From Rhizobium sp. Q54 (GTDB taxonomy: Bacteria > Pseudomonadota > Alphaproteobacteria > Micropepsales > Micropepsaceae), in the NCBI GenBank assembly GCA_945882615.1, contig CAMCWK010000001.1, positions 124,001-188,000 of the forward strand: a stretch of 64,000 nucleotides of DNA, given 5' to 3'. Both the position numbers and the translations under genes were made by a program. The notes under the pieces were generated by a model. The model searched no databases. It had not been told where the DNA came from and worked only from the letters and a program-made list of their open reading frames with translations. This document shows, in pieces, positions 1 through 64,000 of this stretch; positions within the stretch are counted from its first letter, which is position 1, and each line of letters begins with the position of its first letter.

Positions 1-397
1 CAGCCGTGCCGTCCTTGCGCGCAAGGGCGATATGAACAAGCCCGATCGGTTTGGTTTCGGTGGCACCGCCGGGTCCGGCGATGCCGGTGACGGCAATGAC
101 GATATCGGCATGGGCGTGTTTCAATGCACCCAGCGCCATCGCCTGGGCGACTTCTTCGGAAACCGCACCGTGCGCTTCCAGCAGGGTCTTGGACACGCCC
201 AAAAGCTCGTGCTTGGCGTCATTGGAATAGGTGACAAAGCCGCGCTCGAACACATCGGACGAGCCCGCGATCTCGGTGAACAGACCGGCAATCAGTCCGC
301 CGGTGCAGCTTTCCGCCGTGGCGAGCCGGAAACCCTTGGCGCGCAACTCGCCAAGCAGGGTAAAGGCGCGTGCGCGCAACTCGCTGGAAAAAATCAT
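1..397 (-). CDS. CinA C-terminal-domain protein (nicotinamide-nucleotide amidase type), 3' end outside window
   Basis: The reading frame starts at ATG 397-395 and runs off the window edge, so about 132 residues are visible. The N-terminal part contains ATAESCTGG near residue 27, the signature of the CinA C-terminal domain (PncC), which deamidates nicotinamide mononucleotide to nicotinate mononucleotide in pyridine nucleotide salvage. A second conserved stretch, AVTGIAGPGG, follows near residue 106. No N-terminal molybdopterin-binding half is present, so this is the stand-alone form of about 160 residues. Its ATG overlaps the pgpA stop as ATGA, indicating translational coupling in an ispDF-pgpA-cinA operon. 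Confidence 0.9.
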   Translation of the reverse strand, partial: MIFSSELRARAFTLLGELRAKGFRLATAESCTGGLIAGLFTEIAGSSDVFERGFVTYSNDAKHELLGVSKTLLEAHGAVSEEVAQAMALGALKHAHADIVIAVTGIAGPGGATETKPIGLVHIALARKDGTA

Positions 398-876
398 AGC
401 GGCACACCGATGCGGATCAGAACCACGACAAGCCCGGCCATCAACCCCGCCAGCATATCATCGGCCATGACGCCCAAGCCGCCTTCCAGCTTCTGATCGG
501 CCCATGAGACCGGCCAGGGTTTCCAGATGTCGAACAGCCGGAAGAAGATGAAAGCCAGCGCCAGTGCGGGCAGGGAGATAACTGCGCCGGCTGCCCCCAG
601 CGACATGACGGCGAAGGCGCAGGCTAGCCATTGCCCCGCCAGCTCGTCGATCACGCATTCGGATGGATCCTCGCGTCCCGTGGCGCTGACATGATCGCCG
701 CAGGCATAAATGCCGATGACAAAGACCGCGATGCTGGCGGCCAGCAACGCACCGGCGCCGCCAGAAAGCGCGATCAGGAAGGCGAGCGGCATGGCGACCG
801 CGCTCATCACCGTGCCGGGCGCAAACTTGAAATAGCCAATGCCGAAAACCGAGGCGAGGGCGGTGGAAAGCCTCAC
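394..876 (-). CDS. pgpA: phosphatidylglycerophosphatase A
   Basis: 160 residues, normal for PgpA. This membrane enzyme removes the phosphate from phosphatidylglycerophosphate to give phosphatidylglycerol. Recognised by the early GYFKFAPGTVMSA segment (family pattern G.G..P.APGT.GS), the acidic ECVIDELAGQW stretch near residue 73, the FRLFDIWKPWP motif near residue 112 and the closing LGVMADDMLAG segment. Several hydrophobic helices are evident. The start is GTG at 876-874, overlapping the ispDF stop as GTGA. The gene overlaps cinA at its other end, so all three genes are probably one transcript. Confidence 0.93.
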   Translation of the reverse strand: MRLSTALASVFGIGYFKFAPGTVMSAVAMPLAFLIALSGGAGALLAASIAVFVIGIYACGDHVSATGREDPSECVIDELAGQWLACAFAVMSLGAAGAVISLPALALAFIFFRLFDIWKPWPVSWADQKLEGGLGVMADDMLAGLMAGLVVVLIRIGVPL

Positions 877-2024
877 AGCTTGACGGTGGCGATCGCCTGG
901 GCGGCGATGCCTTCGCGGCGACCGGTAAAGCCCAGGCCTTCGGTGGTGGTTGCCTTCACGCTGACGCGCGTAGGATCAATCTTCAGTATCTCCGCGATCT
1001 TGGCCTTCATGGCGTTGCGATGCGGCCCGACCTTGGGGCGTTCGCAGATCAGCGTGACATCGACATGGTTGATGACGCCGCCCTTTTCGCGCACCAGCGC
1101 GGCGGCATGGTCGAGAAACTTCCACGAGGCCGCACCGCGCCACCGCTCGTCGGTCGGCGGGAAGTGCTGGCCGATATCGCCTTCGCCAATGCAGCCCAAG
1201 AGCGCGTCGGTGATGGCGTGCAGGCCGACATCGGCGTCGGAATGACCTTCCAGCCCATGGCTGTGCGGCACTTTCAAGCCGCACAGCCAGATGTGATCGC
1301 CATCGGTGAATTTGTGCACGTCATAGCCGGTGGCGGTGCGCACATCGCCCGTGCCCAGAAATGATTCCGCCAGCGCGAAATCTTCCTTGCGGGTCACCTT
1401 GATGTTCTTCTCTTCGCCTTCGACCATTTCGACCCTCATGCCTGCCAGTTCCGCCAGTGCGACGTCATCGGTGACGTCCTGCGCGGCATGGGCGCGATGC
1501 GCCGCCATGATCTTGGCATAGACAAAGCCCTGCGGCGTCTGGGCGCGATAAAGATTTTCGCGCGGCACCAGGCTCCAGCGCCCGTCGCTCTCGCGCCGTC
1601 GCAGCGTATCGGACGCCGCCACCATCGGCAGGGCGCCATCGGCGCCGCGTTCCAGCGCCTTCACCACGTCATCGATCACTTTGCGCGAAATCAGCGGGCG
1701 GGCGGCATCGTGGATCAGCACAAAGTCGGGACCGTCTTTTTCCAGCGCCTCCAGCCCGCGCCGGACCGATTGCTGGCGCGTGGCCCCGCCGGTTACGGGG
1801 GCAGGGAGGCCCAGACCGGCCAGCGCTTGGCGGGCCAGATCCCCCTGGCCCTGGCCGATCACCACCTGGACGGCCCATTCTTGTTCGGCAAAAAGTCCTG
1901 CAAATGCCCGGACGGTCCGGCGCAGCATGGGTTCCCCACCCAGCAATTCATATTGTTTGGGCAGGCCCAGCCCGGCGCGCTCACCCTTTCCGGCGGCGAC
2001 AATCAAGACAGCAAGGCGGGGCAT
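873..2024 (-). CDS. ispDF: bifunctional IspD/IspF (MEP cytidylyltransferase / MECDP synthase)
   Basis: Fusion of two enzymes of the non-mevalonate isoprenoid pathway, typical of alphaproteobacteria and epsilonproteobacteria. Residues 1 to about 225 form IspD, with the nucleotide-binding LIVAAGKGERAG near the start and VLIHDAARPL in the middle. Residues from about 226 form IspF, with GYDVHKF (metal-binding Asp and His), LEGHSDADVGLHAITDALLG and a C-terminal ATTTEGLGFTGRREG. I use ATG 2024, which has a GGAA upstream, rather than the TTG five codons earlier. The gene heads the operon with pgpA and cinA and is divergent from ntrB. The dus gene often found between ispDF and ntrB is absent. Confidence 0.95.
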   Translation of the reverse strand: MPRLAVLIVAAGKGERAGLGLPKQYELLGGEPMLRRTVRAFAGLFAEQEWAVQVVIGQGQGDLARQALAGLGLPAPVTGGATRQQSVRRGLEALEKDGPDFVLIHDAARPLISRKVIDDVVKALERGADGALPMVAASDTLRRRESDGRWSLVPRENLYRAQTPQGFVYAKIMAAHRAHAAQDVTDDVALAELAGMRVEMVEGEEKNIKVTRKEDFALAESFLGTGDVRTATGYDVHKFTDGDHIWLCGLKVPHSHGLEGHSDADVGLHAITDALLGCIGEGDIGQHFPPTDERWRGAASWKFLDHAAALVREKGGVINHVDVTLICERPKVGPHRNAMKAKIAEILKIDPTRVSVKATTTEGLGFTGRREGIAAQAIATVKL

Positions 2025-2084
2025 CGGGTGTTCCGGCAACGATCCGCAGCCTGCCTAACATTTACAGTGAGCAACTGCGATATT

Positions 2085-2113
2085 TTGTTGCGAATCCCGG
2101 GCTTGCCTATATT
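2085..2113 (+). promoter_or_regulatory. putative sigma-70-type promoter of ntrB
   Basis: TTGTTG at 2085-2090 and TATATT at 2108-2113 are separated by 17 bases in the ispDF/ntrB divergent spacer, placing a start about 30 bases before the ntrB TTG codon. This is a consensus match by eye only. Confidence 0.35.
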
Positions 2114-2152
2114 ATCGACACTTGAATTCTTTGCTTAAACAATAGGCACAAC

Positions 2153-3261
2153 TTGGCTATCCTTCAGAAATTGCGCAACGCACCCTCCGAGCCCACGGGG
2201 TCGGGGACCATCGCCAATGCGCTGCCCATGCCGATCATGCTGCTAAGCAGCAAGCTGGAAGTTCTCTACGCCAATCCCGCCGCCGAACAGTTTTTCGATA
2301 CCGGCCTCACCATTTTGCGCAAGCAGACCCTGTGCGACCTGCTGGCCCCGCATTCCCCGCTTTTCCAGCTTGTCGAGCAGGCGTCCGCGCGCAACGCCTC
2401 GGCGGCGGAGCGCGACATTGATCTGTCCACGCCGCGTCACGGCGAGCGCGTCGCCGACGTGACGGTGACGCCGGTGCCTGATCCCGAAGGCTCCATATTG
2501 CTGACCTTCCAGGAACGCAGCCTGGCGCAGCGCATGGACCGCCAGCTGATGTCGCGCAGCGCGGTGCGCTCGATGCACGGCATGGCGGCGGTGCTGGCGC
2601 ATGAAATCAAGAATCCGCTGGCCGGCATTCGCGGCGCGGCGCAGTTGCTGGAAGAGGCGCTGGCACCCGACGAACGCGAAATGACCCAGCTGATCATCGC
2701 GGAGTCCGACCGCATCCGCACCCTGATCGACCGTATGGAAAGTTTCGGCGACACGCGTGCTTTCGCCCGCCATCCCGTCAACATCCATGAAGTGCTGGAC
2801 CGGGTGCGCAAGGTGGCCGAATCCGGATTTGCGCGCGGCGTCACCATCATCGAGAATTTCGATCCCTCGCTGCCGCCGGTGTCGGGCGACCGTGACCAGC
2901 TGATCCAGGTGTTCCTCAATCTGGTGCGCAACGCCTCCGACGCGCTACCGGAGACGGGCGGCGAAATCACACTGACCACGGGTTACCGCCCCGGCGTGAA
3001 GTTCGGCGCCGGCCTTGCGGGTGAACGTGTCTCGCTGCCGCTGGAAGTGACCGTGCGCGACAATGGCTCGGGCGTGCCGCAGGATTTGATGCCACATATC
3101 TTTGATCCCTTTGTCACCACCAAGGTGCGCGGTTCCGGGTTGGGCCTGGCGCTGGTGGCCAAGATCGTGGGCGACCATGGCGGGGTGATCGAATGTGACT
3201 CCGTTCCGGGCCGCACCATATTTCGCGTTTTGTTGCCCAAGGCGCGGGCGGAGGACATCTG

Positions 3262-3262
<1 letters not shown>
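2153..3262 (+). CDS. ntrB: nitrogen regulation sensor histidine kinase NtrB
   Basis: 369 residues, no membrane segments, so a cytoplasmic kinase. An N-terminal PAS domain (about 20-125) precedes the HisKA dimerisation domain with the phosphoacceptor in [11 protein letters not shown] (His150). The ATPase domain has N box [10 protein letters not shown] (Asn260), G1 DNGSG (303-307) and G2 GSGLGLAL (328-335). It should phosphorylate NtrC under nitrogen limitation under PII control, by family knowledge. The start is TTG at 2153. Two in-frame ATGs (encoding Met26 and Met29) lie further down but would cut into the PAS domain. The TGA stop shares one base with the ntrC ATG, so ntrBC are coupled. Confidence 0.94.
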
Positions 3263-4704
<1,442 letters not shown>

Positions 4705-4766
4705 CTGGGCAACGGCGCAGGGCCGCGCGCGACAGCGACTTGAGCGGCGCGAGCCCGGGACTGCCC

Positions 4767-4789
4767 GATCGGTACGCCGATCTTATTTT
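4767..4789 (+). terminator. putative intrinsic terminator after ntrBC
   Basis: GATCGG (4767-4772), loop TACG, CCGATC (4777-4782), then TTATTTT. The stem is short (6 bp) but perfect. It lies about 60 bases after the ntrC stop and before the ntrY promoter region, consistent with separate ntrBC and ntrYX transcripts. Confidence 0.5.
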
Positions 4790-4866
4790 CCTCAGCTCCC
4801 CAATAATCCCGCAGATTTACTGGATTTGTCCCACTAACCCTGTGTTCGAATTGTAACGCAGCATTC

Positions 4867-4894
4867 TTGCAACAGTCCGTGCCTTGGCTACACT
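4867..4894 (+). promoter_or_regulatory. putative promoter of ntrYX
   Basis: TTGCAA (4867-4872) and TACACT (4889-4894) with a 16-base spacer, upstream of the ntrY start at 4940 and downstream of the ntrBC hairpin. No convincing sigma-54 -24/-12 element was found here. Confidence 0.35.
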
Positions 4895-4939
4895 CCGCCC
4901 TTGAACCGGGTCGGGGTGGGGCCGGTCGCAACGGAAGAC

Positions 4940-7213
4940 ATGGCAAACGAAACAACGCTCCAGGAGCGGCGCACAGGTTTGCGCGCGGTATCCCGGCCAT
5001 CACAATTGGCGTTCGGCGTCGCGATCCTGGCGGTGATCTCGGGCTGCGTGACCTATGCGCTGCTGACCGGCCTGGTGCCTTACACGCCCGACCGGGCCGG
5101 CTTGATCGCAATGTTGCTGATCAACCTGACATTGATGCTTTCGCTGGCGGCGCTGATCGGCTGGAGGCTGGCGCGGCTCTGGGCGACGCGCCGTTCGGGA
5201 CGTGCCGGCGCTCGGTTGCATGTGCGGCTGGTGGCCTGGTTCTCGGCCATCGCGGTGGTTCCGGCCATCCTTGTCGCCATCTTTGCGGCGGTGACGCTAA
5301 ACTTGGGCCTGGACGCGATCTTCTCCGCCCCCGTCAAGAACGCGCTCGGCAATGCCGTCAGCGTTTCGCAGGTCTATATCAAGGAACATGAAGCCAGCCT
5401 GCTGGGCGATATCCGCTATATCGCCGACGCCCTGCAGAGCGACCCGCGGCTGTTCGACGAAGAACGCCAGGTGCGCGCCGGCATGCTGTTCGCCAAGCTC
5501 GGCACCGTCACGCAAAATCGCGGCTTGCAGGCCTCCTATATTCTGGACAGCAAGGGCCACATTCTCGGCAGCACCAAGAAGCAGTCGATGAAGGACCCGC
5601 GGCCGCCCACGGCCGCCGACTTCGCCCAGGCCCGCCAGGGCATCGTGGTGGACACGCCGGACAATGGCACCGTCACCGCGCTGGTGCAGCTGCAAACCCT
5701 GAACGACGCCTATCTGGAAGTGGTGCGCGTCGTCGATCCGCAGGTGTTCGGTTATTACCAGCGCACCAAGGCGGCGGTCAGCGAGTATGACCGGCTCGAT
5801 CAGAACCGCTCCCAGGTCGCGCTGGTCTTCGCGCTCCTTTATGCCGTGGTGTCGCTGGTGGTGCTGCTGGCCGCGATCTGGTCGGGCCTGTGGGCCGCCA
5901 ACCGCCTGGTGCGCCCCATCTCCAACCTGATCGATGCGGCGGGACGGGTGTCGGAAGGCGATCTCGACGCCCAGGTGCGGGTCGAACGCGACGATGACGA
6001 ACTGGCGACACTGGGCATCGCCTTCAACCGCATGACCCAGCAATTGTCCGCCCAGCGCGCCGATCTGGTTGCCGCCGGCAAGCTGATCGACATCCGCCGC
6101 CGCTTCACCGAAACCGTGCTTTCGGGCGTCAGCGCCGGCGTTATCGGCATCGACCATGAGGGACGCATCACCCTGATCAACCGCGCCGCCGCCCGGCTGC
6201 TGGATGCGGCGCAGGAAGATCTGGAAAGCAGCCACTATTCCGAGGCCGTACCGGAACTGGCGCCGTTGATCCTGCGCGCCATGTCCGAGCCGGTTGGCCG
6301 TGCCGGCGGGGAAGTCATTATCAAGCGCGCCGGTTCGCCCCGCACCCTCAGCGTCCAGGTCACCAGCGAGCGCGACACCGCCGAAGGCTTTGTCGTCACC
6401 TTTGACGACATCACCGACCTGGTCGGCGCCCAGCGCACCGCCGCCTGGGCCGATGTCGCCCGCCGCATTGCCCATGAGATCAAGAATCCGCTGACCCCGA
6501 TCCAGCTCTCGGCCGAGCGCCTCAAGCGCAAATATTCCCACGAGATCGTCACCGATCCGGAAGTCTTCCAGCAATGCACCGACACCATCGTGCGGCAGGT
6601 GGGCGATATCGGCCGCATGGTGGACGAATTCTCGTCCTTCGCGCGCATGCCCACTCCGGTGATGAAGCGCGAAAACGCCCAGGAACTGCTGCAACAGGCG
6701 CTGTTCCTGCAACGCGTCGCCAATCCGCAAATCACCTTCTCCACCGACGCGCCCAAGGAGCCGGTGCATTTCGAGGGCGATGGCCGCTTGATCAACCAGG
6801 CCCTGACCAATGTGCTGAAGAATGCGGGCGAGGGGATCGCCGCGCGCATCGCCAAGGGCGATGACGAGCCGGGCAAGATCAGAATTGCGCTCCAGCCTAA
6901 TGGCGCCAGCTTCGCCTTCCGCGTCACCGACAATGGCATCGGCCTGCCGCCGGAACACAAGCACCGCCTGACCGAGCCCTATGTCACCACCCGTGCCAAG
7001 GGCACGGGGCTGGGCTTGGCGATCGTGCGCAAGATCATGGAAGACCATGGCGGGGATATCACCCTGGCCGATGTCGAGGGCGAAGGCGGCGCGGAAGTCA
7101 CGCTGACGTTCCCCTTCGCGCAGAAAAACCTGAAGGCCCAGAGTTCAGAAAAGGCCGATACTTCGGAAAAGGGAAGTGAAGATGAGCAAAAACGGATCGC
7201 TGATCGCGTCTGA
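4940..7213 (+). CDS. ntrY: sensor histidine kinase NtrY
   Basis: 757 residues from ATG 4940, which has a GGAAG Shine-Dalgarno; a TTG 13 codons upstream is less likely. Three N-terminal hydrophobic helices (roughly residues 20-110), a periplasmic region, another helix near 290-310 and then HAMP, PAS and kinase domains give the NtrY layout. The phosphoacceptor is His512 in [13 protein letters not shown]. The ATPase motifs are NVLKNAGEG, DNGIGLP and GTGLGLAIV. It is a membrane kinase paired with NtrX, which in alphaproteobacteria links nitrogen, redox or envelope signals. The 3' end overlaps ntrX by 32 bases, so translation is coupled. Confidence 0.94.
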   Translation: MANETTLQERRTGLRAVSRPSQLAFGVAILAVISGCVTYALLTGLVPYTPDRAGLIAMLLINLTLMLSLAALIGWRLARLWATRRSGRAGARLHVRLVAWFSAIAVVPAILVAIFAAVTLNLGLDAIFSAPVKNALGNAVSVSQVYIKEHEASLLGDIRYIADALQSDPRLFDEERQVRAGMLFAKLGTVTQNRGLQASYILDSKGHILGSTKKQSMKDPRPPTAADFAQARQGIVVDTPDNGTVTALVQLQTLNDAYLEVVRVVDPQVFGYYQRTKAAVSEYDRLDQNRSQVALVFALLYAVVSLVVLLAAIWSGLWAANRLVRPISNLIDAAGRVSEGDLDAQVRVERDDDELATLGIAFNRMTQQLSAQRADLVAAGKLIDIRRRFTETVLSGVSAGVIGIDHEGRITLINRAAARLLDAAQEDLESSHYSEAVPELAPLILRAMSEPVGRAGGEVIIKRAGSPRTLSVQVTSERDTAEGFVVTFDDITDLVGAQRTAAWADVARRIAHEIKNPLTPIQLSAERLKRKYSHEIVTDPEVFQQCTDTIVRQVGDIGRMVDEFSSFARMPTPVMKRENAQELLQQALFLQRVANPQITFSTDAPKEPVHFEGDGRLINQALTNVLKNAGEGIAARIAKGDDEPGKIRIALQPNGASFAFRVTDNGIGLPPEHKHRLTEPYVTTRAKGTGLGLAIVRKIMEDHGGDITLADVEGEGGAEVTLTFPFAQKNLKAQSSEKADTSEKGSEDEQKRIADRV

Positions 7214-8579
7214 GATCCTGATCGTCGATGACGAAGAGGATATCCGCGATCTGATCTCGGGGATTCTGCGGGACGAGGGCTATACCACCCGCGTTGCGGG
7301 CGATTCCGAATCCGCGCTGGCCGCCATCCGCGCCCGCCGCCCGCAGCTGGTGGTGCTGGATATCTGGCTGCAGGGCAGCAAGCTGGACGGCATCGAGGTG
7401 CTGGACACCATCAAGCGCGAACAGGCCAACCTGCCGGTGGTGATGATTTCCGGCCACGGCACCATCGAAACCGCCGTCGCCTCGATTAAGAAGGGCGCCT
7501 ATGACTTTGTCGAAAAGCCCTTCAAGGCCGACCGTTTGCTGCATGTGGTGGAACGCGCCCTGGAATCTGCGCGCCTGAAGCGCGAAGTCCAGGAACTCAA
7601 GCTGAGAGCCGGCGACGAGGGCGAGATGGTGGGCAATTCCCCGACCATCGCCCAATTGCGGGTGCTGATCGACAAGATCGCCCCCACCAACAGCCGCGTG
7701 CTGATCGCCGGCCCGGCCGGCTCGGGCAAGGAAGTGGCGGCCCGCCTGATCCATGCCCGCTCGCGCAGGGTCGGCAACGCCTTTGTCGCCATCAACTGCG
7801 CCACCATGGAGCCGGACCGGCTGGAAGCCGAATTGTTCGGCGTGGAAAGCATGGACGGCCCGCGCAAGACCGGCCTGTTCGAGCTGGCGCATAACGGCAC
7901 GCTGTATCTGGACGAAGTCTCCGACATGCCTTTGGAAACGCAAGGCAAGATCCTGCGCGTTCTAATAGACCAGACCTTTACCCGGGTCGGTGGCCAGAGC
8001 CGCGTGCAGGTGGACGCGCGCGTGATCTGCTCGACCACCCGCGATCTGCGCGGCGAGACCGAAGCGGGGCGTTTCCGCGAAGACCTGTATCACCGGCTCA
8101 ATGTGGTGCCGGTGCGCATCCCGTCGCTGGCCGAGCGCCGCGACGACATTCCGGTGCTGGTCAGCCACTTCATGAAGCGGCTGTCGGCGGCCGGCGGCCT
8201 GCCCATGCGCATCATCGGCGACGACGCCATGGCGATCCTGCAGACCCATGGCTGGCCCGGCAATGTCCGCCAGCTGCGCAACATTGTGGAACGCCTGCTG
8301 ATCCTGGCCAGCGATGACGTCACCGAGGCGGTCACCGCCGACCTGTTGCCCACCGATCTGGGTTCGGGCATGGGCGGCGGCAAGTCGGGCGACCTGGTGA
8401 TCTCGCTGCCCCTGCGCGAGGCGCGCGAAATCTTCGAGCGCGATTACCTGATGGCGCAGATCAACCGCTTCGGCGGCAACATTTCGCGCACCGCGGCCTT
8501 TATCGGCATGGAGCGCTCGGCCCTGCATCGCAAGCTGAAATCCCTGGGCGTGGGTTCGGCCCAGGGCATTCCCAACTAA
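7182..8579 (+). CDS. ntrX: response regulator NtrX (no GAFTGA motif)
   Basis: 465 residues from ATG 7182, preceded by GGGAAG; a GTG two codons earlier is possible. The receiver domain has DDEED near residue 16 and phosphoacceptor Asp60. The AAA+ domain has Walker A AGPAGSGKE near 177-184 and Walker B LYLDEVSD near 241-248. A Fis-like HTH ends the protein (GGNISRTAAFIGMERSALHRKL). Where NtrC has GAFTGA, this protein reads FGVESMDGPRKTG (about 219-231), so the sigma-54-contacting loop is missing. It therefore probably regulates without sigma-54, as proposed for several alphaproteobacterial NtrX proteins. Confidence 0.93.
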   Translation: MSKNGSLIASEILIVDDEEDIRDLISGILRDEGYTTRVAGDSESALAAIRARRPQLVVLDIWLQGSKLDGIEVLDTIKREQANLPVVMISGHGTIETAVASIKKGAYDFVEKPFKADRLLHVVERALESARLKREVQELKLRAGDEGEMVGNSPTIAQLRVLIDKIAPTNSRVLIAGPAGSGKEVAARLIHARSRRVGNAFVAINCATMEPDRLEAELFGVESMDGPRKTGLFELAHNGTLYLDEVSDMPLETQGKILRVLIDQTFTRVGGQSRVQVDARVICSTTRDLRGETEAGRFREDLYHRLNVVPVRIPSLAERRDDIPVLVSHFMKRLSAAGGLPMRIIGDDAMAILQTHGWPGNVRQLRNIVERLLILASDDVTEAVTADLLPTDLGSGMGGGKSGDLVISLPLREAREIFERDYLMAQINRFGGNISRTAAFIGMERSALHRKLKSLGVGSAQGIPN

Positions 8580-8585
8580 CGCCAC

Positions 8586-8710
8586 TGTCATGGCCCGCAA
8601 ATGCGGGCCACCCAGGTGAGATCGGCTCGAGCTTGAATAATAGAACTGAGAATTTTCCGATGCTGTCGCGCAGACGTCATCTGGATGGCCCGCATTGGCG
8701 GGCCATGACA
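8586..8710. repeat. palindromic REP/MITE-like intergenic element, copy A
   Basis: The 125-bp spacer between ntrX and the aminotransferase gene starts TGTCATGGCCCGC and ends GCGGGCCATGACA, a perfect 13-bp terminal inverted repeat. Each end is itself a hairpin: GCCCGC AAAT GCGGGC on the left, GCCCGC ATTG GCGGGC on the right. Each hairpin is bordered on the inside by CCCAGGTGA or its inverse TCATCTGG. The middle is unrelated and AT-richer. A second copy lies at 11285-11387. The structure resembles a BIME, a pair of inverted REPs. Confidence 0.85.
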
Positions 8711-8721
8711 ATTGAGGTTGC

Positions 8722-9609
8722 ATGAAGAAGTGGAGCGCAACTGGTAATCCGACGGGCCGCATTGCCTACGTCAACGGCCGCTACCTGCCGCATGCCCAGG
8801 CGGGGGTGCATATCGAGGACCGCGCCCTGCAACTGGGCGACGGAATCTACGAAGTCACCAATGTCATTGACGGCCAGCCGATAGACGAAGAGCCCCATCT
8901 CGACCGCATGGAACGTTCCTTGCGCGAACTGGGCATGGACATGCCGATGGGCCGCGCCGCCCTCAAGCTGGTGATGCGCGAGATGATCGCGCGCAACCGC
9001 ATCGCCAACGGACTTTTGTATCTGCAGGTGACGCGCGGCGCGGCGCGCCGCGATCATGTGCCGCCAAAAAACCCGCCGCGACCGACCCTGATCCTCACCA
9101 TGCGCGCCCAGGACATGGCGGCGCTGGCGGTGCGGATGGAAAAAGGCATCGCCGTTTCCACCCAGCCGGACGTTCGCTGGGGGCGCTGCGACATCAAGAC
9201 GGTGCAGCTCTTGCCCAACCTCCTGGCCAAGCAGGCGGCCAAGCAGGCCGGCGCCTTTGAAGCCTGGCTGGTGGATGATGACGGTTATGTAACCGAAGGC
9301 GGCTCGACCAATGCCTGGATCGTGGACGGCGAGGGCCATGTCATCACCCGCGACCTGTCGAGCGCCATCCTGCCGGGGGTGACGCGCAAGATCATGCTGG
9401 ACGCGATGGCGGCGGCGCAGGTGAAGGTGGTTGAGCGCAAATTTACCGTGACCGAAGCGCTGGGGGCGCGGGAAGCCTTCATCTCCTCGGCAACCGGCGC
9501 CGCGGTTCCGGTGGTGACGATCGACGGCAAACCGATCGGCGATGGCAGGCCGGGCCCGGTCACTAGGCGAATCCGGGATTTGTATGCCGAAAAAGCAGGC
9601 ATCAAATAG
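8722..9609 (+). CDS. D-amino acid aminotransferase (class IV PLP transaminase)
   Basis: 295 residues, close to Bacillus D-alanine aminotransferase (about 280). It transfers amino groups between D-amino acids and 2-oxo acids, using PLP. The fold-type IV hallmarks are YVNGRYLPH near the start, the PLP lysine in RCDIKTVQLLPN (Lys159), the Glu in VTEGGSTNAWIV and the closing ISSATGAAVPV. Branched-chain aminotransferase is the main alternative, but the IKTVQLLPNLLAKQ context favours the D-amino acid subgroup. A gene of this family between ntrX and hfq is a recurring alphaproteobacterial arrangement. Confidence 0.87.
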   Translation: MKKWSATGNPTGRIAYVNGRYLPHAQAGVHIEDRALQLGDGIYEVTNVIDGQPIDEEPHLDRMERSLRELGMDMPMGRAALKLVMREMIARNRIANGLLYLQVTRGAARRDHVPPKNPPRPTLILTMRAQDMAALAVRMEKGIAVSTQPDVRWGRCDIKTVQLLPNLLAKQAAKQAGAFEAWLVDDDGYVTEGGSTNAWIVDGEGHVITRDLSSAILPGVTRKIMLDAMAAAQVKVVERKFTVTEALGAREAFISSATGAAVPVVTIDGKPIGDGRPGPVTRRIRDLYAEKAGIK

Positions 9610-9633
9610 GGCTATAAGGGCACTATTTCCCCC

Positions 9634-9661
9634 TTTCGCAATTGCAGCATTGCGATACACT
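9634..9661 (+). promoter_or_regulatory. putative hfq promoter
   Basis: TTTCGC (9634-9639) and TACACT (9656-9661) with a 16-base spacer, inside the 98-base gap before hfq. The -10 hexamer equals that proposed for ntrYX. The -35 is weak. Confidence 0.28.
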
Positions 9662-9707
9662 CGCAGGCCAAGATGCTTAGCGAGACCCCCCTCGCGCGGC
9701 TGAAACA

Positions 9708-9959
9708 ATGGGCGAACCCATGAGCGACAAACAACAGAACCTTCAAGACACGTTTTTAAACGCCGTCCGCAAAAGCAAGTCCGCCGTCACCATCTTCCTG
9801 GTCAATGGCGTCAAGCTTCAGGGCAACATCACCTGGTTCGACAATTTCTGCGTGCTGCTGCGCCGCGATGGCCAGTCGCAGCTGGTCTACAAGCACGCGA
9901 TTTCGACCGTGATGCCGATGGGCCCGATCCAGCTTCAGGACGAGCCGGCAGAAAGCTAA
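9708..9959 (+). CDS. hfq: RNA chaperone Hfq
   Basis: 83 residues, the short alphaproteobacterial Hfq. Sm1 ([20 protein letters not shown]) and Sm2 ([13 protein letters not shown]) are both intact, with the YKHA motif that forms the proximal RNA-binding pore. The C-terminal tail is brief, unlike in enterobacteria. ATG 9720 four codons downstream (MSDKQQN) is an equally plausible start; neither has a strong Shine-Dalgarno. The stop is one base before the hflX start, matching the widespread hfq-hflX pair. Confidence 0.96.
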
Positions 9960-9960
9960 G

Positions 9961-11277
9961 TTGGCCTCCCGCGCTTTTGTCATCCATGTCGAGCCGAAAG
10001 GCCGCACGGCGTCAGCGCGCGCTTTGCGGGATGCTGAGGCGCGCCTGGCTGAAGCGGTCGGGCTGACCGCCGCCATTCAGCTTGATGTGGTGGAGGCGCA
10101 GATCGCGCCCCTGGCGCGGCCCATCCCGGCGACATTGCTGGGGAGCGGCAAGGTGGACGAGATCGCGGCTCTGGCCAAAGCCGAAGAGCCCGAAGTCATC
10201 ATCGTCAACGCCCATCTGACGCCGGTGCAGCAGCGCAACCTGGAGAAGGCGTGGAACAGCAAGGTGCTGGACCGCACCGCCGTCATCCTGGAAATCTTCG
10301 GGGCGCGCGCCGCCACGCGCGAAGGGCGGCTGCAGGTCGAGCTGGCCCATCTCAACTATCAGCGCTCGCGGCTGGTCCGGTCCTGGACCCATCTCGAACG
10401 CCAGCGCGGCGGCTTCGGCTTTCTGGGTGGCCCCGGCGAAAGTCAGATCGAGACCGACCGGCGCCTGATTGCCGGACGCATCACTAGGATCAAAAAGGAA
10501 CTGGAAACGGTCAAGCGCACCCGCGGCCTTGGCCGCCAGGCCCGCAAAAAAGTGCCGTTCCCGGTGGTGGCGCTGGTCGGCTACACCAATGCCGGCAAAT
10601 CCACTTTGTTCAACCGGCTGACCGAATCCGAGGTGCTGGCCAAGGACCTGCTGTTCGCCACCCTGGATCCCACCATGCGGGGCGTAAAGCTGCCCAAGGG
10701 GACCAGGATCATCCTCTCCGACACAGTGGGCTTCATCGCCGACCTTCCCACCGAACTGATCGCCGCCTTCCGCGCCACTCTGGAGGAGGTGCTGGAGGCC
10801 GATGTGATCGTGCATGTGCGCGACGCCGCCCACGACGAGACGGCCGCCCAGAAGGCCGATGTGCTGGCGGTGTTGGAGGAGCTGGGCGTGCCGAGCGCCT
10901 CCAAATCAGCTGGCCGGCCCATGCTGGAAGTGCTGAACAAGATCGACCTTCTGGAACCCGGGCAGCGGGCAGGGCTCTTGGGGCGCAAGGGCGAAGTGAT
11001 CGCGGCTTCGGCGCTGACGGGCGAGGGCATCCCGGCCCTTCTGGAAGCCTTCGAGACGGCGGTGACGCGTGGCAACATCACCTTGACCCTGAAACTGGAC
11101 GCTGCTGACGGCAGCGATCTGGCCTTTGCCTATCGCCATGCCCAAGTGCTGGAGCGGCGCGAGCGGGGTGACAAGATCAGTCTTTCCTTGCGCGTCCACC
11201 CCGACGATCTGGGCCGGTTCGAGAGCCGGTTTCCCAAGAAAATTGTGCTGGAACAGGGTTCTGGCTCGAGAAGCTAA
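9961..11277 (+). CDS. hflX: ribosome-associated GTPase HflX
   Basis: 438 residues. The N-terminal HflX domain has the glycine-rich linker GFGFLGGPGESQIETDRR near 151-168. The G domain has G1 GYTNAGKS (207-214), G3 DTVGF (254-258) and G4 NKID (326-329). HflX splits stalled or hibernating 70S ribosomes under stress. The start is TTG at 9961, immediately after hfq, so translation is probably coupled. It ends eight bases before repeat copy B, whose hairpins may stop transcription between hflX and convergent mazG. Confidence 0.94.
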   Translation: MASRAFVIHVEPKGRTASARALRDAEARLAEAVGLTAAIQLDVVEAQIAPLARPIPATLLGSGKVDEIAALAKAEEPEVIIVNAHLTPVQQRNLEKAWNSKVLDRTAVILEIFGARAATREGRLQVELAHLNYQRSRLVRSWTHLERQRGGFGFLGGPGESQIETDRRLIAGRITRIKKELETVKRTRGLGRQARKKVPFPVVALVGYTNAGKSTLFNRLTESEVLAKDLLFATLDPTMRGVKLPKGTRIILSDTVGFIADLPTELIAAFRATLEEVLEADVIVHVRDAAHDETAAQKADVLAVLEELGVPSASKSAGRPMLEVLNKIDLLEPGQRAGLLGRKGEVIAASALTGEGIPALLEAFETAVTRGNITLTLKLDAADGSDLAFAYRHAQVLERRERGDKISLSLRVHPDDLGRFESRFPKKIVLEQGSGSRS

Positions 11278-11284
11278 AGAAAAT

Positions 11285-11387
11285 TGTCATGGCCCACCGG
11301 AGTGTGGGCCATCCAGGTGAAATCGCGCTTAGTCTGCAGGTGGGGCGCTGGCGTCATCTGGGTGGCCCGCATTCGCGGGCCATGACA
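11285..11387. repeat. palindromic REP/MITE-like intergenic element, copy B
   Basis: 103 bp between the convergent hflX and mazG genes. The left end TGTCATGGCCCAC opens a hairpin (GGCCCAC CGGA GTGTGGGCC) followed by ATCCAGGTGA. The right end has TCATCTGGGTGGCCCGC ATTC GCGGGCCATGACA. It matches copy A at 8586-8710 at both ends but not in the core. The left hairpin carries base changes that partly compensate, so the secondary structure survives, pointing to selection on or a recent origin of the folded form. Confidence 0.8.
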
Positions 11388-11393
11388 GCAAGG

Positions 11394-12200
11394 CTAAAGG
11401 CTCTTTTCCCGTTTCTTGGCGTCCTGCCACAGGGCTTCCATCTCCTCCAGGCTGGCCGTGCCGGGCTGGATGCCGCGGGCGGCCAGGCTGGTCTCGATAT
11501 GGTGGAAGCGGCGGGTGAACTTGGCGTTGGCGGACCGCAGGGCGGCTTCCGGATCGACCTTGAGGTGCCGGGCCAGGTTGGCGACCACGAACAGCAGGTC
11601 GCCGATCTCTTCCTCGCGTTCGGCCTGGGTGGTGGCCTCGGCCACCTCGCGGGCTTCCTCGGCGATCTTCTCGATCACCAGATCCGCATTGTTCCAGTCA
11701 AATCCGACGCTTGAAGCCCGGCGCTGAAGCTTTTCGGCGCGCATCAGGGCGGGAAGGGCGCTGGCAACATCGTCCAGCAGTCCGGTCCGACCGGCCGTGG
11801 CGCGCTCACTTTCCTTGAGCTTTTCCCAGAAATCCTTCTGGGCCGCCGCGTCGGCTTTGGCTTCGTCGGTACCGAAGACATGGGGATGGCGGCGGATCAT
11901 CTTGGCGGTGACGGCTTCGACCACATCGCCGAAATCGAACAGCCCGGCTTCCTCGGCCATGCGGGCGTGAAACACGACCTGGAACAGCAAATCGCCCAGC
12001 TCGCCGGGCAGGGATTTGAGGTCGCCGTCCGCGATGACGCTGGCAACCTCGTAGGCTTCCTCGATGGTGTAAGGCGCGATGGTCGCGAATGTCTGCGCAC
12101 GGTCCCAGGGACAGCCATCGGCAGCGCGCAACCGCTGCATGACTTCCAGCAGCACGGCGATGTCGCGGCTGGGTTTCAGTTCAGGCGGCGGATTCGTCAT
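11394..12200 (-). CDS. mazG: nucleoside triphosphate pyrophosphohydrolase MazG
   Basis: 268 residues from ATG 12200, about the length of E. coli MazG. It hydrolyses (d)NTPs to monophosphates and pyrophosphate. Two MazG domains are visible. The first has RAADGCPWDRAQTFATIAPY, the acidic EEAYEV and GELGDLLFQVVFHARM motifs and FDFGDV. The second has EKLQRRASSVGFDW and REEEIGDLLFVVANLAR. The in-frame extension upstream of 12200 lacks family similarity and is excluded. Convergent with hflX. Confidence 0.93.
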   Translation of the reverse strand: MTNPPPELKPSRDIAVLLEVMQRLRAADGCPWDRAQTFATIAPYTIEEAYEVASVIADGDLKSLPGELGDLLFQVVFHARMAEEAGLFDFGDVVEAVTAKMIRRHPHVFGTDEAKADAAAQKDFWEKLKESERATAGRTGLLDDVASALPALMRAEKLQRRASSVGFDWNNADLVIEKIAEEAREVAEATTQAEREEEIGDLLFVVANLARHLKVDPEAALRSANAKFTRRFHHIETSLAARGIQPGTASLEEMEALWQDAKKREKSL

Positions 12201-12280
12201 CCGGCCATTGGAGGGACGGGCGGCGGGCGCCGCAAGCCGCCATATCCCCGCACATATCAAATTCTCGTATAAGTAATATT

Positions 12281-12463
12281 ATGGGAAATGTGGAGGTCGT
12301 GAAAGTCACCCCGGCAATACTTTCGGCCGGATTGCGCGAGTTCGACACTCGTCGTGATGCTTCGGACGATTACTCTTTGGTTCAAGATATTTATACCGCC
12401 ATGCGGGAAGCTGGCCGACCGGATGCAGCCGCCGGAAAAGCCGCGAAATCTTGTCGGGCTTGA
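12281..12463 (+). CDS. small hypothetical protein, possible
   Basis: 60 residues from ATG 12281, or 54 from GTG 12299, which sits just after a GGAGG. The segment KVTPAILSAGLREFDTRRD followed by LVQDIYTAMREA has the look of a family of short alphaproteobacterial proteins beginning with a V-T-P-x-(M/I)-(I/L)-x-A-G pattern and ending in a Y-x-A-M helix. That resemblance is from memory and not checked. The last 158 bases overlap the 3' end of the convergent HEPN-like gene, so one of the two boundaries may be wrong. Base composition is AT-richer than the flanks. Confidence 0.4.
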   Translation: MGNVEVVKVTPAILSAGLREFDTRRDASDDYSLVQDIYTAMREAGRPDAAAGKAAKSCRA

Positions 12464-12941
12464 GCATGAAATGGCAAGTTAGGTACATGCAGATATCTTC
12501 GATATCGCCAATTAACTGCCGCACTATTTGAATTGAAAATGGGCGGCTCCTCTCCAGCCGTTTATGATGCGCTACATACTTTGTAGTGATGACCTGATCA
12601 GATCCAACGCCGTAGTGTAGCAAGTCATTTCTAGCTTTATTTATAACGGCTAACTGATTCAGAACGCCTAGCAACTCTCTCACAGATTTTCCACGAAGCC
12701 TTCTTGCCTCGATCACCCTTTTAATTGTTGTGATCCCGCTATCTACCCGCATGGGAGCGAGGGAAGCCAAGCCGACAATGAAGGGGCTTATTTTCGTGTA
12801 GTTTACAGCGACGTACAATAATGAAACTTCAGCCTCGGAAAATTGGGAGATGAAATTTCCGATGGCTTGATCATACTCTGCCTCTTCGGATGTGGTCCGT
12901 GTTATCAAAGTATAGAAACCGGGAGTTTCCGTATCAGCCAT
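12306..12941 (-). CDS. HEPN-like helical protein, hypothetical
   Basis: 211 residues from ATG 12941, with AAGGGGA ten bases upstream. I do not recognise a named family. The protein is predicted all-helical and contains RNDLLH at 104-109, which fits the R-(N/D/H)-x-x-x-H catalytic signature of HEPN ribonucleases. The preceding AVINKA helix and the following YGV resemble HEPN proteins annotated only as hypothetical. The gene lies in an islet visibly more AT-rich than its neighbours, suggesting transfer. No MNT nucleotidyltransferase antitoxin is adjacent. The HEPN call is inference from one motif and predicted helicity. Confidence 0.6.
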   Translation of the reverse strand: MADTETPGFYTLITRTTSEEAEYDQAIGNFISQFSEAEVSLLYVAVNYTKISPFIVGLASLAPMRVDSGITTIKRVIEARRLRGKSVRELLGVLNQLAVINKARNDLLHYGVGSDQVITTKYVAHHKRLERSRPFSIQIVRQLIGDIEDICMYLTCHFMLKPDKISRLFRRLHPVGQLPAWRYKYLEPKSNRPKHHDECRTRAIRPKVLPG

Positions 12942-13078
12942 GAACGAAAAATCCCCTTCCCAAACGAGTAGAACAGCGGCGTGACGCAGCCTTAGCCGAG
13001 ACGCTGGCAACGTGCCCAACCCTGCGCACGGCCAAGAAGGCACCGAGTCCCGGTAAAGCTAAAGGGAAAAAGACGGAA

Positions 13079-13372
13079 ATGTTGCTGACCTTGGCCCTAT
13101 ATGCAGCGCTTGCGGCAAGTCCTTGCAAGGTCGAGGGGGCGGCGAAGTATATCCGGCCGCATAAATTTGTCCGCCACCCGGTCACCTCAGCAGAAGACGC
13201 TATCCAATCAGCCCGCGAGCAAATCTATGGTCTCGGGTTCGACCGTCCAAAGAATTGGCGCCCGGATACTGTAAAGCGATCAGGAGACCTTTGGATGTTG
13301 AGCGAAGGCTACATGATGACTTGGCAATTGTCGGCAAAAGATGGATGCATTTTGCGATGGTCGGTTTTCTGA
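13079..13372 (+). CDS. small exported hypothetical protein
   Basis: 97 residues from ATG 13079, preceded by AAAGGGA. The first 20 or so residues (MLLTLALYAALAASPCKVEG) form a signal peptide or short lipoprotein-like leader. The rest has a DAIQSAREQIYG helix and a DLWMLSEGYMM..QLSAKDG strand pattern, faintly like NTF2-fold or YbbC-type small proteins; I would not name it. It belongs to the same AT-richer islet as the HEPN-like gene, divergent from it. Confidence 0.6.
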   Translation: MLLTLALYAALAASPCKVEGAAKYIRPHKFVRHPVTSAEDAIQSAREQIYGLGFDRPKNWRPDTVKRSGDLWMLSEGYMMTWQLSAKDGCILRWSVF

Positions 13373-13451
13373 CCACTTAACGCCCTGTTCGGGGTGGCCG
13401 CCATTCCGGAAACCGTATCGCTATAACCTGATTTCCGGCGTACAAGGCACG

Positions 13452-13586
13452 ATGGAAAAGCCGCCCGCCAAGCCCTCAGCGCCCAAGCCCAAGATGAGCC
13501 CGCCCCTGCCCGCCACCAAGGCGGAACATGCGGCGTTCAAGCGTTCCAACAAGACCGCCTTCAAGCCGGCGCCTCGCAAGAGCTAG
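13452..13586 (+). CDS. short Lys/Pro-rich protein, possible
   Basis: 44 residues from ATG 13452: a proline- and lysine-rich basic peptide (KPPAKPSAPKPK, then TKAEHAAFKRSNKTAFKPAPRKS). Composition resembles histone H1-like tails and the small basic protein at 60652-60900. There is no strong Shine-Dalgarno. It could be a real nucleic-acid-binding peptide or chance coding. Confidence 0.4.
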   Translation: MEKPPAKPSAPKPKMSPPLPATKAEHAAFKRSNKTAFKPAPRKS

Positions 13587-13649
13587 GACGGCAGGCCTTC
13601 TTTTTTCGCAAAACTGACGAAGACGCCCTGGCCTGCGCGCGAAGCACAA

Positions 13650-14213
13650 TCAGCTCTGGCCAGGTGCGCGCGTCACGATGAAATCCTTCAGCCGGTCGCT
13701 GGCCAGCGTGAAGCTGGGATCATATTCCAGCGCCTTGCGATAGTCGGCATAGGCTTCGCGGTAGCGGCCGAGATAATCCCAGGCCATGGCGCGGTTGTAA
13801 TAGCCGATCTGGGGAAAGCTCATGCCCAGCGCCATACCCTTGTCGATCTGCGCGATGGCCTCATGGAACTGTTTCTTGCGGATCAGCATCGAGCCCAGAT
13901 TGACATGCGGGTCGCCCAGCGACGGGTCCAGCCCGATGGCGGACTTGAAGTCGGCCTCGGCCCGGTCGACCTCGTTGATCATGTTCAGCAGCACGCCGCG
14001 ATTGTCATAGGTCGCGGCCTTGTCATGGGTGTTGAGCCGGTCCTGCCTGAAGGCCAGGTCGCACAGCCGGACGCCCTCGCGCGGTTTGGTGCCGGCCTTG
14101 GCATGGATGAAGCATTCATGGGCCAGCCCGCTGCCGGTGGACACCACGGTCTGGGCGCCGGCGGCACCCGAAAGCGCCAGCGCGGCGGCGATGGCCATGG
14201 CGAAAACCCTCAT
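13650..14213 (-). CDS. exported TPR protein
   Basis: 187 residues from ATG 14213, with GGAG upstream. Signal peptide MRVFAMAIAAALALSGAAGA is followed by a Cys-containing N-terminal part and at least three TPR units (about 65-175), with typical DNRGVLL, DPHVNLGSMLI and YYNRAMAWDYLGRYREAYADY patterns. It is probably a periplasmic protein-protein interaction scaffold. Divergent from the exported cupin at 14338. Confidence 0.85.
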   Translation of the reverse strand: MRVFAMAIAAALALSGAAGAQTVVSTGSGLAHECFIHAKAGTKPREGVRLCDLAFRQDRLNTHDKAATYDNRGVLLNMINEVDRAEADFKSAIGLDPSLGDPHVNLGSMLIRKKQFHEAIAQIDKGMALGMSFPQIGYYNRAMAWDYLGRYREAYADYRKALEYDPSFTLASDRLKDFIVTRAPGQS

Positions 14214-14337
14214 ACCGAACTCCGGGAGGGAAGTTGCCAGCGTAATATACACCCGTTCGCCGACCCGGCATGGATTGTTTTGGCCGGAGCTTTGGGACAA
14301 GGTTCCCGCAACAAAAACACAGGTTTGAGGAGAGAAC

Positions 14338-14799
14338 ATGAAGCTGTCTCGCAAGTTTATCGGGCTGGGCATCGCCGCCCTCGCCTTGCCCGCCATTCTG
14401 GGCACCGCCCTGCCCGCCGCCGCCCAGACCCAGCATCCGGTCAAGCATTTCAGCTCCGGCGCCGATGTGGCGGCCATGATCGCCGAGGCCAAGGCCAGCG
14501 GCGGCAACAAGAACATCCTGATCGCCAATGACGAGGGCTATCCGGTGATGATGGAGTTCCGCGTCAAACAGACCAACGCCTCCAACCATCCCACCCAGTC
14601 CGAACTGGTCGAAGTGCTGGAAGGCAGCTGCGTGCTGGTGACCGGCGGCAAGCTGGTTGATGGCGCGATCCAGGGCGGCACGTCGCGCCCGATCGCCAAG
14701 GGCGACTATGCCCTGATCCCGTCCAACACCCCGCACTGGTTCACCCAGCCCCAGGGCCTGGCGTTGATGACCATCCACATGCCGGTGCCTGCGAAGTAA
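14338..14799 (+). CDS. exported single-domain cupin protein
   Basis: 153 residues. Signal peptide to AAAQ near residue 30, then a cupin barrel. Its conserved parts are the NASNHPTQSELVEVLEGSCVLVTGG first motif, with metal-ligand-like His and Glu, and the KGDYALIPSNTPHWF second motif with the third His. The ATG follows a GAGGAGAGA Shine-Dalgarno. Enzymatic role unknown; exported cupins in sugar loci may be lyases, epimerases or binding proteins. Convergent with the quinoprotein dehydrogenase gene (gap 8 bases). Confidence 0.85.
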   Translation: MKLSRKFIGLGIAALALPAILGTALPAAAQTQHPVKHFSSGADVAAMIAEAKASGGNKNILIANDEGYPVMMEFRVKQTNASNHPTQSELVEVLEGSCVLVTGGKLVDGAIQGGTSRPIAKGDYALIPSNTPHWFTQPQGLALMTIHMPVPAK

Positions 14800-14807
14800 G
14801 CGGCTGC

Positions 14808-16982
14808 TCAGTCCAGGGCGAAGACGTACAGCACATTGCCCGTGCCGGGGCGGCGGACCTCGTGCAGCAGGGCCGTCGGCTTCGCTTGCGGGCTGCCGCC
14901 GCCAAGGCCGGTGGTGACGGCGATATATTGCTTGCCGTCCAGGCTGAAGCTGACCGGATAGCCCTGCACCGTGTTGCCCAGCCGGGTTTCCCAGATCACC
15001 TTGCCGCTCTTCACATCCACCGCCTTGAAGCGGCGGTCGAAGTCGCCCACGAAGGCGACGCCGCCCGCCGTGGACAGCACCGCCGACAGGAAGGGCGCGC
15101 GCTGCTCCCAGCTCCACATTTCCTTCATGTCGCTGGCGCGATAGGCCGACAGCCGGCCCAGCTGCTGTTTTGAGCCGGGGGTGAAGTAGAATTTCTGCTG
15201 GGCCGCGGTGCCGCCGCCGCCAAGCTTCTGGTCCACATCCAGGCCCCGGATCATCACGCAACTCTGGCTGAGGGGGATGATCAACTGGTCGCTGGGCTGG
15301 TGATAGCTGGTGGCCTGCCAGTCATGGCCGCCCTGCGGGCCCGGACACGAAGAGAACCATTCGTTGGTCTTCTGGTTGCGGATGTCCTCGCGATAGGTCA
15401 CCTCGCCCGTCTTCTGGTCGATCTTGGAAAAGACGTTCTGGAAGATGGTCTCCTTGGCGGCGATGAACTTGCCGGTGACGCGGTCCAGCTTCCACAGGAT
15501 GCCGGGCTTGCCGATGGTCAGCAGGGTCTTTTCCTGGCCGTGATCGACCAGCACGCGCTCGAACACCTCATCCAGGTCCAGCGTCTCGCCCGGGGCGTGC
15601 TGGAAATACCATTTCAGCGCGCCGGTATCGGGATTGAGCGCCAGGGTCGAGCTGGAATAAAGCGTGGCGGCGTCGCCGCTTTTGCGGCTGGCGCGGAACC
15701 AGGGCTTGGTCTGGGCCGTGCCCCAATAGGTCGTGTTGAGGTCGGGATCGTAGGTGCCCGCGATCCAGGTATCGCCGCCGCCGCGCAACAGGTTCGGCAG
15801 CCCGTTCCAGGTATCGCCGCCCGGCTGGCCTTCCAGCGCGGTGGTATGGAATTTCCAGGCCGGCGCGCCGGTTCTGGCATCGAAGGCGCTGATGTAACAA
15901 TTGTTCAGCGAATAGCTGTCGCAGCCGGTCATGCCCGACAACACCTTGCCGCGCATCACCATCACCCCGCCCGTGGCGGAATTGCGGTCGCTGCCCAGCT
16001 TCTGGCGCCAGACTTCGGCGCCGGTGCGCGCGTCCAGCGCATGGACCACAGCATCGGTGGTGGCGACATAGACCTTGTCTTCATAGATCGCCAAAGCGCG
16101 GTTGCCGCCATAGGCAACACGCGATTGCGGGCCCAGCCGGTTTTCCCAGATCAGGTCGCCGGTCCTCGCATCCAGCGCCTGCACCGTGTTCGACGTGTTG
16201 GCCAGGAAGATCACGCCGGCATGGACGATCGGGGTCGGCTGGTTGGCGCCAAACTCGTTCATGTTCCACGCCCATTTCAGCGTCAGGCCTTTGACGTTGG
16301 CGGCGTTGATTTGCTTCAGCGGGCTGTAGCTCCAGCCCTGGTAATTGCGCCGGTACATCAGCCATTCGCCGTCCGGCGGATTGCGCAGCATCTCGTCACT
16401 GACGTCGGTATAGTTTTGCACCGTGCCCTTGACGGTGTGACCCAGCACGAAGGGAAGGGTCGTCTGGTCCGGGCGTCCGGGCGGCCGGGTGATGGCCGGT
16501 GGGGATGCGGGCTGTTTTGCGCCGCGTGCCGACGGCTTGGCGGCAGCGATCTGCGCCGGGGCGCTGCCCGTGGCGACGCTGGAAATCCTGACGCTGACAG
16601 TTTTGTTGAAGGGCTTGGCGCCGGCTTTCGCGCCATTGGCCGCCAGCAGATAGGCAACGACGTTTGTGTATTGGGCTTCGCTCAGGCTGGCGGGCGCGCC
16701 CACAGGCATCGACACCGCGATGAACTTGTAGAAGTCGGCGGTGGTGCGGCTGCCCCAGGCGGTTACAAAGCCCTTGCCACCCACCGGCGGCGCGTCGCCG
16801 CCGCCCGTCAGATTGTCGCGGTGGCAACCGGCGCATTGCTGGGTGTAGACCGTCTTGCCGGCGGCGGCCTGCTGGGCGGTGTAGATGCCGGCGGCCTGTG
16901 GCTGTTGCTGGGCAACCGCATAGGCCCCGCCCAATCCGATAATGACGGCAGCGCCCGCCAGACGTTTCGCGGTAACCGACAT
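14808..16982 (-). CDS. PQQ-dependent quinoprotein dehydrogenase with N-terminal cytochrome c domain
   Basis: 724 residues from ATG 16982. Signal peptide to about residue 26, then a cytochrome c domain with CAGCH at 50-54 and a methionine candidate in VSMPVGAP. An eight-bladed PQQ propeller follows ([32 protein letters not shown], repeated LDARTG blades, [12 protein letters not shown]). It oxidises an alcohol or sugar in the periplasm and passes electrons through the haem. The haem domain precedes the propeller, whereas type II alcohol dehydrogenases carry it at the C-terminus. Its ATG lies one base after the CHRD gene stop, so it is translationally coupled. PQQ synthesis genes are not in the window. 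The substrate cannot be read from sequence. Confidence 0.9.
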
Positions 16983-16983
16983 G

Positions 16984-17433
16984 CTAGTTCCTTTTGGCTT
17001 CCAGCCAGCCCTGAAGATTGCCCTCAGGCGCTTTTTCACTGTCGATGCGGATATAGATCGCCTCGCGGTTCAGCGCTTCGATCTGGGCGGATGTGAGCTG
17101 CACACTGCCCGACACGGTGCCTTGCGGCGCGCGCGTGGCGGTCAGCGTTCCGATGGCTTCACCCAGCACGCCCTTCATAAGACCCATGCGCACCGACGCG
17201 GCGATCGCGGGCGAGGTCAGATCCTTGAAGGTGCCGTTCACGGTCAGGGTGTTGCCGGTCAGCGTGGCGCTGACCTGCCCGATGCTGCCGATGATATCAG
17301 CCCGGCTGGAGGCGTCGAACGGCGCCGGGTCAATCTGGGTTTCATAGTCCGCCGCTCGGGCGGGGGCCCACGCAGAAGCACAGACCAGCAACAGCGCGGC
17401 CGCGATTCCAAGAACGCGCGAAAAGCGTGTCAT
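16984..17433 (-). CDS. exported CHRD-domain protein
   Basis: 149 residues with a clear signal peptide (cleavage near PARAAD) and a GGGAGGGGG Shine-Dalgarno. The body matches the CHRD pattern: strands around [20 protein letters not shown], then a closing [24 protein letters not shown] domains occur in secreted bacterial proteins and in chordin; their role in bacteria is undefined. It is the middle gene of a TIM barrel-CHRD-quinoprotein operon, suggesting a structural or binding role near the dehydrogenase. Confidence 0.82.
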
Positions 17434-17456
17434 GCCCCCTCCCCTGGTCCGTCGCT

Positions 17457-18515
17457 TTAGATCTGCGGCGGCAGCTTCACGCCCAGCACATGACGCAGAT
17501 AGTTGATGTTGTGCATGATGTAATTGTCGGTCGCGACCTGAATATTGCCGCCGATGGCGTCAAAGCCGTCATCGCCCTTGCGCGGACCGTCCACGTCCAT
17601 CACCACCCAGCCCTTGAAGCGCCGTTCGCGCAGCACCTTGAAGATGCCGGGGAAGTCGACGCCGCCGCCGCCGAAATTGTGATAGACCGAGGCTTCCTTG
17701 TGCATTTCGGGCGTCGGGGTCTGTTTGTTGCCGCGGAACTTGGCATAGGTGTCCTTCATGTGGATCTCGGCCAGGCGCGGGAAATAGTCGCTGATCATCT
17801 GCACCGCATCGGCTCCGCCCAATGTCAGGTGCCCGGTATCGGCGGTGAGCCAGACATATTTGGGATCGGTCAGTTCCATGGCGCGGCGAATTTCCGCCTC
17901 GCGCTCCAGCGGGCCCCAGATGTGCGGATGCGGCGCCAGGCGGATGCCGTATTCCAGGGTGCGGCGACCCAGCTCGTTCAGCGTGTTGCAGAGCTGCTTC
18001 ATCTGCTCGTCATTGGGACCACCCGGCGGACGCGCGCCCATATTGATCTTCCAGTGATCACACTCGAACACCTGCAGGAAGTCGCGGGCGAAGGCGACAT
18101 GGTCCGCGATGGTCTTGGGAATGTGCTCTTTGTCTATGAAGTTTGTGGACTGCGTCTTTCCGCCATTGGAGGCGTCGATCATGGTGACGTTGTTGTCGCG
18201 GCAGATTTTGAGCAGCTCCTGGGGCTTGTTGCGATACTCTTCCCAACCACCGGCATAGGGCTCGATGCCCTGCAGTCCCAGCTTGGAGCACAGCCGGATC
18301 GCCTGTTCGGTGGAATAAACCCGTGTCGCGCCCGTGCCGGCCTCGCCCCAGATCGAGCCGGTGGTGCCGAACAGCATGTCGGGATTTACCGGATCGAGCG
18401 GCTTGTGCTTGAGCTTCTGCGCCCAGGCCGGCGCGCTGGTGGTCAGCCCGGCGGAAAGAGTCGCGGCGGCAGCGGTGGCGCCCACGATGAAATGACGGCG
18501 TTGCAATTTTTCCAT
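17457..18515 (-). CDS. Tat-exported xylose-isomerase-like TIM-barrel protein
   Basis: 352 residues. The N-terminus has a twin-arginine motif (QRRHFIVGA) and cleavage near PAWAQ, so the folded, metal-bearing protein is probably exported by Tat. The body is an AP-endonuclease-2/xylose-isomerase-like barrel: LGLQGIEPYAGGW, RLAPHPHIWG, WLTADTGHLTLGG (metal-binding Asp and His), RLAEIHMKDTY and GWVVMDVDGP. Sugar isomerases, epimerases and keto-glycoside lyases share this fold. It is the first gene of the operon with the CHRD protein and the quinoprotein dehydrogenase, so a sugar or keto-sugar substrate is a fair inference. Confidence 0.88.
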   Translation of the reverse strand: MEKLQRRHFIVGATAAAATLSAGLTTSAPAWAQKLKHKPLDPVNPDMLFGTTGSIWGEAGTGATRVYSTEQAIRLCSKLGLQGIEPYAGGWEEYRNKPQELLKICRDNNVTMIDASNGGKTQSTNFIDKEHIPKTIADHVAFARDFLQVFECDHWKINMGARPPGGPNDEQMKQLCNTLNELGRRTLEYGIRLAPHPHIWGPLEREAEIRRAMELTDPKYVWLTADTGHLTLGGADAVQMISDYFPRLAEIHMKDTYAKFRGNKQTPTPEMHKEASVYHNFGGGGVDFPGIFKVLRERRFKGWVVMDVDGPRKGDDGFDAIGGNIQVATDNYIMHNINYLRHVLGVKLPPQI

Positions 18516-18775
18516 GGCTGTTTCCCTAAAGAGCGTTTGTGTTTTGCTGGACGTTTGGGCGCGGGTGACATTAAGTCAAGTGCGGCGTAACGCGCGGCGC
18601 ATCCAAACTCCTGCTGCAATGCAACAAGCCCGCTGCTGGTGCGAAGATTTGCGACAGATGGCCTGCCTCGCCCGATTTACTCCCCCGCGCAAAAATGACA
18701 GCCTGTCTTTCGGGCGCGCATCTGGGTGCGCGGGGTGAAAAGCGGCGCAAGAAAAACAGCCGCGCTGGAGACGTC

Positions 18776-19753
18776 ATGAATACCACACGCAGAATGTTCG
18801 TCGGCATGGGTGCGGCGGCAACCGCTATGGCCGCGGCCGGCATGACGACAGCGAATGCGCAGTCCGCCAACAAGTCCAAGTTCTGGATCGCGGCGGTGAC
18901 GCCCTGTGACAAGAGCTACAAGTTCGATTCCGGCGCCTATCGTGAGCAGCTTGCCTGGTGGAAAAGCCAGGGCGCGGACGGTGTCCTGGTGCTGGGCACC
19001 AATGGAGAAGGCCCTTCCTTTTCGGTCGCGGAACGCAAGGCCGTCGCCTCGTTTGCGCTGAAGAACAAGATGGGGCTGGACATGATTGTCGGCACTGGAA
19101 CCGCCAATTACCAGGAAGCCATCGAACTGTCGCAACATGCGGCGGGCGAAGGCGCGGACAGCGTGCTGATCACCCCGCCCTTTTTCTTCAAGAGCCCCAG
19201 GCAGGACGGCGTGGTCAATTATTTCGACCTGATCTTCGCGCAGGTGAAGTCGCCGGTGCTTTACTACCATATCCCCCGCGTCACGGGCGTTCCGGTGGAT
19301 GTAACGGTGCTGAAGGCGCTGACCCGGCATCCCAATTTCATCGGCCTGAAGAATTCCAATGGCGATCCGGCCGAGTATCAATCCTTCGCCAGTGGGCTGC
19401 CGACCAGCCTCAACATCATCTCGGGCACCGACAACAATATGCTGGCAGCGCTGCGGCATGGCAGCGGCGTTATCCTGGGTTCGGGCAATATCTACACCAA
19501 GCAGGTGGCAGCGATTTTCGCGGCGCACCGCGCCGGGCGCGATCCGCAGCCGGAATATGACCGGCTGATGGCGGCGGTGAAGCTGATGCAGGCCAACGGC
19601 TATGGCAGCAACTACAACGCCATCAAATATGCGCTGAACCAGATGATGGGTGTCAGCCGCATCAACTATGCCCGCCCGCCGCATGTGCCCCTGACCGATC
19701 AGGAGATGGCCAGCCTGCGGGCCGGCGTCGCGCAACTCAAGGCAATGGGCTGA
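18776..19753 (+). CDS. Tat-exported dihydrodipicolinate synthase-family lyase
   Basis: 325 residues from ATG 18776 (GGAG upstream). The N-terminus NTTRRMFVGMGAAA is a twin-arginine signal with cleavage near ANAQ. The mature part is a DapA/NanA-type class I aldolase barrel: GTNGEGPSF at 74-82, Tyr164 in YYHIPRVTG, and Schiff-base Lys192 in FIGLKNSNGD. Family members cleave or dehydrate 2-oxo acids such as 2-keto-3-deoxy sugar acids. True DapA is cytoplasmic and about 290 residues, so an exported paralogue with another substrate is implied. It leads a plus-strand run with two cupins. Confidence 0.88.
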   Translation: MNTTRRMFVGMGAAATAMAAAGMTTANAQSANKSKFWIAAVTPCDKSYKFDSGAYREQLAWWKSQGADGVLVLGTNGEGPSFSVAERKAVASFALKNKMGLDMIVGTGTANYQEAIELSQHAAGEGADSVLITPPFFFKSPRQDGVVNYFDLIFAQVKSPVLYYHIPRVTGVPVDVTVLKALTRHPNFIGLKNSNGDPAEYQSFASGLPTSLNIISGTDNNMLAALRHGSGVILGSGNIYTKQVAAIFAAHRAGRDPQPEYDRLMAAVKLMQANGYGSNYNAIKYALNQMMGVSRINYARPPHVPLTDQEMASLRAGVAQLKAMG

Positions 19754-19812
19754 AGCAATTTTCGGCAGGCGCATGGTGTGGCTGCCGCTTTCTTTCTTCT
19801 GGAGACGAATTG

Positions 19813-20766
19813 ATGCGAATTTCGAAGCAGATCATGCTGGGCTGCGCCGCCGCCCTGGTGGCGTCGGGGGCCCTGCCCGTACTGGCGCAACCCGCCAAGT
19901 CGCTGCTGGCTTATTCCCCCAAGCCGACCAAGCTTCCGGCCTATGGCAGCAACAAGCCGGTGACCCGCCTTTCGGAGGTGCTGGCCAAGCATAAGGGCCA
20001 GGCCAGCTGGACCGAGCAGGTGATCAAGACCGACCGATTCGACACCCGCTGGGTGCAGATGGCGCCGGGCGAAAAGCTTTCCACCCGCTATTACGGCGAC
20101 GACCGCGTGATGTGGGTGGTGTGGCAGGGCCAGATCCGCTTCAACATCGAAGGCCAGGAGCCGTTCGTGGCCTCCAAGGGCTTCCTGGTGCAGGTACCGC
20201 AGCGCGTGCGCTACAGCGCCGAGACCGTCGGCAGCGAACCGTCTCTGCGCTATGAAGTGACCCGCTCCGGCCAGCTTCCCAACTTCCCCGCCGACAATGG
20301 CGAACCCAAGCCGCCCAATGCGCCGGATGGCACCGAATATGTGAAGGTGTCCACCCCCACCCTGCCCGACAAGTATGAAGGGGTGAACAAGCCGTTCGTG
20401 GATTTCTTCAAGGACGTGGTGGCAAAGGACCCGGTAAAGGGACCCAACCCGTCGCTGGTGATGATGGATGAAGGCAACATGTCCAACATCATCCGCGGCA
20501 AGGGCGTTGTCACGCCGCCGCCGAGCAACAAGGGGCACTTCCATGTCGGCCGCGACGAGTTCTGGTTCATCCTGGAAGGCAAGATCGATTACCTGATCGA
20601 GGATATCGGCCTGCTCACCGCCGATGCCGGCGACATCGTGTTCGTGCCGCCGGGCCGCTGGCATCGCGCCAGCTTCGCCGACGGACAGACCGACACGCGC
20701 CTGTCCTTCAACGCCAATCCCTACACATTCCACGCTTTCGGCCCCGATTCCGGCGGCTCGCAGTAA
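19813..20766 (+). CDS. exported cupin protein, first of a tandem pair
   Basis: 317 residues from ATG 19813 (GGAG Shine-Dalgarno; a TTG one codon earlier is ignored). Signal peptide to VLAQP, then two cupin-like halves. The first runs around RWVQMAPGEKLSTRYYGDDRVMWVV and the second carries GHFHVGRDEFWFILEG and DAGDIVFVPPGRWHRASF, with the HxH and Glu/His ligands of a metal cupin. It is closely related to the next gene along its whole length, so the pair arose by tandem duplication. No specific activity is assigned. Its position behind the DapA-like lyase suggests a sugar-acid substrate. Confidence 0.85.
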   Translation: MRISKQIMLGCAAALVASGALPVLAQPAKSLLAYSPKPTKLPAYGSNKPVTRLSEVLAKHKGQASWTEQVIKTDRFDTRWVQMAPGEKLSTRYYGDDRVMWVVWQGQIRFNIEGQEPFVASKGFLVQVPQRVRYSAETVGSEPSLRYEVTRSGQLPNFPADNGEPKPPNAPDGTEYVKVSTPTLPDKYEGVNKPFVDFFKDVVAKDPVKGPNPSLVMMDEGNMSNIIRGKGVVTPPPSNKGHFHVGRDEFWFILEGKIDYLIEDIGLLTADAGDIVFVPPGRWHRASFADGQTDTRLSFNANPYTFHAFGPDSGGSQ

Positions 20767-20778
20767 AGGACCGCAACC

Positions 20779-21732
20779 ATGCGAAACATCACGAAACTTG
20801 CGGCCGTAGCGCTTGCACTCCTGGTCATTCCCGCCACCGCGCAGGACCGCAAGGTTTACATGTCCTGGGCGCCCAAAAAGTTGATCGCCTATTCGGCGCC
20901 CAACAAGCCCATCACCCGCCTGCCCGAAGTGCTCGCCAAGCATAAAGGCCAGAAGAGCTGGAAGGAGGATGTGGTCAAAACCGACCGCTATCACGCCCAG
21001 TGGATCCAGATGGCGCCGGGTGAAAAGACCCGCACCGTCTTCTATGCCGACGATCGCACCGTCTGGATCGTGTGGGGCGGCCAGGTCCGCTTCAACATCC
21101 AGGGCCAGGAACCGTTCGTCGCCACCAAGGGCTTTTTGGTGCAGACGCCGCTGCGCATGCGCTCCAGCCTGGAAGTGGTGGGCAATGAACCGGCGCTGTT
21201 CTTCGAAGTGCGGCGCAACGACACCCTGCCCAGCTATGCCTTCAACGAAGGTGAGCCCGTGCCGGCCACAGTCGGTGGGCAGAAGTACGAAAAGGTCAGC
21301 TATCCGCCGAACCTGCGCGCCGGCGGCAACGTGCCCTATGATGACGTCAACAAGCCCTATCTGGATTTCTTCAAGGATGTGATCGCCAAGTATCCGAACG
21401 GCGGCAAGGGCTGGCCGCGCTATTTCGTCAACGACAAGGAAAACCAGCTTGCCATCATCCGCGGCATGGGCGTGCCCACCCCGCCGGATACCAACAGGGG
21501 TCATTTCCATGTCGGCACCGACGAATTCTGGTTCGTGCCAGAAGGCAAGATCGACTATCTGATCGAAGGCGTCGGCCTGATTACGGCCAATGCCGGCGAT
21601 CTGGTCTATGTGACGCCGGGCCGCTATCACCGCGCCAGCTTCGCCCCGGGCCAGATGGACACGCGGCTGGCCTTCAACCGCAGCCCCACCATGGTCCACA
21701 ACTTCGCCGAGGACGCGAACGGACGGCAGTAA
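20779..21732 (+). CDS. exported cupin protein, second of a tandem pair
   Basis: 317 residues, signal peptide MRNITKLAAVALALLVIPATAQ. The same two-cupin layout as its upstream neighbour, with GHFHVGTDEFWFVPEGKI and NAGDLVYVTPGRYHRASF. Shared segments such as VLAKHKGQ.SW, GQ.RFNI.GQEPFVA.KGFLVQ and NKP..DFFKDV show common ancestry with clear divergence, so the two probably differ in substrate or form a heteromer. The gap to the first cupin is 12 bases. It is followed by a strong terminator at 21754. Confidence 0.85.
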   Translation: MRNITKLAAVALALLVIPATAQDRKVYMSWAPKKLIAYSAPNKPITRLPEVLAKHKGQKSWKEDVVKTDRYHAQWIQMAPGEKTRTVFYADDRTVWIVWGGQVRFNIQGQEPFVATKGFLVQTPLRMRSSLEVVGNEPALFFEVRRNDTLPSYAFNEGEPVPATVGGQKYEKVSYPPNLRAGGNVPYDDVNKPYLDFFKDVIAKYPNGGKGWPRYFVNDKENQLAIIRGMGVPTPPDTNRGHFHVGTDEFWFVPEGKIDYLIEGVGLITANAGDLVYVTPGRYHRASFAPGQMDTRLAFNRSPTMVHNFAEDANGRQ

Positions 21733-21753
21733 CGAAGCTCAACCTTTGCAAGT

Positions 21754-21806
21754 CAGGCAGGCTGTGCGGGCGGCGCGTTATCGCCCGTGCAGCCTGTCTG
21801 CTTTTT
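21754..21806 (+). terminator. strong intrinsic terminator of the lyase-cupin operon
   Basis: Left arm 21754-21772, loop 21773-21781, right arm 21782-21800: a 19-bp stem with only G-T wobble imperfections, followed by TTTTT at 21802-21806. It lies 22 bases after the second cupin and 33 bases before the convergent esterase stop, so it may also shield that gene from read-through. Confidence 0.88.
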
Positions 21807-21838
21807 CCGGCCGATCCGCCTGGCATGAGACCGCTTGT

Positions 21839-22891
21839 TCAGGGCTTGTTGGCCAAGGTCCTGCTGAAAAACGGCAGAACGTGATCCTGAAACCGGAAAG
21901 CCAAATGGCTGACATGGGTTCCGGAATAGATTTCGAATGTGCTGGCTATGCCATAGCTCTGGAGAGCTTCGTGCAGTCGCTGCGTATCGGCCTTGAGCCC
22001 ATCCTGATCGCCCACGTCTAGCGCGATCGCGCGATACCGCCGCAGATTTCCCACATACTGATCCAAGAAGGCCAGAGGCGCGTTGGCTGCCCAGCGGGCA
22101 AGAACGGCCTGCTGCTTGTCCCCGTAAGGAAGGTCGACATAGAGCGGCGGGTTTTTGGGATTGGGCGACCAGGCCGAGGCCGCAGCCAGTTGCGCGCGCT
22201 GCGGAAAGGGAAGCTTGGCGGCCCCGTCCAGCGATTTCAGCGCCATGATGGGTGCTTCGTCCTCCGCCCGAGGCAGTGCCCGGGGCGCCAGACAACACGG
22301 GCTCATGATGTAAAGACTGCCGAAAACATCGGTATGCTTCATGCCGATGCGGGTTGCGCCGTAACCGCCCATGGAGTGACCGACCAATCCACGGCTTTCG
22401 CGCCGCGCCAGGGTGCGATAACGGCTGTCGATGAAAGCGACCAGATCACGCGCAATAAAGGTTTCAAAATCCCCCGTCGTGACGGAACTGGAATACATCG
22501 AGCCGTTATGCACCGTTTTGGAATCGGGCATGACGACGATCATCTCCGATACACCCTTGGCGAAGGCCCCCTCCACCGTCTGAGGCACGTGGATTTCCTT
22601 GCTCCATTGCTCCGCACCAATCGAATAGCCGTGCAGGGCATAGACCACCGGGTATCGCCTGCCAGGATTGGCGGCATAGCCCGGCGGCAGAAAGACCAGC
22701 ACATCGCGGTCCGCGGAATTTCCCTCCAGATTGCCCTCCAGCGCCGCGCCATGAACCTTGATGCGCTCCACGCCAACCGGGCGGGCGTCCTTTACCACCT
22801 CGGGCACCTGGGTCGGGGCCTGGGCGGAAGCCGACACCGCGACAAACGCCATCAAGCCGAATACCAGTGCGGACTTCTTCGCCAACGTCAT
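21839..22891 (-). CDS. exported alpha/beta-hydrolase esterase
   Basis: 350 residues from ATG 22891 (GGGAGGG upstream). Signal peptide to VSASAQ. Esterase D/feruloyl esterase-like fold: VLVFLPPGY, VVYALHGYSIG (oxyanion region), nucleophile in GLVGHSMGGYGATR, acid in DVGDQDGL and His in SGTHVSHLAFRF. Such secreted serine esterases remove acyl or feruloyl groups from plant polysaccharides. Tributyrin-type or lactone substrates are also possible. It follows the enolase-superfamily gene by 29 bases on the same strand and lies close to a GH51 arabinofuranosidase, which favours arabinoxylan side-chain removal. Confidence 0.86.
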   Translation of the reverse strand: MTLAKKSALVFGLMAFVAVSASAQAPTQVPEVVKDARPVGVERIKVHGAALEGNLEGNSADRDVLVFLPPGYAANPGRRYPVVYALHGYSIGAEQWSKEIHVPQTVEGAFAKGVSEMIVVMPDSKTVHNGSMYSSSVTTGDFETFIARDLVAFIDSRYRTLARRESRGLVGHSMGGYGATRIGMKHTDVFGSLYIMSPCCLAPRALPRAEDEAPIMALKSLDGAAKLPFPQRAQLAAASAWSPNPKNPPLYVDLPYGDKQQAVLARWAANAPLAFLDQYVGNLRRYRAIALDVGDQDGLKADTQRLHEALQSYGIASTFEIYSGTHVSHLAFRFQDHVLPFFSRTLANKP

Positions 22892-22920
22892 GAACCCTCC
22901 CCTGAAAAGTAAGCCTGACA

Positions 22921-24177
22921 TTACCACTGCGTATAGGATCCGTCCGGCCGATGATTGAGCGGCATGCCGGCGCGATAGACATTATATTCCGCGATCTTGG
23001 TCAGCTTGCCGATATCGACCTCTACGCCCAGCCCGGGCCGCGCATTGGGCCACATCTTGCCGTCCTTGAAATCGTAAACCCGTGGCAGGTGCGGCCATGT
23101 CCGGCTGCCGTCCCCCAGAATCTCCATCAAGGCCGGGATCGAGCAGGCGATAAGGCAATGCACCAGGGCGGCTTCGGCTATCGGGCTGGTGAAGTGCGGG
23201 ATCATGCCGACATAATGGGCCTCCGCCATGGCGATGATTTTCATATATTCGCTGATGCCGCCGACATTGGGCAGCGACGTGCGGACATAGTCGATCAGCT
23301 GCCGTTCGATCAGCCGGTTGATGTCCCATTTATAGCCCAGCTGTTCGCCCATCGCGATCGGCACCTTGGTGCGCTGGCGGATGGTCTCGTAGGTTTCGAT
23401 GCCTTCGCTGCGGATCAAATCCTCGATGAAATAGGGATGCAGGTCGGCCGCCTCGATCATGGTGCAGAGGCGGATCGCGTCCGGCGGATCGAACTGGGTA
23501 TGGAAATCCAGCGCCCAGTCGCCATCGCCCGCGCCCTTCTGCAATAGCAGGCAGTCATTATACATCCGCCGCACCAGGGCGAAGCGGTCGACTTGCGGTC
23601 CGCCGCCGATGTCCGTGGCATGGCGATAGACGCGAAAGCCCGCCGCGCGACAGGCGCGCGCCGCATCCTCGATGGTGCTGCCTTTGGGCCGGGGAAAGGC
23701 GGTGGAATAGCATTCGAGATAGTCGCGCGACTTGCCGCTCAGCAGTTGATAGACGGGCACGCCCAGCGCCTTGCCCTTGAGGTCCCACAGCGCCAGATCC
23801 AGGCCACCGAGAGAATGAAGCTTTTCGCGCCCCGCCGTGTAATGCATGCCCCGCATCATCCGCTGCCAGTGCATGTCGATGCGGAACGGGTCCAGGCCAA
23901 TCATCATCGCGGCGCACTCTTCCATGGTGCGCGGTTCCCCGCCCTCGCCGATGCCGCGAAGGCCGGATTCGGTTTCGATGATCACCACATTGGTCGACTG
24001 GTTGACCATGGGTTGGCCGCCGCGGCCGGCGCTGTCGCCAAAATTGCGATAGTAATGCACCGCCTTGATCTTGTCGGTTGGCAGGCCCAGCGCATCTGCG
24101 GTCGGCGGCATCCAGAACGCGCCCGAACCGATTGCGCCCAGTCCGCTCAATATCCCTCGCCGGCTCCACTGGGTCAT
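22921..24177 (-). CDS. Tat-exported enolase-superfamily dehydratase (mandelate racemase subgroup)
   Basis: 418 residues from ATG 24177, which has GGAGGG at a proper distance; ATG 24186 would leave no spacing. Tat-type signal QWSRRGILSGLGA. The enolase-superfamily capping domain has NVVIIETESGLRGIGEGG. The barrel has Asp224 and His226 (DFH), Glu252 (IEDLI), Glu278 (GEQLG) and His328 (PHFTSP). This ligand and base pattern is that of D-galactonate-type sugar acid dehydratases, which make 2-keto-3-deoxy acids. Known relatives are cytoplasmic, so the signal is unusual. It precedes the esterase and is divergent from GH51. Confidence 0.88.
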   Translation of the reverse strand: MTQWSRRGILSGLGAIGSGAFWMPPTADALGLPTDKIKAVHYYRNFGDSAGRGGQPMVNQSTNVVIIETESGLRGIGEGGEPRTMEECAAMMIGLDPFRIDMHWQRMMRGMHYTAGREKLHSLGGLDLALWDLKGKALGVPVYQLLSGKSRDYLECYSTAFPRPKGSTIEDAARACRAAGFRVYRHATDIGGGPQVDRFALVRRMYNDCLLLQKGAGDGDWALDFHTQFDPPDAIRLCTMIEAADLHPYFIEDLIRSEGIETYETIRQRTKVPIAMGEQLGYKWDINRLIERQLIDYVRTSLPNVGGISEYMKIIAMAEAHYVGMIPHFTSPIAEAALVHCLIACSIPALMEILGDGSRTWPHLPRVYDFKDGKMWPNARPGLGVEVDIGKLTKIAEYNVYRAGMPLNHRPDGSYTQW

Positions 24178-24433
24178 CTGCAGCATCCCTCCTTGCGTCG
24201 CAGGCAAGGTTGCGGAATTGCTTGGGCAAGTGCAATGACGGTCCCACATCATAGCCCCCCAATCGAGCAAGGCGCTCCCCGGCCGCTGGCACCGCGCACC
24301 AGCGCGAAACCGCATTATGACAAATACTCAGTGCCACAGTTCGGGCCTCTAGGGCGCGGTCGCGCGGCGTTGTCAGCGGCACATCGCCCCCGTATGGTTT
24401 GGACTTAGATCGACAAGCAGACGGGAGAAGGTG

Positions 24434-26026
24434 ATGAAAAAACTCACAACCGCAGCGCTCATCCTGGCCATGCTGGCCGCCGGCGCCGCCATCGCCCAGA
24501 ACGCGGCGGCGCCTGCTACCGATCCGGTGACCAGCGTCGACGTCACGGTCGATCTTTCCCGCCCGGGTGCGCCTATTGCCCGCCAGATATACGGCCATTT
24601 CGCCGAACATCTGGGGCGCGGGATTTATGAAGGTGTCTGGGTCGGCCCGGACAGCAAAATCCCCAATGTGCGGGGCTACCGCACCGACGTCGTCAATGCC
24701 CTGAAGCGGCTGCAGGTGCCGGTCATCCGCTGGCCCGGCGGCTGCTTCGCGGATCTCTATCATTGGCGCGACGGGATCGGCCCGCGCAGCCAGCGCCCTA
24801 CCCGCATCAATGTCCATTGGGGCGGCGTCACCGACAACAACAGTTTCGGCACCCATGAATTCATGGACTTCGCCGAACTGGTGGGCGCGGAAGCCTATGT
24901 CTCCGGCAATATCGGCTCGCTCAGCCCGTTCGAGATGTCGCAATGGGTCGAGTACATCACATCGGCCGAGGATGCGACGCTGGCGAACGAGCGCCGCAAG
25001 AACGGCCGCGACAAGCCCTGGAACCTGAAATACTGGGGCATCGGCAATGAGACCTGGGGCTGCGGCGGCAACATGCGGCCCCAAATGGCCGCTGCCGAGA
25101 ATGCGCGCTACATGGCGTTCGTCAATGCGCCCCGTGCGATGGGCATGATCAAGGTGGCCAGCGGCGCCAGCGGCAATCTCGACAAATGGCACGACTACAA
25201 GGCCTTTACCGAGGAGATGATGAAGAATGGTGGCCCGACCTTCGGCGACCATATGGAAGCGCTGAGCTATCATTATTATGCCATGCCCCCGGACCTGGCC
25301 CCCAAGGGGCCTGCCACCGACTTCAATGAAGAAGGTTGGGCAAAGCAGCTCCACTACACACTGGATATCGATCGCCAGCTCAAGGACGTGATCGCGATCA
25401 TGGATCGCCATGATCCCAAGAAGCAGACGGCGCTGTATGTCGATGAATGGGGCGCCTGGTATCAGCCGGAGAAGGGCTCGACCCCGGGCTTCCTCTACCA
25501 GCAGAACACCCTGCGCGACGCGCAGGTGGCGGCGCTGAGTTTCAACATCTTTCACCGCTATACCGACCGGATAAAGATGGCGAACATCGCCCAGATGATA
25601 AACGTGTTGCAGGCGATCATCCTGACCGACAAGGAAAAGATGATCCTGACGCCGACCTATCACGCCTTCGACATGTACCGCCCCTTCATGGAGGCGACGC
25701 CCTACCCGGCTTCCACTTCTGCGGCAGCCTATAAATTTGGCGACATCACCTTGCCGCTGATCGATGTTTCGGCGGCACGGGGCAAGGACGGAAAACTCTA
25801 CCTCGCCATCGTCAACACCGATCCAAAGCGGGCCGTCAGGGTGCGCACCAACCTCACGGGCAAGGCCGCCAGCGGTCAGATCCTGGCCTCAGACCGGATG
25901 GATGCGCATAACAGTTTCGACAATCCCAACGCGCTGGTGCCCAGGCCATTCCGCGGCGAGATGGTGGATGGAAGGCTCGTGGTCCAGATGCCGCCCATGG
26001 GCGTGGCCGTCGTGGCCGTGGATTAA
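24434..26026 (+). CDS. exported GH51 alpha-L-arabinofuranosidase
   Basis: 530 residues from ATG 24434 (GGGAGAAGG upstream). Signal peptide to AIAQN. GH51 fold: GHFAEHLGRGIYEGVWVG, VIRWPGGCFADLYHW, acid/base Glu206 in GIGNETWG, nucleophile Glu338 in YVDEWGAWY, and a C-terminal beta domain ending in PPMGVAVVAVD. It releases terminal L-arabinofuranose from arabinan or arabinoxylan. Many GH51 enzymes are intracellular and act on imported oligosaccharides; this one should work outside the inner membrane. The downstream neighbour is convergent. Confidence 0.93.
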   Translation: MKKLTTAALILAMLAAGAAIAQNAAAPATDPVTSVDVTVDLSRPGAPIARQIYGHFAEHLGRGIYEGVWVGPDSKIPNVRGYRTDVVNALKRLQVPVIRWPGGCFADLYHWRDGIGPRSQRPTRINVHWGGVTDNNSFGTHEFMDFAELVGAEAYVSGNIGSLSPFEMSQWVEYITSAEDATLANERRKNGRDKPWNLKYWGIGNETWGCGGNMRPQMAAAENARYMAFVNAPRAMGMIKVASGASGNLDKWHDYKAFTEEMMKNGGPTFGDHMEALSYHYYAMPPDLAPKGPATDFNEEGWAKQLHYTLDIDRQLKDVIAIMDRHDPKKQTALYVDEWGAWYQPEKGSTPGFLYQQNTLRDAQVAALSFNIFHRYTDRIKMANIAQMINVLQAIILTDKEKMILTPTYHAFDMYRPFMEATPYPASTSAAAYKFGDITLPLIDVSAARGKDGKLYLAIVNTDPKRAVRVRTNLTGKAASGQILASDRMDAHNSFDNPNALVPRPFRGEMVDGRLVVQMPPMGVAVVAVD

Positions 26027-26039
26027 CGCCTGGCAGATT

Positions 26040-26849
26040 CTAGCTGCCTGTCACGATCATGCCGTCGTAGCCGGGCTCGACGCCCGGCGGCAACTCGCGT
26101 GCCAGCGTGGCGTAGTCCATATCGATATGCATGTTGGTGAGGATGGCGCGCTTGGGCTTGACCCGCATGATCCATTCCAAAGTGCGCTCCAGATGGGCAT
26201 GGCTGGGATGGGGCGTGTGGCGCAGGGCATCCACTATCCAGCAGTCCAGGCCCTCAAGCGCGGTGAAGGCAGCCTCGTCCAGCGCGTCCACATCCGGCGA
26301 ATAGGCGATATTGCCGAAGCGAAAACCCAGGCTGCGGATGCGGCCATGCCCGTGACCGATCGCCAGCACCGGCAGCGAACCACCGGGCCCGACGATCTCG
26401 AACGGGGCGAAGGGCTCGGCTAGTTGATGGCCATTCAGGATGGGCGGATAATCCCGGTTGGGTGGGGTCTTGAACATATAGGCGAACTTGCGGTTCAGAC
26501 TGTCCAGCGCGAACTGGTCGGACCACAGGTCCAGCTTCTTTCCATGCTGTGCCAGCACCAGAACCCGGAGATCGTCCATCCCATGAGTCTGGTCAGCATG
26601 ATCATGGGTGACGAGCACACCATCCAGCCGCCCGATCTTGGCCGCCAGCAACTGTTCGCGCAGGTCGGGCGAGGTATCCACCAGCACCCGCGTCTCGCCG
26701 TTCGCGCCGCGCTTCGTCACCAGAATCGAGCAGCGCAGGCGGCGATTTTTCGGATTGGCCGGATCGCAGACGCCCCAGTTGGGCGCCCCTTCCCCCAGGC
26801 GCGGCACGCCTCCAGATGAACCGCAACCCAGGATGCGAACCTCAAGCAT
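26040..26849 (-). CDS. MBL-fold metallo-hydrolase, PhnP-like
   Basis: 269 residues from ATG 26849, which overlaps the tatD stop by eight bases. Metallo-beta-lactamase fold with LGCGSSGGVP at the N-terminus, the metal-binding THDHADQTHGMDD motif, AIGHGHG, and closing TNMHIDMDY. The SSGGVP start and extra Cys-containing insert (WGVCDPANPKN) match the PhnP/cyclic phosphodiesterase subgroup. In many alphaproteobacteria this gene follows tatD, as here, with no phosphonate genes nearby, so its real substrate is open. Confidence 0.88.
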   Translation of the reverse strand: MLEVRILGCGSSGGVPRLGEGAPNWGVCDPANPKNRRLRCSILVTKRGANGETRVLVDTSPDLREQLLAAKIGRLDGVLVTHDHADQTHGMDDLRVLVLAQHGKKLDLWSDQFALDSLNRKFAYMFKTPPNRDYPPILNGHQLAEPFAPFEIVGPGGSLPVLAIGHGHGRIRSLGFRFGNIAYSPDVDALDEAAFTALEGLDCWIVDALRHTPHPSHAHLERTLEWIMRVKPKRAILTNMHIDMDYATLARELPPGVEPGYDGMIVTGS

Positions 26850-27627
26850 CAGGCGGCACGACCTTGGAAAACAGGCGGAAAAAATTCGCGGTTGTCGCAT
26901 CCGCCAGTTCTTGGGCGCTGACGCCTTTCAGTTCCGCCAGCATGGCGGCGGTGTGGGTGACAAAGGCCGGCTCGTTGGTCTTGCCCCGGTGCGGCACCGG
27001 CGCCAGATACGGCGCATCTGTTTCCACCAGAAGCCGGTCCAGCGGCACGCTCTTGATCACATCGCGCAGGGCCGCGGAATTCTTGAAGGTGGCGATACCC
27101 GACACCGAAATATAAAGCCCCAGCTCCAGCGATGCATCGGCCAGCTTCTGGGTGCCGGTGAAGCAATGAATCACGCCGGTAAAGGCGCCCTTGCCCATTT
27201 CATCGCGCAGGATGGCTATCGTGTCGTCATCGGCGTCGCGGGTATGAACGATCAACGGCAGGCCGGTCTGGCGGGCAGCGGCGATATGGCTGCGGAAATT
27301 GGCCTGCTGCGGCGCGCGTGGGGAATGCTCGTAATAATAGTCCAGACCCGTCTCGCCGATCGCCACCACCTTGGGGTGAGCGGCGGCTTCGATCAGCGAG
27401 GCTTCGTCATCCAGAAGTTCCTTCTCGGATTCGTGCGGATGCACGCCGACGCTGCACCAGACATCGGCATGGGCTTCGGCCACCGCCCTGACGCCGGGAA
27501 AGCGTTTCAGCTCGGTGCCGATGCTGACACAGACGCCAACCCCGGCGGCGCGGGCGCGCGCCAATACCTCGCCGACCTTGCCGGCATATTCGGGAAAATC
27601 GAGATGGCAATGGGAATCGACCAGCAT
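26842..27627 (-). CDS. tatD: TatD-family hydrolase
   Basis: 261 residues from ATG 27627. TatD/YcfH metal-dependent amidohydrolase-type barrel: DSHCHLDF at the start, GVHPHE, IGETGLDYYY, VHTRDADDD, HCFTG and ETDAPYLAP. Family members are 3'-5' DNases, RNases or D-aminoacyl-peptide related; the exact substrate is uncertain. It begins one base after the holB stop and overlaps the PhnP-like gene, so it is embedded in the dacC-tmk-holB-tatD operon. Confidence 0.93.
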   Translation of the reverse strand: MLVDSHCHLDFPEYAGKVGEVLARARAAGVGVCVSIGTELKRFPGVRAVAEAHADVWCSVGVHPHESEKELLDDEASLIEAAAHPKVVAIGETGLDYYYEHSPRAPQQANFRSHIAAARQTGLPLIVHTRDADDDTIAILRDEMGKGAFTGVIHCFTGTQKLADASLELGLYISVSGIATFKNSAALRDVIKSVPLDRLLVETDAPYLAPVPHRGKTNEPAFVTHTAAMLAELKGVSAQELADATTANFFRLFSKVVPPDA

Positions 27628-27628
27628 C

Positions 27629-28678
27629 CTAAAGTGCCCCGCTGCGTGCCGTGCGCGACAGGTCGCGGGCGGTGCTGAGCACGGTTTGCCGCGGCTCGAG
27701 ATTGAGCGCAGCGGCGCGGCCAAAGCCCTGTTCCATCCGTCCCAGCAGAGCCACCCAGCGTTCCAGCCCGTCGGCGCCATGATGGGCGCGGGCGCGGATG
27801 CGGTCGGCCAATGCCTCGGTCAGGAAATTTCCGAACAGCTCCAGCCCGTCACGCATGCGAAATAGTTTCTCGCCTAGCGTCAGCAACGCCAGCAGATCGG
27901 GATCACGGGCATTGTCGATCAGCCGGTCGGCATCCTTGGCCAGGGCGGCGCCCTCACCGGTCGCAAGCATCAAGGCCGCGCCCAGGCTGCCGCCCGCCAG
28001 CCGCGCCAAGGCCGCGCGCTCGCCCGTATCAGCCTCAGGCAGATGCTGCGCCAGCGCTTTTTCCAGCGTGGCATCATCCAGTTGGCGCAATTCCAGCCGC
28101 TGGCAGCGCGAGCGGATGGTGGGCAGCAACCGTCCGGGCATGTTGGACAGCAGCAGCAGCATGGCATTGGGCGGCGGCTCCTCCAGCATCTTGAGCAGCG
28201 CGTTCGCGGCATTGTCGTTCATGTCGTCGGCGGTATCGACGATGGCGACCCGCCAACCACCCGCCCCGCTGGTCATGCCGAAGAAATCCGCCAGCCGGCG
28301 AATCTCGTCCACCGACAGCACCGTCATCAGCTTGCCGGTTTTGGGATTGATGGCCCGCTTCAGGATCAGCAGGCCCGGATGCGACTGGGCCGCCACCTGC
28401 CGCGCCGCCGGGTGATCGGGCGGCACCGAGAGATCATCGGGGCCTGCATCGCTGGCGCCGAAGGCCAGAAGATAGCGTGCGATCCGGTAGGCCAGCGTGG
28501 CCTTGCCAATGCCCGGCGGGCCGGTGATCAGCCAGGCGCTGGGCGGCCGCCCGGCCCGCAGCGCCCTTGCGGTGCGCGCCAGGACCGCGTCCTGGCCCAG
28601 GAGCGCGGTGGTCTCACGGGGATGGGCAAATCCCGCGATACGGTCGCTGTCATTGGGTTCGGCGGAACGCTTGGCCAT
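27629..28678 (-). CDS. holB: DNA polymerase III delta-prime subunit
   Basis: 349 residues from ATG 28678. Clamp-loader AAA+ domain: LITGPPGIGKATLAYRIA (P-loop), the VDEIRRLADFF region and the sensor-type NALLKMLEEPP and IRSRCQRLEL (SRC motif). The delta-prime N-terminal start HPRETTALLGQ fits alphaproteobacterial HolB. A zinc module is not evident. It lies seven bases after tmk and one base before tatD. Confidence 0.93.
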   Translation of the reverse strand: MAKRSAEPNDSDRIAGFAHPRETTALLGQDAVLARTARALRAGRPPSAWLITGPPGIGKATLAYRIARYLLAFGASDAGPDDLSVPPDHPAARQVAAQSHPGLLILKRAINPKTGKLMTVLSVDEIRRLADFFGMTSGAGGWRVAIVDTADDMNDNAANALLKMLEEPPPNAMLLLLSNMPGRLLPTIRSRCQRLELRQLDDATLEKALAQHLPEADTGERAALARLAGGSLGAALMLATGEGAALAKDADRLIDNARDPDLLALLTLGEKLFRMRDGLELFGNFLTEALADRIRARAHHGADGLERWVALLGRMEQGFGRAAALNLEPRQTVLSTARDLSRTARSGAL

Positions 28679-28685
28679 GGTGCGC

Positions 28686-29312
28686 TTATAGATCGAAACG
28701 CCGGCTGACGGCGGTGAAAATCGCCTCTGCCACCTGCTCCTCGGTCCCCGAGGCATCGATCACCCGGCAGCGTTCCGGGCTACGTTTGGCGATATCCAGA
28801 AAGGCCTGGCGCAATTTTTCATGGAATTCCACGCCGAATTTCTCGAAGCGGTTTTCCGCCCCGCTGCGCGCCAGCGCCCGCTGAAGGCCCGTCTTCACAT
28901 CGAGATCGAGGATCAGGGTGAGGTCCGGCGCGAAATCATCCAGCACCGCGCTGTCGATCCGCCGGATGGTTTCGCGCGCCAGTCCCCGCCCCACGCCCTG
29001 ATAGGCGAAGGTGGAGTCGTTGAACCGGTCTGAGATCACCCATCTGTCCGCCAGCAGCGCGGGGCCGATGGTGCGCGCGACATGATCGACCCGCGCGGCA
29101 TAGGCCAGAAGCGTTTCGGTGACGGCGTCCCAGCGTCCGGGTTCGCCTTCCACCATCAGCGTGCGGATTTCCTCCGCCCCGGGCGAACCGCCGGGCTCGC
29201 GCGTGCAAAGAACGGCAATGCCCTTTTTCTCGAGCGCGGCCGCCAGCCGGCGTATCTGGGTGGACTTGCCGGTGCCCTCCCCGCCTTCCAGGGTGATGAA
29301 GCGACCCGTCAC
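28686..29312 (-). CDS. tmk: thymidylate kinase
   Basis: 208 residues from GTG 29312, chosen because GTG overlaps the dacC stop as GTGA and gives the usual Tmk length; a GTG ten codons upstream is possible. It phosphorylates dTMP to dTDP. P-loop FITLEGGEGTGKSTQ, DR motif SDRFNDSTFAYQG, and lid region RSGAENRFEKFG. It is the second gene of the dacC-tmk-holB-tatD run common in alphaproteobacteria. Confidence 0.95.
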   Translation of the reverse strand: MTGRFITLEGGEGTGKSTQIRRLAAALEKKGIAVLCTREPGGSPGAEEIRTLMVEGEPGRWDAVTETLLAYAARVDHVARTIGPALLADRWVISDRFNDSTFAYQGVGRGLARETIRRIDSAVLDDFAPDLTLILDLDVKTGLQRALARSGAENRFEKFGVEFHEKLRQAFLDIAKRSPERCRVIDASGTEEQVAEAIFTAVSRRFDL

Positions 29313-30460
29313 TTCCAGATCTTGCGCTTGACGCTGTTCCACATCCCGCCAATCAGCCTAACCTTGGCCACGGCTTGCGCCGCATAGACGGGGACATTGA
29401 GGGGCGGGAAATCCGGCGCGGTCACCACCAGCGTCCCGACCCGTTGGCCGACCGAGATCGGCGCCGTCAGCCCGGCGGCCGGTTTCAGCGCGGTCTTCAT
29501 GCCCTTGCGGGATTCCACCTGCATGGTGACGTTGAGCGGCCTGGCGGCGGTTGCCGGCACCGCTTCATCCACCCCTTCCAGAACCGGGACGTTGCCGACG
29601 ATCTGGTTGGTCTTCAGTACCGGATAGGAACGAAATTCCCGGAACGCCAGCTCCATTACTCGCACCGCCTCCTCGGCGCGGCGGATATTGGGGAAATAGT
29701 CGTTCTTGTACTGCGGATAGCGCAAGCCGTTCAGCACCAGGATCAGGCGTTGGGAACCGCGCTTGGCGGAAACCACAATGCCATAACCCGCCGCGTCGGT
29801 ATGGCCGGTCTTCAGGCCATCGGCGCCTTCCAGCATGCCGAGCACCAGATCGCGATTGGGCTGACGGATCTTGTTCCAGGTGAATTCGCGTTCGCTGAAA
29901 TAGGGATAATATTGGGCATATTCAGTGATGAGGTGGCGAGACAGCTTGGCAAGGTCCAATGCGCTCATCATCTGGCCCGGCGGCTCCGGCAGGCCATCGG
30001 GATTGACGAAATGGGACTGGTTCAGGCCCAGCTGTTTGGCGCGGGCATTCATCATGTCGGCAAAGCCTTCGACCGTGCCGCCCAGCGCTTCAGCGACCAC
30101 GACGCAGGCATGGTTGCCGGACTGGATAATGATGCCCCGGATCAGGTTTTCCACCGAAACGCGGGTGCCGACATCCAGGAACATGCGTGAACCGCCGGTG
30201 CGCCAGGCGCGCTCCGATACCGGAAACGTATCCGTCAGCTTGACGCGTCCATCTTTCAGCCGGCCGAACAACAGATCCAGCGTCATCAGCTTGGACATAG
30301 AGGCCGGCGGGTTCGCCACCAGGCCTTCCTTCTGCCACAGCACTTGCCCTGTGCCTGCGTCCATCAGCAGCGCATGTTTGGCATTGGTCTGTATCTGGGC
30401 CTGCGCCGGCAAGGCGAGGCCAAGGAACACGCACAGATACAGACAAAAGCGACGAAGCAT
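29309..30460 (-). CDS. dacC: D-alanyl-D-alanine carboxypeptidase (PBP5/6 type)
   Basis: 383 residues with signal peptide ending near AQAQ and GGGAGA before the ATG. Active-site motifs: SxxK in PASMSKLMT, SGN in IQSGNHACVV and KTG in GLKTGHTDAAG. The C-terminal PBP5-type beta domain follows (VLEGVDEAVPA, then PLNVPVYAAQAVAKV). It trims the terminal D-Ala of peptidoglycan pentapeptides in the periplasm. The stop overlaps tmk; rlpA is 16 bases upstream, so a cell-wall pair starts this transcript. Confidence 0.94.
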   Translation of the reverse strand: MLRRFCLYLCVFLGLALPAQAQIQTNAKHALLMDAGTGQVLWQKEGLVANPPASMSKLMTLDLLFGRLKDGRVKLTDTFPVSERAWRTGGSRMFLDVGTRVSVENLIRGIIIQSGNHACVVVAEALGGTVEGFADMMNARAKQLGLNQSHFVNPDGLPEPPGQMMSALDLAKLSRHLITEYAQYYPYFSEREFTWNKIRQPNRDLVLGMLEGADGLKTGHTDAAGYGIVVSAKRGSQRLILVLNGLRYPQYKNDYFPNIRRAEEAVRVMELAFREFRSYPVLKTNQIVGNVPVLEGVDEAVPATAARPLNVTMQVESRKGMKTALKPAAGLTAPISVGQRVGTLVVTAPDFPPLNVPVYAAQAVAKVRLIGGMWNSVKRKIWK

Positions 30461-30476
30461 GGCGTCTCCCGACGGG

Positions 30477-31412
30477 TTACTGGTCTACGACGATATGGGC
30501 GTCGTTGGCGCCTGCGCCGCTGATCCGCGACAAAGCGGTGTCGGCCTCCTTGACGGAGCTTAAGGGGCCGGTGCGGACTCTATAGAGGGTCTGTCCGCCA
30601 CGTTGAAGCGGCGATATCTGCAAATTCCCGCCCAGCTTGTTCAACATCGCCTGGGCATTCTCCCGCTTGGAGAAAGCGCCCACCTGGACATAGAGCTTTG
30701 TGGCGGGCGGCACGGGAACCTGGGTCACCTGCCCGGTTGGCTGGACATTGGCGAACATCTCCGACGGGATCGGCGCAGGCATCGGCATGCCCTGGACCTT
30801 CGCCGGCGGCGCCACGGCGGCGCCGGGCAGGATGCCCAGCGCGGCGCTGTCCACCTTGCCGCTGGGCGCGGCGGGTACGGCGCTGGCGATGGCTGGCGGA
30901 GTCTCCGGCGGCGGCGCCCCGCCGTTCAGGTTGGACCGACCCATATAGGTCACCCGCACCCGCGCCGTTCCGCTCTGGATGATATCCAGTAGCTCGGCGG
31001 CGCGCTTCGACAGGTCGATAATGCGCCCGCGCGAGAACGGCCCGCGATCATTCACCCGCACCACCAGCGACTTGCCATTGTCCAGGTTGGTGACGCGGAC
31101 ATTCACCGGCATGGGCAGCGTCTTGTGGGCGGCGGTCAGCATGTCGCCGGTATAGATTTCCCCATTGGCGGTTTTCTTGCCGTAGAAGGTCGGCCCGTAC
31201 CAGGAGGCGATGCCGGTTTCGTCGTAATCGGGTTGCTCGCGCGGATAATACCAGACATTTTCGATCTGATAGGGCTGGCCGACCTTGTAGACCCCGGCGC
31301 TGGCAGGAACCTGCACCGTGGGGGGCGGGGGCGGTGCGGGCGGCGGCTGACTGGCGCAAGCCGCCAGCACGGCGGCAGCCGAAACACCCGAAACTCTTGC
31401 CAAAAGCCGCAT
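30477..31412 (-). CDS. rlpA: septal-ring RlpA-family lipoprotein with SPOR domain
   Basis: 311 residues from ATG 31412 (GTG 31424 is possible). The lipobox VLAAC near residue 18 makes it a lipoprotein. A proline-rich linker leads to the double-psi beta-barrel (GIASWYGPTFYGKKTANGE, then VRVNDRGPFSRGRIIDLS), the lytic transglycosylase domain acting on denuded glycans. A second Pro-rich stretch precedes a C-terminal SPOR domain (YVQVGAFSKRENAQAMLNKL) that binds denuded peptidoglycan at the septum. It is followed directly by dacC. Confidence 0.93.
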   Translation of the reverse strand: MRLLARVSGVSAAAVLAACASQPPPAPPPPPTVQVPASAGVYKVGQPYQIENVWYYPREQPDYDETGIASWYGPTFYGKKTANGEIYTGDMLTAAHKTLPMPVNVRVTNLDNGKSLVVRVNDRGPFSRGRIIDLSKRAAELLDIIQSGTARVRVTYMGRSNLNGGAPPPETPPAIASAVPAAPSGKVDSAALGILPGAAVAPPAKVQGMPMPAPIPSEMFANVQPTGQVTQVPVPPATKLYVQVGAFSKRENAQAMLNKLGGNLQISPLQRGGQTLYRVRTGPLSSVKEADTALSRISGAGANDAHIVVDQ

Positions 31413-31477
31413 CGTCCGAATCACGCCCGGAAATTACCGCCCAAGGCTACCGGACCGGAGCGGCAGGCTCAACGAGG

Positions 31478-31506
31478 TTGCCCCAAACTCCTGCGAAAGC
31501 TAGAGA
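31478..31506 (+). promoter_or_regulatory. putative tRNA-Ser promoter
   Basis: TTGCCC (31478-31483) and TAGAGA (31501-31506) spaced by 17 bases, 11 bases before the mature tRNA start. Position and spacing fit a strong stable-RNA promoter. Confidence 0.45.
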
Positions 31507-31516
31507 AATGCGGGCC

Positions 31517-31606
31517 GGATGGGTGGCCGAGTGGTTTAAGGCAGCGGTCTTGAAAACCGCCGGGCCTGCAAGGGTCCCGTGAGTTCGAATCTCACCCCAT
31601 CCGCCA
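31517..31606 (+). tRNA. tRNA-Ser (anticodon UGA)
   Basis: 90 bases including an encoded CCA. The acceptor arms GGATGGG and CCCATCC pair perfectly. The D arm holds GCCGAGTGGTTTAAGGC. The anticodon stem GCGGT/ACCGC frames loop CTTGAAA with TGA. The long variable arm (CGGGCCTGCAAGGGTCCCG) is typical of class II serine tRNA. The T arm is GTGAG TTCGAAT CTCAC. It decodes UCA and other UCN codons. Confidence 0.97.
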
Positions 31607-31742
31607 ATACTGGAACATGGGAGTTCGACCAATCGGCGACAGTCGGTTGGGGCGCGAGGGCACCGAGCGATCCGATGGGCGCGTGCGCCCTGAGGACGAA
31701 AAGCGGCCAAAGCCGCTTTTCGCAATCTCACCCCATCCGCCA
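31588..31742. repeat. 19-bp direct repeat of the tRNA-Ser 3' end (att-like)
   Basis: The last 19 bases of the tRNA (31588-31606, from AAT in the T loop through CCA) recur exactly at 31724-31742. The bases before the two copies differ. The 117-bp interval holds no gene but contains the tRNA terminator. A copied tRNA 3' end is the usual trace of integrase-mediated insertion or of a partial tRNA duplication. Confidence 0.8.
31699..31720 (+). terminator. intrinsic terminator after tRNA-Ser
   Basis: Perfect 9-bp stem AAAAGCGGC (31699-31707), loop CAAA, GCCGCTTTT (31712-31720), with the U-tract forming part of the stem. It is 92 bases past the tRNA end, and also oriented to work for the convergent MFS gene. 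Confidence 0.75.
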
Positions 31743-31746
31743 CGCT

Positions 31747-33024
31747 CTACCCTCGGGCAGCGTCAGACCTTTCAACCCGCTGGCTCGGATCCACCATCAG
31801 CCAGGCAAGCGCTGCGACCGCATAGATTCCGGCCAGCACCAGCAGCGGAAAATTCCAGTTGTTGGTGGCGTCTACCAGATAGGCCAGAACCAGCGGGCTG
31901 AGGATACCGCCGACCTGCCCCACGGTGTTCATGGTTCCGGCGGTGACGCCGGCGTGACGCCCGCCCACATCCACCGCGGTGGCCCAGGCGGGCGCCAGCG
32001 TCAGCATTGAGCAGGCGCCACCGATAGCGATGAACAGGCCGGCGGCAAAGCCGCTGCCAACCTGTGTCGCCAGGAAGATGCCCAGCGCGGCCATGATGTA
32101 GCCGCCCACCCCAAAAGCACGGCGTGCGCTGCGCAGTCCGATCCTGCGCGCCAGCCTGTCGGAGCCCTCGCCGCCTGTCAGGTCCGCGACAAAGCTCAGC
32201 ATCAAGGGCAGGCCGGAGAAGATTGCCAGCTCCGCCCCCGTCATGCCGCGCGCCTGCGCCAGATAGGTTGGCAGCCAGGTGATGAAGAAATAAAAGCCGT
32301 AAGAGTTGGCGAAGGCCTGGATGCAGAGCGGCGCGACGGTCGGGGTTTTGAACACCGCCGTCCAGCTGCCCGATGGTTTGTCCTGTGTGGTGGAAAGCCC
32401 GCGCGTCGCCTCGATATGGTCGCGCTCCTGCACGGAAATTGATTTGTGTTCGCGCGGCTCGTCGCGGAACCAGACATACCAGGCGGCCGCCCACACCATG
32501 CCGACCAGCCCGAAAACGATGAAGATCATGCGCCATTCCAGCCAGCCGACCATGGCGGCCACCACCAGCGGCGTCAGTCCGCCCGCCAGATGGGCGCCGG
32601 CGAAGAAGATACCCTGGATGCGGCCGCGTTCCGTCAGGGGAATCCAGCGCGAATAGACCCGCGCCACCGACGGCCAGGCGCCCGCCTCGCCGATGCCGAA
32701 CAGGAAACGGATGATGACCATGGACGTAAAATTCCAGGCCACGGCCGTCAGCATGGTGAAGCCCGACCAGATCACCACCACCCAGGTGAGTACCTTGCGC
32801 GCGCCGTCGCGGTCGCACCACCAGGCGGCGGGAACGCCGAAGGCAGCATAGGCCACCGCGAATGCGCTGAAGATGTAGCCCATCTGGACCCGCGAGAGGT
32901 CGAGTTCGGCGCTGATCTGGGGCGCCAGCACCGCGATGCACACCCGGTCAAGATAGGTCACGGCAGCCAGCGCCATGGTGAAGGCGACGACACGATGGCG
33001 GACGCCGAATGTTGTGTGGCCCAC
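31747..33024 (-). CDS. MFS transporter, anion:cation symporter (ACS)-like
   Basis: 425 residues with about 12 hydrophobic helices. The start is GTG 33024 with AGGAGGGG upstream. The N-terminus FTMALAAVTYLDRVCIAVLAPQ, WWCDRDGARKVL (loop 2-3 motif) and the central RDEPREHKSISVQERDHI loop fit the ACS subfamily, which takes up hexuronates, aldonates, phthalate and related organic anions with protons. It is the last gene of a minus-strand run with a PQQ sugar dehydrogenase and a SelA-like enzyme, which suggests import of a sugar acid made in the periplasm. Confidence 0.88.
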   Translation of the reverse strand: MGHTTFGVRHRVVAFTMALAAVTYLDRVCIAVLAPQISAELDLSRVQMGYIFSAFAVAYAAFGVPAAWWCDRDGARKVLTWVVVIWSGFTMLTAVAWNFTSMVIIRFLFGIGEAGAWPSVARVYSRWIPLTERGRIQGIFFAGAHLAGGLTPLVVAAMVGWLEWRMIFIVFGLVGMVWAAAWYVWFRDEPREHKSISVQERDHIEATRGLSTTQDKPSGSWTAVFKTPTVAPLCIQAFANSYGFYFFITWLPTYLAQARGMTGAELAIFSGLPLMLSFVADLTGGEGSDRLARRIGLRSARRAFGVGGYIMAALGIFLATQVGSGFAAGLFIAIGGACSMLTLAPAWATAVDVGGRHAGVTAGTMNTVGQVGGILSPLVLAYLVDATNNWNFPLLVLAGIYAVAALAWLMVDPSQRVERSDAARG

Positions 33025-33097
33025 TTGCCCCTCCTGATACGCGGTCTCCGCCGCGCTTTATTATTGTTTATCGCAAGCTGAACAGCGTCCGCCGGGA

Positions 33098-33439
33098 CTA
33101 ATCATAAATTTCCATGGAACGGCTTGCGCCGCCCTCGTCACAGGCCGTGAAGGGGACGGCGCAGACCCAGTGCAGATTATGCTTAGGCTTGGTGTGAACA
33201 TAGTCGATCACGGCCGGGTCAAGCTTCCAGGTTCCGCAATCCGATCCCGGGCCCGCACCGCCATCGGGGTATTGGCGTATCTGGCCCGCCGGACAGCCGC
33301 CGGCATTGTAAACGATGCCATCGCCGGACTTGGGCGCCGGCGACGGCTTGCCCGCCCCCGCATCGGCGTTGGCGGCCATGGGAAGGACCACGGCAACAGC
33401 CATGAGGATTGTGGAGAGTGACAAAACGGTTCTGCGCAT
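33098..33439 (-). CDS. small exported Cys-containing protein, unknown
   Basis: 113 residues with signal peptide to MAANAD. The mature part is short, with a Lys/Pro/Gly-rich start and four Cys residues (GGCPAG, SDCGTW, HWVCAVP, TACDEG) that could form two disulfides. No family recognised. It lies 28 bases after the unknown 502-residue exported protein and upstream of the MFS gene on the same strand. Confidence 0.7.
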   Translation of the reverse strand: MRRTVLSLSTILMAVAVVLPMAANADAGAGKPSPAPKSGDGIVYNAGGCPAGQIRQYPDGGAGPGSDCGTWKLDPAVIDYVHTKPKHNLHWVCAVPFTACDEGGASRSMEIYD

Positions 33440-33467
33440 GGTTTTTTCGCCGCCGAAAGAGTGATCG

Positions 33468-34976
33468 CTAAGGTGTGGCGCTGCCGTATTCGCGCGCCTC
33501 CTGCTGCGGTTTGGGCGGGGGCGCCGGGTTTCTGGCCAGCTCCTCCTTCATTCTTTTCTGAAGATCGGGCATCCAGGGCGGGATGCCATTTTCGTCCTCG
33601 CCGGCATAGCGCTGGCGATAGAGCGTTTTCAGAAAAAAATCCTTGCTGGGCAAATCCACCACCAGAATTTCCATGATACCGACAGCGGCTTCGGAGGTTC
33701 CGGGCGGCACCAGTTGGGGCACGCGGGTGTCGGCGCCCTTGATCATGGCCAGACGGGTCTCTTCAAAGGCCTGCTTGCGATCTTCCTCGGCCAGCAGTTT
33801 GGGAACGTCCATTCCCTTTTCGGCATCGACCACATAGGCCGACGACAGTTTGAGCCGATAGGCGCTGGAAATGCCGTCAAACCTGTTGGTCTTGGCATTG
33901 TACATGCCATCGGCGTTGCGCCTGAGGGCGTAGTAAAGCGCGACATGATCCTCATGTTCGCGGATGCCCTGCTGTCCGCCATCCTGGGCGAAAGTGTTCT
34001 CCGCATAAAGGTCGCGCCAGTTGCGGTAGCCGCCCATCAGGCCGGTGGCGGATTGGCCGTCGGCCGCGATATTGAGGCGGATGCGGCCGTTGCTGAAATT
34101 CGCGTCGCCGACCTGGTCATAGAACCAGGCGATGCGTGGCACATGCAGGCGGTCGACCTGCTCGGTTTCCAGCACCCCGTTGCGAATGGTGGCTTTCAGC
34201 CTGGTGTACATCTGCGTCTGCAGGATACGGTAGGAATAATCGGTTGCGACATTGGCGCGGGCGTCGCGCACGATCTTGTCCGGCGAATAGCCGATTTCGA
34301 CCATCGCATTGTCGTCATTCATCGGGTCCTTGTTGCCTGTGACCCGGATGACCACGGTGTAAAGGCCGTCATGCATCTTGTCGTTGGCGCGCAGATGCAA
34401 GGTTGCGTTGCCATTGCCGCGCCAGGGAGCGTCGCAGCCCCAGGCCCGGTACAGCGCATGGTCGATGCCCTGCTCGCCCTCCGCGCTGACGAAATCGGTA
34501 TTCTTGATCTTGCCGTCCAGGTTGAAACCGTCGCCGATGCGGCCGGTGACTTCCGGCTGGCCGGGATCCTCGGCGGCAAAGGGATTGACGTAGGTTTCGA
34601 TCTCTTTCTTGTAGCCGCGATGCGACAGAGCGCGGTCCCAGATGAAGAAGCGGGTCAGGTTGGGGCCGCGCACCTTTTCCAGTCCGGGCGGCGCGGCGAT
34701 CCAGTCGACCTCCTGCTGGCTGCGCCATTTCTGCTGCGCCACGGCATGCTTGGTGCGGGTGTCATCGGCGAAATGGGTGCTGCTGCCGTGACGGCAGTCC
34801 ACGCCCGGCTCGATTTCGCCTTCGCGCGTAAAGCCGGCCCGTCCGCCATAGCGGAAGGAATATTCATAGGAGCTGACCACAAAGCCCTTGACCCAGGGCG
34901 CGGCATTGGCGGGCTGTGCCGCGCCAAAGACGGCCAGGGAAATGGCGGAAACCAGAAGCCGGTGTTTCAGGATCAT
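33468..34976 (-). CDS. exported protein of unknown function, about 500 residues
   Basis: 502 residues from ATG 34976, preceded by GGGAGGA. Signal peptide to PANAAP. I do not recognise a domain. Visible features: an aromatic-rich start (GFVVSSYEYSFRYGG), a Cys near VDCRHGS and another in RAWGCDAPW, a beta-rich middle (NGNATLHLRANDKMHDGLYTVVIR), and a Pro-rich C-terminus. It lies between the SelA-like enzyme and the small Cys protein in one run, so involvement in the same exported pathway is likely but unproven. Confidence 0.75.
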   Translation of the reverse strand: MILKHRLLVSAISLAVFGAAQPANAAPWVKGFVVSSYEYSFRYGGRAGFTREGEIEPGVDCRHGSSTHFADDTRTKHAVAQQKWRSQQEVDWIAAPPGLEKVRGPNLTRFFIWDRALSHRGYKKEIETYVNPFAAEDPGQPEVTGRIGDGFNLDGKIKNTDFVSAEGEQGIDHALYRAWGCDAPWRGNGNATLHLRANDKMHDGLYTVVIRVTGNKDPMNDDNAMVEIGYSPDKIVRDARANVATDYSYRILQTQMYTRLKATIRNGVLETEQVDRLHVPRIAWFYDQVGDANFSNGRIRLNIAADGQSATGLMGGYRNWRDLYAENTFAQDGGQQGIREHEDHVALYYALRRNADGMYNAKTNRFDGISSAYRLKLSSAYVVDAEKGMDVPKLLAEEDRKQAFEETRLAMIKGADTRVPQLVPPGTSEAAVGIMEILVVDLPSKDFFLKTLYRQRYAGEDENGIPPWMPDLQKRMKEELARNPAPPPKPQQEAREYGSATP

Positions 34977-35062
34977 GACGTCCTCCCGCTGGCGAACCCG
35001 AGTCTGCGCCCGGTGAATGGTCATGCTAATGCTGTGTGCAGTGCAGCAGCAAGTCGCAAAAG

Positions 35063-36298
35063 CTACACCAAGACCGCCTTGAGCCGCTGCGCCACGATCA
35101 GGTCTTCTCCCGGCTGCAGCATCCAGACACCGACAACGATAGCGTTTTGGGCGTCGGGCAGCCCCGCGGAAGCGCCTGTGCGCCCTGTTGAAGGGTTCAA
35201 TTCGATGGACGGAGAACCCTCGCGCAGGATTCGGGCAACCTCCAGCGGCGCTTTGCCGACCTTTGCCCAATCATAGCGCAGCAGCAGATGCGGCACGGCA
35301 TTGGCCACCGGCGGCACGAATATCTCGTGCGACAGGGTGGGGACGCCACTCAAATGCGCCGCGATACGTTCGGCGCGCTGGCGGCATTGCGCGAGAATGT
35401 CATCGTCGCTTTGCGCCAATATCCAGTCCACCGCCGCAACCATGCCGACAATCTGCTCCTTGGCCACTTTCAGGCCCCGGCCCACCGTGTCGCTGTTGGG
35501 ACTGTTGTTCCAAGTGGCCGCGTCGATCAGGTCCTTGCGGCCCAGCAGCAGTCCGGCATTCTGGGGCCCCCGCAGCCCCTTGCCGCCAGAAAAGGCGACT
35601 AGATCGAAACCCATCTGGGTGTAATTCCACAGGTTGGAGATCGGCGGCACGTCGGCGGCCGCATCAATGAAGCATGGCACGCCTTTGGCGCGCGCCACAG
35701 CAACCCATTCCTGACGGCTGATGGTTCCGGCTTCCGCCGCATTGTAGAAAAAGCACATCACGGTGCGGTCGGTGAAGGCCGTTTCATATTGCGCCAGCGT
35801 TTCCACTTCCACGAAACGCGTACCGCAATTCCTCACGGCCTGGTCGTATCCGAAGCGATGGCCTTTCTGGACAATCACCTCGTGCTTCAGCCCGGAGACC
35901 TCCAGCGGCAGCAGCTTGGTTGCCGCGCGATTGCCCAGCGTCATGCAGCCTGCCGTGCCCAGTGTGAGGGCGGCGGATGCGCCAGAGGTTACCAGCGCGG
36001 CTTCGCATTTGAGACGTCCGGCAATGTATTCGCCTGCCCGCCTCTGCAATTCCGCCAGACGCACGGGATGCCTGGCGGCCCCGGCCACCGCCGCCTGCAC
36101 CTCAGGCGGCATGATCGAGGCGGTCAGTGCGGTATAGGTGCCGGCGGCATTGATGATCTTGGCGACGCCCAGCTTGTCGTAATAGTCCGTACCAGCCGCG
36201 GCGGTCTGGGCGACAGCCCTGCCCGGCGCCGCGGCCGTGACACCCGCAGCCGCCAACGCATTACGCGTCCAGGAAAAGAAGCCGCGGCGTCTCAGCAT
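35063..36298 (-). CDS. exported SelA/D-glucosaminate ammonia-lyase-like PLP enzyme
   Basis: 411 residues from ATG 36298, with GGGGGAG just upstream. N-terminus LRRRGFFSWTRNALAAAG resembles a Tat signal with cleavage near AVAQ. The mature part is a fold-type I PLP enzyme of the SelA-like group: INAAGTYTALTASIM, TSGASAALTLGTAGCM, Asp212 in FIDAAADVPP and PLP lysine Lys240 in AFSGGKGLRGPQNAG. The group includes selenocysteine synthase and D-glucosaminate(-phosphate) ammonia-lyases. No selB/selC or selD is seen, so a sugar amino acid lyase is likelier. Export of a PLP enzyme is unusual. Confidence 0.83.
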   Translation of the reverse strand: MLRRRGFFSWTRNALAAAGVTAAAPGRAVAQTAAAGTDYYDKLGVAKIINAAGTYTALTASIMPPEVQAAVAGAARHPVRLAELQRRAGEYIAGRLKCEAALVTSGASAALTLGTAGCMTLGNRAATKLLPLEVSGLKHEVIVQKGHRFGYDQAVRNCGTRFVEVETLAQYETAFTDRTVMCFFYNAAEAGTISRQEWVAVARAKGVPCFIDAAADVPPISNLWNYTQMGFDLVAFSGGKGLRGPQNAGLLLGRKDLIDAATWNNSPNSDTVGRGLKVAKEQIVGMVAAVDWILAQSDDDILAQCRQRAERIAAHLSGVPTLSHEIFVPPVANAVPHLLLRYDWAKVGKAPLEVARILREGSPSIELNPSTGRTGASAGLPDAQNAIVVGVWMLQPGEDLIVAQRLKAVLV

Positions 36299-36307
36299 CG
36301 CTCCCCC

Positions 36308-36339
36308 AAAAAGCGAAGGGCGGACACTTGGCCCGCCCT
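36308..36339 (-). terminator. hairpin with T-run between PQQ sugar dehydrogenase and SelA-like genes
   Basis: Read on the minus strand: AGGGCGG, nine-base loop, CCGCCCT, then TCGC and TTTTT. It lies 14 bases after the sugar dehydrogenase stop but ends only nine bases before the SelA-like ATG. It is therefore either a terminator or a leader attenuator of the downstream gene. Confidence 0.65.
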
Positions 36340-36352
36340 CACCCATTCTTCT

Positions 36353-37615
36353 TTATTGTGCCGGCTTTGGCGTCAGGCGGAACATGCCGCCTGTGGTGCT
36401 GTCCTCCAGCACCCAGATCGCGCCATCGGGCGCGACCGCGACATCGCGGATGCGCTTGCCCATATCGAAGCGTTCGGCGGCCGTGGCGCCGCCCTTGCCA
36501 TCGAAGGTGACGCGAGTGAGCGAACGGCTGACCATGCCGCTGATCAACGCCGAACCATTCCAGTTCGGAAACATGTTGCCCTTGTAGAAGGCGATGTTGC
36601 CAGGAGCGATAACCGGATTCCAGTAAATCACCGGCTTGGTGATGCCCGCGGGATTGGTGTCGGGGCTGGGAATGGGCTTGCCGTTATAATTGGTGGCGTA
36701 AGCAACTAGCGGCCAGCCGTAATTCTTGCCCGGCTCGATCAGGTTCAACTCGTCGCCGCCGCGCGGGCCGTGCTCAACTTCCCACAAACGGCCATCGGGA
36801 CCGAATGCCAGCGCGTAGGGGGTGCGATGGCCGCTGGTCCAGGTCTCGGACGGGGTGAGGTTCCGACCGTTCGGGAAGTTATAGGTGTAGGCGATCGGCG
36901 CAGTCTTGGCCGCTTCGGTGTCGGCGGGCGGATTTATGATGCCGGCACTGGCAGCGCCGGTCTTGCCGGCGTTGGGATTGCCCGGTGCGGGTTTGCCGTC
37001 CAGCGTCAGGCGCAGAATCTTGCCCAGCGGCTGGTTGGGGTCCTGGGCGGGGGTGAAGCGCTGGCGTTCGCCCACCGACAGGAAGAGGAATTTGTTGTCG
37101 GGCGAGAAGGCGACGGCAGCGCCAAACTGGCCGCCGCGGCCACGGGCGCCATCACGCCAGATGACCTGAAGGCCTTCCAGGCTGGCCGTGGCCTGACCGT
37201 TCGCGTTCTTGCCGAACTCGAGCTTGGCCTTGGCCAGCGCCAGGCTTGAGCCGCTGATGCCGCCCAGGGTGCCGGGTTCGGAATAGGTGAGATAGACGGT
37301 CTGGTCGCTGGCAAAATTGGGCGAGACATAGATGCCCAGCATGCCGTTCTGGTTGCTGTACTGGGCGGCCGGGACGTTCAGGACCGCGGTCTTGAGCCCC
37401 TTGTCCGTCACCACCCAGATGGGGCCGACCTTTTCGGTCACCAGCATGCGCCCGTCCGGCAGGAAGGCCATGCGCCAGGGCAGGTTGAAGGTGGTCACCT
37501 GATTGAGGGTGAAAGGCAGCGCCGCTGCCGGCTTCTGGTCGCCCATATTGACCTGGGCGGTCGCCGGGATCGACGCCACAGCCAGAATTAAAGCCGATCT
37601 TACAAAGGTCTTCAT
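36353..37615 (-). CDS. PQQ-dependent aldose sugar dehydrogenase (YliI/Asd type)
   Basis: 420 residues from ATG 37615 (AAGGGGC upstream). Signal peptide to PATAQ. A soluble six-bladed sugar dehydrogenase propeller: LPWRMAFLPDGRMLVTEK, LFLSVGERQRF, GHRTPYALAFGPDGRLWEVEHGPRGGDELN (PQQ and calcium region), KNYGWPLVAY and VAVAPDGAIWVLED. It oxidises aldoses to lactones in the periplasm, with PQQ as cofactor. It heads the minus-strand run ending at the MFS gene, but a hairpin separates it from the next gene. Confidence 0.93.
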   Translation of the reverse strand: MKTFVRSALILAVASIPATAQVNMGDQKPAAALPFTLNQVTTFNLPWRMAFLPDGRMLVTEKVGPIWVVTDKGLKTAVLNVPAAQYSNQNGMLGIYVSPNFASDQTVYLTYSEPGTLGGISGSSLALAKAKLEFGKNANGQATASLEGLQVIWRDGARGRGGQFGAAVAFSPDNKFLFLSVGERQRFTPAQDPNQPLGKILRLTLDGKPAPGNPNAGKTGAASAGIINPPADTEAAKTAPIAYTYNFPNGRNLTPSETWTSGHRTPYALAFGPDGRLWEVEHGPRGGDELNLIEPGKNYGWPLVAYATNYNGKPIPSPDTNPAGITKPVIYWNPVIAPGNIAFYKGNMFPNWNGSALISGMVSRSLTRVTFDGKGGATAAERFDMGKRIRDVAVAPDGAIWVLEDSTTGGMFRLTPKPAQ

Positions 37616-37738
37616 GAGCCCCTTCCTCTTGTTTTCAAGCATCCTAAGCCACAGGCATGGCACAGAGCTAGCCCCGCCCCGGACCCGCCCTGCGGCGGCT
37701 ATCGGGCGCAGAATCGCTCCGCCATATCTGACTGACCC

Positions 37739-38875
37739 TTATATTATGCGGTGAAACCAGGCGAGAGAAAGGCCGGCCGCGGCCAGCATCAGCAGCGCCG
37801 CCAGGGCTGCGAAAAAGGCGGTGATCTCCATGTCCCGCGTCTCCATGACGATCTGACGCGACAGGACGTTATAGACCGCCTTGAGGTCCTCGGCGCTCTT
37901 GGCGTGGAAGTAGCGGCCGCGGGTCATGTCCGCGATCTTCTTGAGGGTGTCCTCATCCAGCTGGGCCCGCATCGAGAAGCCGCTAAAGCCGACAATCTTG
38001 CCGCGCGGGGTCCCGAACCCGACGGTATAGACACGCACCCCATATTCGCTGGCGATGCGTGCCGCTTCCAAAGGCTCGTAACCGGCGTTGGTCTGCCCGT
38101 CGGTGAGAAGGATCACCACCGCATTCTTGTAGGAACCGGGCTCGACCGGGACATGCTTCTTGGGCGGCGCGCCTCCCCTACGTTCGCCCAAGGCGACGCC
38201 GCCATAACGGTCGCGGAAGTCCATCCCGCCAAAGCGTCCGTAATTGCCGAAATTGCCGGAATTGAACTGGTTGATGGGGAAATGCTCCTGCGGAAACAGG
38301 GTGGACAGCGCCACCAGCAACCCGCTTCCCACCGCCGTGCCGCGCTGGAGCTCAAAGCGGTCTATCGCGGCGGTCAGCGCCAGATGATCGTTGGTGGGGG
38401 CCTGCACCAGCAGCGCCGTGGCGGCGAAGGCGACAATGCCGATGCGCACATCCTTGGGCTGATCCTTGACATAGGCCTTGGCGGCCGTGGATGCCGCCAC
38501 CATGCGGGACGGATCGACATCGGTGGCGCGCATGCTGCCCGAAACATCCATCGCCAGCAGCACGGTGGCGACGTTCGACGGCAGGCGAACCTCCGCCGAA
38601 GGTCGGGCCATGGCGAGCAAAAGGCAGGTGAAGGCCGCCAGCATCAGGGCGACCGGAATATGCCGGCGCCAGCTTGCCACCTGGGCCGCTTCGCGCACCA
38701 TGGCAAGATTGGGGTAGTGAAAAGCGCCGGCGCGGCGCCGCCGCAGCAGGAAGATATAGGCCGCGATCATCAGCGGTACCAGCAGCAGCAGCCACAGCAG
38801 GCTCGGCCACTGGAACGAGAAGCCGGGGATCAGACCGCCCGCGCGCGACCAGGCAATGTCGAACCACGCCTTCAT
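37739..38875 (-). CDS. VWA-domain membrane protein (BatA-like)
   Basis: 378 residues. Two N-terminal hydrophobic helices (LLWLLLLVPLMIAAYIFLL and HIPVALMLAAFTCLLLAMA), a VWA domain with MIDAS motif LLAMDVSGSMRATD and later VILLTDGQTNAG, and a C-terminal helix. Aerotolerance/BatA family: a periplasm-facing metal-dependent adhesion-type module working with MoxR. Its ATG overlaps the DUF58 stop (ATGA). It is the last gene of the protease-moxR-DUF58-VWA operon. Confidence 0.9.
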   Translation of the reverse strand: MKAWFDIAWSRAGGLIPGFSFQWPSLLWLLLLVPLMIAAYIFLLRRRRAGAFHYPNLAMVREAAQVASWRRHIPVALMLAAFTCLLLAMARPSAEVRLPSNVATVLLAMDVSGSMRATDVDPSRMVAASTAAKAYVKDQPKDVRIGIVAFAATALLVQAPTNDHLALTAAIDRFELQRGTAVGSGLLVALSTLFPQEHFPINQFNSGNFGNYGRFGGMDFRDRYGGVALGERRGGAPPKKHVPVEPGSYKNAVVILLTDGQTNAGYEPLEAARIASEYGVRVYTVGFGTPRGKIVGFSGFSMRAQLDEDTLKKIADMTRGRYFHAKSAEDLKAVYNVLSRQIVMETRDMEITAFFAALAALLMLAAAGLSLAWFHRII

Positions 38876-39759
38876 GCCGACCTGCGCTGGCTTTGCTTGC
38901 GCATGTCGGCAAAGCGGAGCAAGGCGTCCATCACGTCATCCTGCGTCGCCAGCTCCAGCACATCGACCCCGGCCTTTTCGAAAAAACCGCGCAGCGCGGT
39001 TTCGCGCGCATCGGCCAAGGCGGCGAAGCGCTCCTGAAACGCGCGGCTGTTGGTATCGACGAACAGCTGCTCGCCGGATTCGGCATCCTGGAACGTCATA
39101 AAGCCCAGATCAGGCATGCGCATTTCCAGGGGATCAACCAGGCGCACCGCCACGACATCGTGGCGCATGGCCAGGGTCGCAAGGGATTTCTCCCACCCTT
39201 CCGGACTGATGAAATCGGACACGACAAAAACCAGGGACCGACGGCGGATCACATGGCCGGCCTCCTTCAAAACCTGCTTCAGGTCGGTGGCCGCCTGGGC
39301 CGGGCGATGCTGGCTGATGGCGTTCAGTATCTGCAGGAGCTGCAGGCGGCCACCCCGCGCCGGAATGGTGCGATCCACCCGCCCCGAAAAAATCATCGCC
39401 CCGGCCCGGTTGCCCCGGCTCAGCATCAACCGGCAGATCAGGATGGCGAACTCCGTCAGCACCGTATGTTTGGAGACGCTGAAGCCTACGAACCGCATCG
39501 AGGGGCTCATGTCCAGCAGCAGCCAGACCGGGATTTCGCGGTCCTCGAGATATTCGCGAACATAGGGGATGCCCTGGCGCGCGGTGGCATTCCAGTCCAT
39601 GCGCCGGACATCGTCATGAAACTGATATTCGCGCAGATCGGCCAGATCGAGGCCGTCGCCGCGCGACGCGCTTTTGTAATTGTCTTGCAGCAGCCCTTCC
39701 AGCCGCCGCATCACCGGCATGTCCAGCCGTTTGAGAATGCCTTCAGAGATTTGCGGCAC
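38872..39759 (-). CDS. DUF58-domain protein
   Basis: 295 residues from GTG 39759, overlapping the moxR stop by 17 bases; an ATG at 39810 would add residues with no family similarity. DUF58 core motif DLADLREYQFHDDVRRMDWNATAR near residue 40, PYVREYLEDREIPVWLLLD and a VWA-like MSPSMRF. This is the usual partner between MoxR ATPases and VWA proteins. Cytoplasmic; exact function unknown. Confidence 0.9.
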   Translation of the reverse strand: MPQISEGILKRLDMPVMRRLEGLLQDNYKSASRGDGLDLADLREYQFHDDVRRMDWNATARQGIPYVREYLEDREIPVWLLLDMSPSMRFVGFSVSKHTVLTEFAILICRLMLSRGNRAGAMIFSGRVDRTIPARGGRLQLLQILNAISQHRPAQAATDLKQVLKEAGHVIRRRSLVFVVSDFISPEGWEKSLATLAMRHDVVAVRLVDPLEMRMPDLGFMTFQDAESGEQLFVDTNSRAFQERFAALADARETALRGFFEKAGVDVLELATQDDVMDALLRFADMRKQSQRRSA

Positions 39760-40732
39760 GCGACGTCTCCAGGATCGGGGGCGGGACGGCGCGCAGAATA
39801 CGACTGACAATCTGATCCGAGGTCAGGCCTTCGGACAAAGCTTCATAGGACGGCACCAGCCGGTGGCGCAGGACGTCGGAGGCCACGTCCACCACATCGG
39901 CGGGCAGCACATAATCGCGCCCGCGCAAGTAGGCCAGCGCCCGTCCCGCTTCTATCATGGCGATCGAGGCGCGCGGGGACGCGCCATACTGGATGAAGCG
40001 CCCGAAATCCCCCAGTCCGCATTTCTCGGGCGTGCGGGTGGCCGATACCAGCCGGACGGCATAGATCATCAGCGAGGGATCGACATACAGCCGCCGCACC
40101 GCCGCCTGCATCTCCAGCAGCGCCTCGGTCGAAGTGACCGCGCCGACCGATGCCGCCTCGCCGGTGACGCGCTGGACGATCACCAGCTCTTCTTCCTCGG
40201 ATGGATAGCCGATCACGATCTTCATCATGAAGCGGTCGACCTGCGCTTCCGGCAGGGCATAAGTGCCTTCGGTCTCGATGGGGTTTTGGGTCGCCATCAC
40301 GATGAAAGGGGTTGGAACGGCGAAACTTTCGCCCGCGATGGTCACCTGGCGCTCCTGCATCACCTCCAGCAGTGCGCTTTGTACCTTGGCGGGGGCGCGG
40401 TTGATTTCGTCGGCCAGCACCAGATTGGCGAAGACCGGTCCCAGCATGGTGACGAATTCGCCGCTGCGTTGGTTGAAAATGCGCGTGCCGGTCAGGTCAG
40501 CCGGAACAAGATCGGGGGTGAACTGGATGCGCTTGAAACTGCCATGCATCGCCTTGGCCAGGGTGGCGACGGTCAGGGTCTTGGCCAGGCCCGGCACGCC
40601 TTCCACCAGCAGGTGACCGCCCGCCAGCAGCGCGACCAGGACCCGCTCCAGGAAATGGTCCTGGCCGACCACGACCTTCTTCACTTCGTAAAGAAGGTTC
40701 TCCAGCCTTGGCTGGGTGCCGTTCGCGTTCAT
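39743..40732 (-). CDS. MoxR-family AAA+ ATPase
   Basis: 329 residues. Walker A EGVPGLAKTLTVATLA, Walker B LVLADEINRAPAKVQSALLEVM and sensor ATQNPIETEGTYALPEAQVDRF are classic MoxR. MoxR ATPases remodel or insert metal into partner proteins together with VWA proteins. The upstream HtrA-like gene ends nine bases before, and DUF58 overlaps. Confidence 0.94.
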   Translation of the reverse strand: MNANGTQPRLENLLYEVKKVVVGQDHFLERVLVALLAGGHLLVEGVPGLAKTLTVATLAKAMHGSFKRIQFTPDLVPADLTGTRIFNQRSGEFVTMLGPVFANLVLADEINRAPAKVQSALLEVMQERQVTIAGESFAVPTPFIVMATQNPIETEGTYALPEAQVDRFMMKIVIGYPSEEEELVIVQRVTGEAASVGAVTSTEALLEMQAAVRRLYVDPSLMIYAVRLVSATRTPEKCGLGDFGRFIQYGASPRASIAMIEAGRALAYLRGRDYVLPADVVDVASDVLRHRLVPSYEALSEGLTSDQIVSRILRAVPPPILETSRAANL

Positions 40733-40741
40733 GGTACCTCT

Positions 40742-41758
40742 CTAAAGCGGATTGTTCCCTACGGCTCGGGCGGCATTCTCAATCGGCACGGCAAAACCCA
40801 CCCCGGCAAAGACATTGTGGCCGGACGGATTGACGATCGCGGTGACGATGCCGACCACCTCGCCGTCGCGATTGACCAGCGGCCCGCCCGAATTGCCCGG
40901 ATTTGCGGCCGCGTCGAATTGAATGAGATTCGAAAGGCGGCTTTTGCGGTCGGGATCAACGAAGGAGCGCTTGAGGCCTCCAACCACGCCGGCGGATACC
41001 GACGGCCCGATGCCGAAGGGAAATCCAACCGCCACCACCGTGTCGCCGGGATTGAGGCCGGCGGTCGAGGCCAGCGTCGCCGGCTTGAGATCGTCGGGAA
41101 AGGTCTTGGTGCGGATCACCGCCAGGTCGTTTTCCGGCTGTACATTGAACACCCGGGCATCGGCCTTGCTGCCGTCCCAATAGGTCACCACCCAGCGGTC
41201 GGTGGACTGGATCACATGCAGGTTGGTCAGGATGTCGCCGGTATTGTTGATGACGACGCCGCTGCCGGTGGCGTCCGGCTTGCCTTCCTTGGTGTCAGCT
41301 TCGCGCAAGGGCGGCTCCAGCGGCTTGCCCGCTTTCTTTGCCGCCGCGCGCTCTGCCTTCTCTTCTTCCGCAGCGCGTTCTGGCGACAGATAGCCTTCCA
41401 CCCGCACCACCGACGGTCCCACCACAGCAGCGGCTATCGTGGTGTCGGCCGGGGGCGGATCGGTATTCGACAGGGTGTACTTCACCGCATTGTCGATATC
41501 CCACTGGCTCAGGGGGCGTGCTGCGGGATTGAAAAGCTGCCAGCCCGAAAACAGCAGAAGCACCGCCAGCACGGCGGCAGCCGCAGGCAGGCTGCGTTCA
41601 TGCCGCTTGCTGAATTTTGCGAACCAGGTGGAAAGACGAACCCGCAACGGCGGCCGTGGATCGGTTTTGCCCGCCCATTCCGGCGGAACCGCATAGGGGG
41701 CACGCTCTGAAGAAGCACGCCGTCGCCCCGCACGGCTATAAAGCGATTTGCGCTTCAT
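40742..41758 (-). CDS. membrane-anchored HtrA-like serine protease (no PDZ)
   Basis: 338 residues from ATG 41758 (GTG 41764 possible). A basic cytoplasmic tail, one transmembrane segment (about 57-73), a charged Lys/Ala/Glu linker (125-150) and a trypsin-like S1C domain with His181 (TNLHV), Asp211 (ENDLAVI) and Ser290 (NPGNSGGPLV). No PDZ domain follows, so it differs from DegP/DegQ. It is the first gene of the MoxR operon, which suggests the protease is regulated with or acts on the MoxR/VWA system. Confidence 0.87.
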   Translation of the reverse strand: MKRKSLYSRAGRRRASSERAPYAVPPEWAGKTDPRPPLRVRLSTWFAKFSKRHERSLPAAAAVLAVLLLFSGWQLFNPAARPLSQWDIDNAVKYTLSNTDPPPADTTIAAAVVGPSVVRVEGYLSPERAAEEEKAERAAAKKAGKPLEPPLREADTKEGKPDATGSGVVINNTGDILTNLHVIQSTDRWVVTYWDGSKADARVFNVQPENDLAVIRTKTFPDDLKPATLASTAGLNPGDTVVAVGFPFGIGPSVSAGVVGGLKRSFVDPDRKSRLSNLIQFDAAANPGNSGGPLVNRDGEVVGIVTAIVNPSGHNVFAGVGFAVPIENAARAVGNNPL

Positions 41759-41889
41759 ACCCACTAACCCGAAGGCCGCGAGCCCAGCCTATTAGCTTTT
41801 CCCGGCCCGCATCAAGCTGGCTGATCTGTTTTCACAACGGGAAATGACGGTTGTGCCCGGTTCCTGTTAAGACGCGTTAGAGGAGAGCC

Positions 41890-43245
41890 ATGCCGAGTGA
41901 TTTCATTCCCGTAGGGGCGCCCGTTCATCGGCGGATTCTCAGCCGCCTTGAAACCGCCATGGTTGCCCGGCGCAATGTGCTGGAGATTATCCCTGCGCTT
42001 TCCTATCGCCAGCCCATCGTTTCGGGCGAGATGGTGATGCGCTGGCACATGCTTGCCGATCCGGCGGGCATGAAACGGGTGATGCTCGACCATCATTCCA
42101 ATTATCCAAAATCCGAAGTCATGAAACGGATGCTGCGCCCCGCCATCGGCGAAAGCCTGTTCAACGCCGAAGGGCCTAACTGGAAATGGCAGCGCCAGGC
42201 GGTGGCCCCCGTCTTTACCCATCGCAATGTCGTGGCGCTGGCGCCGGCCATGACAGCTACGGCGGAACGCACCTGCGCGCGGCTGGCAAAATGCACCGCC
42301 CAGGCCGAATTGGTCACCGAAATGCTGACCGCCACCTTTGACGTGATCTGCGACGTCGCCTTGTCAGGGCGAGAGCATTTCGACAGCGAAACCTTCGGAC
42401 AGGCCATCACCGAGTATTTCCGCACCGCCGGCCGCGCCTCGCTGCTGGATTTCCTGGCGGTACCCGAATGGTTCCCCCGTCCGGGACGGCTGCTGGCGGC
42501 GCGCTCGGTGCAGGTGATGCACAGCATGGTGGCGGCGGCGATCGAGGCGCGGCGCCGCGATGCCCATCCGCCCGCCGACGATCTCCTGGCCCGCATGCTG
42601 GCCGCCCAGGACCCGGAAACCGGCCATCGCCTCAGCGCCGAAGACCTGATCTTCAACATGCAATTCTTCATCGTGGCCGGACACGAGACCACCGCGCTGG
42701 CGCTGGCATGGGCGCTTTATCTGCTTGCCAATGTGCCCGTGGAACAGGAACAGGCGCGTCAGCAGGCGCGTGACCAACTACAGGGCCGCGCCGCAGGCCC
42801 CGACGACCTTATTCACATGCCTCTGGTGCGCCAGATACTGGAGGAAGCCATGCGGCTGTACCCGCCGGTTGGGCTGCTCGCTCGCAGCGTTGTGGAGAAG
42901 GACACGCTGTGCGGCCGCACCATCCTGCCCGGCGAAATCCTGTTCCTGCCGATCTGGGCACTGCATCGCCACGAACTGCTGTGGGAGCAGCCGGAACGCT
43001 TCCGCCCAGACCGGTTTGGTGCCGGCGCCAGCGCGGGGATAAACAAGTATCAATACCTGCCGTTCGGCGCTGGCCCGCGCGTCTGCGTTGCCGCCAATTT
43101 CGCGATGATGCAGGCCCAGATCATTCTGGCGACGGTGCTGCAGAATTTCGAATTCGCGCCGGGAGCACCCTCGCCCCATCCCATCATGATGATGACGGTG
43201 CGCCCCGAACCCGGCGTGTTCCTGCAGGTCAGCCGCGCGTCATAG
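41890..43245 (+). CDS. cytochrome P450
   Basis: 451 residues, no signal, with AGAGGAGA upstream of the ATG. I-helix oxygen motif AGHETT (263-268), K-helix EAMR (319-322), PERF and the haem loop FGAGPRVCVA with thiolate Cys399. The Gly usual two residues after the Cys is Ala here, a tolerated change. Substrate unknown. No ferredoxin or reductase is adjacent. It is convergent with, and overlaps by six bases, the Tat-exported unknown gene. Confidence 0.92.
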   Translation: MPSDFIPVGAPVHRRILSRLETAMVARRNVLEIIPALSYRQPIVSGEMVMRWHMLADPAGMKRVMLDHHSNYPKSEVMKRMLRPAIGESLFNAEGPNWKWQRQAVAPVFTHRNVVALAPAMTATAERTCARLAKCTAQAELVTEMLTATFDVICDVALSGREHFDSETFGQAITEYFRTAGRASLLDFLAVPEWFPRPGRLLAARSVQVMHSMVAAAIEARRRDAHPPADDLLARMLAAQDPETGHRLSAEDLIFNMQFFIVAGHETTALALAWALYLLANVPVEQEQARQQARDQLQGRAAGPDDLIHMPLVRQILEEAMRLYPPVGLLARSVVEKDTLCGRTILPGEILFLPIWALHRHELLWEQPERFRPDRFGAGASAGINKYQYLPFGAGPRVCVAANFAMMQAQIILATVLQNFEFAPGAPSPHPIMMMTVRPEPGVFLQVSRAS

Positions 43246-44517
43246 CGCATAATAGGCGGTTTCCGCGAACAGGAATTCCGACATGTTCAGCCTGTTATAG
43301 TCATAGTGCGTGACCACGCGGGTGACGGCGTCCTGCGCCTGCGGATGCCCAGCCAGCGCGATCAGCGTCGCCCCGGCCAGAGGATTGCGCATATAGACAC
43401 GCTCGTAAGCCTTGCGCTCGCCCGCCTTGGCGACGTCCGCCATTTCCGACAGCCTGTGGGCATCGGCCTGGGTCTTTTGCGGGAACCAGGCGGCGCCATA
43501 GACGGCCCGCCAGTTGGCATGCCCGAACAGCTTGGTGTCGTTATTGTCGAACTGCCGGTAGGCATCGATCGCGGCCAGAGCACCGGCGGCGTTCACGTCC
43601 AGGCCCTTGCGGTAGGAGGCAACCAGTATCGGGTCGCTCTCCATCGCTGTCAATCCCGCCAGCGAAGCCTGGCAGCCGATATAAATCCAAAGCTGGGTGG
43701 TATCGATGTTGGCGATCGCGCTGCGGTCATAGGGATAGCCCTCGGCGCACAGTTCGATGCGGGTCTTGTCGCTTTGCTCCGCGCGCTCCGCCAGCGCGGT
43801 CCGGTAGCGCTCCAGCCAGACCTGGTCCCCTGTCACCGCATGCATTGTGCGCAGCATGTAAAGATAGCGCACGGCGTCGCGGAACAGATGGCCTTTGAAG
43901 CCACCGCGGAATTCGCCCTTGAACTGACCGGCGCAGGGCGGACGCCAGCCATACTGCTGCAGCGCGCCCGCGACCTCGGACATCTTGCGGATGATCGCCG
44001 CGCGCTCATCCGCCGTGGGAATGTCGCTGCGCAGGTAGGCCGACAGGCCATAGAACCAGGGGTGGGTCTGGTCATCAGAGGTGAGCGGGTAATGGCATTG
44101 CCCGTCCGTTCCCACGCCGCGCGCGATGAAGCCGGGCACGTCGGAAACCGAGGCGCATTTCAACAATCCTTGCGACAGGCGCCGGGCGTTGGCACGGTCG
44201 ACCTCCTGCCCCGTGCGGCGGGCGCGCTCACAGGCGGCCGGCAGGTAGAGGCCGGTGAACATCGGTCCGTTTTCGATGGGGCTCCACCAGCCGATGGCGT
44301 TGGGCCGGCCCAGCCTGCAATCCTCAGGTGTGGGAAGCTCGCCGATATAATCCAGAATCACGCCATAGGGATCGATACGCTCGCGCCAGAGCTTGGCATG
44401 GGCCTGTTCGATGGCGGCCTCGAGCGTCGGCGCGGGCTGCGCGCCAGCCAGCCCCGGCAGCGTGACCAGCGCACTGGTGAACAGAAAGCGCCTGCGGTCG
44501 GGATGGGTCCAGCGCAT
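43240..44517 (-). CDS. Tat-exported protein of unknown function, helical
   Basis: 425 residues. Strong twin-arginine signal PDRRRFLFTSALV, cleavage near AGAQ. No family recognised. The body is rich in helices with GWWSPIENGPMFTGLY, GGFKGHLFRDAVRYLYMLR and HPWFYGLSAYLR, which recall alpha/alpha-barrel glycosidases or lyases, and several Cys residues. It is seven bases after the ankyrin gene on the same strand, so the last member of a DUF1592-DUF1552-ankyrin transcript. Confidence 0.78.
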   Translation of the reverse strand: MRWTHPDRRRFLFTSALVTLPGLAGAQPAPTLEAAIEQAHAKLWRERIDPYGVILDYIGELPTPEDCRLGRPNAIGWWSPIENGPMFTGLYLPAACERARRTGQEVDRANARRLSQGLLKCASVSDVPGFIARGVGTDGQCHYPLTSDDQTHPWFYGLSAYLRSDIPTADERAAIIRKMSEVAGALQQYGWRPPCAGQFKGEFRGGFKGHLFRDAVRYLYMLRTMHAVTGDQVWLERYRTALAERAEQSDKTRIELCAEGYPYDRSAIANIDTTQLWIYIGCQASLAGLTAMESDPILVASYRKGLDVNAAGALAAIDAYRQFDNNDTKLFGHANWRAVYGAAWFPQKTQADAHRLSEMADVAKAGERKAYERVYMRNPLAGATLIALAGHPQAQDAVTRVVTHYDYNRLNMSEFLFAETAYYAL

Positions 44518-44524
44518 GGCGCGC

Positions 44525-45850
44525 CTAATGCGCCAAGCTTACGATGCCCTTGTCGCGGAGCAGCTGGATGAAGAAGACACGGATATTCTCCGCCCCGCCC
44601 CGGTTGACGTCATCGCCGGGCGTGGATTTGCGCTCGTCCAAGACGTCGAGCTTGGCGCCCTTGTCGACCAGGAAATGCACCAGCGCTTCGGGTTCTTCGG
44701 CCTGCTTGTTGCCCACCGCGACATGCATGATGCTGCGGCCGCCGCGCCCGATGGCATCCAGATGCGGGTCCAGCTCATAGGCATATTTCATGGAGGCGAG
44801 CTTGCCGCTGGCCGCGCCGGCCATGGCCAGGGTCATGCCATCGGGGCCCTTGTAATTGGGCCTGGCACCGGCCTCGACCAGCACCTTCATCGCCTCCGGC
44901 GAACCGGCCTTGGCGGCGAACTGCAGCGGCGAGCTGGCTTCCGGGAAAGGCTTGGGCCGGTACGGATTGGCCGCCGGCGGGGGCGGGGGCGGCGGCGGCA
45001 TGGCCACGGCGTTGGCATCGCCGCCCTTCGACAGCACCAGCTTGACGAAGGCGGCATCGCCCGTCGCCGCGGCAATGTGAATGACCTGGCGGCCCTGCGC
45101 GTCGCGATGCTTGAGATCGGCGCCGTGCGACACCGCCTGCATGGCGAAGGGAATATTGCCGACAATGACCGCGGCCTCGACCACCGAAGCACCGCCCGGA
45201 ACCACGGCATTGACGTTTGCGCCCGCGTCCAGCAGCCGCATGGAAGCCAGCGGCACCTTGCTGCGCAAGGCGAAGAAGAGTGGCGTGAAGCCGTTCTTCT
45301 CCACCGCATTCACTTGCGCACCGCGCCCCAGCAGCAGCGCGATATTGTCGGGCTTGCCGTACATCGCCGCCCACATCAGCGGGGTCTGGCCCTGCGGATC
45401 GGCGCCGTTGACATTGGCGCCCTTGGCGATCAGTGCCTCCAGAACCTCCGGCGTCGAGGCCCCGGCGCAAAGATGCAGCGGCGTGATGCCTTCGGGACGG
45501 GCGATCTTCACATCGGCGCCGGCCGCCAGCAGGCTGGTAACAATGCCGGGTTGACCCAGCTCGCAGGCCAGCGCCAAGGGCGAAATGCCGGCGGGATCGA
45601 GGGTGTCGGGCTTGGCGCTGGCCGTCAGAAGAAGCCTGACCGCTTCCTCATTCTGCCGGTCGACGGCCCAGGCCAGGATGGTGGAATGGTCGGGAAGCAG
45701 CGCATTGGCGTTGGCCCCGCCCGCCAGCAGGCTTTTCACGGCGGCATTGTGGTTGCCGCGCACCGCCTGCACCAGGCGATCGTCCGCCTCGCCCGCCCAG
45801 CTTGTGGCGGACGTCAAAAGCAGAACGCCGAACCCAAACGCCTTTTTCAT
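44525..45850 (-). CDS. exported ankyrin-repeat protein
   Basis: 441 residues with signal peptide MKKAFGFGVLLLTSATSWAG. About ten ankyrin repeats fill the rest, with units such as GITPLHLCAGAS, GQTPLMWAAMYG, GFTPLFFALRS and SIMHVAVGN. A Pro-rich insert (PPPPPPPPAANPYRP) interrupts the array near residue 295. It should be a periplasmic binding scaffold. It lies between the DUF1552 gene (15 bases) and the Tat-exported unknown gene (seven bases). Confidence 0.9.
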   Translation of the reverse strand: MKKAFGFGVLLLTSATSWAGEADDRLVQAVRGNHNAAVKSLLAGGANANALLPDHSTILAWAVDRQNEEAVRLLLTASAKPDTLDPAGISPLALACELGQPGIVTSLLAAGADVKIARPEGITPLHLCAGASTPEVLEALIAKGANVNGADPQGQTPLMWAAMYGKPDNIALLLGRGAQVNAVEKNGFTPLFFALRSKVPLASMRLLDAGANVNAVVPGGASVVEAAVIVGNIPFAMQAVSHGADLKHRDAQGRQVIHIAAATGDAAFVKLVLSKGGDANAVAMPPPPPPPPAANPYRPKPFPEASSPLQFAAKAGSPEAMKVLVEAGARPNYKGPDGMTLAMAGAASGKLASMKYAYELDPHLDAIGRGGRSIMHVAVGNKQAEEPEALVHFLVDKGAKLDVLDERKSTPGDDVNRGGAENIRVFFIQLLRDKGIVSLAH

Positions 45851-45865
45851 TCGCCGTGCCCGATA

Positions 45866-47200
45866 TTAAACCAGTCCGGTCAGACGGCTGGTGCTGTCGC
45901 CCAGCTTGTCCACCTTGACCCCCAGCTCGTCCATCATGGACAGCATCAGGTTGGTCATCGGCACGCTCTTGGCGTCGAAGTGACGGTTGCCCTTGATGCC
46001 CCCGCCACCGACGATCAGCGGCAGGTTGCGATGGTTGTGCTCGTTGGGATCGGCAAGGCTGGCGCCGGCGATGAACATCGTGCTGTCCAAAAGGCTCTTC
46101 TCGCCTTCCTTGGTGTCGATCATCCGCTGCAGGTAATAGGCAACCTGCGCCATGTGCAGGGTATTGATCTTGGAAAGCTTGGCCAGCTTTTCCGGATCGT
46201 TGCCGTGATGGCTGATCGGATGATGGGCGTCGGCAACGTCGATTTCCGGATAGCTGTGGTTGGAGCCTTCGCGGCCGATCATGAAGGTGCCGACGCGGGT
46301 CAGGTCCGCCTGCATCGCCAGGATCTGCAGGTCGATCATCATGCGGGCATAGTCTTGGAAGTTTTCCGGGATGCCGGCAGGACGGGCATAGGCGGGCATG
46401 GCGACCGAGGCGCCGCGCTGTTCCAGTTTCTGGATGCCGCGCTCCAGGTCGCGGATCGACTGCATGTATTCCTCGACCTTCTTCTTGTCGTCGGCGCCCA
46501 GCGAAACCGACAGCCGCTTGGCATCCTGCGACACCAGATCGAGGATGCTGGCCTGGCGCTTCAGTTCCATCAGGCGGGTCTTGGCGTCGGCCACATCGCT
46601 TTCACCGAACAGCCGCTCGAACACTTCGCGCGGGTTGGTGGTGATCGGCATCGGCGAGGCCGGGCCCGACCAGGACAGTGTGTTGGTATAGGCGCAGCTA
46701 TAGCCGCTGTCGCAGCTTCCCACCAGGCTGGGGGATTCCAGGCCCAGTTCCAGCGACGGGATCTGGGTGAGCTCGGCATACTGCTTGGCCACCACCTGAT
46801 CCATGGAAATGCCGTTGCTGATGCCGGCGCCGTCAGTCTTCTTGACGTGAACGCCGGTCAGGAAGGTGCCGCAGCAGCGGGCATGATCGCCGGCGCCATC
46901 GCCCAGCGCTTCGGCCTGGACATGGTCAAGGCCGCTGACCACCGCGAAGCGGTCGCGGTACGGTTCCAGCGGCTTGAGGATCGGCGACATGGTGTAGCCC
47001 TCGCCGATCTGGGCCGGGTGGAAGTCCTTCATTACCATGCCGTTGGGCGTATAGATGACCTGCAGACGCTTGCGCGATGCGGCAGCGGCTTCCACCGCCT
47101 TGGCCGAAGAACCCATGGCTTCCAACAGCGGCAGCGCGATGGTCGCGCCTGCGCCGCGCAGGACGGTACGGCGATGCATGGCTTTGCGTGTGATCATCAT
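45866..47200 (-). CDS. Tat-exported DUF1552 protein
   Basis: 444 residues. N-terminus MHRRTVLRGAGATIALPLLEAM is a Tat signal, then the DUF1552 pattern: RLQVIYTPNGMVMKDFHP, GDHARCCGTFLTGVH, SLELGLESPSLVGSCDSGYSC and VGTFMIGREGSNHSYPEI. Function unknown; these proteins occur with DUF1592/DUF1588 cytochromes, mainly in planctomycetes and some proteobacteria. The start ATG overlaps the stop of the DUF1592 gene (ATGA), so the two are coupled. Confidence 0.92.
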   Translation of the reverse strand: MMITRKAMHRRTVLRGAGATIALPLLEAMGSSAKAVEAAAASRKRLQVIYTPNGMVMKDFHPAQIGEGYTMSPILKPLEPYRDRFAVVSGLDHVQAEALGDGAGDHARCCGTFLTGVHVKKTDGAGISNGISMDQVVAKQYAELTQIPSLELGLESPSLVGSCDSGYSCAYTNTLSWSGPASPMPITTNPREVFERLFGESDVADAKTRLMELKRQASILDLVSQDAKRLSVSLGADDKKKVEEYMQSIRDLERGIQKLEQRGASVAMPAYARPAGIPENFQDYARMMIDLQILAMQADLTRVGTFMIGREGSNHSYPEIDVADAHHPISHHGNDPEKLAKLSKINTLHMAQVAYYLQRMIDTKEGEKSLLDSTMFIAGASLADPNEHNHRNLPLIVGGGGIKGNRHFDAKSVPMTNLMLSMMDELGVKVDKLGDSTSRLTGLV

Positions 47201-49653
47201 TTTTCCGGTATCCTTTTCATGACGAATGGGACGCTTTGGACAATTCCCATGATTATCGTGTTCATCCGATAATCATCCCGCCGGGCCCGGTCACGGACCT
47301 CGCGGATGGCTGGCATGTCGTAATATTCCACACCCCGGCCCAGGCCGTAGGTCAGCATGCGCTCGGTCAGCGCTTCGACGAACTGTTCCTTGCGGGTCAT
47401 CAGGATGTTCTGCAGGCCTGCGGGGCCGTCGAACTTGGTGCCGTCCGGCAGCACCGCCGAAGCATCGATCGGCTTGCCGGCAAAGCTGGTCCGCCAGGCG
47501 CCAACCGCATCGTAATTCTCAAGACTGAAACCCAGAGGGTCCATCTTGTTGTGGCAGGAGGCGCAGACCGGATTGGCGCGGTGCATCTCCATCTGCTCGC
47601 GCACGCTGAGCAGCTTGCCGTTCTTGGCATCGTTCAGGGCCGGAATGTCCGGCGGCGGCGGCGGCGGCGGGGCGGCCAGGATGTTTTCCAGGATCCACTT
47701 GCCGCGCATCACCACCGAGGTGCGGTTGTTGTAGGAGGTGACGGTGAGAATGCTCGCCTGCCCCAGCAATCCGCCCCGGCGCAGCTTGGGGTCCAGCTTC
47801 ACCTTGCGGAAGGTGGTGCCGTAGATGCCCGGAATGCCGTAATGCTCGGCCAGCCGCTGGTTCAGGAAGGTGTAGTCGGCGTCCAGGAAATCCAGCGCGC
47901 TGCGATTGTCGCGGATGACCGTTTCAAAGAACATCTCGGTTTCCGTCAGCATCGCGGTGCGCAGGCGCTGGTCGAAATCGGGATAGACCACCTTGTCCGG
48001 CTTCTGGGCTTCCAGGCGGCGCAGATGCAGCCACTGGCCGGCGAAATTGGCGGTCAGGGCCTTGGCCTTGGGATCGGCCAGCATGCGCGAGACCTGGCTT
48101 TGCAGTACCGCGGGCTTGCTGAGCTGGCCCTTCTCGGCGGCGACCAGCAGTTCCTCGTCCGGGATGCTGCTCCACAGGAATAGCGACAGGCGCGAGGCCA
48201 GTTCCACGTCGGTGATCCGGCGCACGGTACCGGGACGGCTGCGCGGCGGATCGGTCTCGCGCAGGAACAGGAAGTTGGGCGAGGACAGGATGACTTCCAG
48301 CCCGGCTTCAATGCCACGCTCGAACGTCCCGCCCTTGCGGCCCTCATTGTACATGGTCATCAGCGGCGCGATGTCGGCGCTGGTCACGGGGCGGCGATAG
48401 GCATGGCGTGCCAGGCCGCTCAGGATCTTGCGGGCACAGGCGGATTCGGAAATGCCCTCACCCGGACGGCAGGTGAAAATCCGGCGGCGGCTGGGCGTGT
48501 CGCCGGCGCCCTTGATCTCGTACGGACCTGCGACAGAAATCGCCTGCACGTCGCGGGCGGCGATGACGTCGGTGTGGGGAATGCCCGCATCCTGAAAGCC
48601 CAGCGCATGGGCCGGCACCGTGACCGTTTTGGTGCGCACGCCATCGACCTGGATGTCCAGCGTCAGCGGCGGCGGCGCGGTGGCCGGCTTGGGCATGCGA
48701 AGCTGCAGGATGGTCTTGGGCGCCAGGGTGGTTTCCAGCGCCATGTTCTTGCGGAAGGAGGCGCCGATAATATGCTGCCCGGCGGTGAGCGAGACTTTGG
48801 CCTCGATCCGGTCAGCGGGATTCTTCTGGATGTCAGCGCCCAGCCCCGGATTGAGGTTCACGATCACCGTGTAATCGGCGTCATACGGCGCATAGAACTT
48901 GAACGCGCCGCCGCCCCGCGAGCCCAGCGGAAGCTCGTCACTGGCCCGTTCGTTGACGTAGGGGTCCTTGGCCAGCTTGTGCTCGGTCACCACCGGCGAC
49001 CGCGACACCAGACCGGTGGCGGTGCGGCTCACCCGCGCGCCCACCCGGATATACTTGTCCATCAGAGTGCGCGACACGGTCAGCACGTCGGCGATATTGT
49101 CAAAGCCATAGCCCGAATCGTCGAACGGCAGATCGCCGCTGACATCGATCTGAAGGTCGAGCAGGTCGCGCACGGCATTGGCGTATTCGGCGCGGTTCAG
49201 GCGGCGCAGCGTGGCGCGGCCCGGATCGGGATTGGCGGCGCCCATCTTGTCGAGCGAGCCTTCCAGCCAGTTGGTGAAATCCGCGATCTCTTCCTTGGAC
49301 GGGCGCTTCATGCCCCGGGGCGGCATCTCCCCCAGGCTGACCCGGCGCAGGATCTTTTCCCAGGTGGCGGTATGGGCTTCGATATTGTCGGCCTTGAGCG
49401 GCATCACCGACATGCCGGCGGTCTTGGACTTGTCGTTGTGACAGCCGCCGCAAAACTGGGTGAGCATGCGCTTGCGGTCGTCCGGCGTGGCGGAGGACAG
49501 CGTCGCGGTGGTGTGGACGGCCGGTGTCGCGGACACCGGATCGGCGGTGGCCTGGCCCAACAGGCCAACGCCCGTCGCCGCGGTGAGTGCGACGAGGCTG
49601 GCGGCGGCAAGCAGCTTGCGAGCCAGCCCGGTACGTGTGGCAGTCGGCAACAT
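47197..49653 (-). CDS. exported multidomain DUF1587/1595/1592/1588/1585 protein with cytochrome c motif
   Basis: 818 residues from ATG 49653. Signal region to ATADP, then a haem-binding CGGCH near residue 52 (PSD1/cytochrome c-like), ATLRRLNRAEYANAVRDLL (DUF1587), SACARKILSGLARHAYRRP (DUF1595), LSLFLWSSIPDEELL (DUF1592), RGGLLGQASILTVTSYNNRTS (DUF1588) and MLTYGLGRGVEYYD (DUF1585). The set is typical of planctomycete-type secreted cytochromes thought to act on polysaccharides or their oxidation. A Pro-rich insert (AAPPPPPPP) is present. It is first gene of a four-gene run; a leader hairpin is at 49676-49695. Confidence 0.92.
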   Translation of the reverse strand: MLPTATRTGLARKLLAAASLVALTAATGVGLLGQATADPVSATPAVHTTATLSSATPDDRKRMLTQFCGGCHNDKSKTAGMSVMPLKADNIEAHTATWEKILRRVSLGEMPPRGMKRPSKEEIADFTNWLEGSLDKMGAANPDPGRATLRRLNRAEYANAVRDLLDLQIDVSGDLPFDDSGYGFDNIADVLTVSRTLMDKYIRVGARVSRTATGLVSRSPVVTEHKLAKDPYVNERASDELPLGSRGGGAFKFYAPYDADYTVIVNLNPGLGADIQKNPADRIEAKVSLTAGQHIIGASFRKNMALETTLAPKTILQLRMPKPATAPPPLTLDIQVDGVRTKTVTVPAHALGFQDAGIPHTDVIAARDVQAISVAGPYEIKGAGDTPSRRRIFTCRPGEGISESACARKILSGLARHAYRRPVTSADIAPLMTMYNEGRKGGTFERGIEAGLEVILSSPNFLFLRETDPPRSRPGTVRRITDVELASRLSLFLWSSIPDEELLVAAEKGQLSKPAVLQSQVSRMLADPKAKALTANFAGQWLHLRRLEAQKPDKVVYPDFDQRLRTAMLTETEMFFETVIRDNRSALDFLDADYTFLNQRLAEHYGIPGIYGTTFRKVKLDPKLRRGGLLGQASILTVTSYNNRTSVVMRGKWILENILAAPPPPPPPDIPALNDAKNGKLLSVREQMEMHRANPVCASCHNKMDPLGFSLENYDAVGAWRTSFAGKPIDASAVLPDGTKFDGPAGLQNILMTRKEQFVEALTERMLTYGLGRGVEYYDMPAIREVRDRARRDDYRMNTIIMGIVQSVPFVMKRIPEK

Positions 49654-49675
49654 TCCTACTCCGCGGCGTCCCTCA

Positions 49676-49695
49676 CAGCCGGGTATGCCCGGCTG
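49676..49695 (-). promoter_or_regulatory. leader hairpin upstream of the DUF1592 gene
   Basis: CAGCCGGG TATG CCCGGCTG is a perfect 8-bp stem with a four-base loop, 22 bases upstream of the ATG at 49653. There is no T-run, so it is not a terminator. It could stabilise the mRNA or affect translation, or be chance in GC-rich DNA. Confidence 0.35.
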
Positions 49696-49825
49696 CCCGC
49701 GCACCGTGAGATGCGCTGTGTCATTGTTTGCGCAAAAAGGTATCAGGTTTTTTCAAAGAAAACAGAGGCCTGCGGGAATCACCGCACAGCCGCGCCGGAA
49801 ATAAGCTCTCCCTTAGAAACCCCTG

Positions 49826-51007
49826 TTAGACTGCTTGGCCCGCATACCAGCCCGACGCCCAGGCCCATTGGAAATTATACCCGCCAAGCCAACCGGTTAC
49901 GTCCACTACTTCACCAACAAAATGAAGCCCGGGAATTGCCTTGGCCTGCATCGTCCTGGAATCCAGGTCCCGCGTATCAACCCCGCCCAGGGTGACTTCG
50001 GCGGTGCGGTAGCCCTCGGTGCCCGACGGGACGATACGCCAATCGTTGATCCCGGCCGCCAGGGCGCGCAGCTTGCCGTCGGAGAGGCCCCCCAGCGGCT
50101 CCTGATAGGCCGGCAGATCGGCAATAGTCTTGGCCAGCCGCTTGGGCAGCAGGGTGGACAGGAAGGTGTGGGCCGACTGCTTGCCGCTGTGCTGGCGAGC
50201 CGTGCGCAGCGCTTCCAATGCGTCCCTGCCCGGCAGCAGGTCCAGAGCGATTTCCCGACCCTCCCGCCAGTAGGATGAAATCTGCAGGATTGCCGGGCCG
50301 CTAAGGCCGCGATGGGTGAAGAGCAACGCTTCCTCGAACGCCGTCTTGCCGCAAGACACGCGCGCGGGCAGTGCCACGCCCGCCAAGTCCTCCAGCCGCT
50401 CCAGCAACTGCGTGTCGAAGGTGAGTGGCACCAGGCCGGGACGGGTTTCGGTAACGCCCAGCCCGAACTGCTCCGCCAGGCGATAGCCAAAATCCGTCGC
50501 GCCCATCTTGGGAATGGACTTGCCGCCTGTCGCCACCACGAGCGCGCCGCATTCCAGCATCTCGCCTGATGACAGCTGCAGCGTGAAGCCGTCCGGGGTC
50601 TTTTCGACATACTGCACCGTGACCGCCAGCCGCAATTGCGCCTCTCCGGCCTTCATTTCCGCCAGCAGCATGTCGATGATCTGTGTCGCCGGGCCGTCGC
50701 AGAACAGTTGGCCCAGCGTCTTCTCGTGCCACTTGATGCGATAGCGGTCCACCAGGGCGATAAAGTCGGCGGGCGAAAAACGGCTGAGCGCCGAAATGCA
50801 GAAATGCGGATTGTCCGACAGGAACTGGGCCGGCGTGGCATGGATGTTGGTGAAGTTGCAGCGCCCGCCACCGGAAATGCGGATTTTCTCGCCCGGCTTT
50901 TTGGCGGAATCCAGCACCAGCACCTTGCGGCCGCGCCGGCCGGCAATGGCGGCGCACATCATGCCCGCCGCCCCCGCCCCGATCACCACCACATCATGCC
51001 TGTCCAT
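49826..51007 (-). CDS. HI0933/YhiN-family FAD-dependent oxidoreductase
   Basis: 393 residues from ATG 51007; the open frame upstream lacks similarity. Dinucleotide motif VVIGAGAAGMMCAAIAGRRG near the N-terminus, GRCNFTN, ALVVATGGKSIPKMG and the closing GLHFVGEVVDVTGWLGGYN characteristic of the family. Members are flavoproteins of unknown substrate, sometimes annotated as aminoacetone oxidases. Cytoplasmic. Divergent from the rhamnosidase gene. Confidence 0.92.
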   Translation of the reverse strand: MDRHDVVVIGAGAAGMMCAAIAGRRGRKVLVLDSAKKPGEKIRISGGGRCNFTNIHATPAQFLSDNPHFCISALSRFSPADFIALVDRYRIKWHEKTLGQLFCDGPATQIIDMLLAEMKAGEAQLRLAVTVQYVEKTPDGFTLQLSSGEMLECGALVVATGGKSIPKMGATDFGYRLAEQFGLGVTETRPGLVPLTFDTQLLERLEDLAGVALPARVSCGKTAFEEALLFTHRGLSGPAILQISSYWREGREIALDLLPGRDALEALRTARQHSGKQSAHTFLSTLLPKRLAKTIADLPAYQEPLGGLSDGKLRALAAGINDWRIVPSGTEGYRTAEVTLGGVDTRDLDSRTMQAKAIPGLHFVGEVVDVTGWLGGYNFQWAWASGWYAGQAV

Positions 51008-51103
51008 GCGCAGGTTATGCCGCTCGGGGACAGGGATGAACAGCGTGGTTTCAGCCGCGCGGTCATGAGATAAGAACCCAACAAAATTAAAACAGGGGGT
51101 CGG

Positions 51104-53476
51104 ATGAAGCTTCTCAGTCTGGCGGTGGCGATCCTGCTCGCGAGCCCCGCGCTGGCCGCACCATCCGACAGTGAGGGCTGGATCAGCCACCCTGCCGCGC
51201 TTACCGGATCCGAGCCGGTTGTGCTGCACTTCCGCCGCGAAATTCGCCTGGATCAGCGCCCCGCCGTCCTGCCGGTCACGGTGACCGCCGACAATCGCTT
51301 CATCCTGTTCGTCAATGGAAGGCGCGTCGCCAACGGCCCTTCCACCGGCACGCTGGCGCGGTGGCGAACCTCAACTGTCGATCTGGCGCCTTATCTGCAG
51401 CCCGGTCCCAATGTGGTGGCGGCAGCGGTGTGGGACTTTGTCCGTAAGCAGCCGGAAGCGCCCGCGGGCGGTCCCTTGCCTGCGGCAAGCGCGCTGCCGC
51501 CGCAGGTCGCGCCGATTGCCTGGCAGAGCGCGGGGCTGGGCTTCCGTTTGATCGGCGGGCCGCTATCCACCACCGCGCCGGGCTGGCGCGTCAAGATCGA
51601 CGCCGGTCACATGGCGGGCAATGGCCGCGCCCAGGTACCGCGCAAACGCTATTACGTCGCCAGCGCGCCGGAGATCATCGATGCCGCGAAGGCAGATTGG
51701 GATTGGACCGGCCCGAGCGAAAATGGCGGCTGGGAGAATGCGGTGCCATCGCCGCAAGCGTCGGGACGCTCGCTGGTCGCCGATCTTCTGCCGCCGCAAC
51801 GCTATGCGCCCGCCGCACCCGGTAGTGTGGTGCGCAGTGATCTGGCGGGCGCGCAGGATTTTCCGGCCCGCGCCGTCACCGTGCCCGCCAATACCCGCGC
51901 GAAAATCCTGCTGCGACGCGACGCGATGATCTCCGCCTATCCCGAGCTGGATGTGTCGGGCGGCAGCGGCGCCACCATCAAGCTCACCTATACCGAGGCA
52001 TTGTATGACGCCGAAGGAAACCGGGGCGACCGCAACCTGATCGGTGACCGCCTGGCGCTTGGCATGTTCGACACCTTCATTGCAGACGGCTCTCGCCGCA
52101 CCTTCGCGCCGCTGTGGTGGCGGACCTGGCGCTATGCCGAGCTGGATATCCAAACCGGCGCCGCGCCGTTGAGGCTGGAAGCGTTCCGCATTTTCGAGAC
52201 CGGCTATCCGTTTGAAAAAGTCGCACGCTTCAATAGCAGCGATCCCGAGCTCAACCGCATCTGGGACATCGGCTGGCGCACCGCCCAAATCGATGCCCAC
52301 GAAACTTATATGGACAGTTCCTATTGGGAACAGCTGCAGTATCAGGGCGATACCCGGCTGCAGATGCTGATTTCCTATACGGTGTCGGGCGATCCGCGCC
52401 TGGCGGTGCAGGCGATTGATGCGTTCGCCGAGTCCGATGTGCATGGCGGGCTGCAGCAAGGCGCCTATCCCAGCCGCAGCGACAATGTCATTGCCACCTT
52501 CGCGCTGGCCTGGGTCGGCATGCTGAAGGACTGGTATCTGGAACAGCCCGACAGAAACGTGATCGTCCGCCACCTGCCGCGCATGCGCAAGGTGCTGAAC
52601 TGGTTCGAACCGACGCGGATGCCAAACGGACTGTTGGGCAAGAATCCGCACTGGAATTTCATCGACTGGGTGCGCAGCAAGAATGACCGCGAATTCTTTC
52701 CCTCCTTCGGCAAGGACGGTGGCAGCTGCCTGATGACGGTGTTGTGGCTGGGGGCGCTGCGCGATGGCGCAATCCTGGAAACGGCCTATGGCGACCAACA
52801 AATCGCGGCGCAGAATATCGCCCAGGCCAATGCGGCACGTGACGCCATCCGCAAGCTTTGCTGGAACAAGGAACGCGGACTGTTCGCCGACAATGCCGAC
52901 TTCACATTGTACAGCCAGCATATGAACGCCCTGGCGGTCCTGTATGATGTGGCAACGCGCGAGGAAGCGTCTGCCATTCTGGAGCGCATCACCGTGCCGG
53001 GCCGCGGTATCGACGCGCCCGAAGGCATGTTCACCACCACCTACTATTTCGCCTGGTATCTGATCCGTGCCTTTGAACATGCCGGACTGGCGGAGCGTTA
53101 CCCCAGCTTGCTCAAGACCTGGCGCGACCTGCTGACGCAGAACTATACCAGCTGGCCGGAGTCACGCGGCGAAACCCGCTCCGACACCCATGCCTGGAGC
53201 GCCCATCCCACCGCCGACCTGCTGGGCATTGTCGCGGGCATCCGTCCTGGCGCGCCCGGCTATGCGCGGCTGCGGGTAGCGCCGCACTTAAGCGATCTGA
53301 CCAGCCTGGACGCCACCGCCGCTACGCCCCAGGGCGCGGTGTCGGTGCGCTATCGCGTGAACGGCAGCAGCCTGACGGCCGAGATCGAGCGTCCCGCCGC
53401 CCTGCCCGGCGAATTTGTCTGGAAAGGGAAAACCTATCCCCTCACCGAAGTTCGCAGCCGCTTCGTGCTGAACTAG
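51104..53476 (+). CDS. exported GH78-family alpha-L-rhamnosidase-like protein
   Basis: 790 residues with signal peptide MKLLSLAVAILLASPALAA. N-terminal beta domains (RFILFVNGRRVANGPST, VDLAPYLQPGPNVVAA) precede the rhamnosidase-type middle and the (alpha/alpha)6 barrel. The barrel has AYPELDVSGGSGATIKLTY, DSSYWEQLQYQGDTRLQML (acidic catalytic region) and GETRSDTHAWSAHPTADLLG. A C-terminal beta sandwich ends it. It should remove L-rhamnose from pectin-type or flavonoid glycosides in the periplasm or outside. The plus-strand gene is convergent with matB. Confidence 0.88.
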   Translation: MKLLSLAVAILLASPALAAPSDSEGWISHPAALTGSEPVVLHFRREIRLDQRPAVLPVTVTADNRFILFVNGRRVANGPSTGTLARWRTSTVDLAPYLQPGPNVVAAAVWDFVRKQPEAPAGGPLPAASALPPQVAPIAWQSAGLGFRLIGGPLSTTAPGWRVKIDAGHMAGNGRAQVPRKRYYVASAPEIIDAAKADWDWTGPSENGGWENAVPSPQASGRSLVADLLPPQRYAPAAPGSVVRSDLAGAQDFPARAVTVPANTRAKILLRRDAMISAYPELDVSGGSGATIKLTYTEALYDAEGNRGDRNLIGDRLALGMFDTFIADGSRRTFAPLWWRTWRYAELDIQTGAAPLRLEAFRIFETGYPFEKVARFNSSDPELNRIWDIGWRTAQIDAHETYMDSSYWEQLQYQGDTRLQMLISYTVSGDPRLAVQAIDAFAESDVHGGLQQGAYPSRSDNVIATFALAWVGMLKDWYLEQPDRNVIVRHLPRMRKVLNWFEPTRMPNGLLGKNPHWNFIDWVRSKNDREFFPSFGKDGGSCLMTVLWLGALRDGAILETAYGDQQIAAQNIAQANAARDAIRKLCWNKERGLFADNADFTLYSQHMNALAVLYDVATREEASAILERITVPGRGIDAPEGMFTTTYYFAWYLIRAFEHAGLAERYPSLLKTWRDLLTQNYTSWPESRGETRSDTHAWSAHPTADLLGIVAGIRPGAPGYARLRVAPHLSDLTSLDATAATPQGAVSVRYRVNGSSLTAEIERPAALPGEFVWKGKTYPLTEVRSRFVLN

Positions 53477-54975
53477 CCGTAGAGAGTCTTGAAACTCTCG
53501 CGCATCGCGCTCTTCTGGACCTTGCCCATGGTGTTGCGGGGAAGCTGGTCGACGAACAGCACCCGCTTGGGATGCTTGAAGCGCGCCAGGTTTGCCAGCG
53601 CGCCCAGCACCGTATCCTCGGTGAGGACCGAATCCCTGGTTTTGACAATGAAAGCGGTGACCCCTTCACCGAAATCGGGATGCGGCAGGCCGACCACCGC
53701 CGCCTCCTCCACCCCCGGCAATTCATCGATCAGGCTTTCGATCTCCTTGGGATAGATGTTGAGCCCGCCGCTGATGATCAGATCCTTGTCGCGCCCGACA
53801 ATGCCGAGATAACCCTCGGCATCCAGCGTCCCCAAATCACCAGTGATGAAAAACCCGTCCGGGCGGAATTCGCTCGCGGTCTTTTCCGGCATCCGCCAGT
53901 AACCCTGGAAGACGTTGGGCCCACGCACTTCGATCATGCCGATCTCGCCCGGCGCCAGCGGCTGGCCGGTCTTGTCGGCGATACGGACCTCCACCCCGGG
54001 CAGCGGCAGGCCGACCGAGCCGGGAATGCGCGCGCCATCATAGGGATTGGAAGTGTTCATGCCCGTTTCAGTCATGCCATAGCGTTCCAGGATGGCGTGT
54101 CCGGTACGCGCCTGCCATTGGCGATGGGTCTCGGCCAGCAGCGGCGCAGAACCCGAAACGAACAGCCGCATATGCTTGGTACCATCCTGATTGAGGCGCG
54201 CATCCTGCAGCATTCGGGTGTAGAAAGTCGGCACCCCCATCATGGTGCTGGCCAGCGGCAAGGCGTCGAATACCGCATCCAGATCGAACCTGGGCAGCAG
54301 CAACATGCTGGCGCCCGACAGCAGGGTGACATTGGTGGCCACGAACAGGCCATGGATGTGAAACAGCGGCAACGCGTGCAGCAACACATCGCTTTTTGAA
54401 AAGCGCCAGACCTCTTTCAGGCTTTGCGCATTCGAGAACAGATTGCCATGGCTCAGCATGGCGCCCTTGGAGCGGCCGGTGGTGCCCGAGGTGTAGAGAA
54501 TGGATGCCAGATCGCCCATCCCGACATCGGCATCGGTAAAATCATCGGGCTGGCCGACGGCCTCGGTGATCAACGAGCCCGACAGGCCATCATCGCTGAG
54601 GGTCAGCAAGGGCGTATCCGGCAGCGCGGCGGCGTTCGCCGCCTTGTTCTTTTCCGCCACCACAAAAAGGCGCGGCTCGGCATCGCCGACAAAATAGGTC
54701 AGTTCGCTGGGGGTGTAGCCGCTGTTGAGCGGCAGATAGACCGCGCCGGCGCGCAGGCAGGCCAGATAGAGGAACAGCGCCCCCGGGCTTTTCTCGACCT
54801 GCACCGCGACCCGGTCGCCGGGCTGGACGCCATGGCGGGTCAGGACATGGGCCAGGCGGGCCGCTGCGGCGAAGCTTTCACGATAGCGAACCGCCGGCCG
54901 CCCCGGCGGCAACAGGAATATCTTGTCCGGATCGGCCGCGCTTTGTGCAAAACGGTTGAAGAGATTATCGCCCAT
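53473..54975 (-). CDS. matB: malonyl-CoA synthetase (MatB-like acyl-CoA ligase)
   Basis: 500 residues, the MatB length (about 505). ANL-superfamily adenylating enzyme: ILYTSGTTGRSKGAMLSHGN near 162-180, ALPLFHIHGLFVATN, ERYGMTETGMNTSNPYDG, GDLGTLDAEGYLGIVGRDKDLI and the acceptor Lys in PRNTMGKVQKSAMRE near the end. MatB makes malonyl-CoA from malonate, ATP and CoA. Medium-chain ligases are the alternative, but divergent madLM across 72 bases supports malonate. Confidence 0.88.
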   Translation of the reverse strand: MGDNLFNRFAQSAADPDKIFLLPPGRPAVRYRESFAAAARLAHVLTRHGVQPGDRVAVQVEKSPGALFLYLACLRAGAVYLPLNSGYTPSELTYFVGDAEPRLFVVAEKNKAANAAALPDTPLLTLSDDGLSGSLITEAVGQPDDFTDADVGMGDLASILYTSGTTGRSKGAMLSHGNLFSNAQSLKEVWRFSKSDVLLHALPLFHIHGLFVATNVTLLSGASMLLLPRFDLDAVFDALPLASTMMGVPTFYTRMLQDARLNQDGTKHMRLFVSGSAPLLAETHRQWQARTGHAILERYGMTETGMNTSNPYDGARIPGSVGLPLPGVEVRIADKTGQPLAPGEIGMIEVRGPNVFQGYWRMPEKTASEFRPDGFFITGDLGTLDAEGYLGIVGRDKDLIISGGLNIYPKEIESLIDELPGVEEAAVVGLPHPDFGEGVTAFIVKTRDSVLTEDTVLGALANLARFKHPKRVLFVDQLPRNTMGKVQKSAMRESFKTLYG

Positions 54976-55047
54976 CGAAAATTTTCTACTGTTTTTTGCC
55001 CGGATGTATACGGTTAGTTTCGCATTCTAGCGCGGGGGGCGCGGCCT

Positions 55048-55479
55048 ATGACCATTTCCGGCGTCGCGCTGCTTGCCGTCTGCACCCTGCTCGGCGCTAT
55101 TCTCGGCGACCTGCTGGGCATGATGCTCGGGATCAAGGCCAATGTCGGCGGCGTCGGCCTCGCCATGATCTTCCTGATTGCCGGCCGGCACTGGCTGATC
55201 CGGCGCAAGCTGCTCAATGAAGGGATCAAGCTGGGCGTCGGGTTCTGGGCCGCCTTTTACATTCCCATCGTCGTCGCCATGGCCGCCAACCAGAATGTTG
55301 TCGCCGCGGTGGAGTCCGGGCCCATGGTGGCGATCGCCGCAATCGGGACGGTCCTGGCCTGCTTCGCCTGTGTCGCCCTGATCAGCCGGATGAGCGGGCG
55401 AGTAGAGACCATGGACGAGATCGAAGCCCGCGAAGCCAAGGGCGCGCAAACCGGCGGGCTGGGGAGCGTGGTGCGATGA
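55048..55479 (+). CDS. madL: malonate transporter subunit MadL
   Basis: 143 residues, with several hydrophobic helices. Start GVALLAVCTLLGAILGDLLGMML with IKANVGGVGLAMIFLI, then LNEGIKLGVGFWAAFYIPIVVAMAANQNVVAAV, matching the MadL half of the sodium-dependent MadLM malonate carrier. Its stop overlaps the madM ATG (ATGA), as usual for the pair. Confidence 0.92.
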   Translation: MTISGVALLAVCTLLGAILGDLLGMMLGIKANVGGVGLAMIFLIAGRHWLIRRKLLNEGIKLGVGFWAAFYIPIVVAMAANQNVVAAVESGPMVAIAAIGTVLACFACVALISRMSGRVETMDEIEAREAKGAQTGGLGSVVR

Positions 55480-56246
55480 TCGTCGACGCGGTTTCCCGTG
55501 TCCTGCAGGCCAACGCCCTGCTGACCGCCTTCGCCTTTGTCGGGCTGGTGATGTGGCTGTCCGCGGCGCTGTCGAAATACCTGACCATGGGCCGGCTTCA
55601 TGGCTCGGCCATAGCCATCATGATCGGACTGGCGCTGGCCTTGTGGGGCGGCATGGTGACCGGCGGCAAGAGCGGGCTGGCGGACATTCCCATGCTGTCG
55701 GGCATCGGGCTGATGGGCGGGGCCATGCTGCGCGATTTCGCCATTGTCGCCACGGCATTCGAAGTGGATGTTGAAAAGGCGAAGAAGGCGGGCTGGATCG
55801 GCGCGGCCTCACTCATGCTGGGCGTCATCGTGCCCTTTGTCGGCGGGGCGCTGGTCGCCGCCGCCTATGGCTATACCGACGCCATCTCGATGACCACGAT
55901 CGGCGCGGGGGCCGTCACCTATATCGTCGGACCGGTCACCGGTGCCGCCATCGGCGCGGATTCCGCCGTCATCGCGCTGTCCATCGCCACCGGCGTGTTC
56001 AAGGCCGTGCTGGTGATGATCGGCACGCCTTTCGTGGCCGGGATGATCGGCCTCAACAATCCGCGCACCGCAATGGTGTTCGGCGGTGTGATGGGAACGA
56101 CCAGCGGCGTTACCGCCGGCCTTGCCGCCACCGACCGCCGGCTGGTGCCTTACGGCGCCCTCACCGCCACGTTCCTGACCGGCTTCGGCTGCCTGGTGGT
56201 CCCGTCCATTTTCTATCTGATCGTGCGCGCCATTGTTGGAAGCTGA
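55476..56246 (+). CDS. madM: malonate transporter subunit MadM
   Basis: 256 residues, highly hydrophobic, matching MadM: LMWLSAALSKYLTMGRLHGSAIAIMIGL, MLSGIGLMGGAMLRDFAIVATAFEVD, GAVTYIVGPVTGAAIGADS and VMGTTSGVTAGLAATD. It forms the malonate/sodium symporter with MadL. The stop is three bases before the amidase start, so transporter and amidase are one transcript. Confidence 0.93.
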   Translation: MIVDAVSRVLQANALLTAFAFVGLVMWLSAALSKYLTMGRLHGSAIAIMIGLALALWGGMVTGGKSGLADIPMLSGIGLMGGAMLRDFAIVATAFEVDVEKAKKAGWIGAASLMLGVIVPFVGGALVAAAYGYTDAISMTTIGAGAVTYIVGPVTGAAIGADSAVIALSIATGVFKAVLVMIGTPFVAGMIGLNNPRTAMVFGGVMGTTSGVTAGLAATDRRLVPYGALTATFLTGFGCLVVPSIFYLIVRAIVGS

Positions 56247-56249
56247 ACC

Positions 56250-57638
56250 ATGAATTTTCACGACCTTCCCGTCCACGCCTTGTCCGAAGGCCTCAAAGCG
56301 CGGCGATTTTCGCCGGTGGATGTGGTCGATGCCTGTCTGGCGCGTATCGAGACGCTGGAGCCCCGGCTGCATGCGTTCGTTCATGTCCACGGCAAGGAGG
56401 CACGACTGGCCGCCGAAGCGGCGGACAAGGCGATCCGTTCCGGCCACGGCATCGGGCCCCTGCACGGCATTCCCATCGCGCTCAAGGATCTGGTGGAGTT
56501 CAAGGGCCACATCACCACCGGCGGCTGCGCCGTCTGGCGCGACCGTATTTCCGATTACAGCGCGACCCTGGCCCAGAAGCTGGTCAGCGCCGGCATGATC
56601 GTGCTGGGCAAGACCCACACGGTGGAATTCGCCTATGGCGCCTGGGGCACCAACCAGCATATGGGCACGCCGTGGAATCCCTGGGACATGAAGGTGCAAC
56701 GCACCCCCGGTGGTTCGTCGGCCGGGTCCGCCGTGGCGGTGGCGGCACGCATGGCGCCCTGCGCCCTGGGCACCGATACCGGCGGCTCGGTACGCATTCC
56801 CGCCGCCTGGTGCGGCCTCACCGGATTGAAGACCACCATTGGCCGCATCAGTACACATGGCGTGCTTCCCCTTAGCCCCACACTGGACACGCCCGGTCCC
56901 ATCGCCCGCAGCGTGGAAGACTGCGCCATCCTGCTGGTGGCCATGCAGGGCCCCGATCCGCTCGACCCGCTGACCCTGGCGCTGCCGCCCGCCGATCCTT
57001 TTCCCACCCTGCGGCGGGGCGTGAAGGGATTGAAGCTGGCGCGCATGCCTCAGTCCGAACGCGCCATGTTCGATGACGAGATGCTGGCGGCCTATGACCG
57101 CTCGCTGACGGAGCTGTCCGGTTTGGGGGCGGAGATCGTGGATCTGCCCGGGGGTGGCCCGTCTTTTCGCGAGAATGGCGACCTCGTTGCCAAGATCATC
57201 TCGGCGGAAATCTATCCCATCCGTGCCGATCTGGTGGACGATCCGAGCATGGCGCTGGATGAAGCCGTACGCGCTCGGATCGCCGCCGGAGCCTCGATCT
57301 CCGCCCGCCAGTATCGCGACGTGCTGGCTTTACGGGAGCGCGCCAAGCAGGACTTCGCAGCCAGGATAGAAGGCGTGGATGCGGTCCTGACGCCCAGCAC
57401 CATGACGGCGGCGCTGCCCTTGAGCGAAATCGACCAGGGCACGACCCCAGCCCTGTCCACCCGCTGGGTGAACTTTCTCGACCTTTGCGCCCTGTCATTG
57501 CCCAATGGGATGACGCCGGGCGGCCTGCCCACCTCGCTGCAGATCATCTGCCGCGGCGGCGATGAGGCGCTGGCGCTGCGCATCGGCTGGGCGCTGGAGA
57601 ACGCCACCGACTGGCAGAAGCACGCGCCAAAGCTTTAG
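56250..57638 (+). CDS. amidase-signature hydrolase, malonamidase candidate
   Basis: 462 residues. Amidase-signature Ser-cisSer-Lys triad: Lys79 in PIALKDLVEF, cis-Ser about 156 in PGGSSAGSAV and nucleophile Ser180 in TDTGGSVRIPAAWCG. It is three bases after madM, so it probably acts on the transported compound. Malonamidase E2 of rhizobia, which hydrolyses malonamate to malonate, belongs to this family and is found in malonate loci. Other amidases, including allophanate hydrolase and GatA, are alternatives. No signal peptide; cytoplasmic. Ends overlapping the convergent BKACE gene. Confidence 0.85.
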   Translation: MNFHDLPVHALSEGLKARRFSPVDVVDACLARIETLEPRLHAFVHVHGKEARLAAEAADKAIRSGHGIGPLHGIPIALKDLVEFKGHITTGGCAVWRDRISDYSATLAQKLVSAGMIVLGKTHTVEFAYGAWGTNQHMGTPWNPWDMKVQRTPGGSSAGSAVAVAARMAPCALGTDTGGSVRIPAAWCGLTGLKTTIGRISTHGVLPLSPTLDTPGPIARSVEDCAILLVAMQGPDPLDPLTLALPPADPFPTLRRGVKGLKLARMPQSERAMFDDEMLAAYDRSLTELSGLGAEIVDLPGGGPSFRENGDLVAKIISAEIYPIRADLVDDPSMALDEAVRARIAAGASISARQYRDVLALRERAKQDFAARIEGVDAVLTPSTMTAALPLSEIDQGTTPALSTRWVNFLDLCALSLPNGMTPGGLPTSLQIICRGGDEALALRIGWALENATDWQKHAPKL

Positions 57639-58567
57639 AACGCGACGCGGTCCGCGCCCTTCAGTTCCAGGATCTGACGCGCCTCGTCCGGCGTGGCGAT
57701 GGAACGGCCCAGGCCTTCGATGATCTGGCGCACCATGCGCACCTGTTCGGCGTTGGACTGGGCCAGCCTGCCCGGCCCCGACCACAGCGAATCTTCCAGT
57801 CCGACGCGCACGTTGCCGCCCATGGCGGCGGCCTGGGCGGCGATCGCCAGCTGATTGCGGCCCGCGCCCAGCACCGACCATTTGTACTGCTTGCCGAACA
57901 GGCGGTCGGCGGTTCGCTTCATGTGCTGAACATCCTCGGGATGCGGTCCAATGCCGCCCAGGATACCGAACACCGACTGCACGAACAAAGGCGGCTTGAC
58001 CAGCCCGCGCTCCAGGAAGTGGGACAGGTTGTAGAGATGGGAAATATCGTAGCACTCGAACTCGAAGCGCGTGCCGGCATCGCCCAGCTTTCTCAGGACG
58101 AATTCGATATCCGCAAAACTGTTGCGGAACACCAGGTCGCGCGAGGCTTCCAGCGCGTCACGCTCCCAGTCATGCTTGAACTCCTTGAACCGGTTCAGCA
58201 TGGGAAACAGGCCGAAATTCATCGAACCCATATTGAGCGAGGCGACTTCCGGCTTGAACTGCTGCGCCGGCTTCACCCGCTCCTGGACCGTCATATAGGG
58301 CGCGCCGCCGGTGGTCAGGTTGATCACCGCGTTGGTCGCCTGCTTGATGCGCGGCAGGAAGCGGGCAAAGGCCTCAGGCGTCTGGTCGGGCTTGCCGGTT
58401 TCGGGATCGCGGGCGTGCAGATGGACAATCGCCGCGCCGGCTTCCGCCGCGCCGACGGCGGCGGCTGCGATTTCCTCGGGCGTCACGGGCAAATGCGGCG
58501 ACATCGAGGGCGTGTGGATCGCGCCGGTCACGGCGCAGGTGATGATAACTTTGTCGTTCAGGTCCAT
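57635..58567 (-). CDS. BKACE-family (3-keto-5-aminohexanoate cleavage-like) enzyme
   Basis: 310 residues, the family length. N-terminus KVIITCAVTGAIHTPSMSPHLPVTPEEIA and the zinc-ligand pattern IVHLHARDP (His49, His51) identify BKACE enzymes, which condense beta-keto acids with acetyl-CoA to give CoA esters and a new acid. Further conserved segments are NLTTGG and GNVRVGLEDSLW. Substrate unknown. The adjacent dehydrogenase could supply a beta-keto acid. Confidence 0.9.
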   Translation of the reverse strand: MDLNDKVIITCAVTGAIHTPSMSPHLPVTPEEIAAAAVGAAEAGAAIVHLHARDPETGKPDQTPEAFARFLPRIKQATNAVINLTTGGAPYMTVQERVKPAQQFKPEVASLNMGSMNFGLFPMLNRFKEFKHDWERDALEASRDLVFRNSFADIEFVLRKLGDAGTRFEFECYDISHLYNLSHFLERGLVKPPLFVQSVFGILGGIGPHPEDVQHMKRTADRLFGKQYKWSVLGAGRNQLAIAAQAAAMGGNVRVGLEDSLWSGPGRLAQSNAEQVRMVRQIIEGLGRSIATPDEARQILELKGADRVAF

Positions 58568-58593
58568 TGGGCTGGCCTTTTATTGTCGTTGAA

Positions 58594-59541
58594 CTAGCGC
58601 GGAATGTCCTTGTCGGCGCGGCGTTTGTGTGCCGCCAGCGCCATCAGCCGGCGATCCCGCCAGGCCTGATGACGCTGCAAGCGGCCCTCGGGCAGCAGCT
58701 TGCGCCGCTCCGTCTCGATCACGTCCAGCACCGGGCCGTTCCAGTTGGCACGGGTCATCGTGCTGGGATGTAGCCGCTGGTAAATCTGCTCATAACGCTG
58801 GCAATAGTCGCGTACCCCGCCCGGGGCATTGAGGTCGATGGTCTCGAACGGCCCCATGAAGGACCAGCGCAGCGCCAGCCCGTCGCGAATGCCGATATCG
58901 ACATCCTCGATTGTCGCATAGCCGCCTTCGACAAGCCGGAAGGCCTCTTCCAGCAAGGCGCCCTGCATCCGGTTCATCACAAAACCGTCCAGCTCGCGTT
59001 TCATCACGATGGGGGCATGGCCGGCGGCGCGCAGGAAGGATGCGGTGCGCTCGATCACCTTCGGGTCGGTCCAGGGCGCGGGCACCACTTCGGCCGCCGG
59101 GATCAGGTAGGGCGGATTGATGGGATGGACCACCAGGCATCGGGCGCGGCCTTTCAGCTCTTCGGTGAAGTGCGACGGCAGGATGGCGGAGGTTGAACTG
59201 GCCAGGATGGTTTCGGGTCCGGCGATGGTGTCGAGCCGCGCAAAGACCTTGCGCTTGATCTCGACATTCTCCGGCGTGTTCTCCTGGACATAGTCGGCGC
59301 CGGCCAGCGCCTCTTCCAGCGTGGCGGCGGCGCCCATCCGGCCGCGCACCTGCGCGGCGGACTGGCCGTTCAGCAGGTCGTTGGCCACAAGGTCCGGAAG
59401 CACGCCTTCGATATAGGAAAGTGCCGCGGCGGGGGCATCGGCCTGCTCATCCCACAACACGACATCATGGCCGGCGCGGGCAAAACTGATGGCCCAGGCC
59501 CGTCCCACAAAGCCCGCACCAACAATGGCAACCTTGCTCAT
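58594..59541 (-). CDS. 3-hydroxyacid dehydrogenase, L-gulonate 3-dehydrogenase (CRYL1)-like
   Basis: 315 residues from ATG 59541. Rossmann motif VAIVGAGFVGRAWAISF, then ASSTSAILPSHF, the catalytic HPINPPYLIPAAEVVPAP, DGFVMNRMQGALLEEAFRLVEGG and the C-terminal WRDRRLMALAAHKRR. The last pattern matches lambda-crystallin/L-gulonate 3-dehydrogenase better than 3-hydroxyacyl-CoA or carnitine dehydrogenases. It oxidises a 3-hydroxy acid to a 3-keto acid with NAD. It lies 26 bases before the BKACE gene on the same strand. Confidence 0.87.
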   Translation of the reverse strand: MSKVAIVGAGFVGRAWAISFARAGHDVVLWDEQADAPAAALSYIEGVLPDLVANDLLNGQSAAQVRGRMGAAATLEEALAGADYVQENTPENVEIKRKVFARLDTIAGPETILASSTSAILPSHFTEELKGRARCLVVHPINPPYLIPAAEVVPAPWTDPKVIERTASFLRAAGHAPIVMKRELDGFVMNRMQGALLEEAFRLVEGGYATIEDVDIGIRDGLALRWSFMGPFETIDLNAPGGVRDYCQRYEQIYQRLHPSTMTRANWNGPVLDVIETERRKLLPEGRLQRHQAWRDRRLMALAAHKRRADKDIPR

Positions 59542-59583
59542 GGACAGTCCCCGAGGCGGCGCCATTTTATGGCGAAAGTGGGC

Positions 59584-60576
59584 TTATTGCGAAAGTGCGC
59601 CCTTGAACGAAATCATTTTCTGGCGTCGCTCGCACCACAGCGCCAGCCGGGCATTGCGGATGCTGTCCAGAATGGTGAGCCGCCCAACCGCTTTCAGTTC
59701 GGGAAAGTCACGCAGCACCTTCGGGAGCCGGTAATAGGGAATCCGGCTGTTGAGATGGTGGATATGATGGATGCCGATATTGCCGGTGATCCAGTGCAGC
59801 AGGGCCGGCAGGTCGTAATAGGAACTGCCCATCAGCGCCGCATCGGAATGCGCCCAGGAGTCGCTCCGCGCCCACATCACATCTTCGAACTGATGCTGGA
59901 CGTAGAAGAGCCACACGCCCATCGACGCCGCCAGCAGCATGACGGGCAGATGCACCATCAAGAACGGTCCCACGCCGATCAGCCAGATCATGCCCGTCGC
60001 CGCCAGGGCGATCGCCGCATTGGTCGCCATGGTGCTGATCCAGGGACCCCAGCCGTCACGCATCTGGTGAAACGGCAGCCGGTGCTGCAGGAAAAACATA
60101 TAGGCCGGACCGATCACGAACATCACCGGTGCGCTGCGATAGCAGCGATAGAGAAACCGGCTCCAGAGGGGGCGTTCGCAATACTCCTCCACCGTTAAGG
60201 TATCGATGTCGCCGATGCCGCGGCGGTCGAGATTGTTCGACGTGGCGTGATGGATGGCGTGATTGCGTTTCCAGTATTCGTAAGGCGTCAGGGTCAGCAC
60301 CCCCAGCACGCGCCCCAGCCAGGTGTTCGCGGCGCGCTGCTGGAAAAAGGCGCCATGGCCGCAATCATGCTGGATGATGAACAGCCGCACCACGAAGCCG
60401 GCGGTGGGTATGGCCAGCAGCAGCGTCAGCCAATAGCCCACATCCAGCGACAGCCACATCAACAGCCACAGGATCGCCAAGGGCGTGACGGTGACGCAGA
60501 CCTCGAAAATGGCGCGCCACAGATTGGGTTCACGATAGCGAAGGAGAGCACGCGTCAGGTCTGGCAGGGGAATCAT
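59584..60576 (-). CDS. fatty acid desaturase family protein
   Basis: 330 residues with four or so transmembrane segments. Histidine boxes for the di-iron site: HDCGH (near 75), HAIHHATS (near 111) and HHIHHLNSR (near 270). This is the membrane desaturase type that introduces double bonds into acyl chains, and related hydroxylases share the pattern. The GIHHIHHLNSRIPYYRLP segment fits omega-3/omega-6 or carotenoid ketolase/hydroxylase-type relatives too. Upstream of the dehydrogenase gene, with a 42-base gap. Confidence 0.9.
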   Translation of the reverse strand: MIPLPDLTRALLRYREPNLWRAIFEVCVTVTPLAILWLLMWLSLDVGYWLTLLLAIPTAGFVVRLFIIQHDCGHGAFFQQRAANTWLGRVLGVLTLTPYEYWKRNHAIHHATSNNLDRRGIGDIDTLTVEEYCERPLWSRFLYRCYRSAPVMFVIGPAYMFFLQHRLPFHQMRDGWGPWISTMATNAAIALAATGMIWLIGVGPFLMVHLPVMLLAASMGVWLFYVQHQFEDVMWARSDSWAHSDAALMGSSYYDLPALLHWITGNIGIHHIHHLNSRIPYYRLPKVLRDFPELKAVGRLTILDSIRNARLALWCERRQKMISFKGALSQ

Positions 60577-60651
60577 CTACTCGAAACAGGGGGGATTTCC
60601 GTCGGTTGCGTAGCAGCTAAACCCCGGGATTTCCAGAGACCTGACGCGAAA

Positions 60652-60900
60652 TCAGCGTCCCTGGTGCCGGATGATCCGCGCCTTGTTCATATGCTGCGGC
60701 TTCACGCCGCCTTTGCCAAGGAACTGCTGGTGGGCCGGCACGGGGCGCGGCGGCAGCAGCGGCGCCTTCGTTTTGGCTGGCGCAGCCTTCGGTTCCGGCG
60801 CGGGAGCGGCCTGTTTGGCGGGCGCGGGCGCCCTGGCGGAGACCTCAGCCTTTTTGGCTGACGGCTTCTTGGCAGGTGCTTTCGTCACTTTCTTGGCCAC
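60652..60900 (-). CDS. small basic Lys/Ala/Pro-rich protein
   Basis: 82 residues from GTG 60900, which has AAAGGA six bases upstream; an in-frame ATG ten codons earlier lacks such a site. The N-terminal half is KKVTKAPAKKPSAKKAEV followed by Ala/Pro repeats, like the C-terminal tail of histone H1-like proteins. A conserved-looking C-terminus HQQFLGKGGVKPQHMNKARI follows. Nucleic acid binding is likely; specific role unknown. Confidence 0.65.
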   Translation of the reverse strand: MAKKVTKAPAKKPSAKKAEVSARAPAPAKQAAPAPEPKAAPAKTKAPLLPPRPVPAHQQFLGKGGVKPQHMNKARIIRHQGR

Positions 60901-60975
60901 GACATGTCCTTTCAGGCAATGTGGCGGCAAGTGTAATACCCGCTTTGCGCGCCGAAAAGCCCCTCCAGTTGCAGG

Positions 60976-61011
60976 AGAAGAAAACCGGAGGGACCTTCCG
61001 CCCCTCCGGTT
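60976..61011 (-). terminator. intrinsic terminator after the NHL-type gene
   Basis: Read on the minus strand: AACCGGAGGG, nine-base loop, CCCTCCGGTT, then TTCTTCTCC. Perfect 10-bp stem, eight bases after the stop codon of the exported propeller gene. Confidence 0.8.
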
Positions 61012-61019
61012 CCCAGGCC

Positions 61020-62315
61020 TTACGGGTTGATGCGGCTGCCGCCGACCACACCCTTCTTGACCAGGTCGCTGAGCTTGATCATCCCTTTATAGGTGAATTT
61101 CTGCACCCGCTGACCGCGATAGGTCTCGGTGGTGAAGATGTCGCCCTTGGAGTTGGTGACGATGCTGTGCACGGCATAGAACTGGCCGGGCTGACGGCCG
61201 CCGCCGCCGAACCAGTACAGTTCCTTCATGGTCTTGCGGTCATAGACATGCACCACCGCATTGGCGCCGTCCGAGACATACATGAACTTCTGTTCCGGAT
61301 CGCGGCTGAAGGCGATCTCCCAGGGCGCGCCGTCGCCGCGCGTCTGGGGCTTGACCGCATGCTGGCGCAGATAGGTGCCGTCGAGCTTGAACACCTGGAT
61401 GCGGTTGTTGGTGCGGTCGCAGGCATAGAGCAGCCCGTCATTGGAAGGCTGGGCGCAATGCATCGGGTTGCCGAACTGCGGCGAGTTGACATCGTAATGG
61501 GGGATGGGCGTGTCGTCGGGCTTCTTGCCATAGGCGCCCCACATGCGCTTGAATTTCAGGGTGGTGGCATCCCACACCGAAACGCGCTTGTTGCCATAGC
61601 CGTCGGCCAGGAACATCTCGTTGCCCTTGAAGCGGATCTGGGCGACGCCGCGCACATTCTGTGTATCCAGGCTGCCCTTGCTGGCATTGGCCTTGCCGAT
61701 CTGGCCCAGATATTTTCCGTCAGGCGTGAACTTCACGATGAAGCTGTCGTGATACTTGCCGACCCCGGCGCCGGAATAGAGCGGCGGCGGCGCGGTTGGG
61801 GCTTCGGCAAACTGTTCCGCGCTGCCCGGGGCGGGGCGCGGCTGGTAGGCGCCATTGCCGCCCAGCCAGATGTTTCCATCCGGCCCGACCGTGAGGCCGT
61901 GGTTGGAACTGGGCCAGTCGCGGCCCTTGCCCCTGTTCTCGGCGCGTCCCCAGGATCGGATCAGATTGCCGGCGGGATTGAACTGCAGCACGTCGGGCGC
62001 AGCCGTGCAGCAGTCCGCTTCTTTGCGGGTAAAATAGGATTCCTTCTGCTCCAGCGTCTGGGGACGATGGAAGACCCAGACATTGTCCTGCTTGTCCACA
62101 TCCAGGCCGATGGTCATGGCCAGGATCCAGTGATTGGGCAGCGGCTTGGGCCAATAAGGATCGGCCTCGAACCATGGCACCATGACGTCACTGCCATTGG
62201 CGCCGGCGGCTTGCGCCCTTGCTTGTCCGATGCCGCTGTGATGCAGGCCAACCGAACCAAGCCCAGCCGCCAGCAATCCGGCACCCAGCAGCGCCTTGCG
62301 CGAAAACGTCTTCAT
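61020..62315 (-). CDS. exported NHL-type beta-propeller protein
   Basis: 431 residues from ATG 62315 (GGGAGGGG upstream). Signal peptide through GLGSVGLHHSGIGQARAQ. The mature protein is a six-bladed propeller of the NHL/peptidylglycine-monooxygenase-like type: VDKQDNVWVFHRP, LTVGPDGNIWLGGNG, GVAQIRFKGNEMFLADGYGNKRVSVWDA, LLYACDRTNNRIQVF, and HSIVTNSKGDIFTTETYRGQRVQKF. Conserved DGYGN and ETYRG loops suggest ligand binding. No enzyme activity is assigned. Terminator directly downstream. Confidence 0.85.
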   Translation of the reverse strand: MKTFSRKALLGAGLLAAGLGSVGLHHSGIGQARAQAAGANGSDVMVPWFEADPYWPKPLPNHWILAMTIGLDVDKQDNVWVFHRPQTLEQKESYFTRKEADCCTAAPDVLQFNPAGNLIRSWGRAENRGKGRDWPSSNHGLTVGPDGNIWLGGNGAYQPRPAPGSAEQFAEAPTAPPPLYSGAGVGKYHDSFIVKFTPDGKYLGQIGKANASKGSLDTQNVRGVAQIRFKGNEMFLADGYGNKRVSVWDATTLKFKRMWGAYGKKPDDTPIPHYDVNSPQFGNPMHCAQPSNDGLLYACDRTNNRIQVFKLDGTYLRQHAVKPQTRGDGAPWEIAFSRDPEQKFMYVSDGANAVVHVYDRKTMKELYWFGGGGRQPGQFYAVHSIVTNSKGDIFTTETYRGQRVQKFTYKGMIKLSDLVKKGVVGGSRINP

Positions 62316-62373
62316 CAACCCCTCCCCTTTTGGACCATTTTTGCGGGCGGTCCTTCACCCTCATATCTGCCCG

Positions 62374-62880
62374 TTACATTGGACATTCACTGCCATATCT
62401 GTTGAAGGCCACGATCGCGACGCGCGTCTGGGCCGCCACCATTTCCTTGGTCTTCTGGCTGACCGTAATGCGATAATTCTGGATGATGGCCTGCGACGGC
62501 GTCAGCGGTTTGACCGCTTTGCGCGCGGCGACAAAATCGCCGACGCATTTCTGAAAAGCATCGGCCGCGGCGGCATAGATTTTCCCCGCTTCCATGCTGG
62601 CCACGATCTCCTCGCGGCTGACCTTGGCGCCGTCAATAACCTTGGGCGGACGCGGTGCCTGGCAATTGTCGCCCAGAAAGCTCTGGGACACCCAGGCGGG
62701 ATCGCGGCGGCTGTCCACCACCTCCTCGCTCCGACACATTGCGGCGAACGTCTCAATCGCCGCTTCCGTGGGGCGCGCGTCGGACTGGGCTTTGGGTTCA
62801 GAGGCGGCGCGCACCGGAAAAAATTCCAGCGCGGCGGCCGCCGTCAGCGCGGCGGCGACAAGAGCCAATGCTTTCCACAT
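62374..62880 (-). CDS. exported hypothetical protein
   Basis: 168 residues from ATG 62880. Signal peptide MWKALALVAAALTAAAALE, cleavage near PVRAA. Cys residues at AAMCRSEEVV, GDNCQAP, FQKCVGDF and SECPM could form two disulfides. A long helix AAADAFQKCVGDFVAARKAVKPL runs through the middle. No family recognised. It lies 58 bases upstream of the NHL-type gene on the same strand. Confidence 0.72.
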   Translation of the reverse strand: MWKALALVAAALTAAAALEFFPVRAASEPKAQSDARPTEAAIETFAAMCRSEEVVDSRRDPAWVSQSFLGDNCQAPRPPKVIDGAKVSREEIVASMEAGKIYAAAADAFQKCVGDFVAARKAVKPLTPSQAIIQNYRITVSQKTKEMVAAQTRVAIVAFNRYGSECPM

Positions 62881-63048
62881 TTTGCAGCCCGATCCCCTTG
62901 GCTGCAGCAGACCACAGGCCCCTGGCCTTGCCAACTCCCACGCATTCCTTCGCTGTTGCGAGATTGCGAATGATTTCCGCCGGATAGGCGTTATCCCTGC
63001 CGGGCAAGGGCTGTTGCCGTGTTCCCGCGGCTTGATCTAGAACGGGCC

Positions 63049-64000
63049 ATGAACCCGCAAGCAGTTCTCAATCAGGCCATCGCCTTCCATCAAACCGGCA
63101 ATCTGGCGGATGCCGAGCGCCTGTACCTGGAGCTGATGACGGCGGCCCCGCGCGAGGCGGCTGCCCCGCACCTTTTGGGCGTGGTGCGGGCGCAGCAGGG
63201 GCGCAACAGCGAGGCGCTGGAGTTGATCGGCAAGGCGCTCCAGATCCTACCTGACGCGCCGGAGATGCTGTCCAACTATGGCAATGTGCTGAAGACGCAG
63301 GGGCGTTTCGCCGAGGCGCTGGCCAGCTATGAGCGGGCGCTGGCGGTCAAGCCCGATTACGTCGCGGCAATCGCCAAACGCGGCCAGGTACTGCGCGATC
63401 TGGGCCGTCTTGAGGATGCGCTCGTGGCCACCGACAAGGCGCTGGCACTGAATCCCGGACATGCTGAAGCCCTCAGCAGCCGTGGCGTGATCCTGTCCGA
63501 TCTGGGCCGCTATGACCAGGCACTGGCCAGTTATGACCGGGCTTTGGCGGTGGCGCGGGACTTTCCCGATGTTTGGAACAATCGCGCCCTCACCTTGAAA
63601 GACATGAAGCGGCTGGTCGAAGCTCTGGCGAGCGTCGAACGGGCGCTGGCACTGCATCCAGGCTTTGCCGAAGCCCATAACAATCGCGGCGTCATCCTGT
63701 TCGAGCTCAGGCGCATGGGCGAGGCGCTGGCCAGTTACGGCCAGGCGCTTGGCCTGCGGCCCGACTATGTCGAAGCGCTCAACAACCGCGCCGTGGCGCT
63801 GTGGAGCCTGAAACGCTTTGCCGAGTCTCTCGCCGATTGCGACGCCGCGCTAGCCGTGCGCCCCGGATTTGCCGATGCGCTCTATAATCGCGGCAATGCG
63901 CTGCTGGAGATGGGCAAGCCGCAGGAGGCGCTGGAGAATTATGAAGCGGCGCTGGCGGCCGATCCCGATCATCCCAATGCCCTGAGCGGCCTGGCCAATG
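63049..64000 (+). CDS. TPR-repeat protein, 3' end outside window
   Basis: ATG 63049 opens a frame that stays open to the window edge (at least 317 residues). It is an uninterrupted array of at least eight TPR units, about 34 residues each, with repeated EALASYERALAVKPDYVAA and NNRAV-type helices. There is no signal peptide. Such long arrays often precede a glycosyltransferase or sulfotransferase domain, which would lie beyond the edge. The Shine-Dalgarno is weak (AACGGGCC). Confidence 0.9.
   Translation, partial: MNPQAVLNQAIAFHQTGNLADAERLYLELMTAAPREAAAPHLLGVVRAQQGRNSEALELIGKALQILPDAPEMLSNYGNVLKTQGRFAEALASYERALAVKPDYVAAIAKRGQVLRDLGRLEDALVATDKALALNPGHAEALSSRGVILSDLGRYDQALASYDRALAVARDFPDVWNNRALTLKDMKRLVEALASVERALALHPGFAEAHNNRGVILFELRRMGEALASYGQALGLRPDYVEALNNRAVALWSLKRFAESLADCDAALAVRPGFADALYNRGNALLEMGKPQEALENYEAALAADPDHPNALSGLAN

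Follow-up and report, generated by a model that had tools for sequence, protein, structure and literature searches.

Within the window, a 64,000-nucleotide stretch of the Rhizobium sp. Q54 genome, we found ten uninterrupted open reading frames at positions 14338-26026, all belonging to the families named in an earlier note on this DNA, with which our family matches agree. We moved four starts inward, namely those of the quinoprotein (16982), the lyase (18776), the esterase (22891) and the dehydratase (24186 or 24177). The first gene, cup1 (14338..14799, + strand), encodes a single-domain cupin with a Sec-type N-terminus (PF07883, 27.3 bits; cut-off, 27.2), and it is followed on the - strand by a quinoprotein dehydrogenase with an N-terminal cytochrome c (14808..16982; PF01011, 184 bits, and PF13442) and a CHRD-domain protein (16984..17433; PF07452), both with an export signal, and by a Tat-signalled, IolE-like TIM barrel (17457..18515; PF01261). 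The + strand then carries a Tat-signalled DapA-family lyase (18776..19753; PF00701, 149 bits) and two two-cupin proteins with export signals, bicupA (19813..20766) and bicupB (20779..21732), both matching PF07883. An esterase with an export signal (21839..22891, - strand; PF00756, 94 bits), a Tat-signalled, galactonate-dehydratase-like member of the enolase superfamily (22921..24186, - strand; PF13378/PF02746) and a GH51-type α-L-arabinofuranosidase with an export signal (24434..26026, + strand; PF06964, 150 bits) complete the set, and no transporter or regulator gene lies within 14338-26026.

The earlier note had read these genes as one pathway, but they are two modules that abut by happenstance. 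Module A comprises the cupin, the cytochrome-quinoprotein, the CHRD protein, the IolE-like TIM barrel and the bicupins; it occupies one chromosomal site in relatives, where relatives of cup1 hold the matching position, and it often lacks DapA. Module B comprises the esterase, the dehydratase and the GH51 enzyme. In G018, G039, G075, G081, G054, G025 and G060 we found module A at its usual site unaccompanied by module B, while in G070 (L108) module B is placed elsewhere, away from module A, and a 79% relative of the esterase adjoins the dehydratase there. The lyase is optional, as a search at E ≤ 1e-40 turned up DapA nowhere in five of the relatives that carry module A (G075, G070, G081, G054 and G025). 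The co-occurrence in other genomes on which the single-pathway reading depended is therefore missing for the whole combination but present for each module, and any joining of the two is something we infer.

The closest likenesses of the TIM barrel are to inosose dehydratase and to enzymes that act on 3-keto-glycosides, so for module A a ketone-forming oxidation with a subsequent elimination is a better fit than an aldonate route. Profile searches matched it to IolE (3cny, 4.6e-22) and to the 3-keto-glycoside enzymes 8tcd (1.2e-12) and 8ro4 (4.7e-11), and Foldseek returned AL1 and AtHYD. Its AF2 model (pLDDT 91) superposes on IolE 3cny with a VIA Z of 30.1 (rmsd 3.0, 283 aligned), and so has the TIM-barrel fold common to IolE and xylose-isomerase-like proteins. 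IolE, of the myo-inositol pathway, is thus its nearest solved structure and also its NCBIfam model; unlike IolE, the TIM barrel is Tat-signalled and scores 97 bits against the inosose dehydratase equivalog TIGR04379, below the cut-off of 290, and module A gave no match to any further inositol-pathway family. To judge by their entry titles and general biochemistry, the solved relatives act on keto-sugars or keto-cyclitols, and the protein is probably a metal-dependent eliminase or hydratase. BicupA has one metal site, in its C-terminal domain, with an HxH(x)4E...H motif that is invariant in 29 sequences and shared by bicupB (59% identical), and its AF2 model (pLDDT 90) aligns with salicylate 1,2-dioxygenase (VIA Z 20.9, rmsd 3.9, 241 aligned) and quercetinase (VIA Z 19.4, rmsd 3.8, 233 aligned).

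Module A could alternatively serve plant-glycoside deglycosylation, which we consider rather unlikely: the quinoprotein would make a 3-keto-glycoside, the TIM barrel would eliminate or hydrate it as 3-keto-glucopyranoside-1,2-lyase/AtHYD does, the bicupins would be dioxygenases for the freed aromatic aglycone, and the DapA-like lyase might act on a fragment that gives pyruvate. The TIM barrel's profile matches (8tcd/8tcs/8tct and 8ro4) and Foldseek matches point this way, as do the nearness of the bicupin fold to salicylate/gentisate dioxygenases and quercetinase and an 18-kb stretch of G018 (L123) that holds a bicupin paralogue with DUF1080-like, Gfo/Idh-like and AP_endonuc_2-like genes, the latter three recognized by eye. 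In the known 3-keto-glycoside pathway (AL1, AtHYD and the Caulobacter 3'-ketolactose hydrolase), a ketone is likewise made and the next enzyme is either extracytoplasmic, periplasmic hydrolysis of 3'-ketolactose being the proposal for Caulobacter in PMC9007349, or a metal-dependent TIM barrel, as PMC10628242 describes for the Mn2+ β-eliminase AtOGE. On the other hand, IolE is nearer to the TIM barrel in both sequence and fold, module A uses a quinoprotein rather than a flavin/Gfo oxidoreductase, a Pfam scan of the module found neither Gfo/Idh nor DUF1080 genes, and several cupin families score close to one another for the bicupin.

The solved structures nearest to the quinoprotein are 4cvb, an alcohol dehydrogenase, and 4mh1, a sorbose dehydrogenase, and its TIGR03075 score is 367 bits (cut-off, 480). 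CxxCH is present in 15/15 sequences, and D469 and K492 in all 12 aligned rows, three others being gapped; what we take to be the R, T, W, D and K positions of the PQQ cofactor site are mostly retained, with Q at the E55- and N261-like positions. In the fetched loci, each of the 21 distinct CHRD relatives that we detected has a quinoprotein match ≤300 bp away. Our search for PQQ biosynthesis genes, which covered PqqC, PqqD and PqqE, found none in the window's genome or in 17 TIM-barrel genomes: PqqD was found in 0/6 genomes, PqqC was absent in G000 (20/96 passed its cut-off) and PqqE was below its cut-off in G000 (21/96 were above). PQQ would therefore be scavenged, or another oxidase would carry out the oxidation step. 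Of the earlier proposal, the logic of oxidation and then dehydration outside the inner membrane is supported, but PQQ oxidation in the form given there is not. An exported PQQ-type dehydrogenase with cytochrome c resembles the periplasmic sugar oxidation of Pseudomonas and acetic acid bacteria, which is not known to go beyond the acid or keto-acid, whereas in the window the dehydratases and lyases are signalled too.

In module B, the best NCBIfam match of the dehydratase was PRK14017 galactonate dehydratase, and since its 192 bits fall below the cut-off of 311 we do not file it as GalD, although it appears to work like GalD. D227, H229, E255, E281 and H331 (numbered three lower in the earlier note, as D224/H226/E252/E278/H328), which we take to be the three metal ligands and two catalytic histidines of the mandelate racemase/GalD type, are invariant in 21/21 aligned sequences, and the catalytic residues are intact as claimed. 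The GH51 enzyme scores 215 bits against NF051901 ArfA (cut-off, 625), and by eye it contains the two glutamates (GNE and DEWG) that are presumably catalytic. Sister dehydratases (58-64% identical) have DgoA alongside in 17/19 loci, DgoK in 16/19 and a galactonate-type MFS in 13/19, while loci of the window's type have DgoK and DgoA nearby in only 1/8 (L110, where the 84% dehydratase lies ~4 kb from both). The window's genome carries its DgoK/DgoA set on another contig (C13), beside a 62%-identical sister dehydratase and not the window's own, and there we scored DgoK at 273.5 bits (PF05035), DgoA at 280.7 (NF006600; cut-off, 207) and, in the same genome, an MFS protein at 273.7 (TIGR00893), below the cut-off of 395.

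Because exported sister dehydratases adjoin DgoA, DgoK and a galactonate-type MFS, the likeliest scheme is a split route of periplasmic oxidation and dehydration, acid uptake, and a cytoplasmic kinase and aldolase, with the exported lyase as an optional alternative. The same association speaks against the claim that all steps are periplasmic, as we take DgoK and DgoA to be cytoplasmic by family. These clusters resemble the De Ley-Doudoroff galactonate pathway (DgoD, DgoK, DgoA, DgoT) in gathering DgoK (PF05035), DgoA (NF006600) and a DgoT-type MFS around a GalD-like dehydratase. Here, however, the dehydratase has a Tat signal and dehydration would occur outside the inner membrane, so the carrier would import a 2-keto-3-deoxy acid, not galactonate; moreover, the window's own dehydratase is not adjacent to DgoK/DgoA.

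The Schiff-base Lys192 of the lyase, reported earlier as intact, is invariant with Tyr164 in 19/19 aligned sequences, and this lysine and catalytic tyrosine place it in the DHDPS/aldolase superfamily. With 148.9 bits, it falls short of the 206 of the DapA equivalog for 4-hydroxy-tetrahydrodipicolinate synthase, and it has V169 and F138 at what we assume to be the places of DapA Arg138 and Tyr107. Oxidation, dehydration and a DHDPS-family lyase follow in the same order in the non-phosphorylative L-arabinose and D-xylose pathways (Weimberg, Dahms), whose enzymes are cytoplasmic, whereas the ten proteins described here are all signalled for export and can do without the lyase in some relatives. 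The earlier note envisaged one complete periplasmic pathway of this kind, with GH51 release, the esterase, PQQ oxidation to an aldonate, the dehydratase and the DapA lyase; on this reading the cell would take up pyruvate and an aldehyde or semialdehyde. The needed activities are indeed all adjacent in the window and all signalled, the Schiff-base lysine is intact, GH51 lies beside DapA in G034 (L024), and L-arabinonate and D-galactonate share their C2-C4 configuration, which is established chemistry; yet we judge this pathway improbable given the five module-A relatives without DapA, the separate location of module B in G070, the DgoK/DgoA that accompany sister dehydratases and the PQQ synthesis genes that were not found. 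More doubtful still is the view that there is no pathway at all and that most of these exported proteins are decayed relatives of the enzymes or ones with binding or moonlighting roles: none of the ten reaches an NCBIfam cut-off and several paralogues per genome suggest loose functions, but key catalytic residues are invariant down to 58% (dehydratase), 43% (TIM barrel) and 38% (lyase) identity, and the DgoK/DgoA association is conserved.

The twin-arginine motifs noted earlier on normally cytoplasmic families (QRRHFIVG, TTRRMFVG and WSRRGILS) proved real and were kept across relatives. Our home-made scan looks for an RR pair with a hydrophobic segment free of charges shortly after it, and since it favours start codons that yield a signal, the controls matter. 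Counting the window's own proteins, Tat signals were present in 27/27 distinct dehydratases (21 plus six more), 22/22 IolE-like TIM barrels and 18/19 DapA-like lyases (the single miss being L015), compared to 0/34 housekeeping and 0/33 DgoK/DgoA sequences. All 19 sister dehydratases have the signal. Such conservation, at the sequence level, excludes chance as the source of the RR signals in the three families. The scan's Sec calls were unspecific, including 5/34 housekeeping sequences (all TatD) and 21/33 DgoK/DgoA sequences via inner start codons, and export of the cupins, quinoprotein, CHRD protein, esterase and GH51 enzyme is therefore judged from N-termini that look classical by eye in the window and in relatives (basic start, hydrophobic stretch, A-x-A). 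TatC is encoded in the window's genome (237.8 bits; cut-off, 25.1), and these enzymes would be located in the periplasm. That the signals are annotation artefacts on cytoplasmic enzymes is barely credible, for although we picked the start codons and the Sec calls are unspecific, RR with a hydrophobic stretch recurs in 67/68 sequences of three different families compared to 0/67 controls.

Together, we lean towards two adjoining exported enzyme sets that carry out periplasmic sugar oxidation and then elimination, in a split route with cytoplasmic DgoK/DgoA or, alternatively, the DapA-like lyase; the substrates and the carrier's cargo that follow are those we infer. Module B, with the GH51 enzyme, the esterase and the Tat-signalled GalD-like dehydratase, would free an arabinofuranosyl-type sugar and dehydrate the acid derived from it, either L-arabinonate or D-galactonate, its stereochemical equivalent, so that a 2-keto-3-deoxy acid forms on the outer side of the inner membrane. 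The galactonate-type MFS would import this acid, and a DgoK kinase and a DgoA aldolase, whose genes lie in another part of the genome, would finish in the cytoplasm, while in species with the lyase the acid may instead be cleaved or dehydrated in the periplasm. In module A, the quinoprotein, CHRD protein, TIM barrel and bicupins would turn a hydroxyl of a sugar, cyclitol or glycoside into a ketone and then eliminate water or an aglycone. We give even chances to the broader proposal that a clade of Alphaproteobacteria has shifted the first half of its Entner-Doudoroff-type breakdown of sugar acids to outside the cytoplasm, with quinoprotein oxidation and then dehydratases and a DgaE-like ammonia lyase, all of them Tat-exported, yielding periplasmic 2-keto-3-deoxy acids for MFS import, DgoK and DgoA, and with an exported DapA-type aldolase splitting the acid before uptake in some species.

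CHRD-domain proteins gain a regular partner here, as a quinoprotein match adjoined all those detected. If our reading is true, sugar-acid dehydration, which is taught as cytoplasmic, would take place outside the inner membrane across a whole clade of bacteria, with the 2-keto-3-deoxy acid as the compound crossing that membrane. The annotation of sugar-acid transporters would then change, with 'galactonate' carriers moving galactonate's dehydration product. This would also explain the twin-arginine signals on enzymes of cytoplasmic families and would offer a way of keeping reactive keto acids and aldehydes away from the cytoplasm.

Each of the ten genes at 14338-26026 is intact, and family profiles and the sequence itself returned the families that the earlier note had named for them. 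They lie in the window (124001-188000 of contig C1), part of a genome that spans 2.85 Mb over 56 contigs, with genes that we read as MazG/HflX-type on one side and metallo-beta-lactamase/TatD/HolB/Tmk-type on the other. We infer the functions of the ten genes from sequence throughout, and signal cleavage and the location of their products are likewise predictions. Using a home-made scan, we found twin-arginine signals in 27/27 distinct dehydratase sequences (21 plus 6 added later), 22/22 TIM-barrel sequences, and 18/19 DapA-like sequences, those of the window included, and made Tat calls in 0/34 housekeeping and 0/33 DgoK/DgoA controls; the genomes compared are kin, so these counts are not independent events, nor are those for the bicupins bicupA and bicupB, whose lists share members. 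The sole DapA-like relative lacking an RR signal in the scan comes from genome G074 (locus L015 on its contig C184, the same gene as in locus L034). The scan excluded matches that began beyond query residue 60 or covered <150 residues (cup1 and CHRD exempt) as well as protein repeats, and the signal-less GH51 entry (L006) is a truncated duplicate of L024. TatC is encoded in the window's genome. Since Sec-type calls were also given to 5/34 housekeeping and 21/33 DgoK/DgoA controls, we dropped them as evidence and judged export of the cupins, quinoprotein, CHRD protein, esterase, and GH51 by eye from classical-looking N-termini.

The earlier note had combined all ten genes into one periplasmic sugar-acid pathway. 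In relatives, the genes instead form two modules. Module A, which runs in the order cup1, quinoprotein, CHRD, TIM barrel, bicupA, and bicupB, sits at the same chromosomal place and is complete or nearly so in six genomes (G018, L025; G039, L027; G075, L091; G081, L093; G054, L096; and G025, L097) and broken by contig ends in G070, G060, G069, and G077. The DapA-like gene lies between the TIM barrel and bicupA in the window, G018, and G039 and adjoins bicupA in G060, and no match at E<=1e-40 was found at module A or elsewhere in G075, G070, G081, G054, or G025. Module B consists of the esterase, the galactonate-dehydratase-like enzyme (22921..24186), and GH51, none of which was found beyond bicupB in the seven readable relatives (the six with complete module A and G060). 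Its three genes occur together on a separate contig among unrelated neighbors in G070 (L108), GH51 and the dehydratase lie alongside a GH95 gene in G069 (L107), and a GH51 gene adjoins a DapA gene in G034 (L024). Because relatives carry the two modules apart and five lack DapA, we reject the single ten-gene pathway.

Since the quinoprotein stands beside a TIM barrel whose named relatives use keto-sugar or keto-cyclitol substrates, module A would likely oxidize one of several candidate substrates to a ketone and then carry out an elimination with the aid of a metal. The TIM-barrel model (pLDDT 91) aligns with IolE over 283 residues (Z 30.1, rmsd 3.0), and alignment revealed that H196 and H198 are kept in 22/22 sequences and D226, H229, H252, K254, and D307 in 21/21 aligned sequences, with one gapped. 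In both bicupins, the C-terminal domain carries a 3His-1Glu cupin metal site, invariant in 29 aligned sequences, which the N-terminal domain lacks in the same alignment. Fold comparison of the bicupin model (pLDDT 90) placed salicylate/gentisate dioxygenases (best Z 20.9, rmsd 3.9, 241 aligned), quercetinase (Z 19.4, rmsd 3.8, 233 aligned), and oxalate decarboxylase (Z 18.1, rmsd 4.9, 237 aligned) too near one another to separate, and we set aside a function drawn from fold. All 21 distinct CHRD relatives detected in the fetched loci lie <300 bp from a quinoprotein match, about half of these being module A itself; in some CHRD-quinoprotein loci, a bicupin adjoins CHRD. A bicupin paralogue also occurs in G018 (L123 7765-16648, contig C3) with genes that by eye are DUF1080-like, Gfo/Idh-like, and AP_endonuc_2-like, a mix like that of 3-keto-glycoside clusters.

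Alignment of the quinoprotein showed that most of its cofactor-site residues are conserved; two positions that we take to be E and N in methanol dehydrogenase hold Q, and the solved relative 22vi also has Q at the first of these. PQQ synthesis by the window's own genome was rejected, as searches for PqqC, PqqD, and PqqE did not find them there. PqqD was found in 0/6 genomes tested, and PqqC and PqqE over cut-off in 0/17 genomes with the TIM barrel, a count made at E<=1e-70 that takes in paralogues ~50% identical. Six of these 17 are <90% complete (58 to 89%), so the absence is weak in those six; the window's genome is given as 100%. Across the order, PqqC exceeded its cut-off in 20/96 genomes (23/96 at E<=0.001) and PqqE in 21/96 (94/96 at E<=0.001, the rest being weak among the matches listed and left uncounted). 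With no PqqC or PqqE over cut-off in the TIM-barrel genomes, either the PQQ of the quinoproteins must be scavenged or oxidation must happen another way.

We rejected the DapA-like lyase as a true dihydrodipicolinate synthase, since its score is too low and V and F stand where Arg138 and Tyr107 would be expected; all 19 aligned sequences keep Lys192 and Tyr164. Paralogues ~45% identical adjoin a PQQ-type dehydrogenase gene in six of the loci read (L029, L031, L032, L033, L034, and L030, where the gene runs off its contig), and a gene that we read as TonB-receptor-like also adjoins in L029, L031, L032, and L033. The paralogues of L029 and L031-L034 are Tat-signaled except that of G074 (L034). 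Because of these six loci, the lyase is repeatedly tied to predicted quinoprotein oxidation, with a dehydratase or with none. The step order in the earlier note, in which cleavage follows dehydration, leaves this pairing unexplained where a dehydratase is lacking, and a route split between compartments does not fully explain it either.

The simplest reading of the dehydratase neighborhoods is such a split, a De Ley-Doudoroff route in which the acid would be dehydrated outside and then phosphorylated and cleaved inside. The dehydratase keeps its three metal ligands, its two catalytic histidines, and one more glutamate in 21/21 aligned sequences. A sister group, 58-64% identical, is Tat-signaled in 19/19 loci examined. 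Its neighbors there are DgoA (17 loci), DgoK (16), and a galactonate-type MFS gene (13); some absences are contig ends, and those in L139 and L114 are genuine absences inside the stretch. L139 comes from G078, a genome that has DgoK/DgoA near its other dehydratase (L110). In the window's genome the sister locus is L115, where DgoK reaches 273.5 bits (PF05035), DgoA 280.7 bits (above the cut-off of 207), and the MFS protein 273.7 bits against TIGR00893 (below the cut-off of 395). We assign DgoK and DgoA to the cytoplasm on family grounds; the 33 scanned sequences carry no Tat signal, and DgoK with a full-length start lacks any signal. Among the eight loci with a window-type dehydratase, DgoK and DgoA are near in one (L110), GH51 in three, and a metallo-beta-lactamase-fold gene whose N-terminus looks like a signal in five.

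The dehydratase (E<=1e-60) is found in 21/96 genomes of the order, including 17/17 with the TIM barrel, a co-occurrence that is not independent evidence because the species are related. Wider searches of the class matched the bicupin in 3/387 genomes (1e-30) and the lyase and dehydratase in 2/289 each (1e-45 and 1e-70), and the sole match outside the genus at these limits was a 40% identical bicupin in G104. A single-sequence search of genome contigs returned one locus, on a G018 contig, and dehydratase relatives on plasmids were all <60% identical. G104, which belongs to a different family of the class, has an esterase 68% identical to that of the window near a bicupin, a gene called MFS-like by eye, and an RR-containing gene judged by eye to be of GH95-like length (L121 5872-10434). 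None of the titles and abstract openings among the matches listed, a source that mostly leaves out subscription papers, mentioned export of a galactonate-type dehydratase or a DapA-type lyase, or a pairing of CHRD with a quinoprotein.

Elsewhere in the window, a DgaE/SelA-type PLP enzyme with an RR signal (35063-36298), a GSDH-type sugar dehydrogenase with a signal-like N-terminus (36353-37642), and a galactonate-type MFS protein (31747-33024), all on the minus strand, are perhaps a second set that oxidizes, eliminates, and imports, for amino-sugar acids. DgaE relatives were found in 13/96 genomes, and 30 of their N-termini gave 18 Tat calls by scan and 28 RR motifs by eye; among 14 relative loci read, an MFS gene is a neighbor in G070 and G075, and GSDH is near in G070 only. 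The minus strand also encodes a DUF1592/1588/1585/1587 cytochrome-type protein (45866-49653) adjoined by an RR-containing protein, a pair typical of Planctomycetes, and a beta-keto acid cleavage enzyme (57635-58567) above the cut-off of NF053538 (3,5-dioxohexanoate:acetyl-CoA acetone transferase), adjoined by a 3-hydroxyacyl-CoA dehydrogenase-type gene.

Altogether, the predicted functions and export signals are best fit by a front half outside the cytoplasm, which would oxidize and eliminate, and a back half in the cytoplasm.
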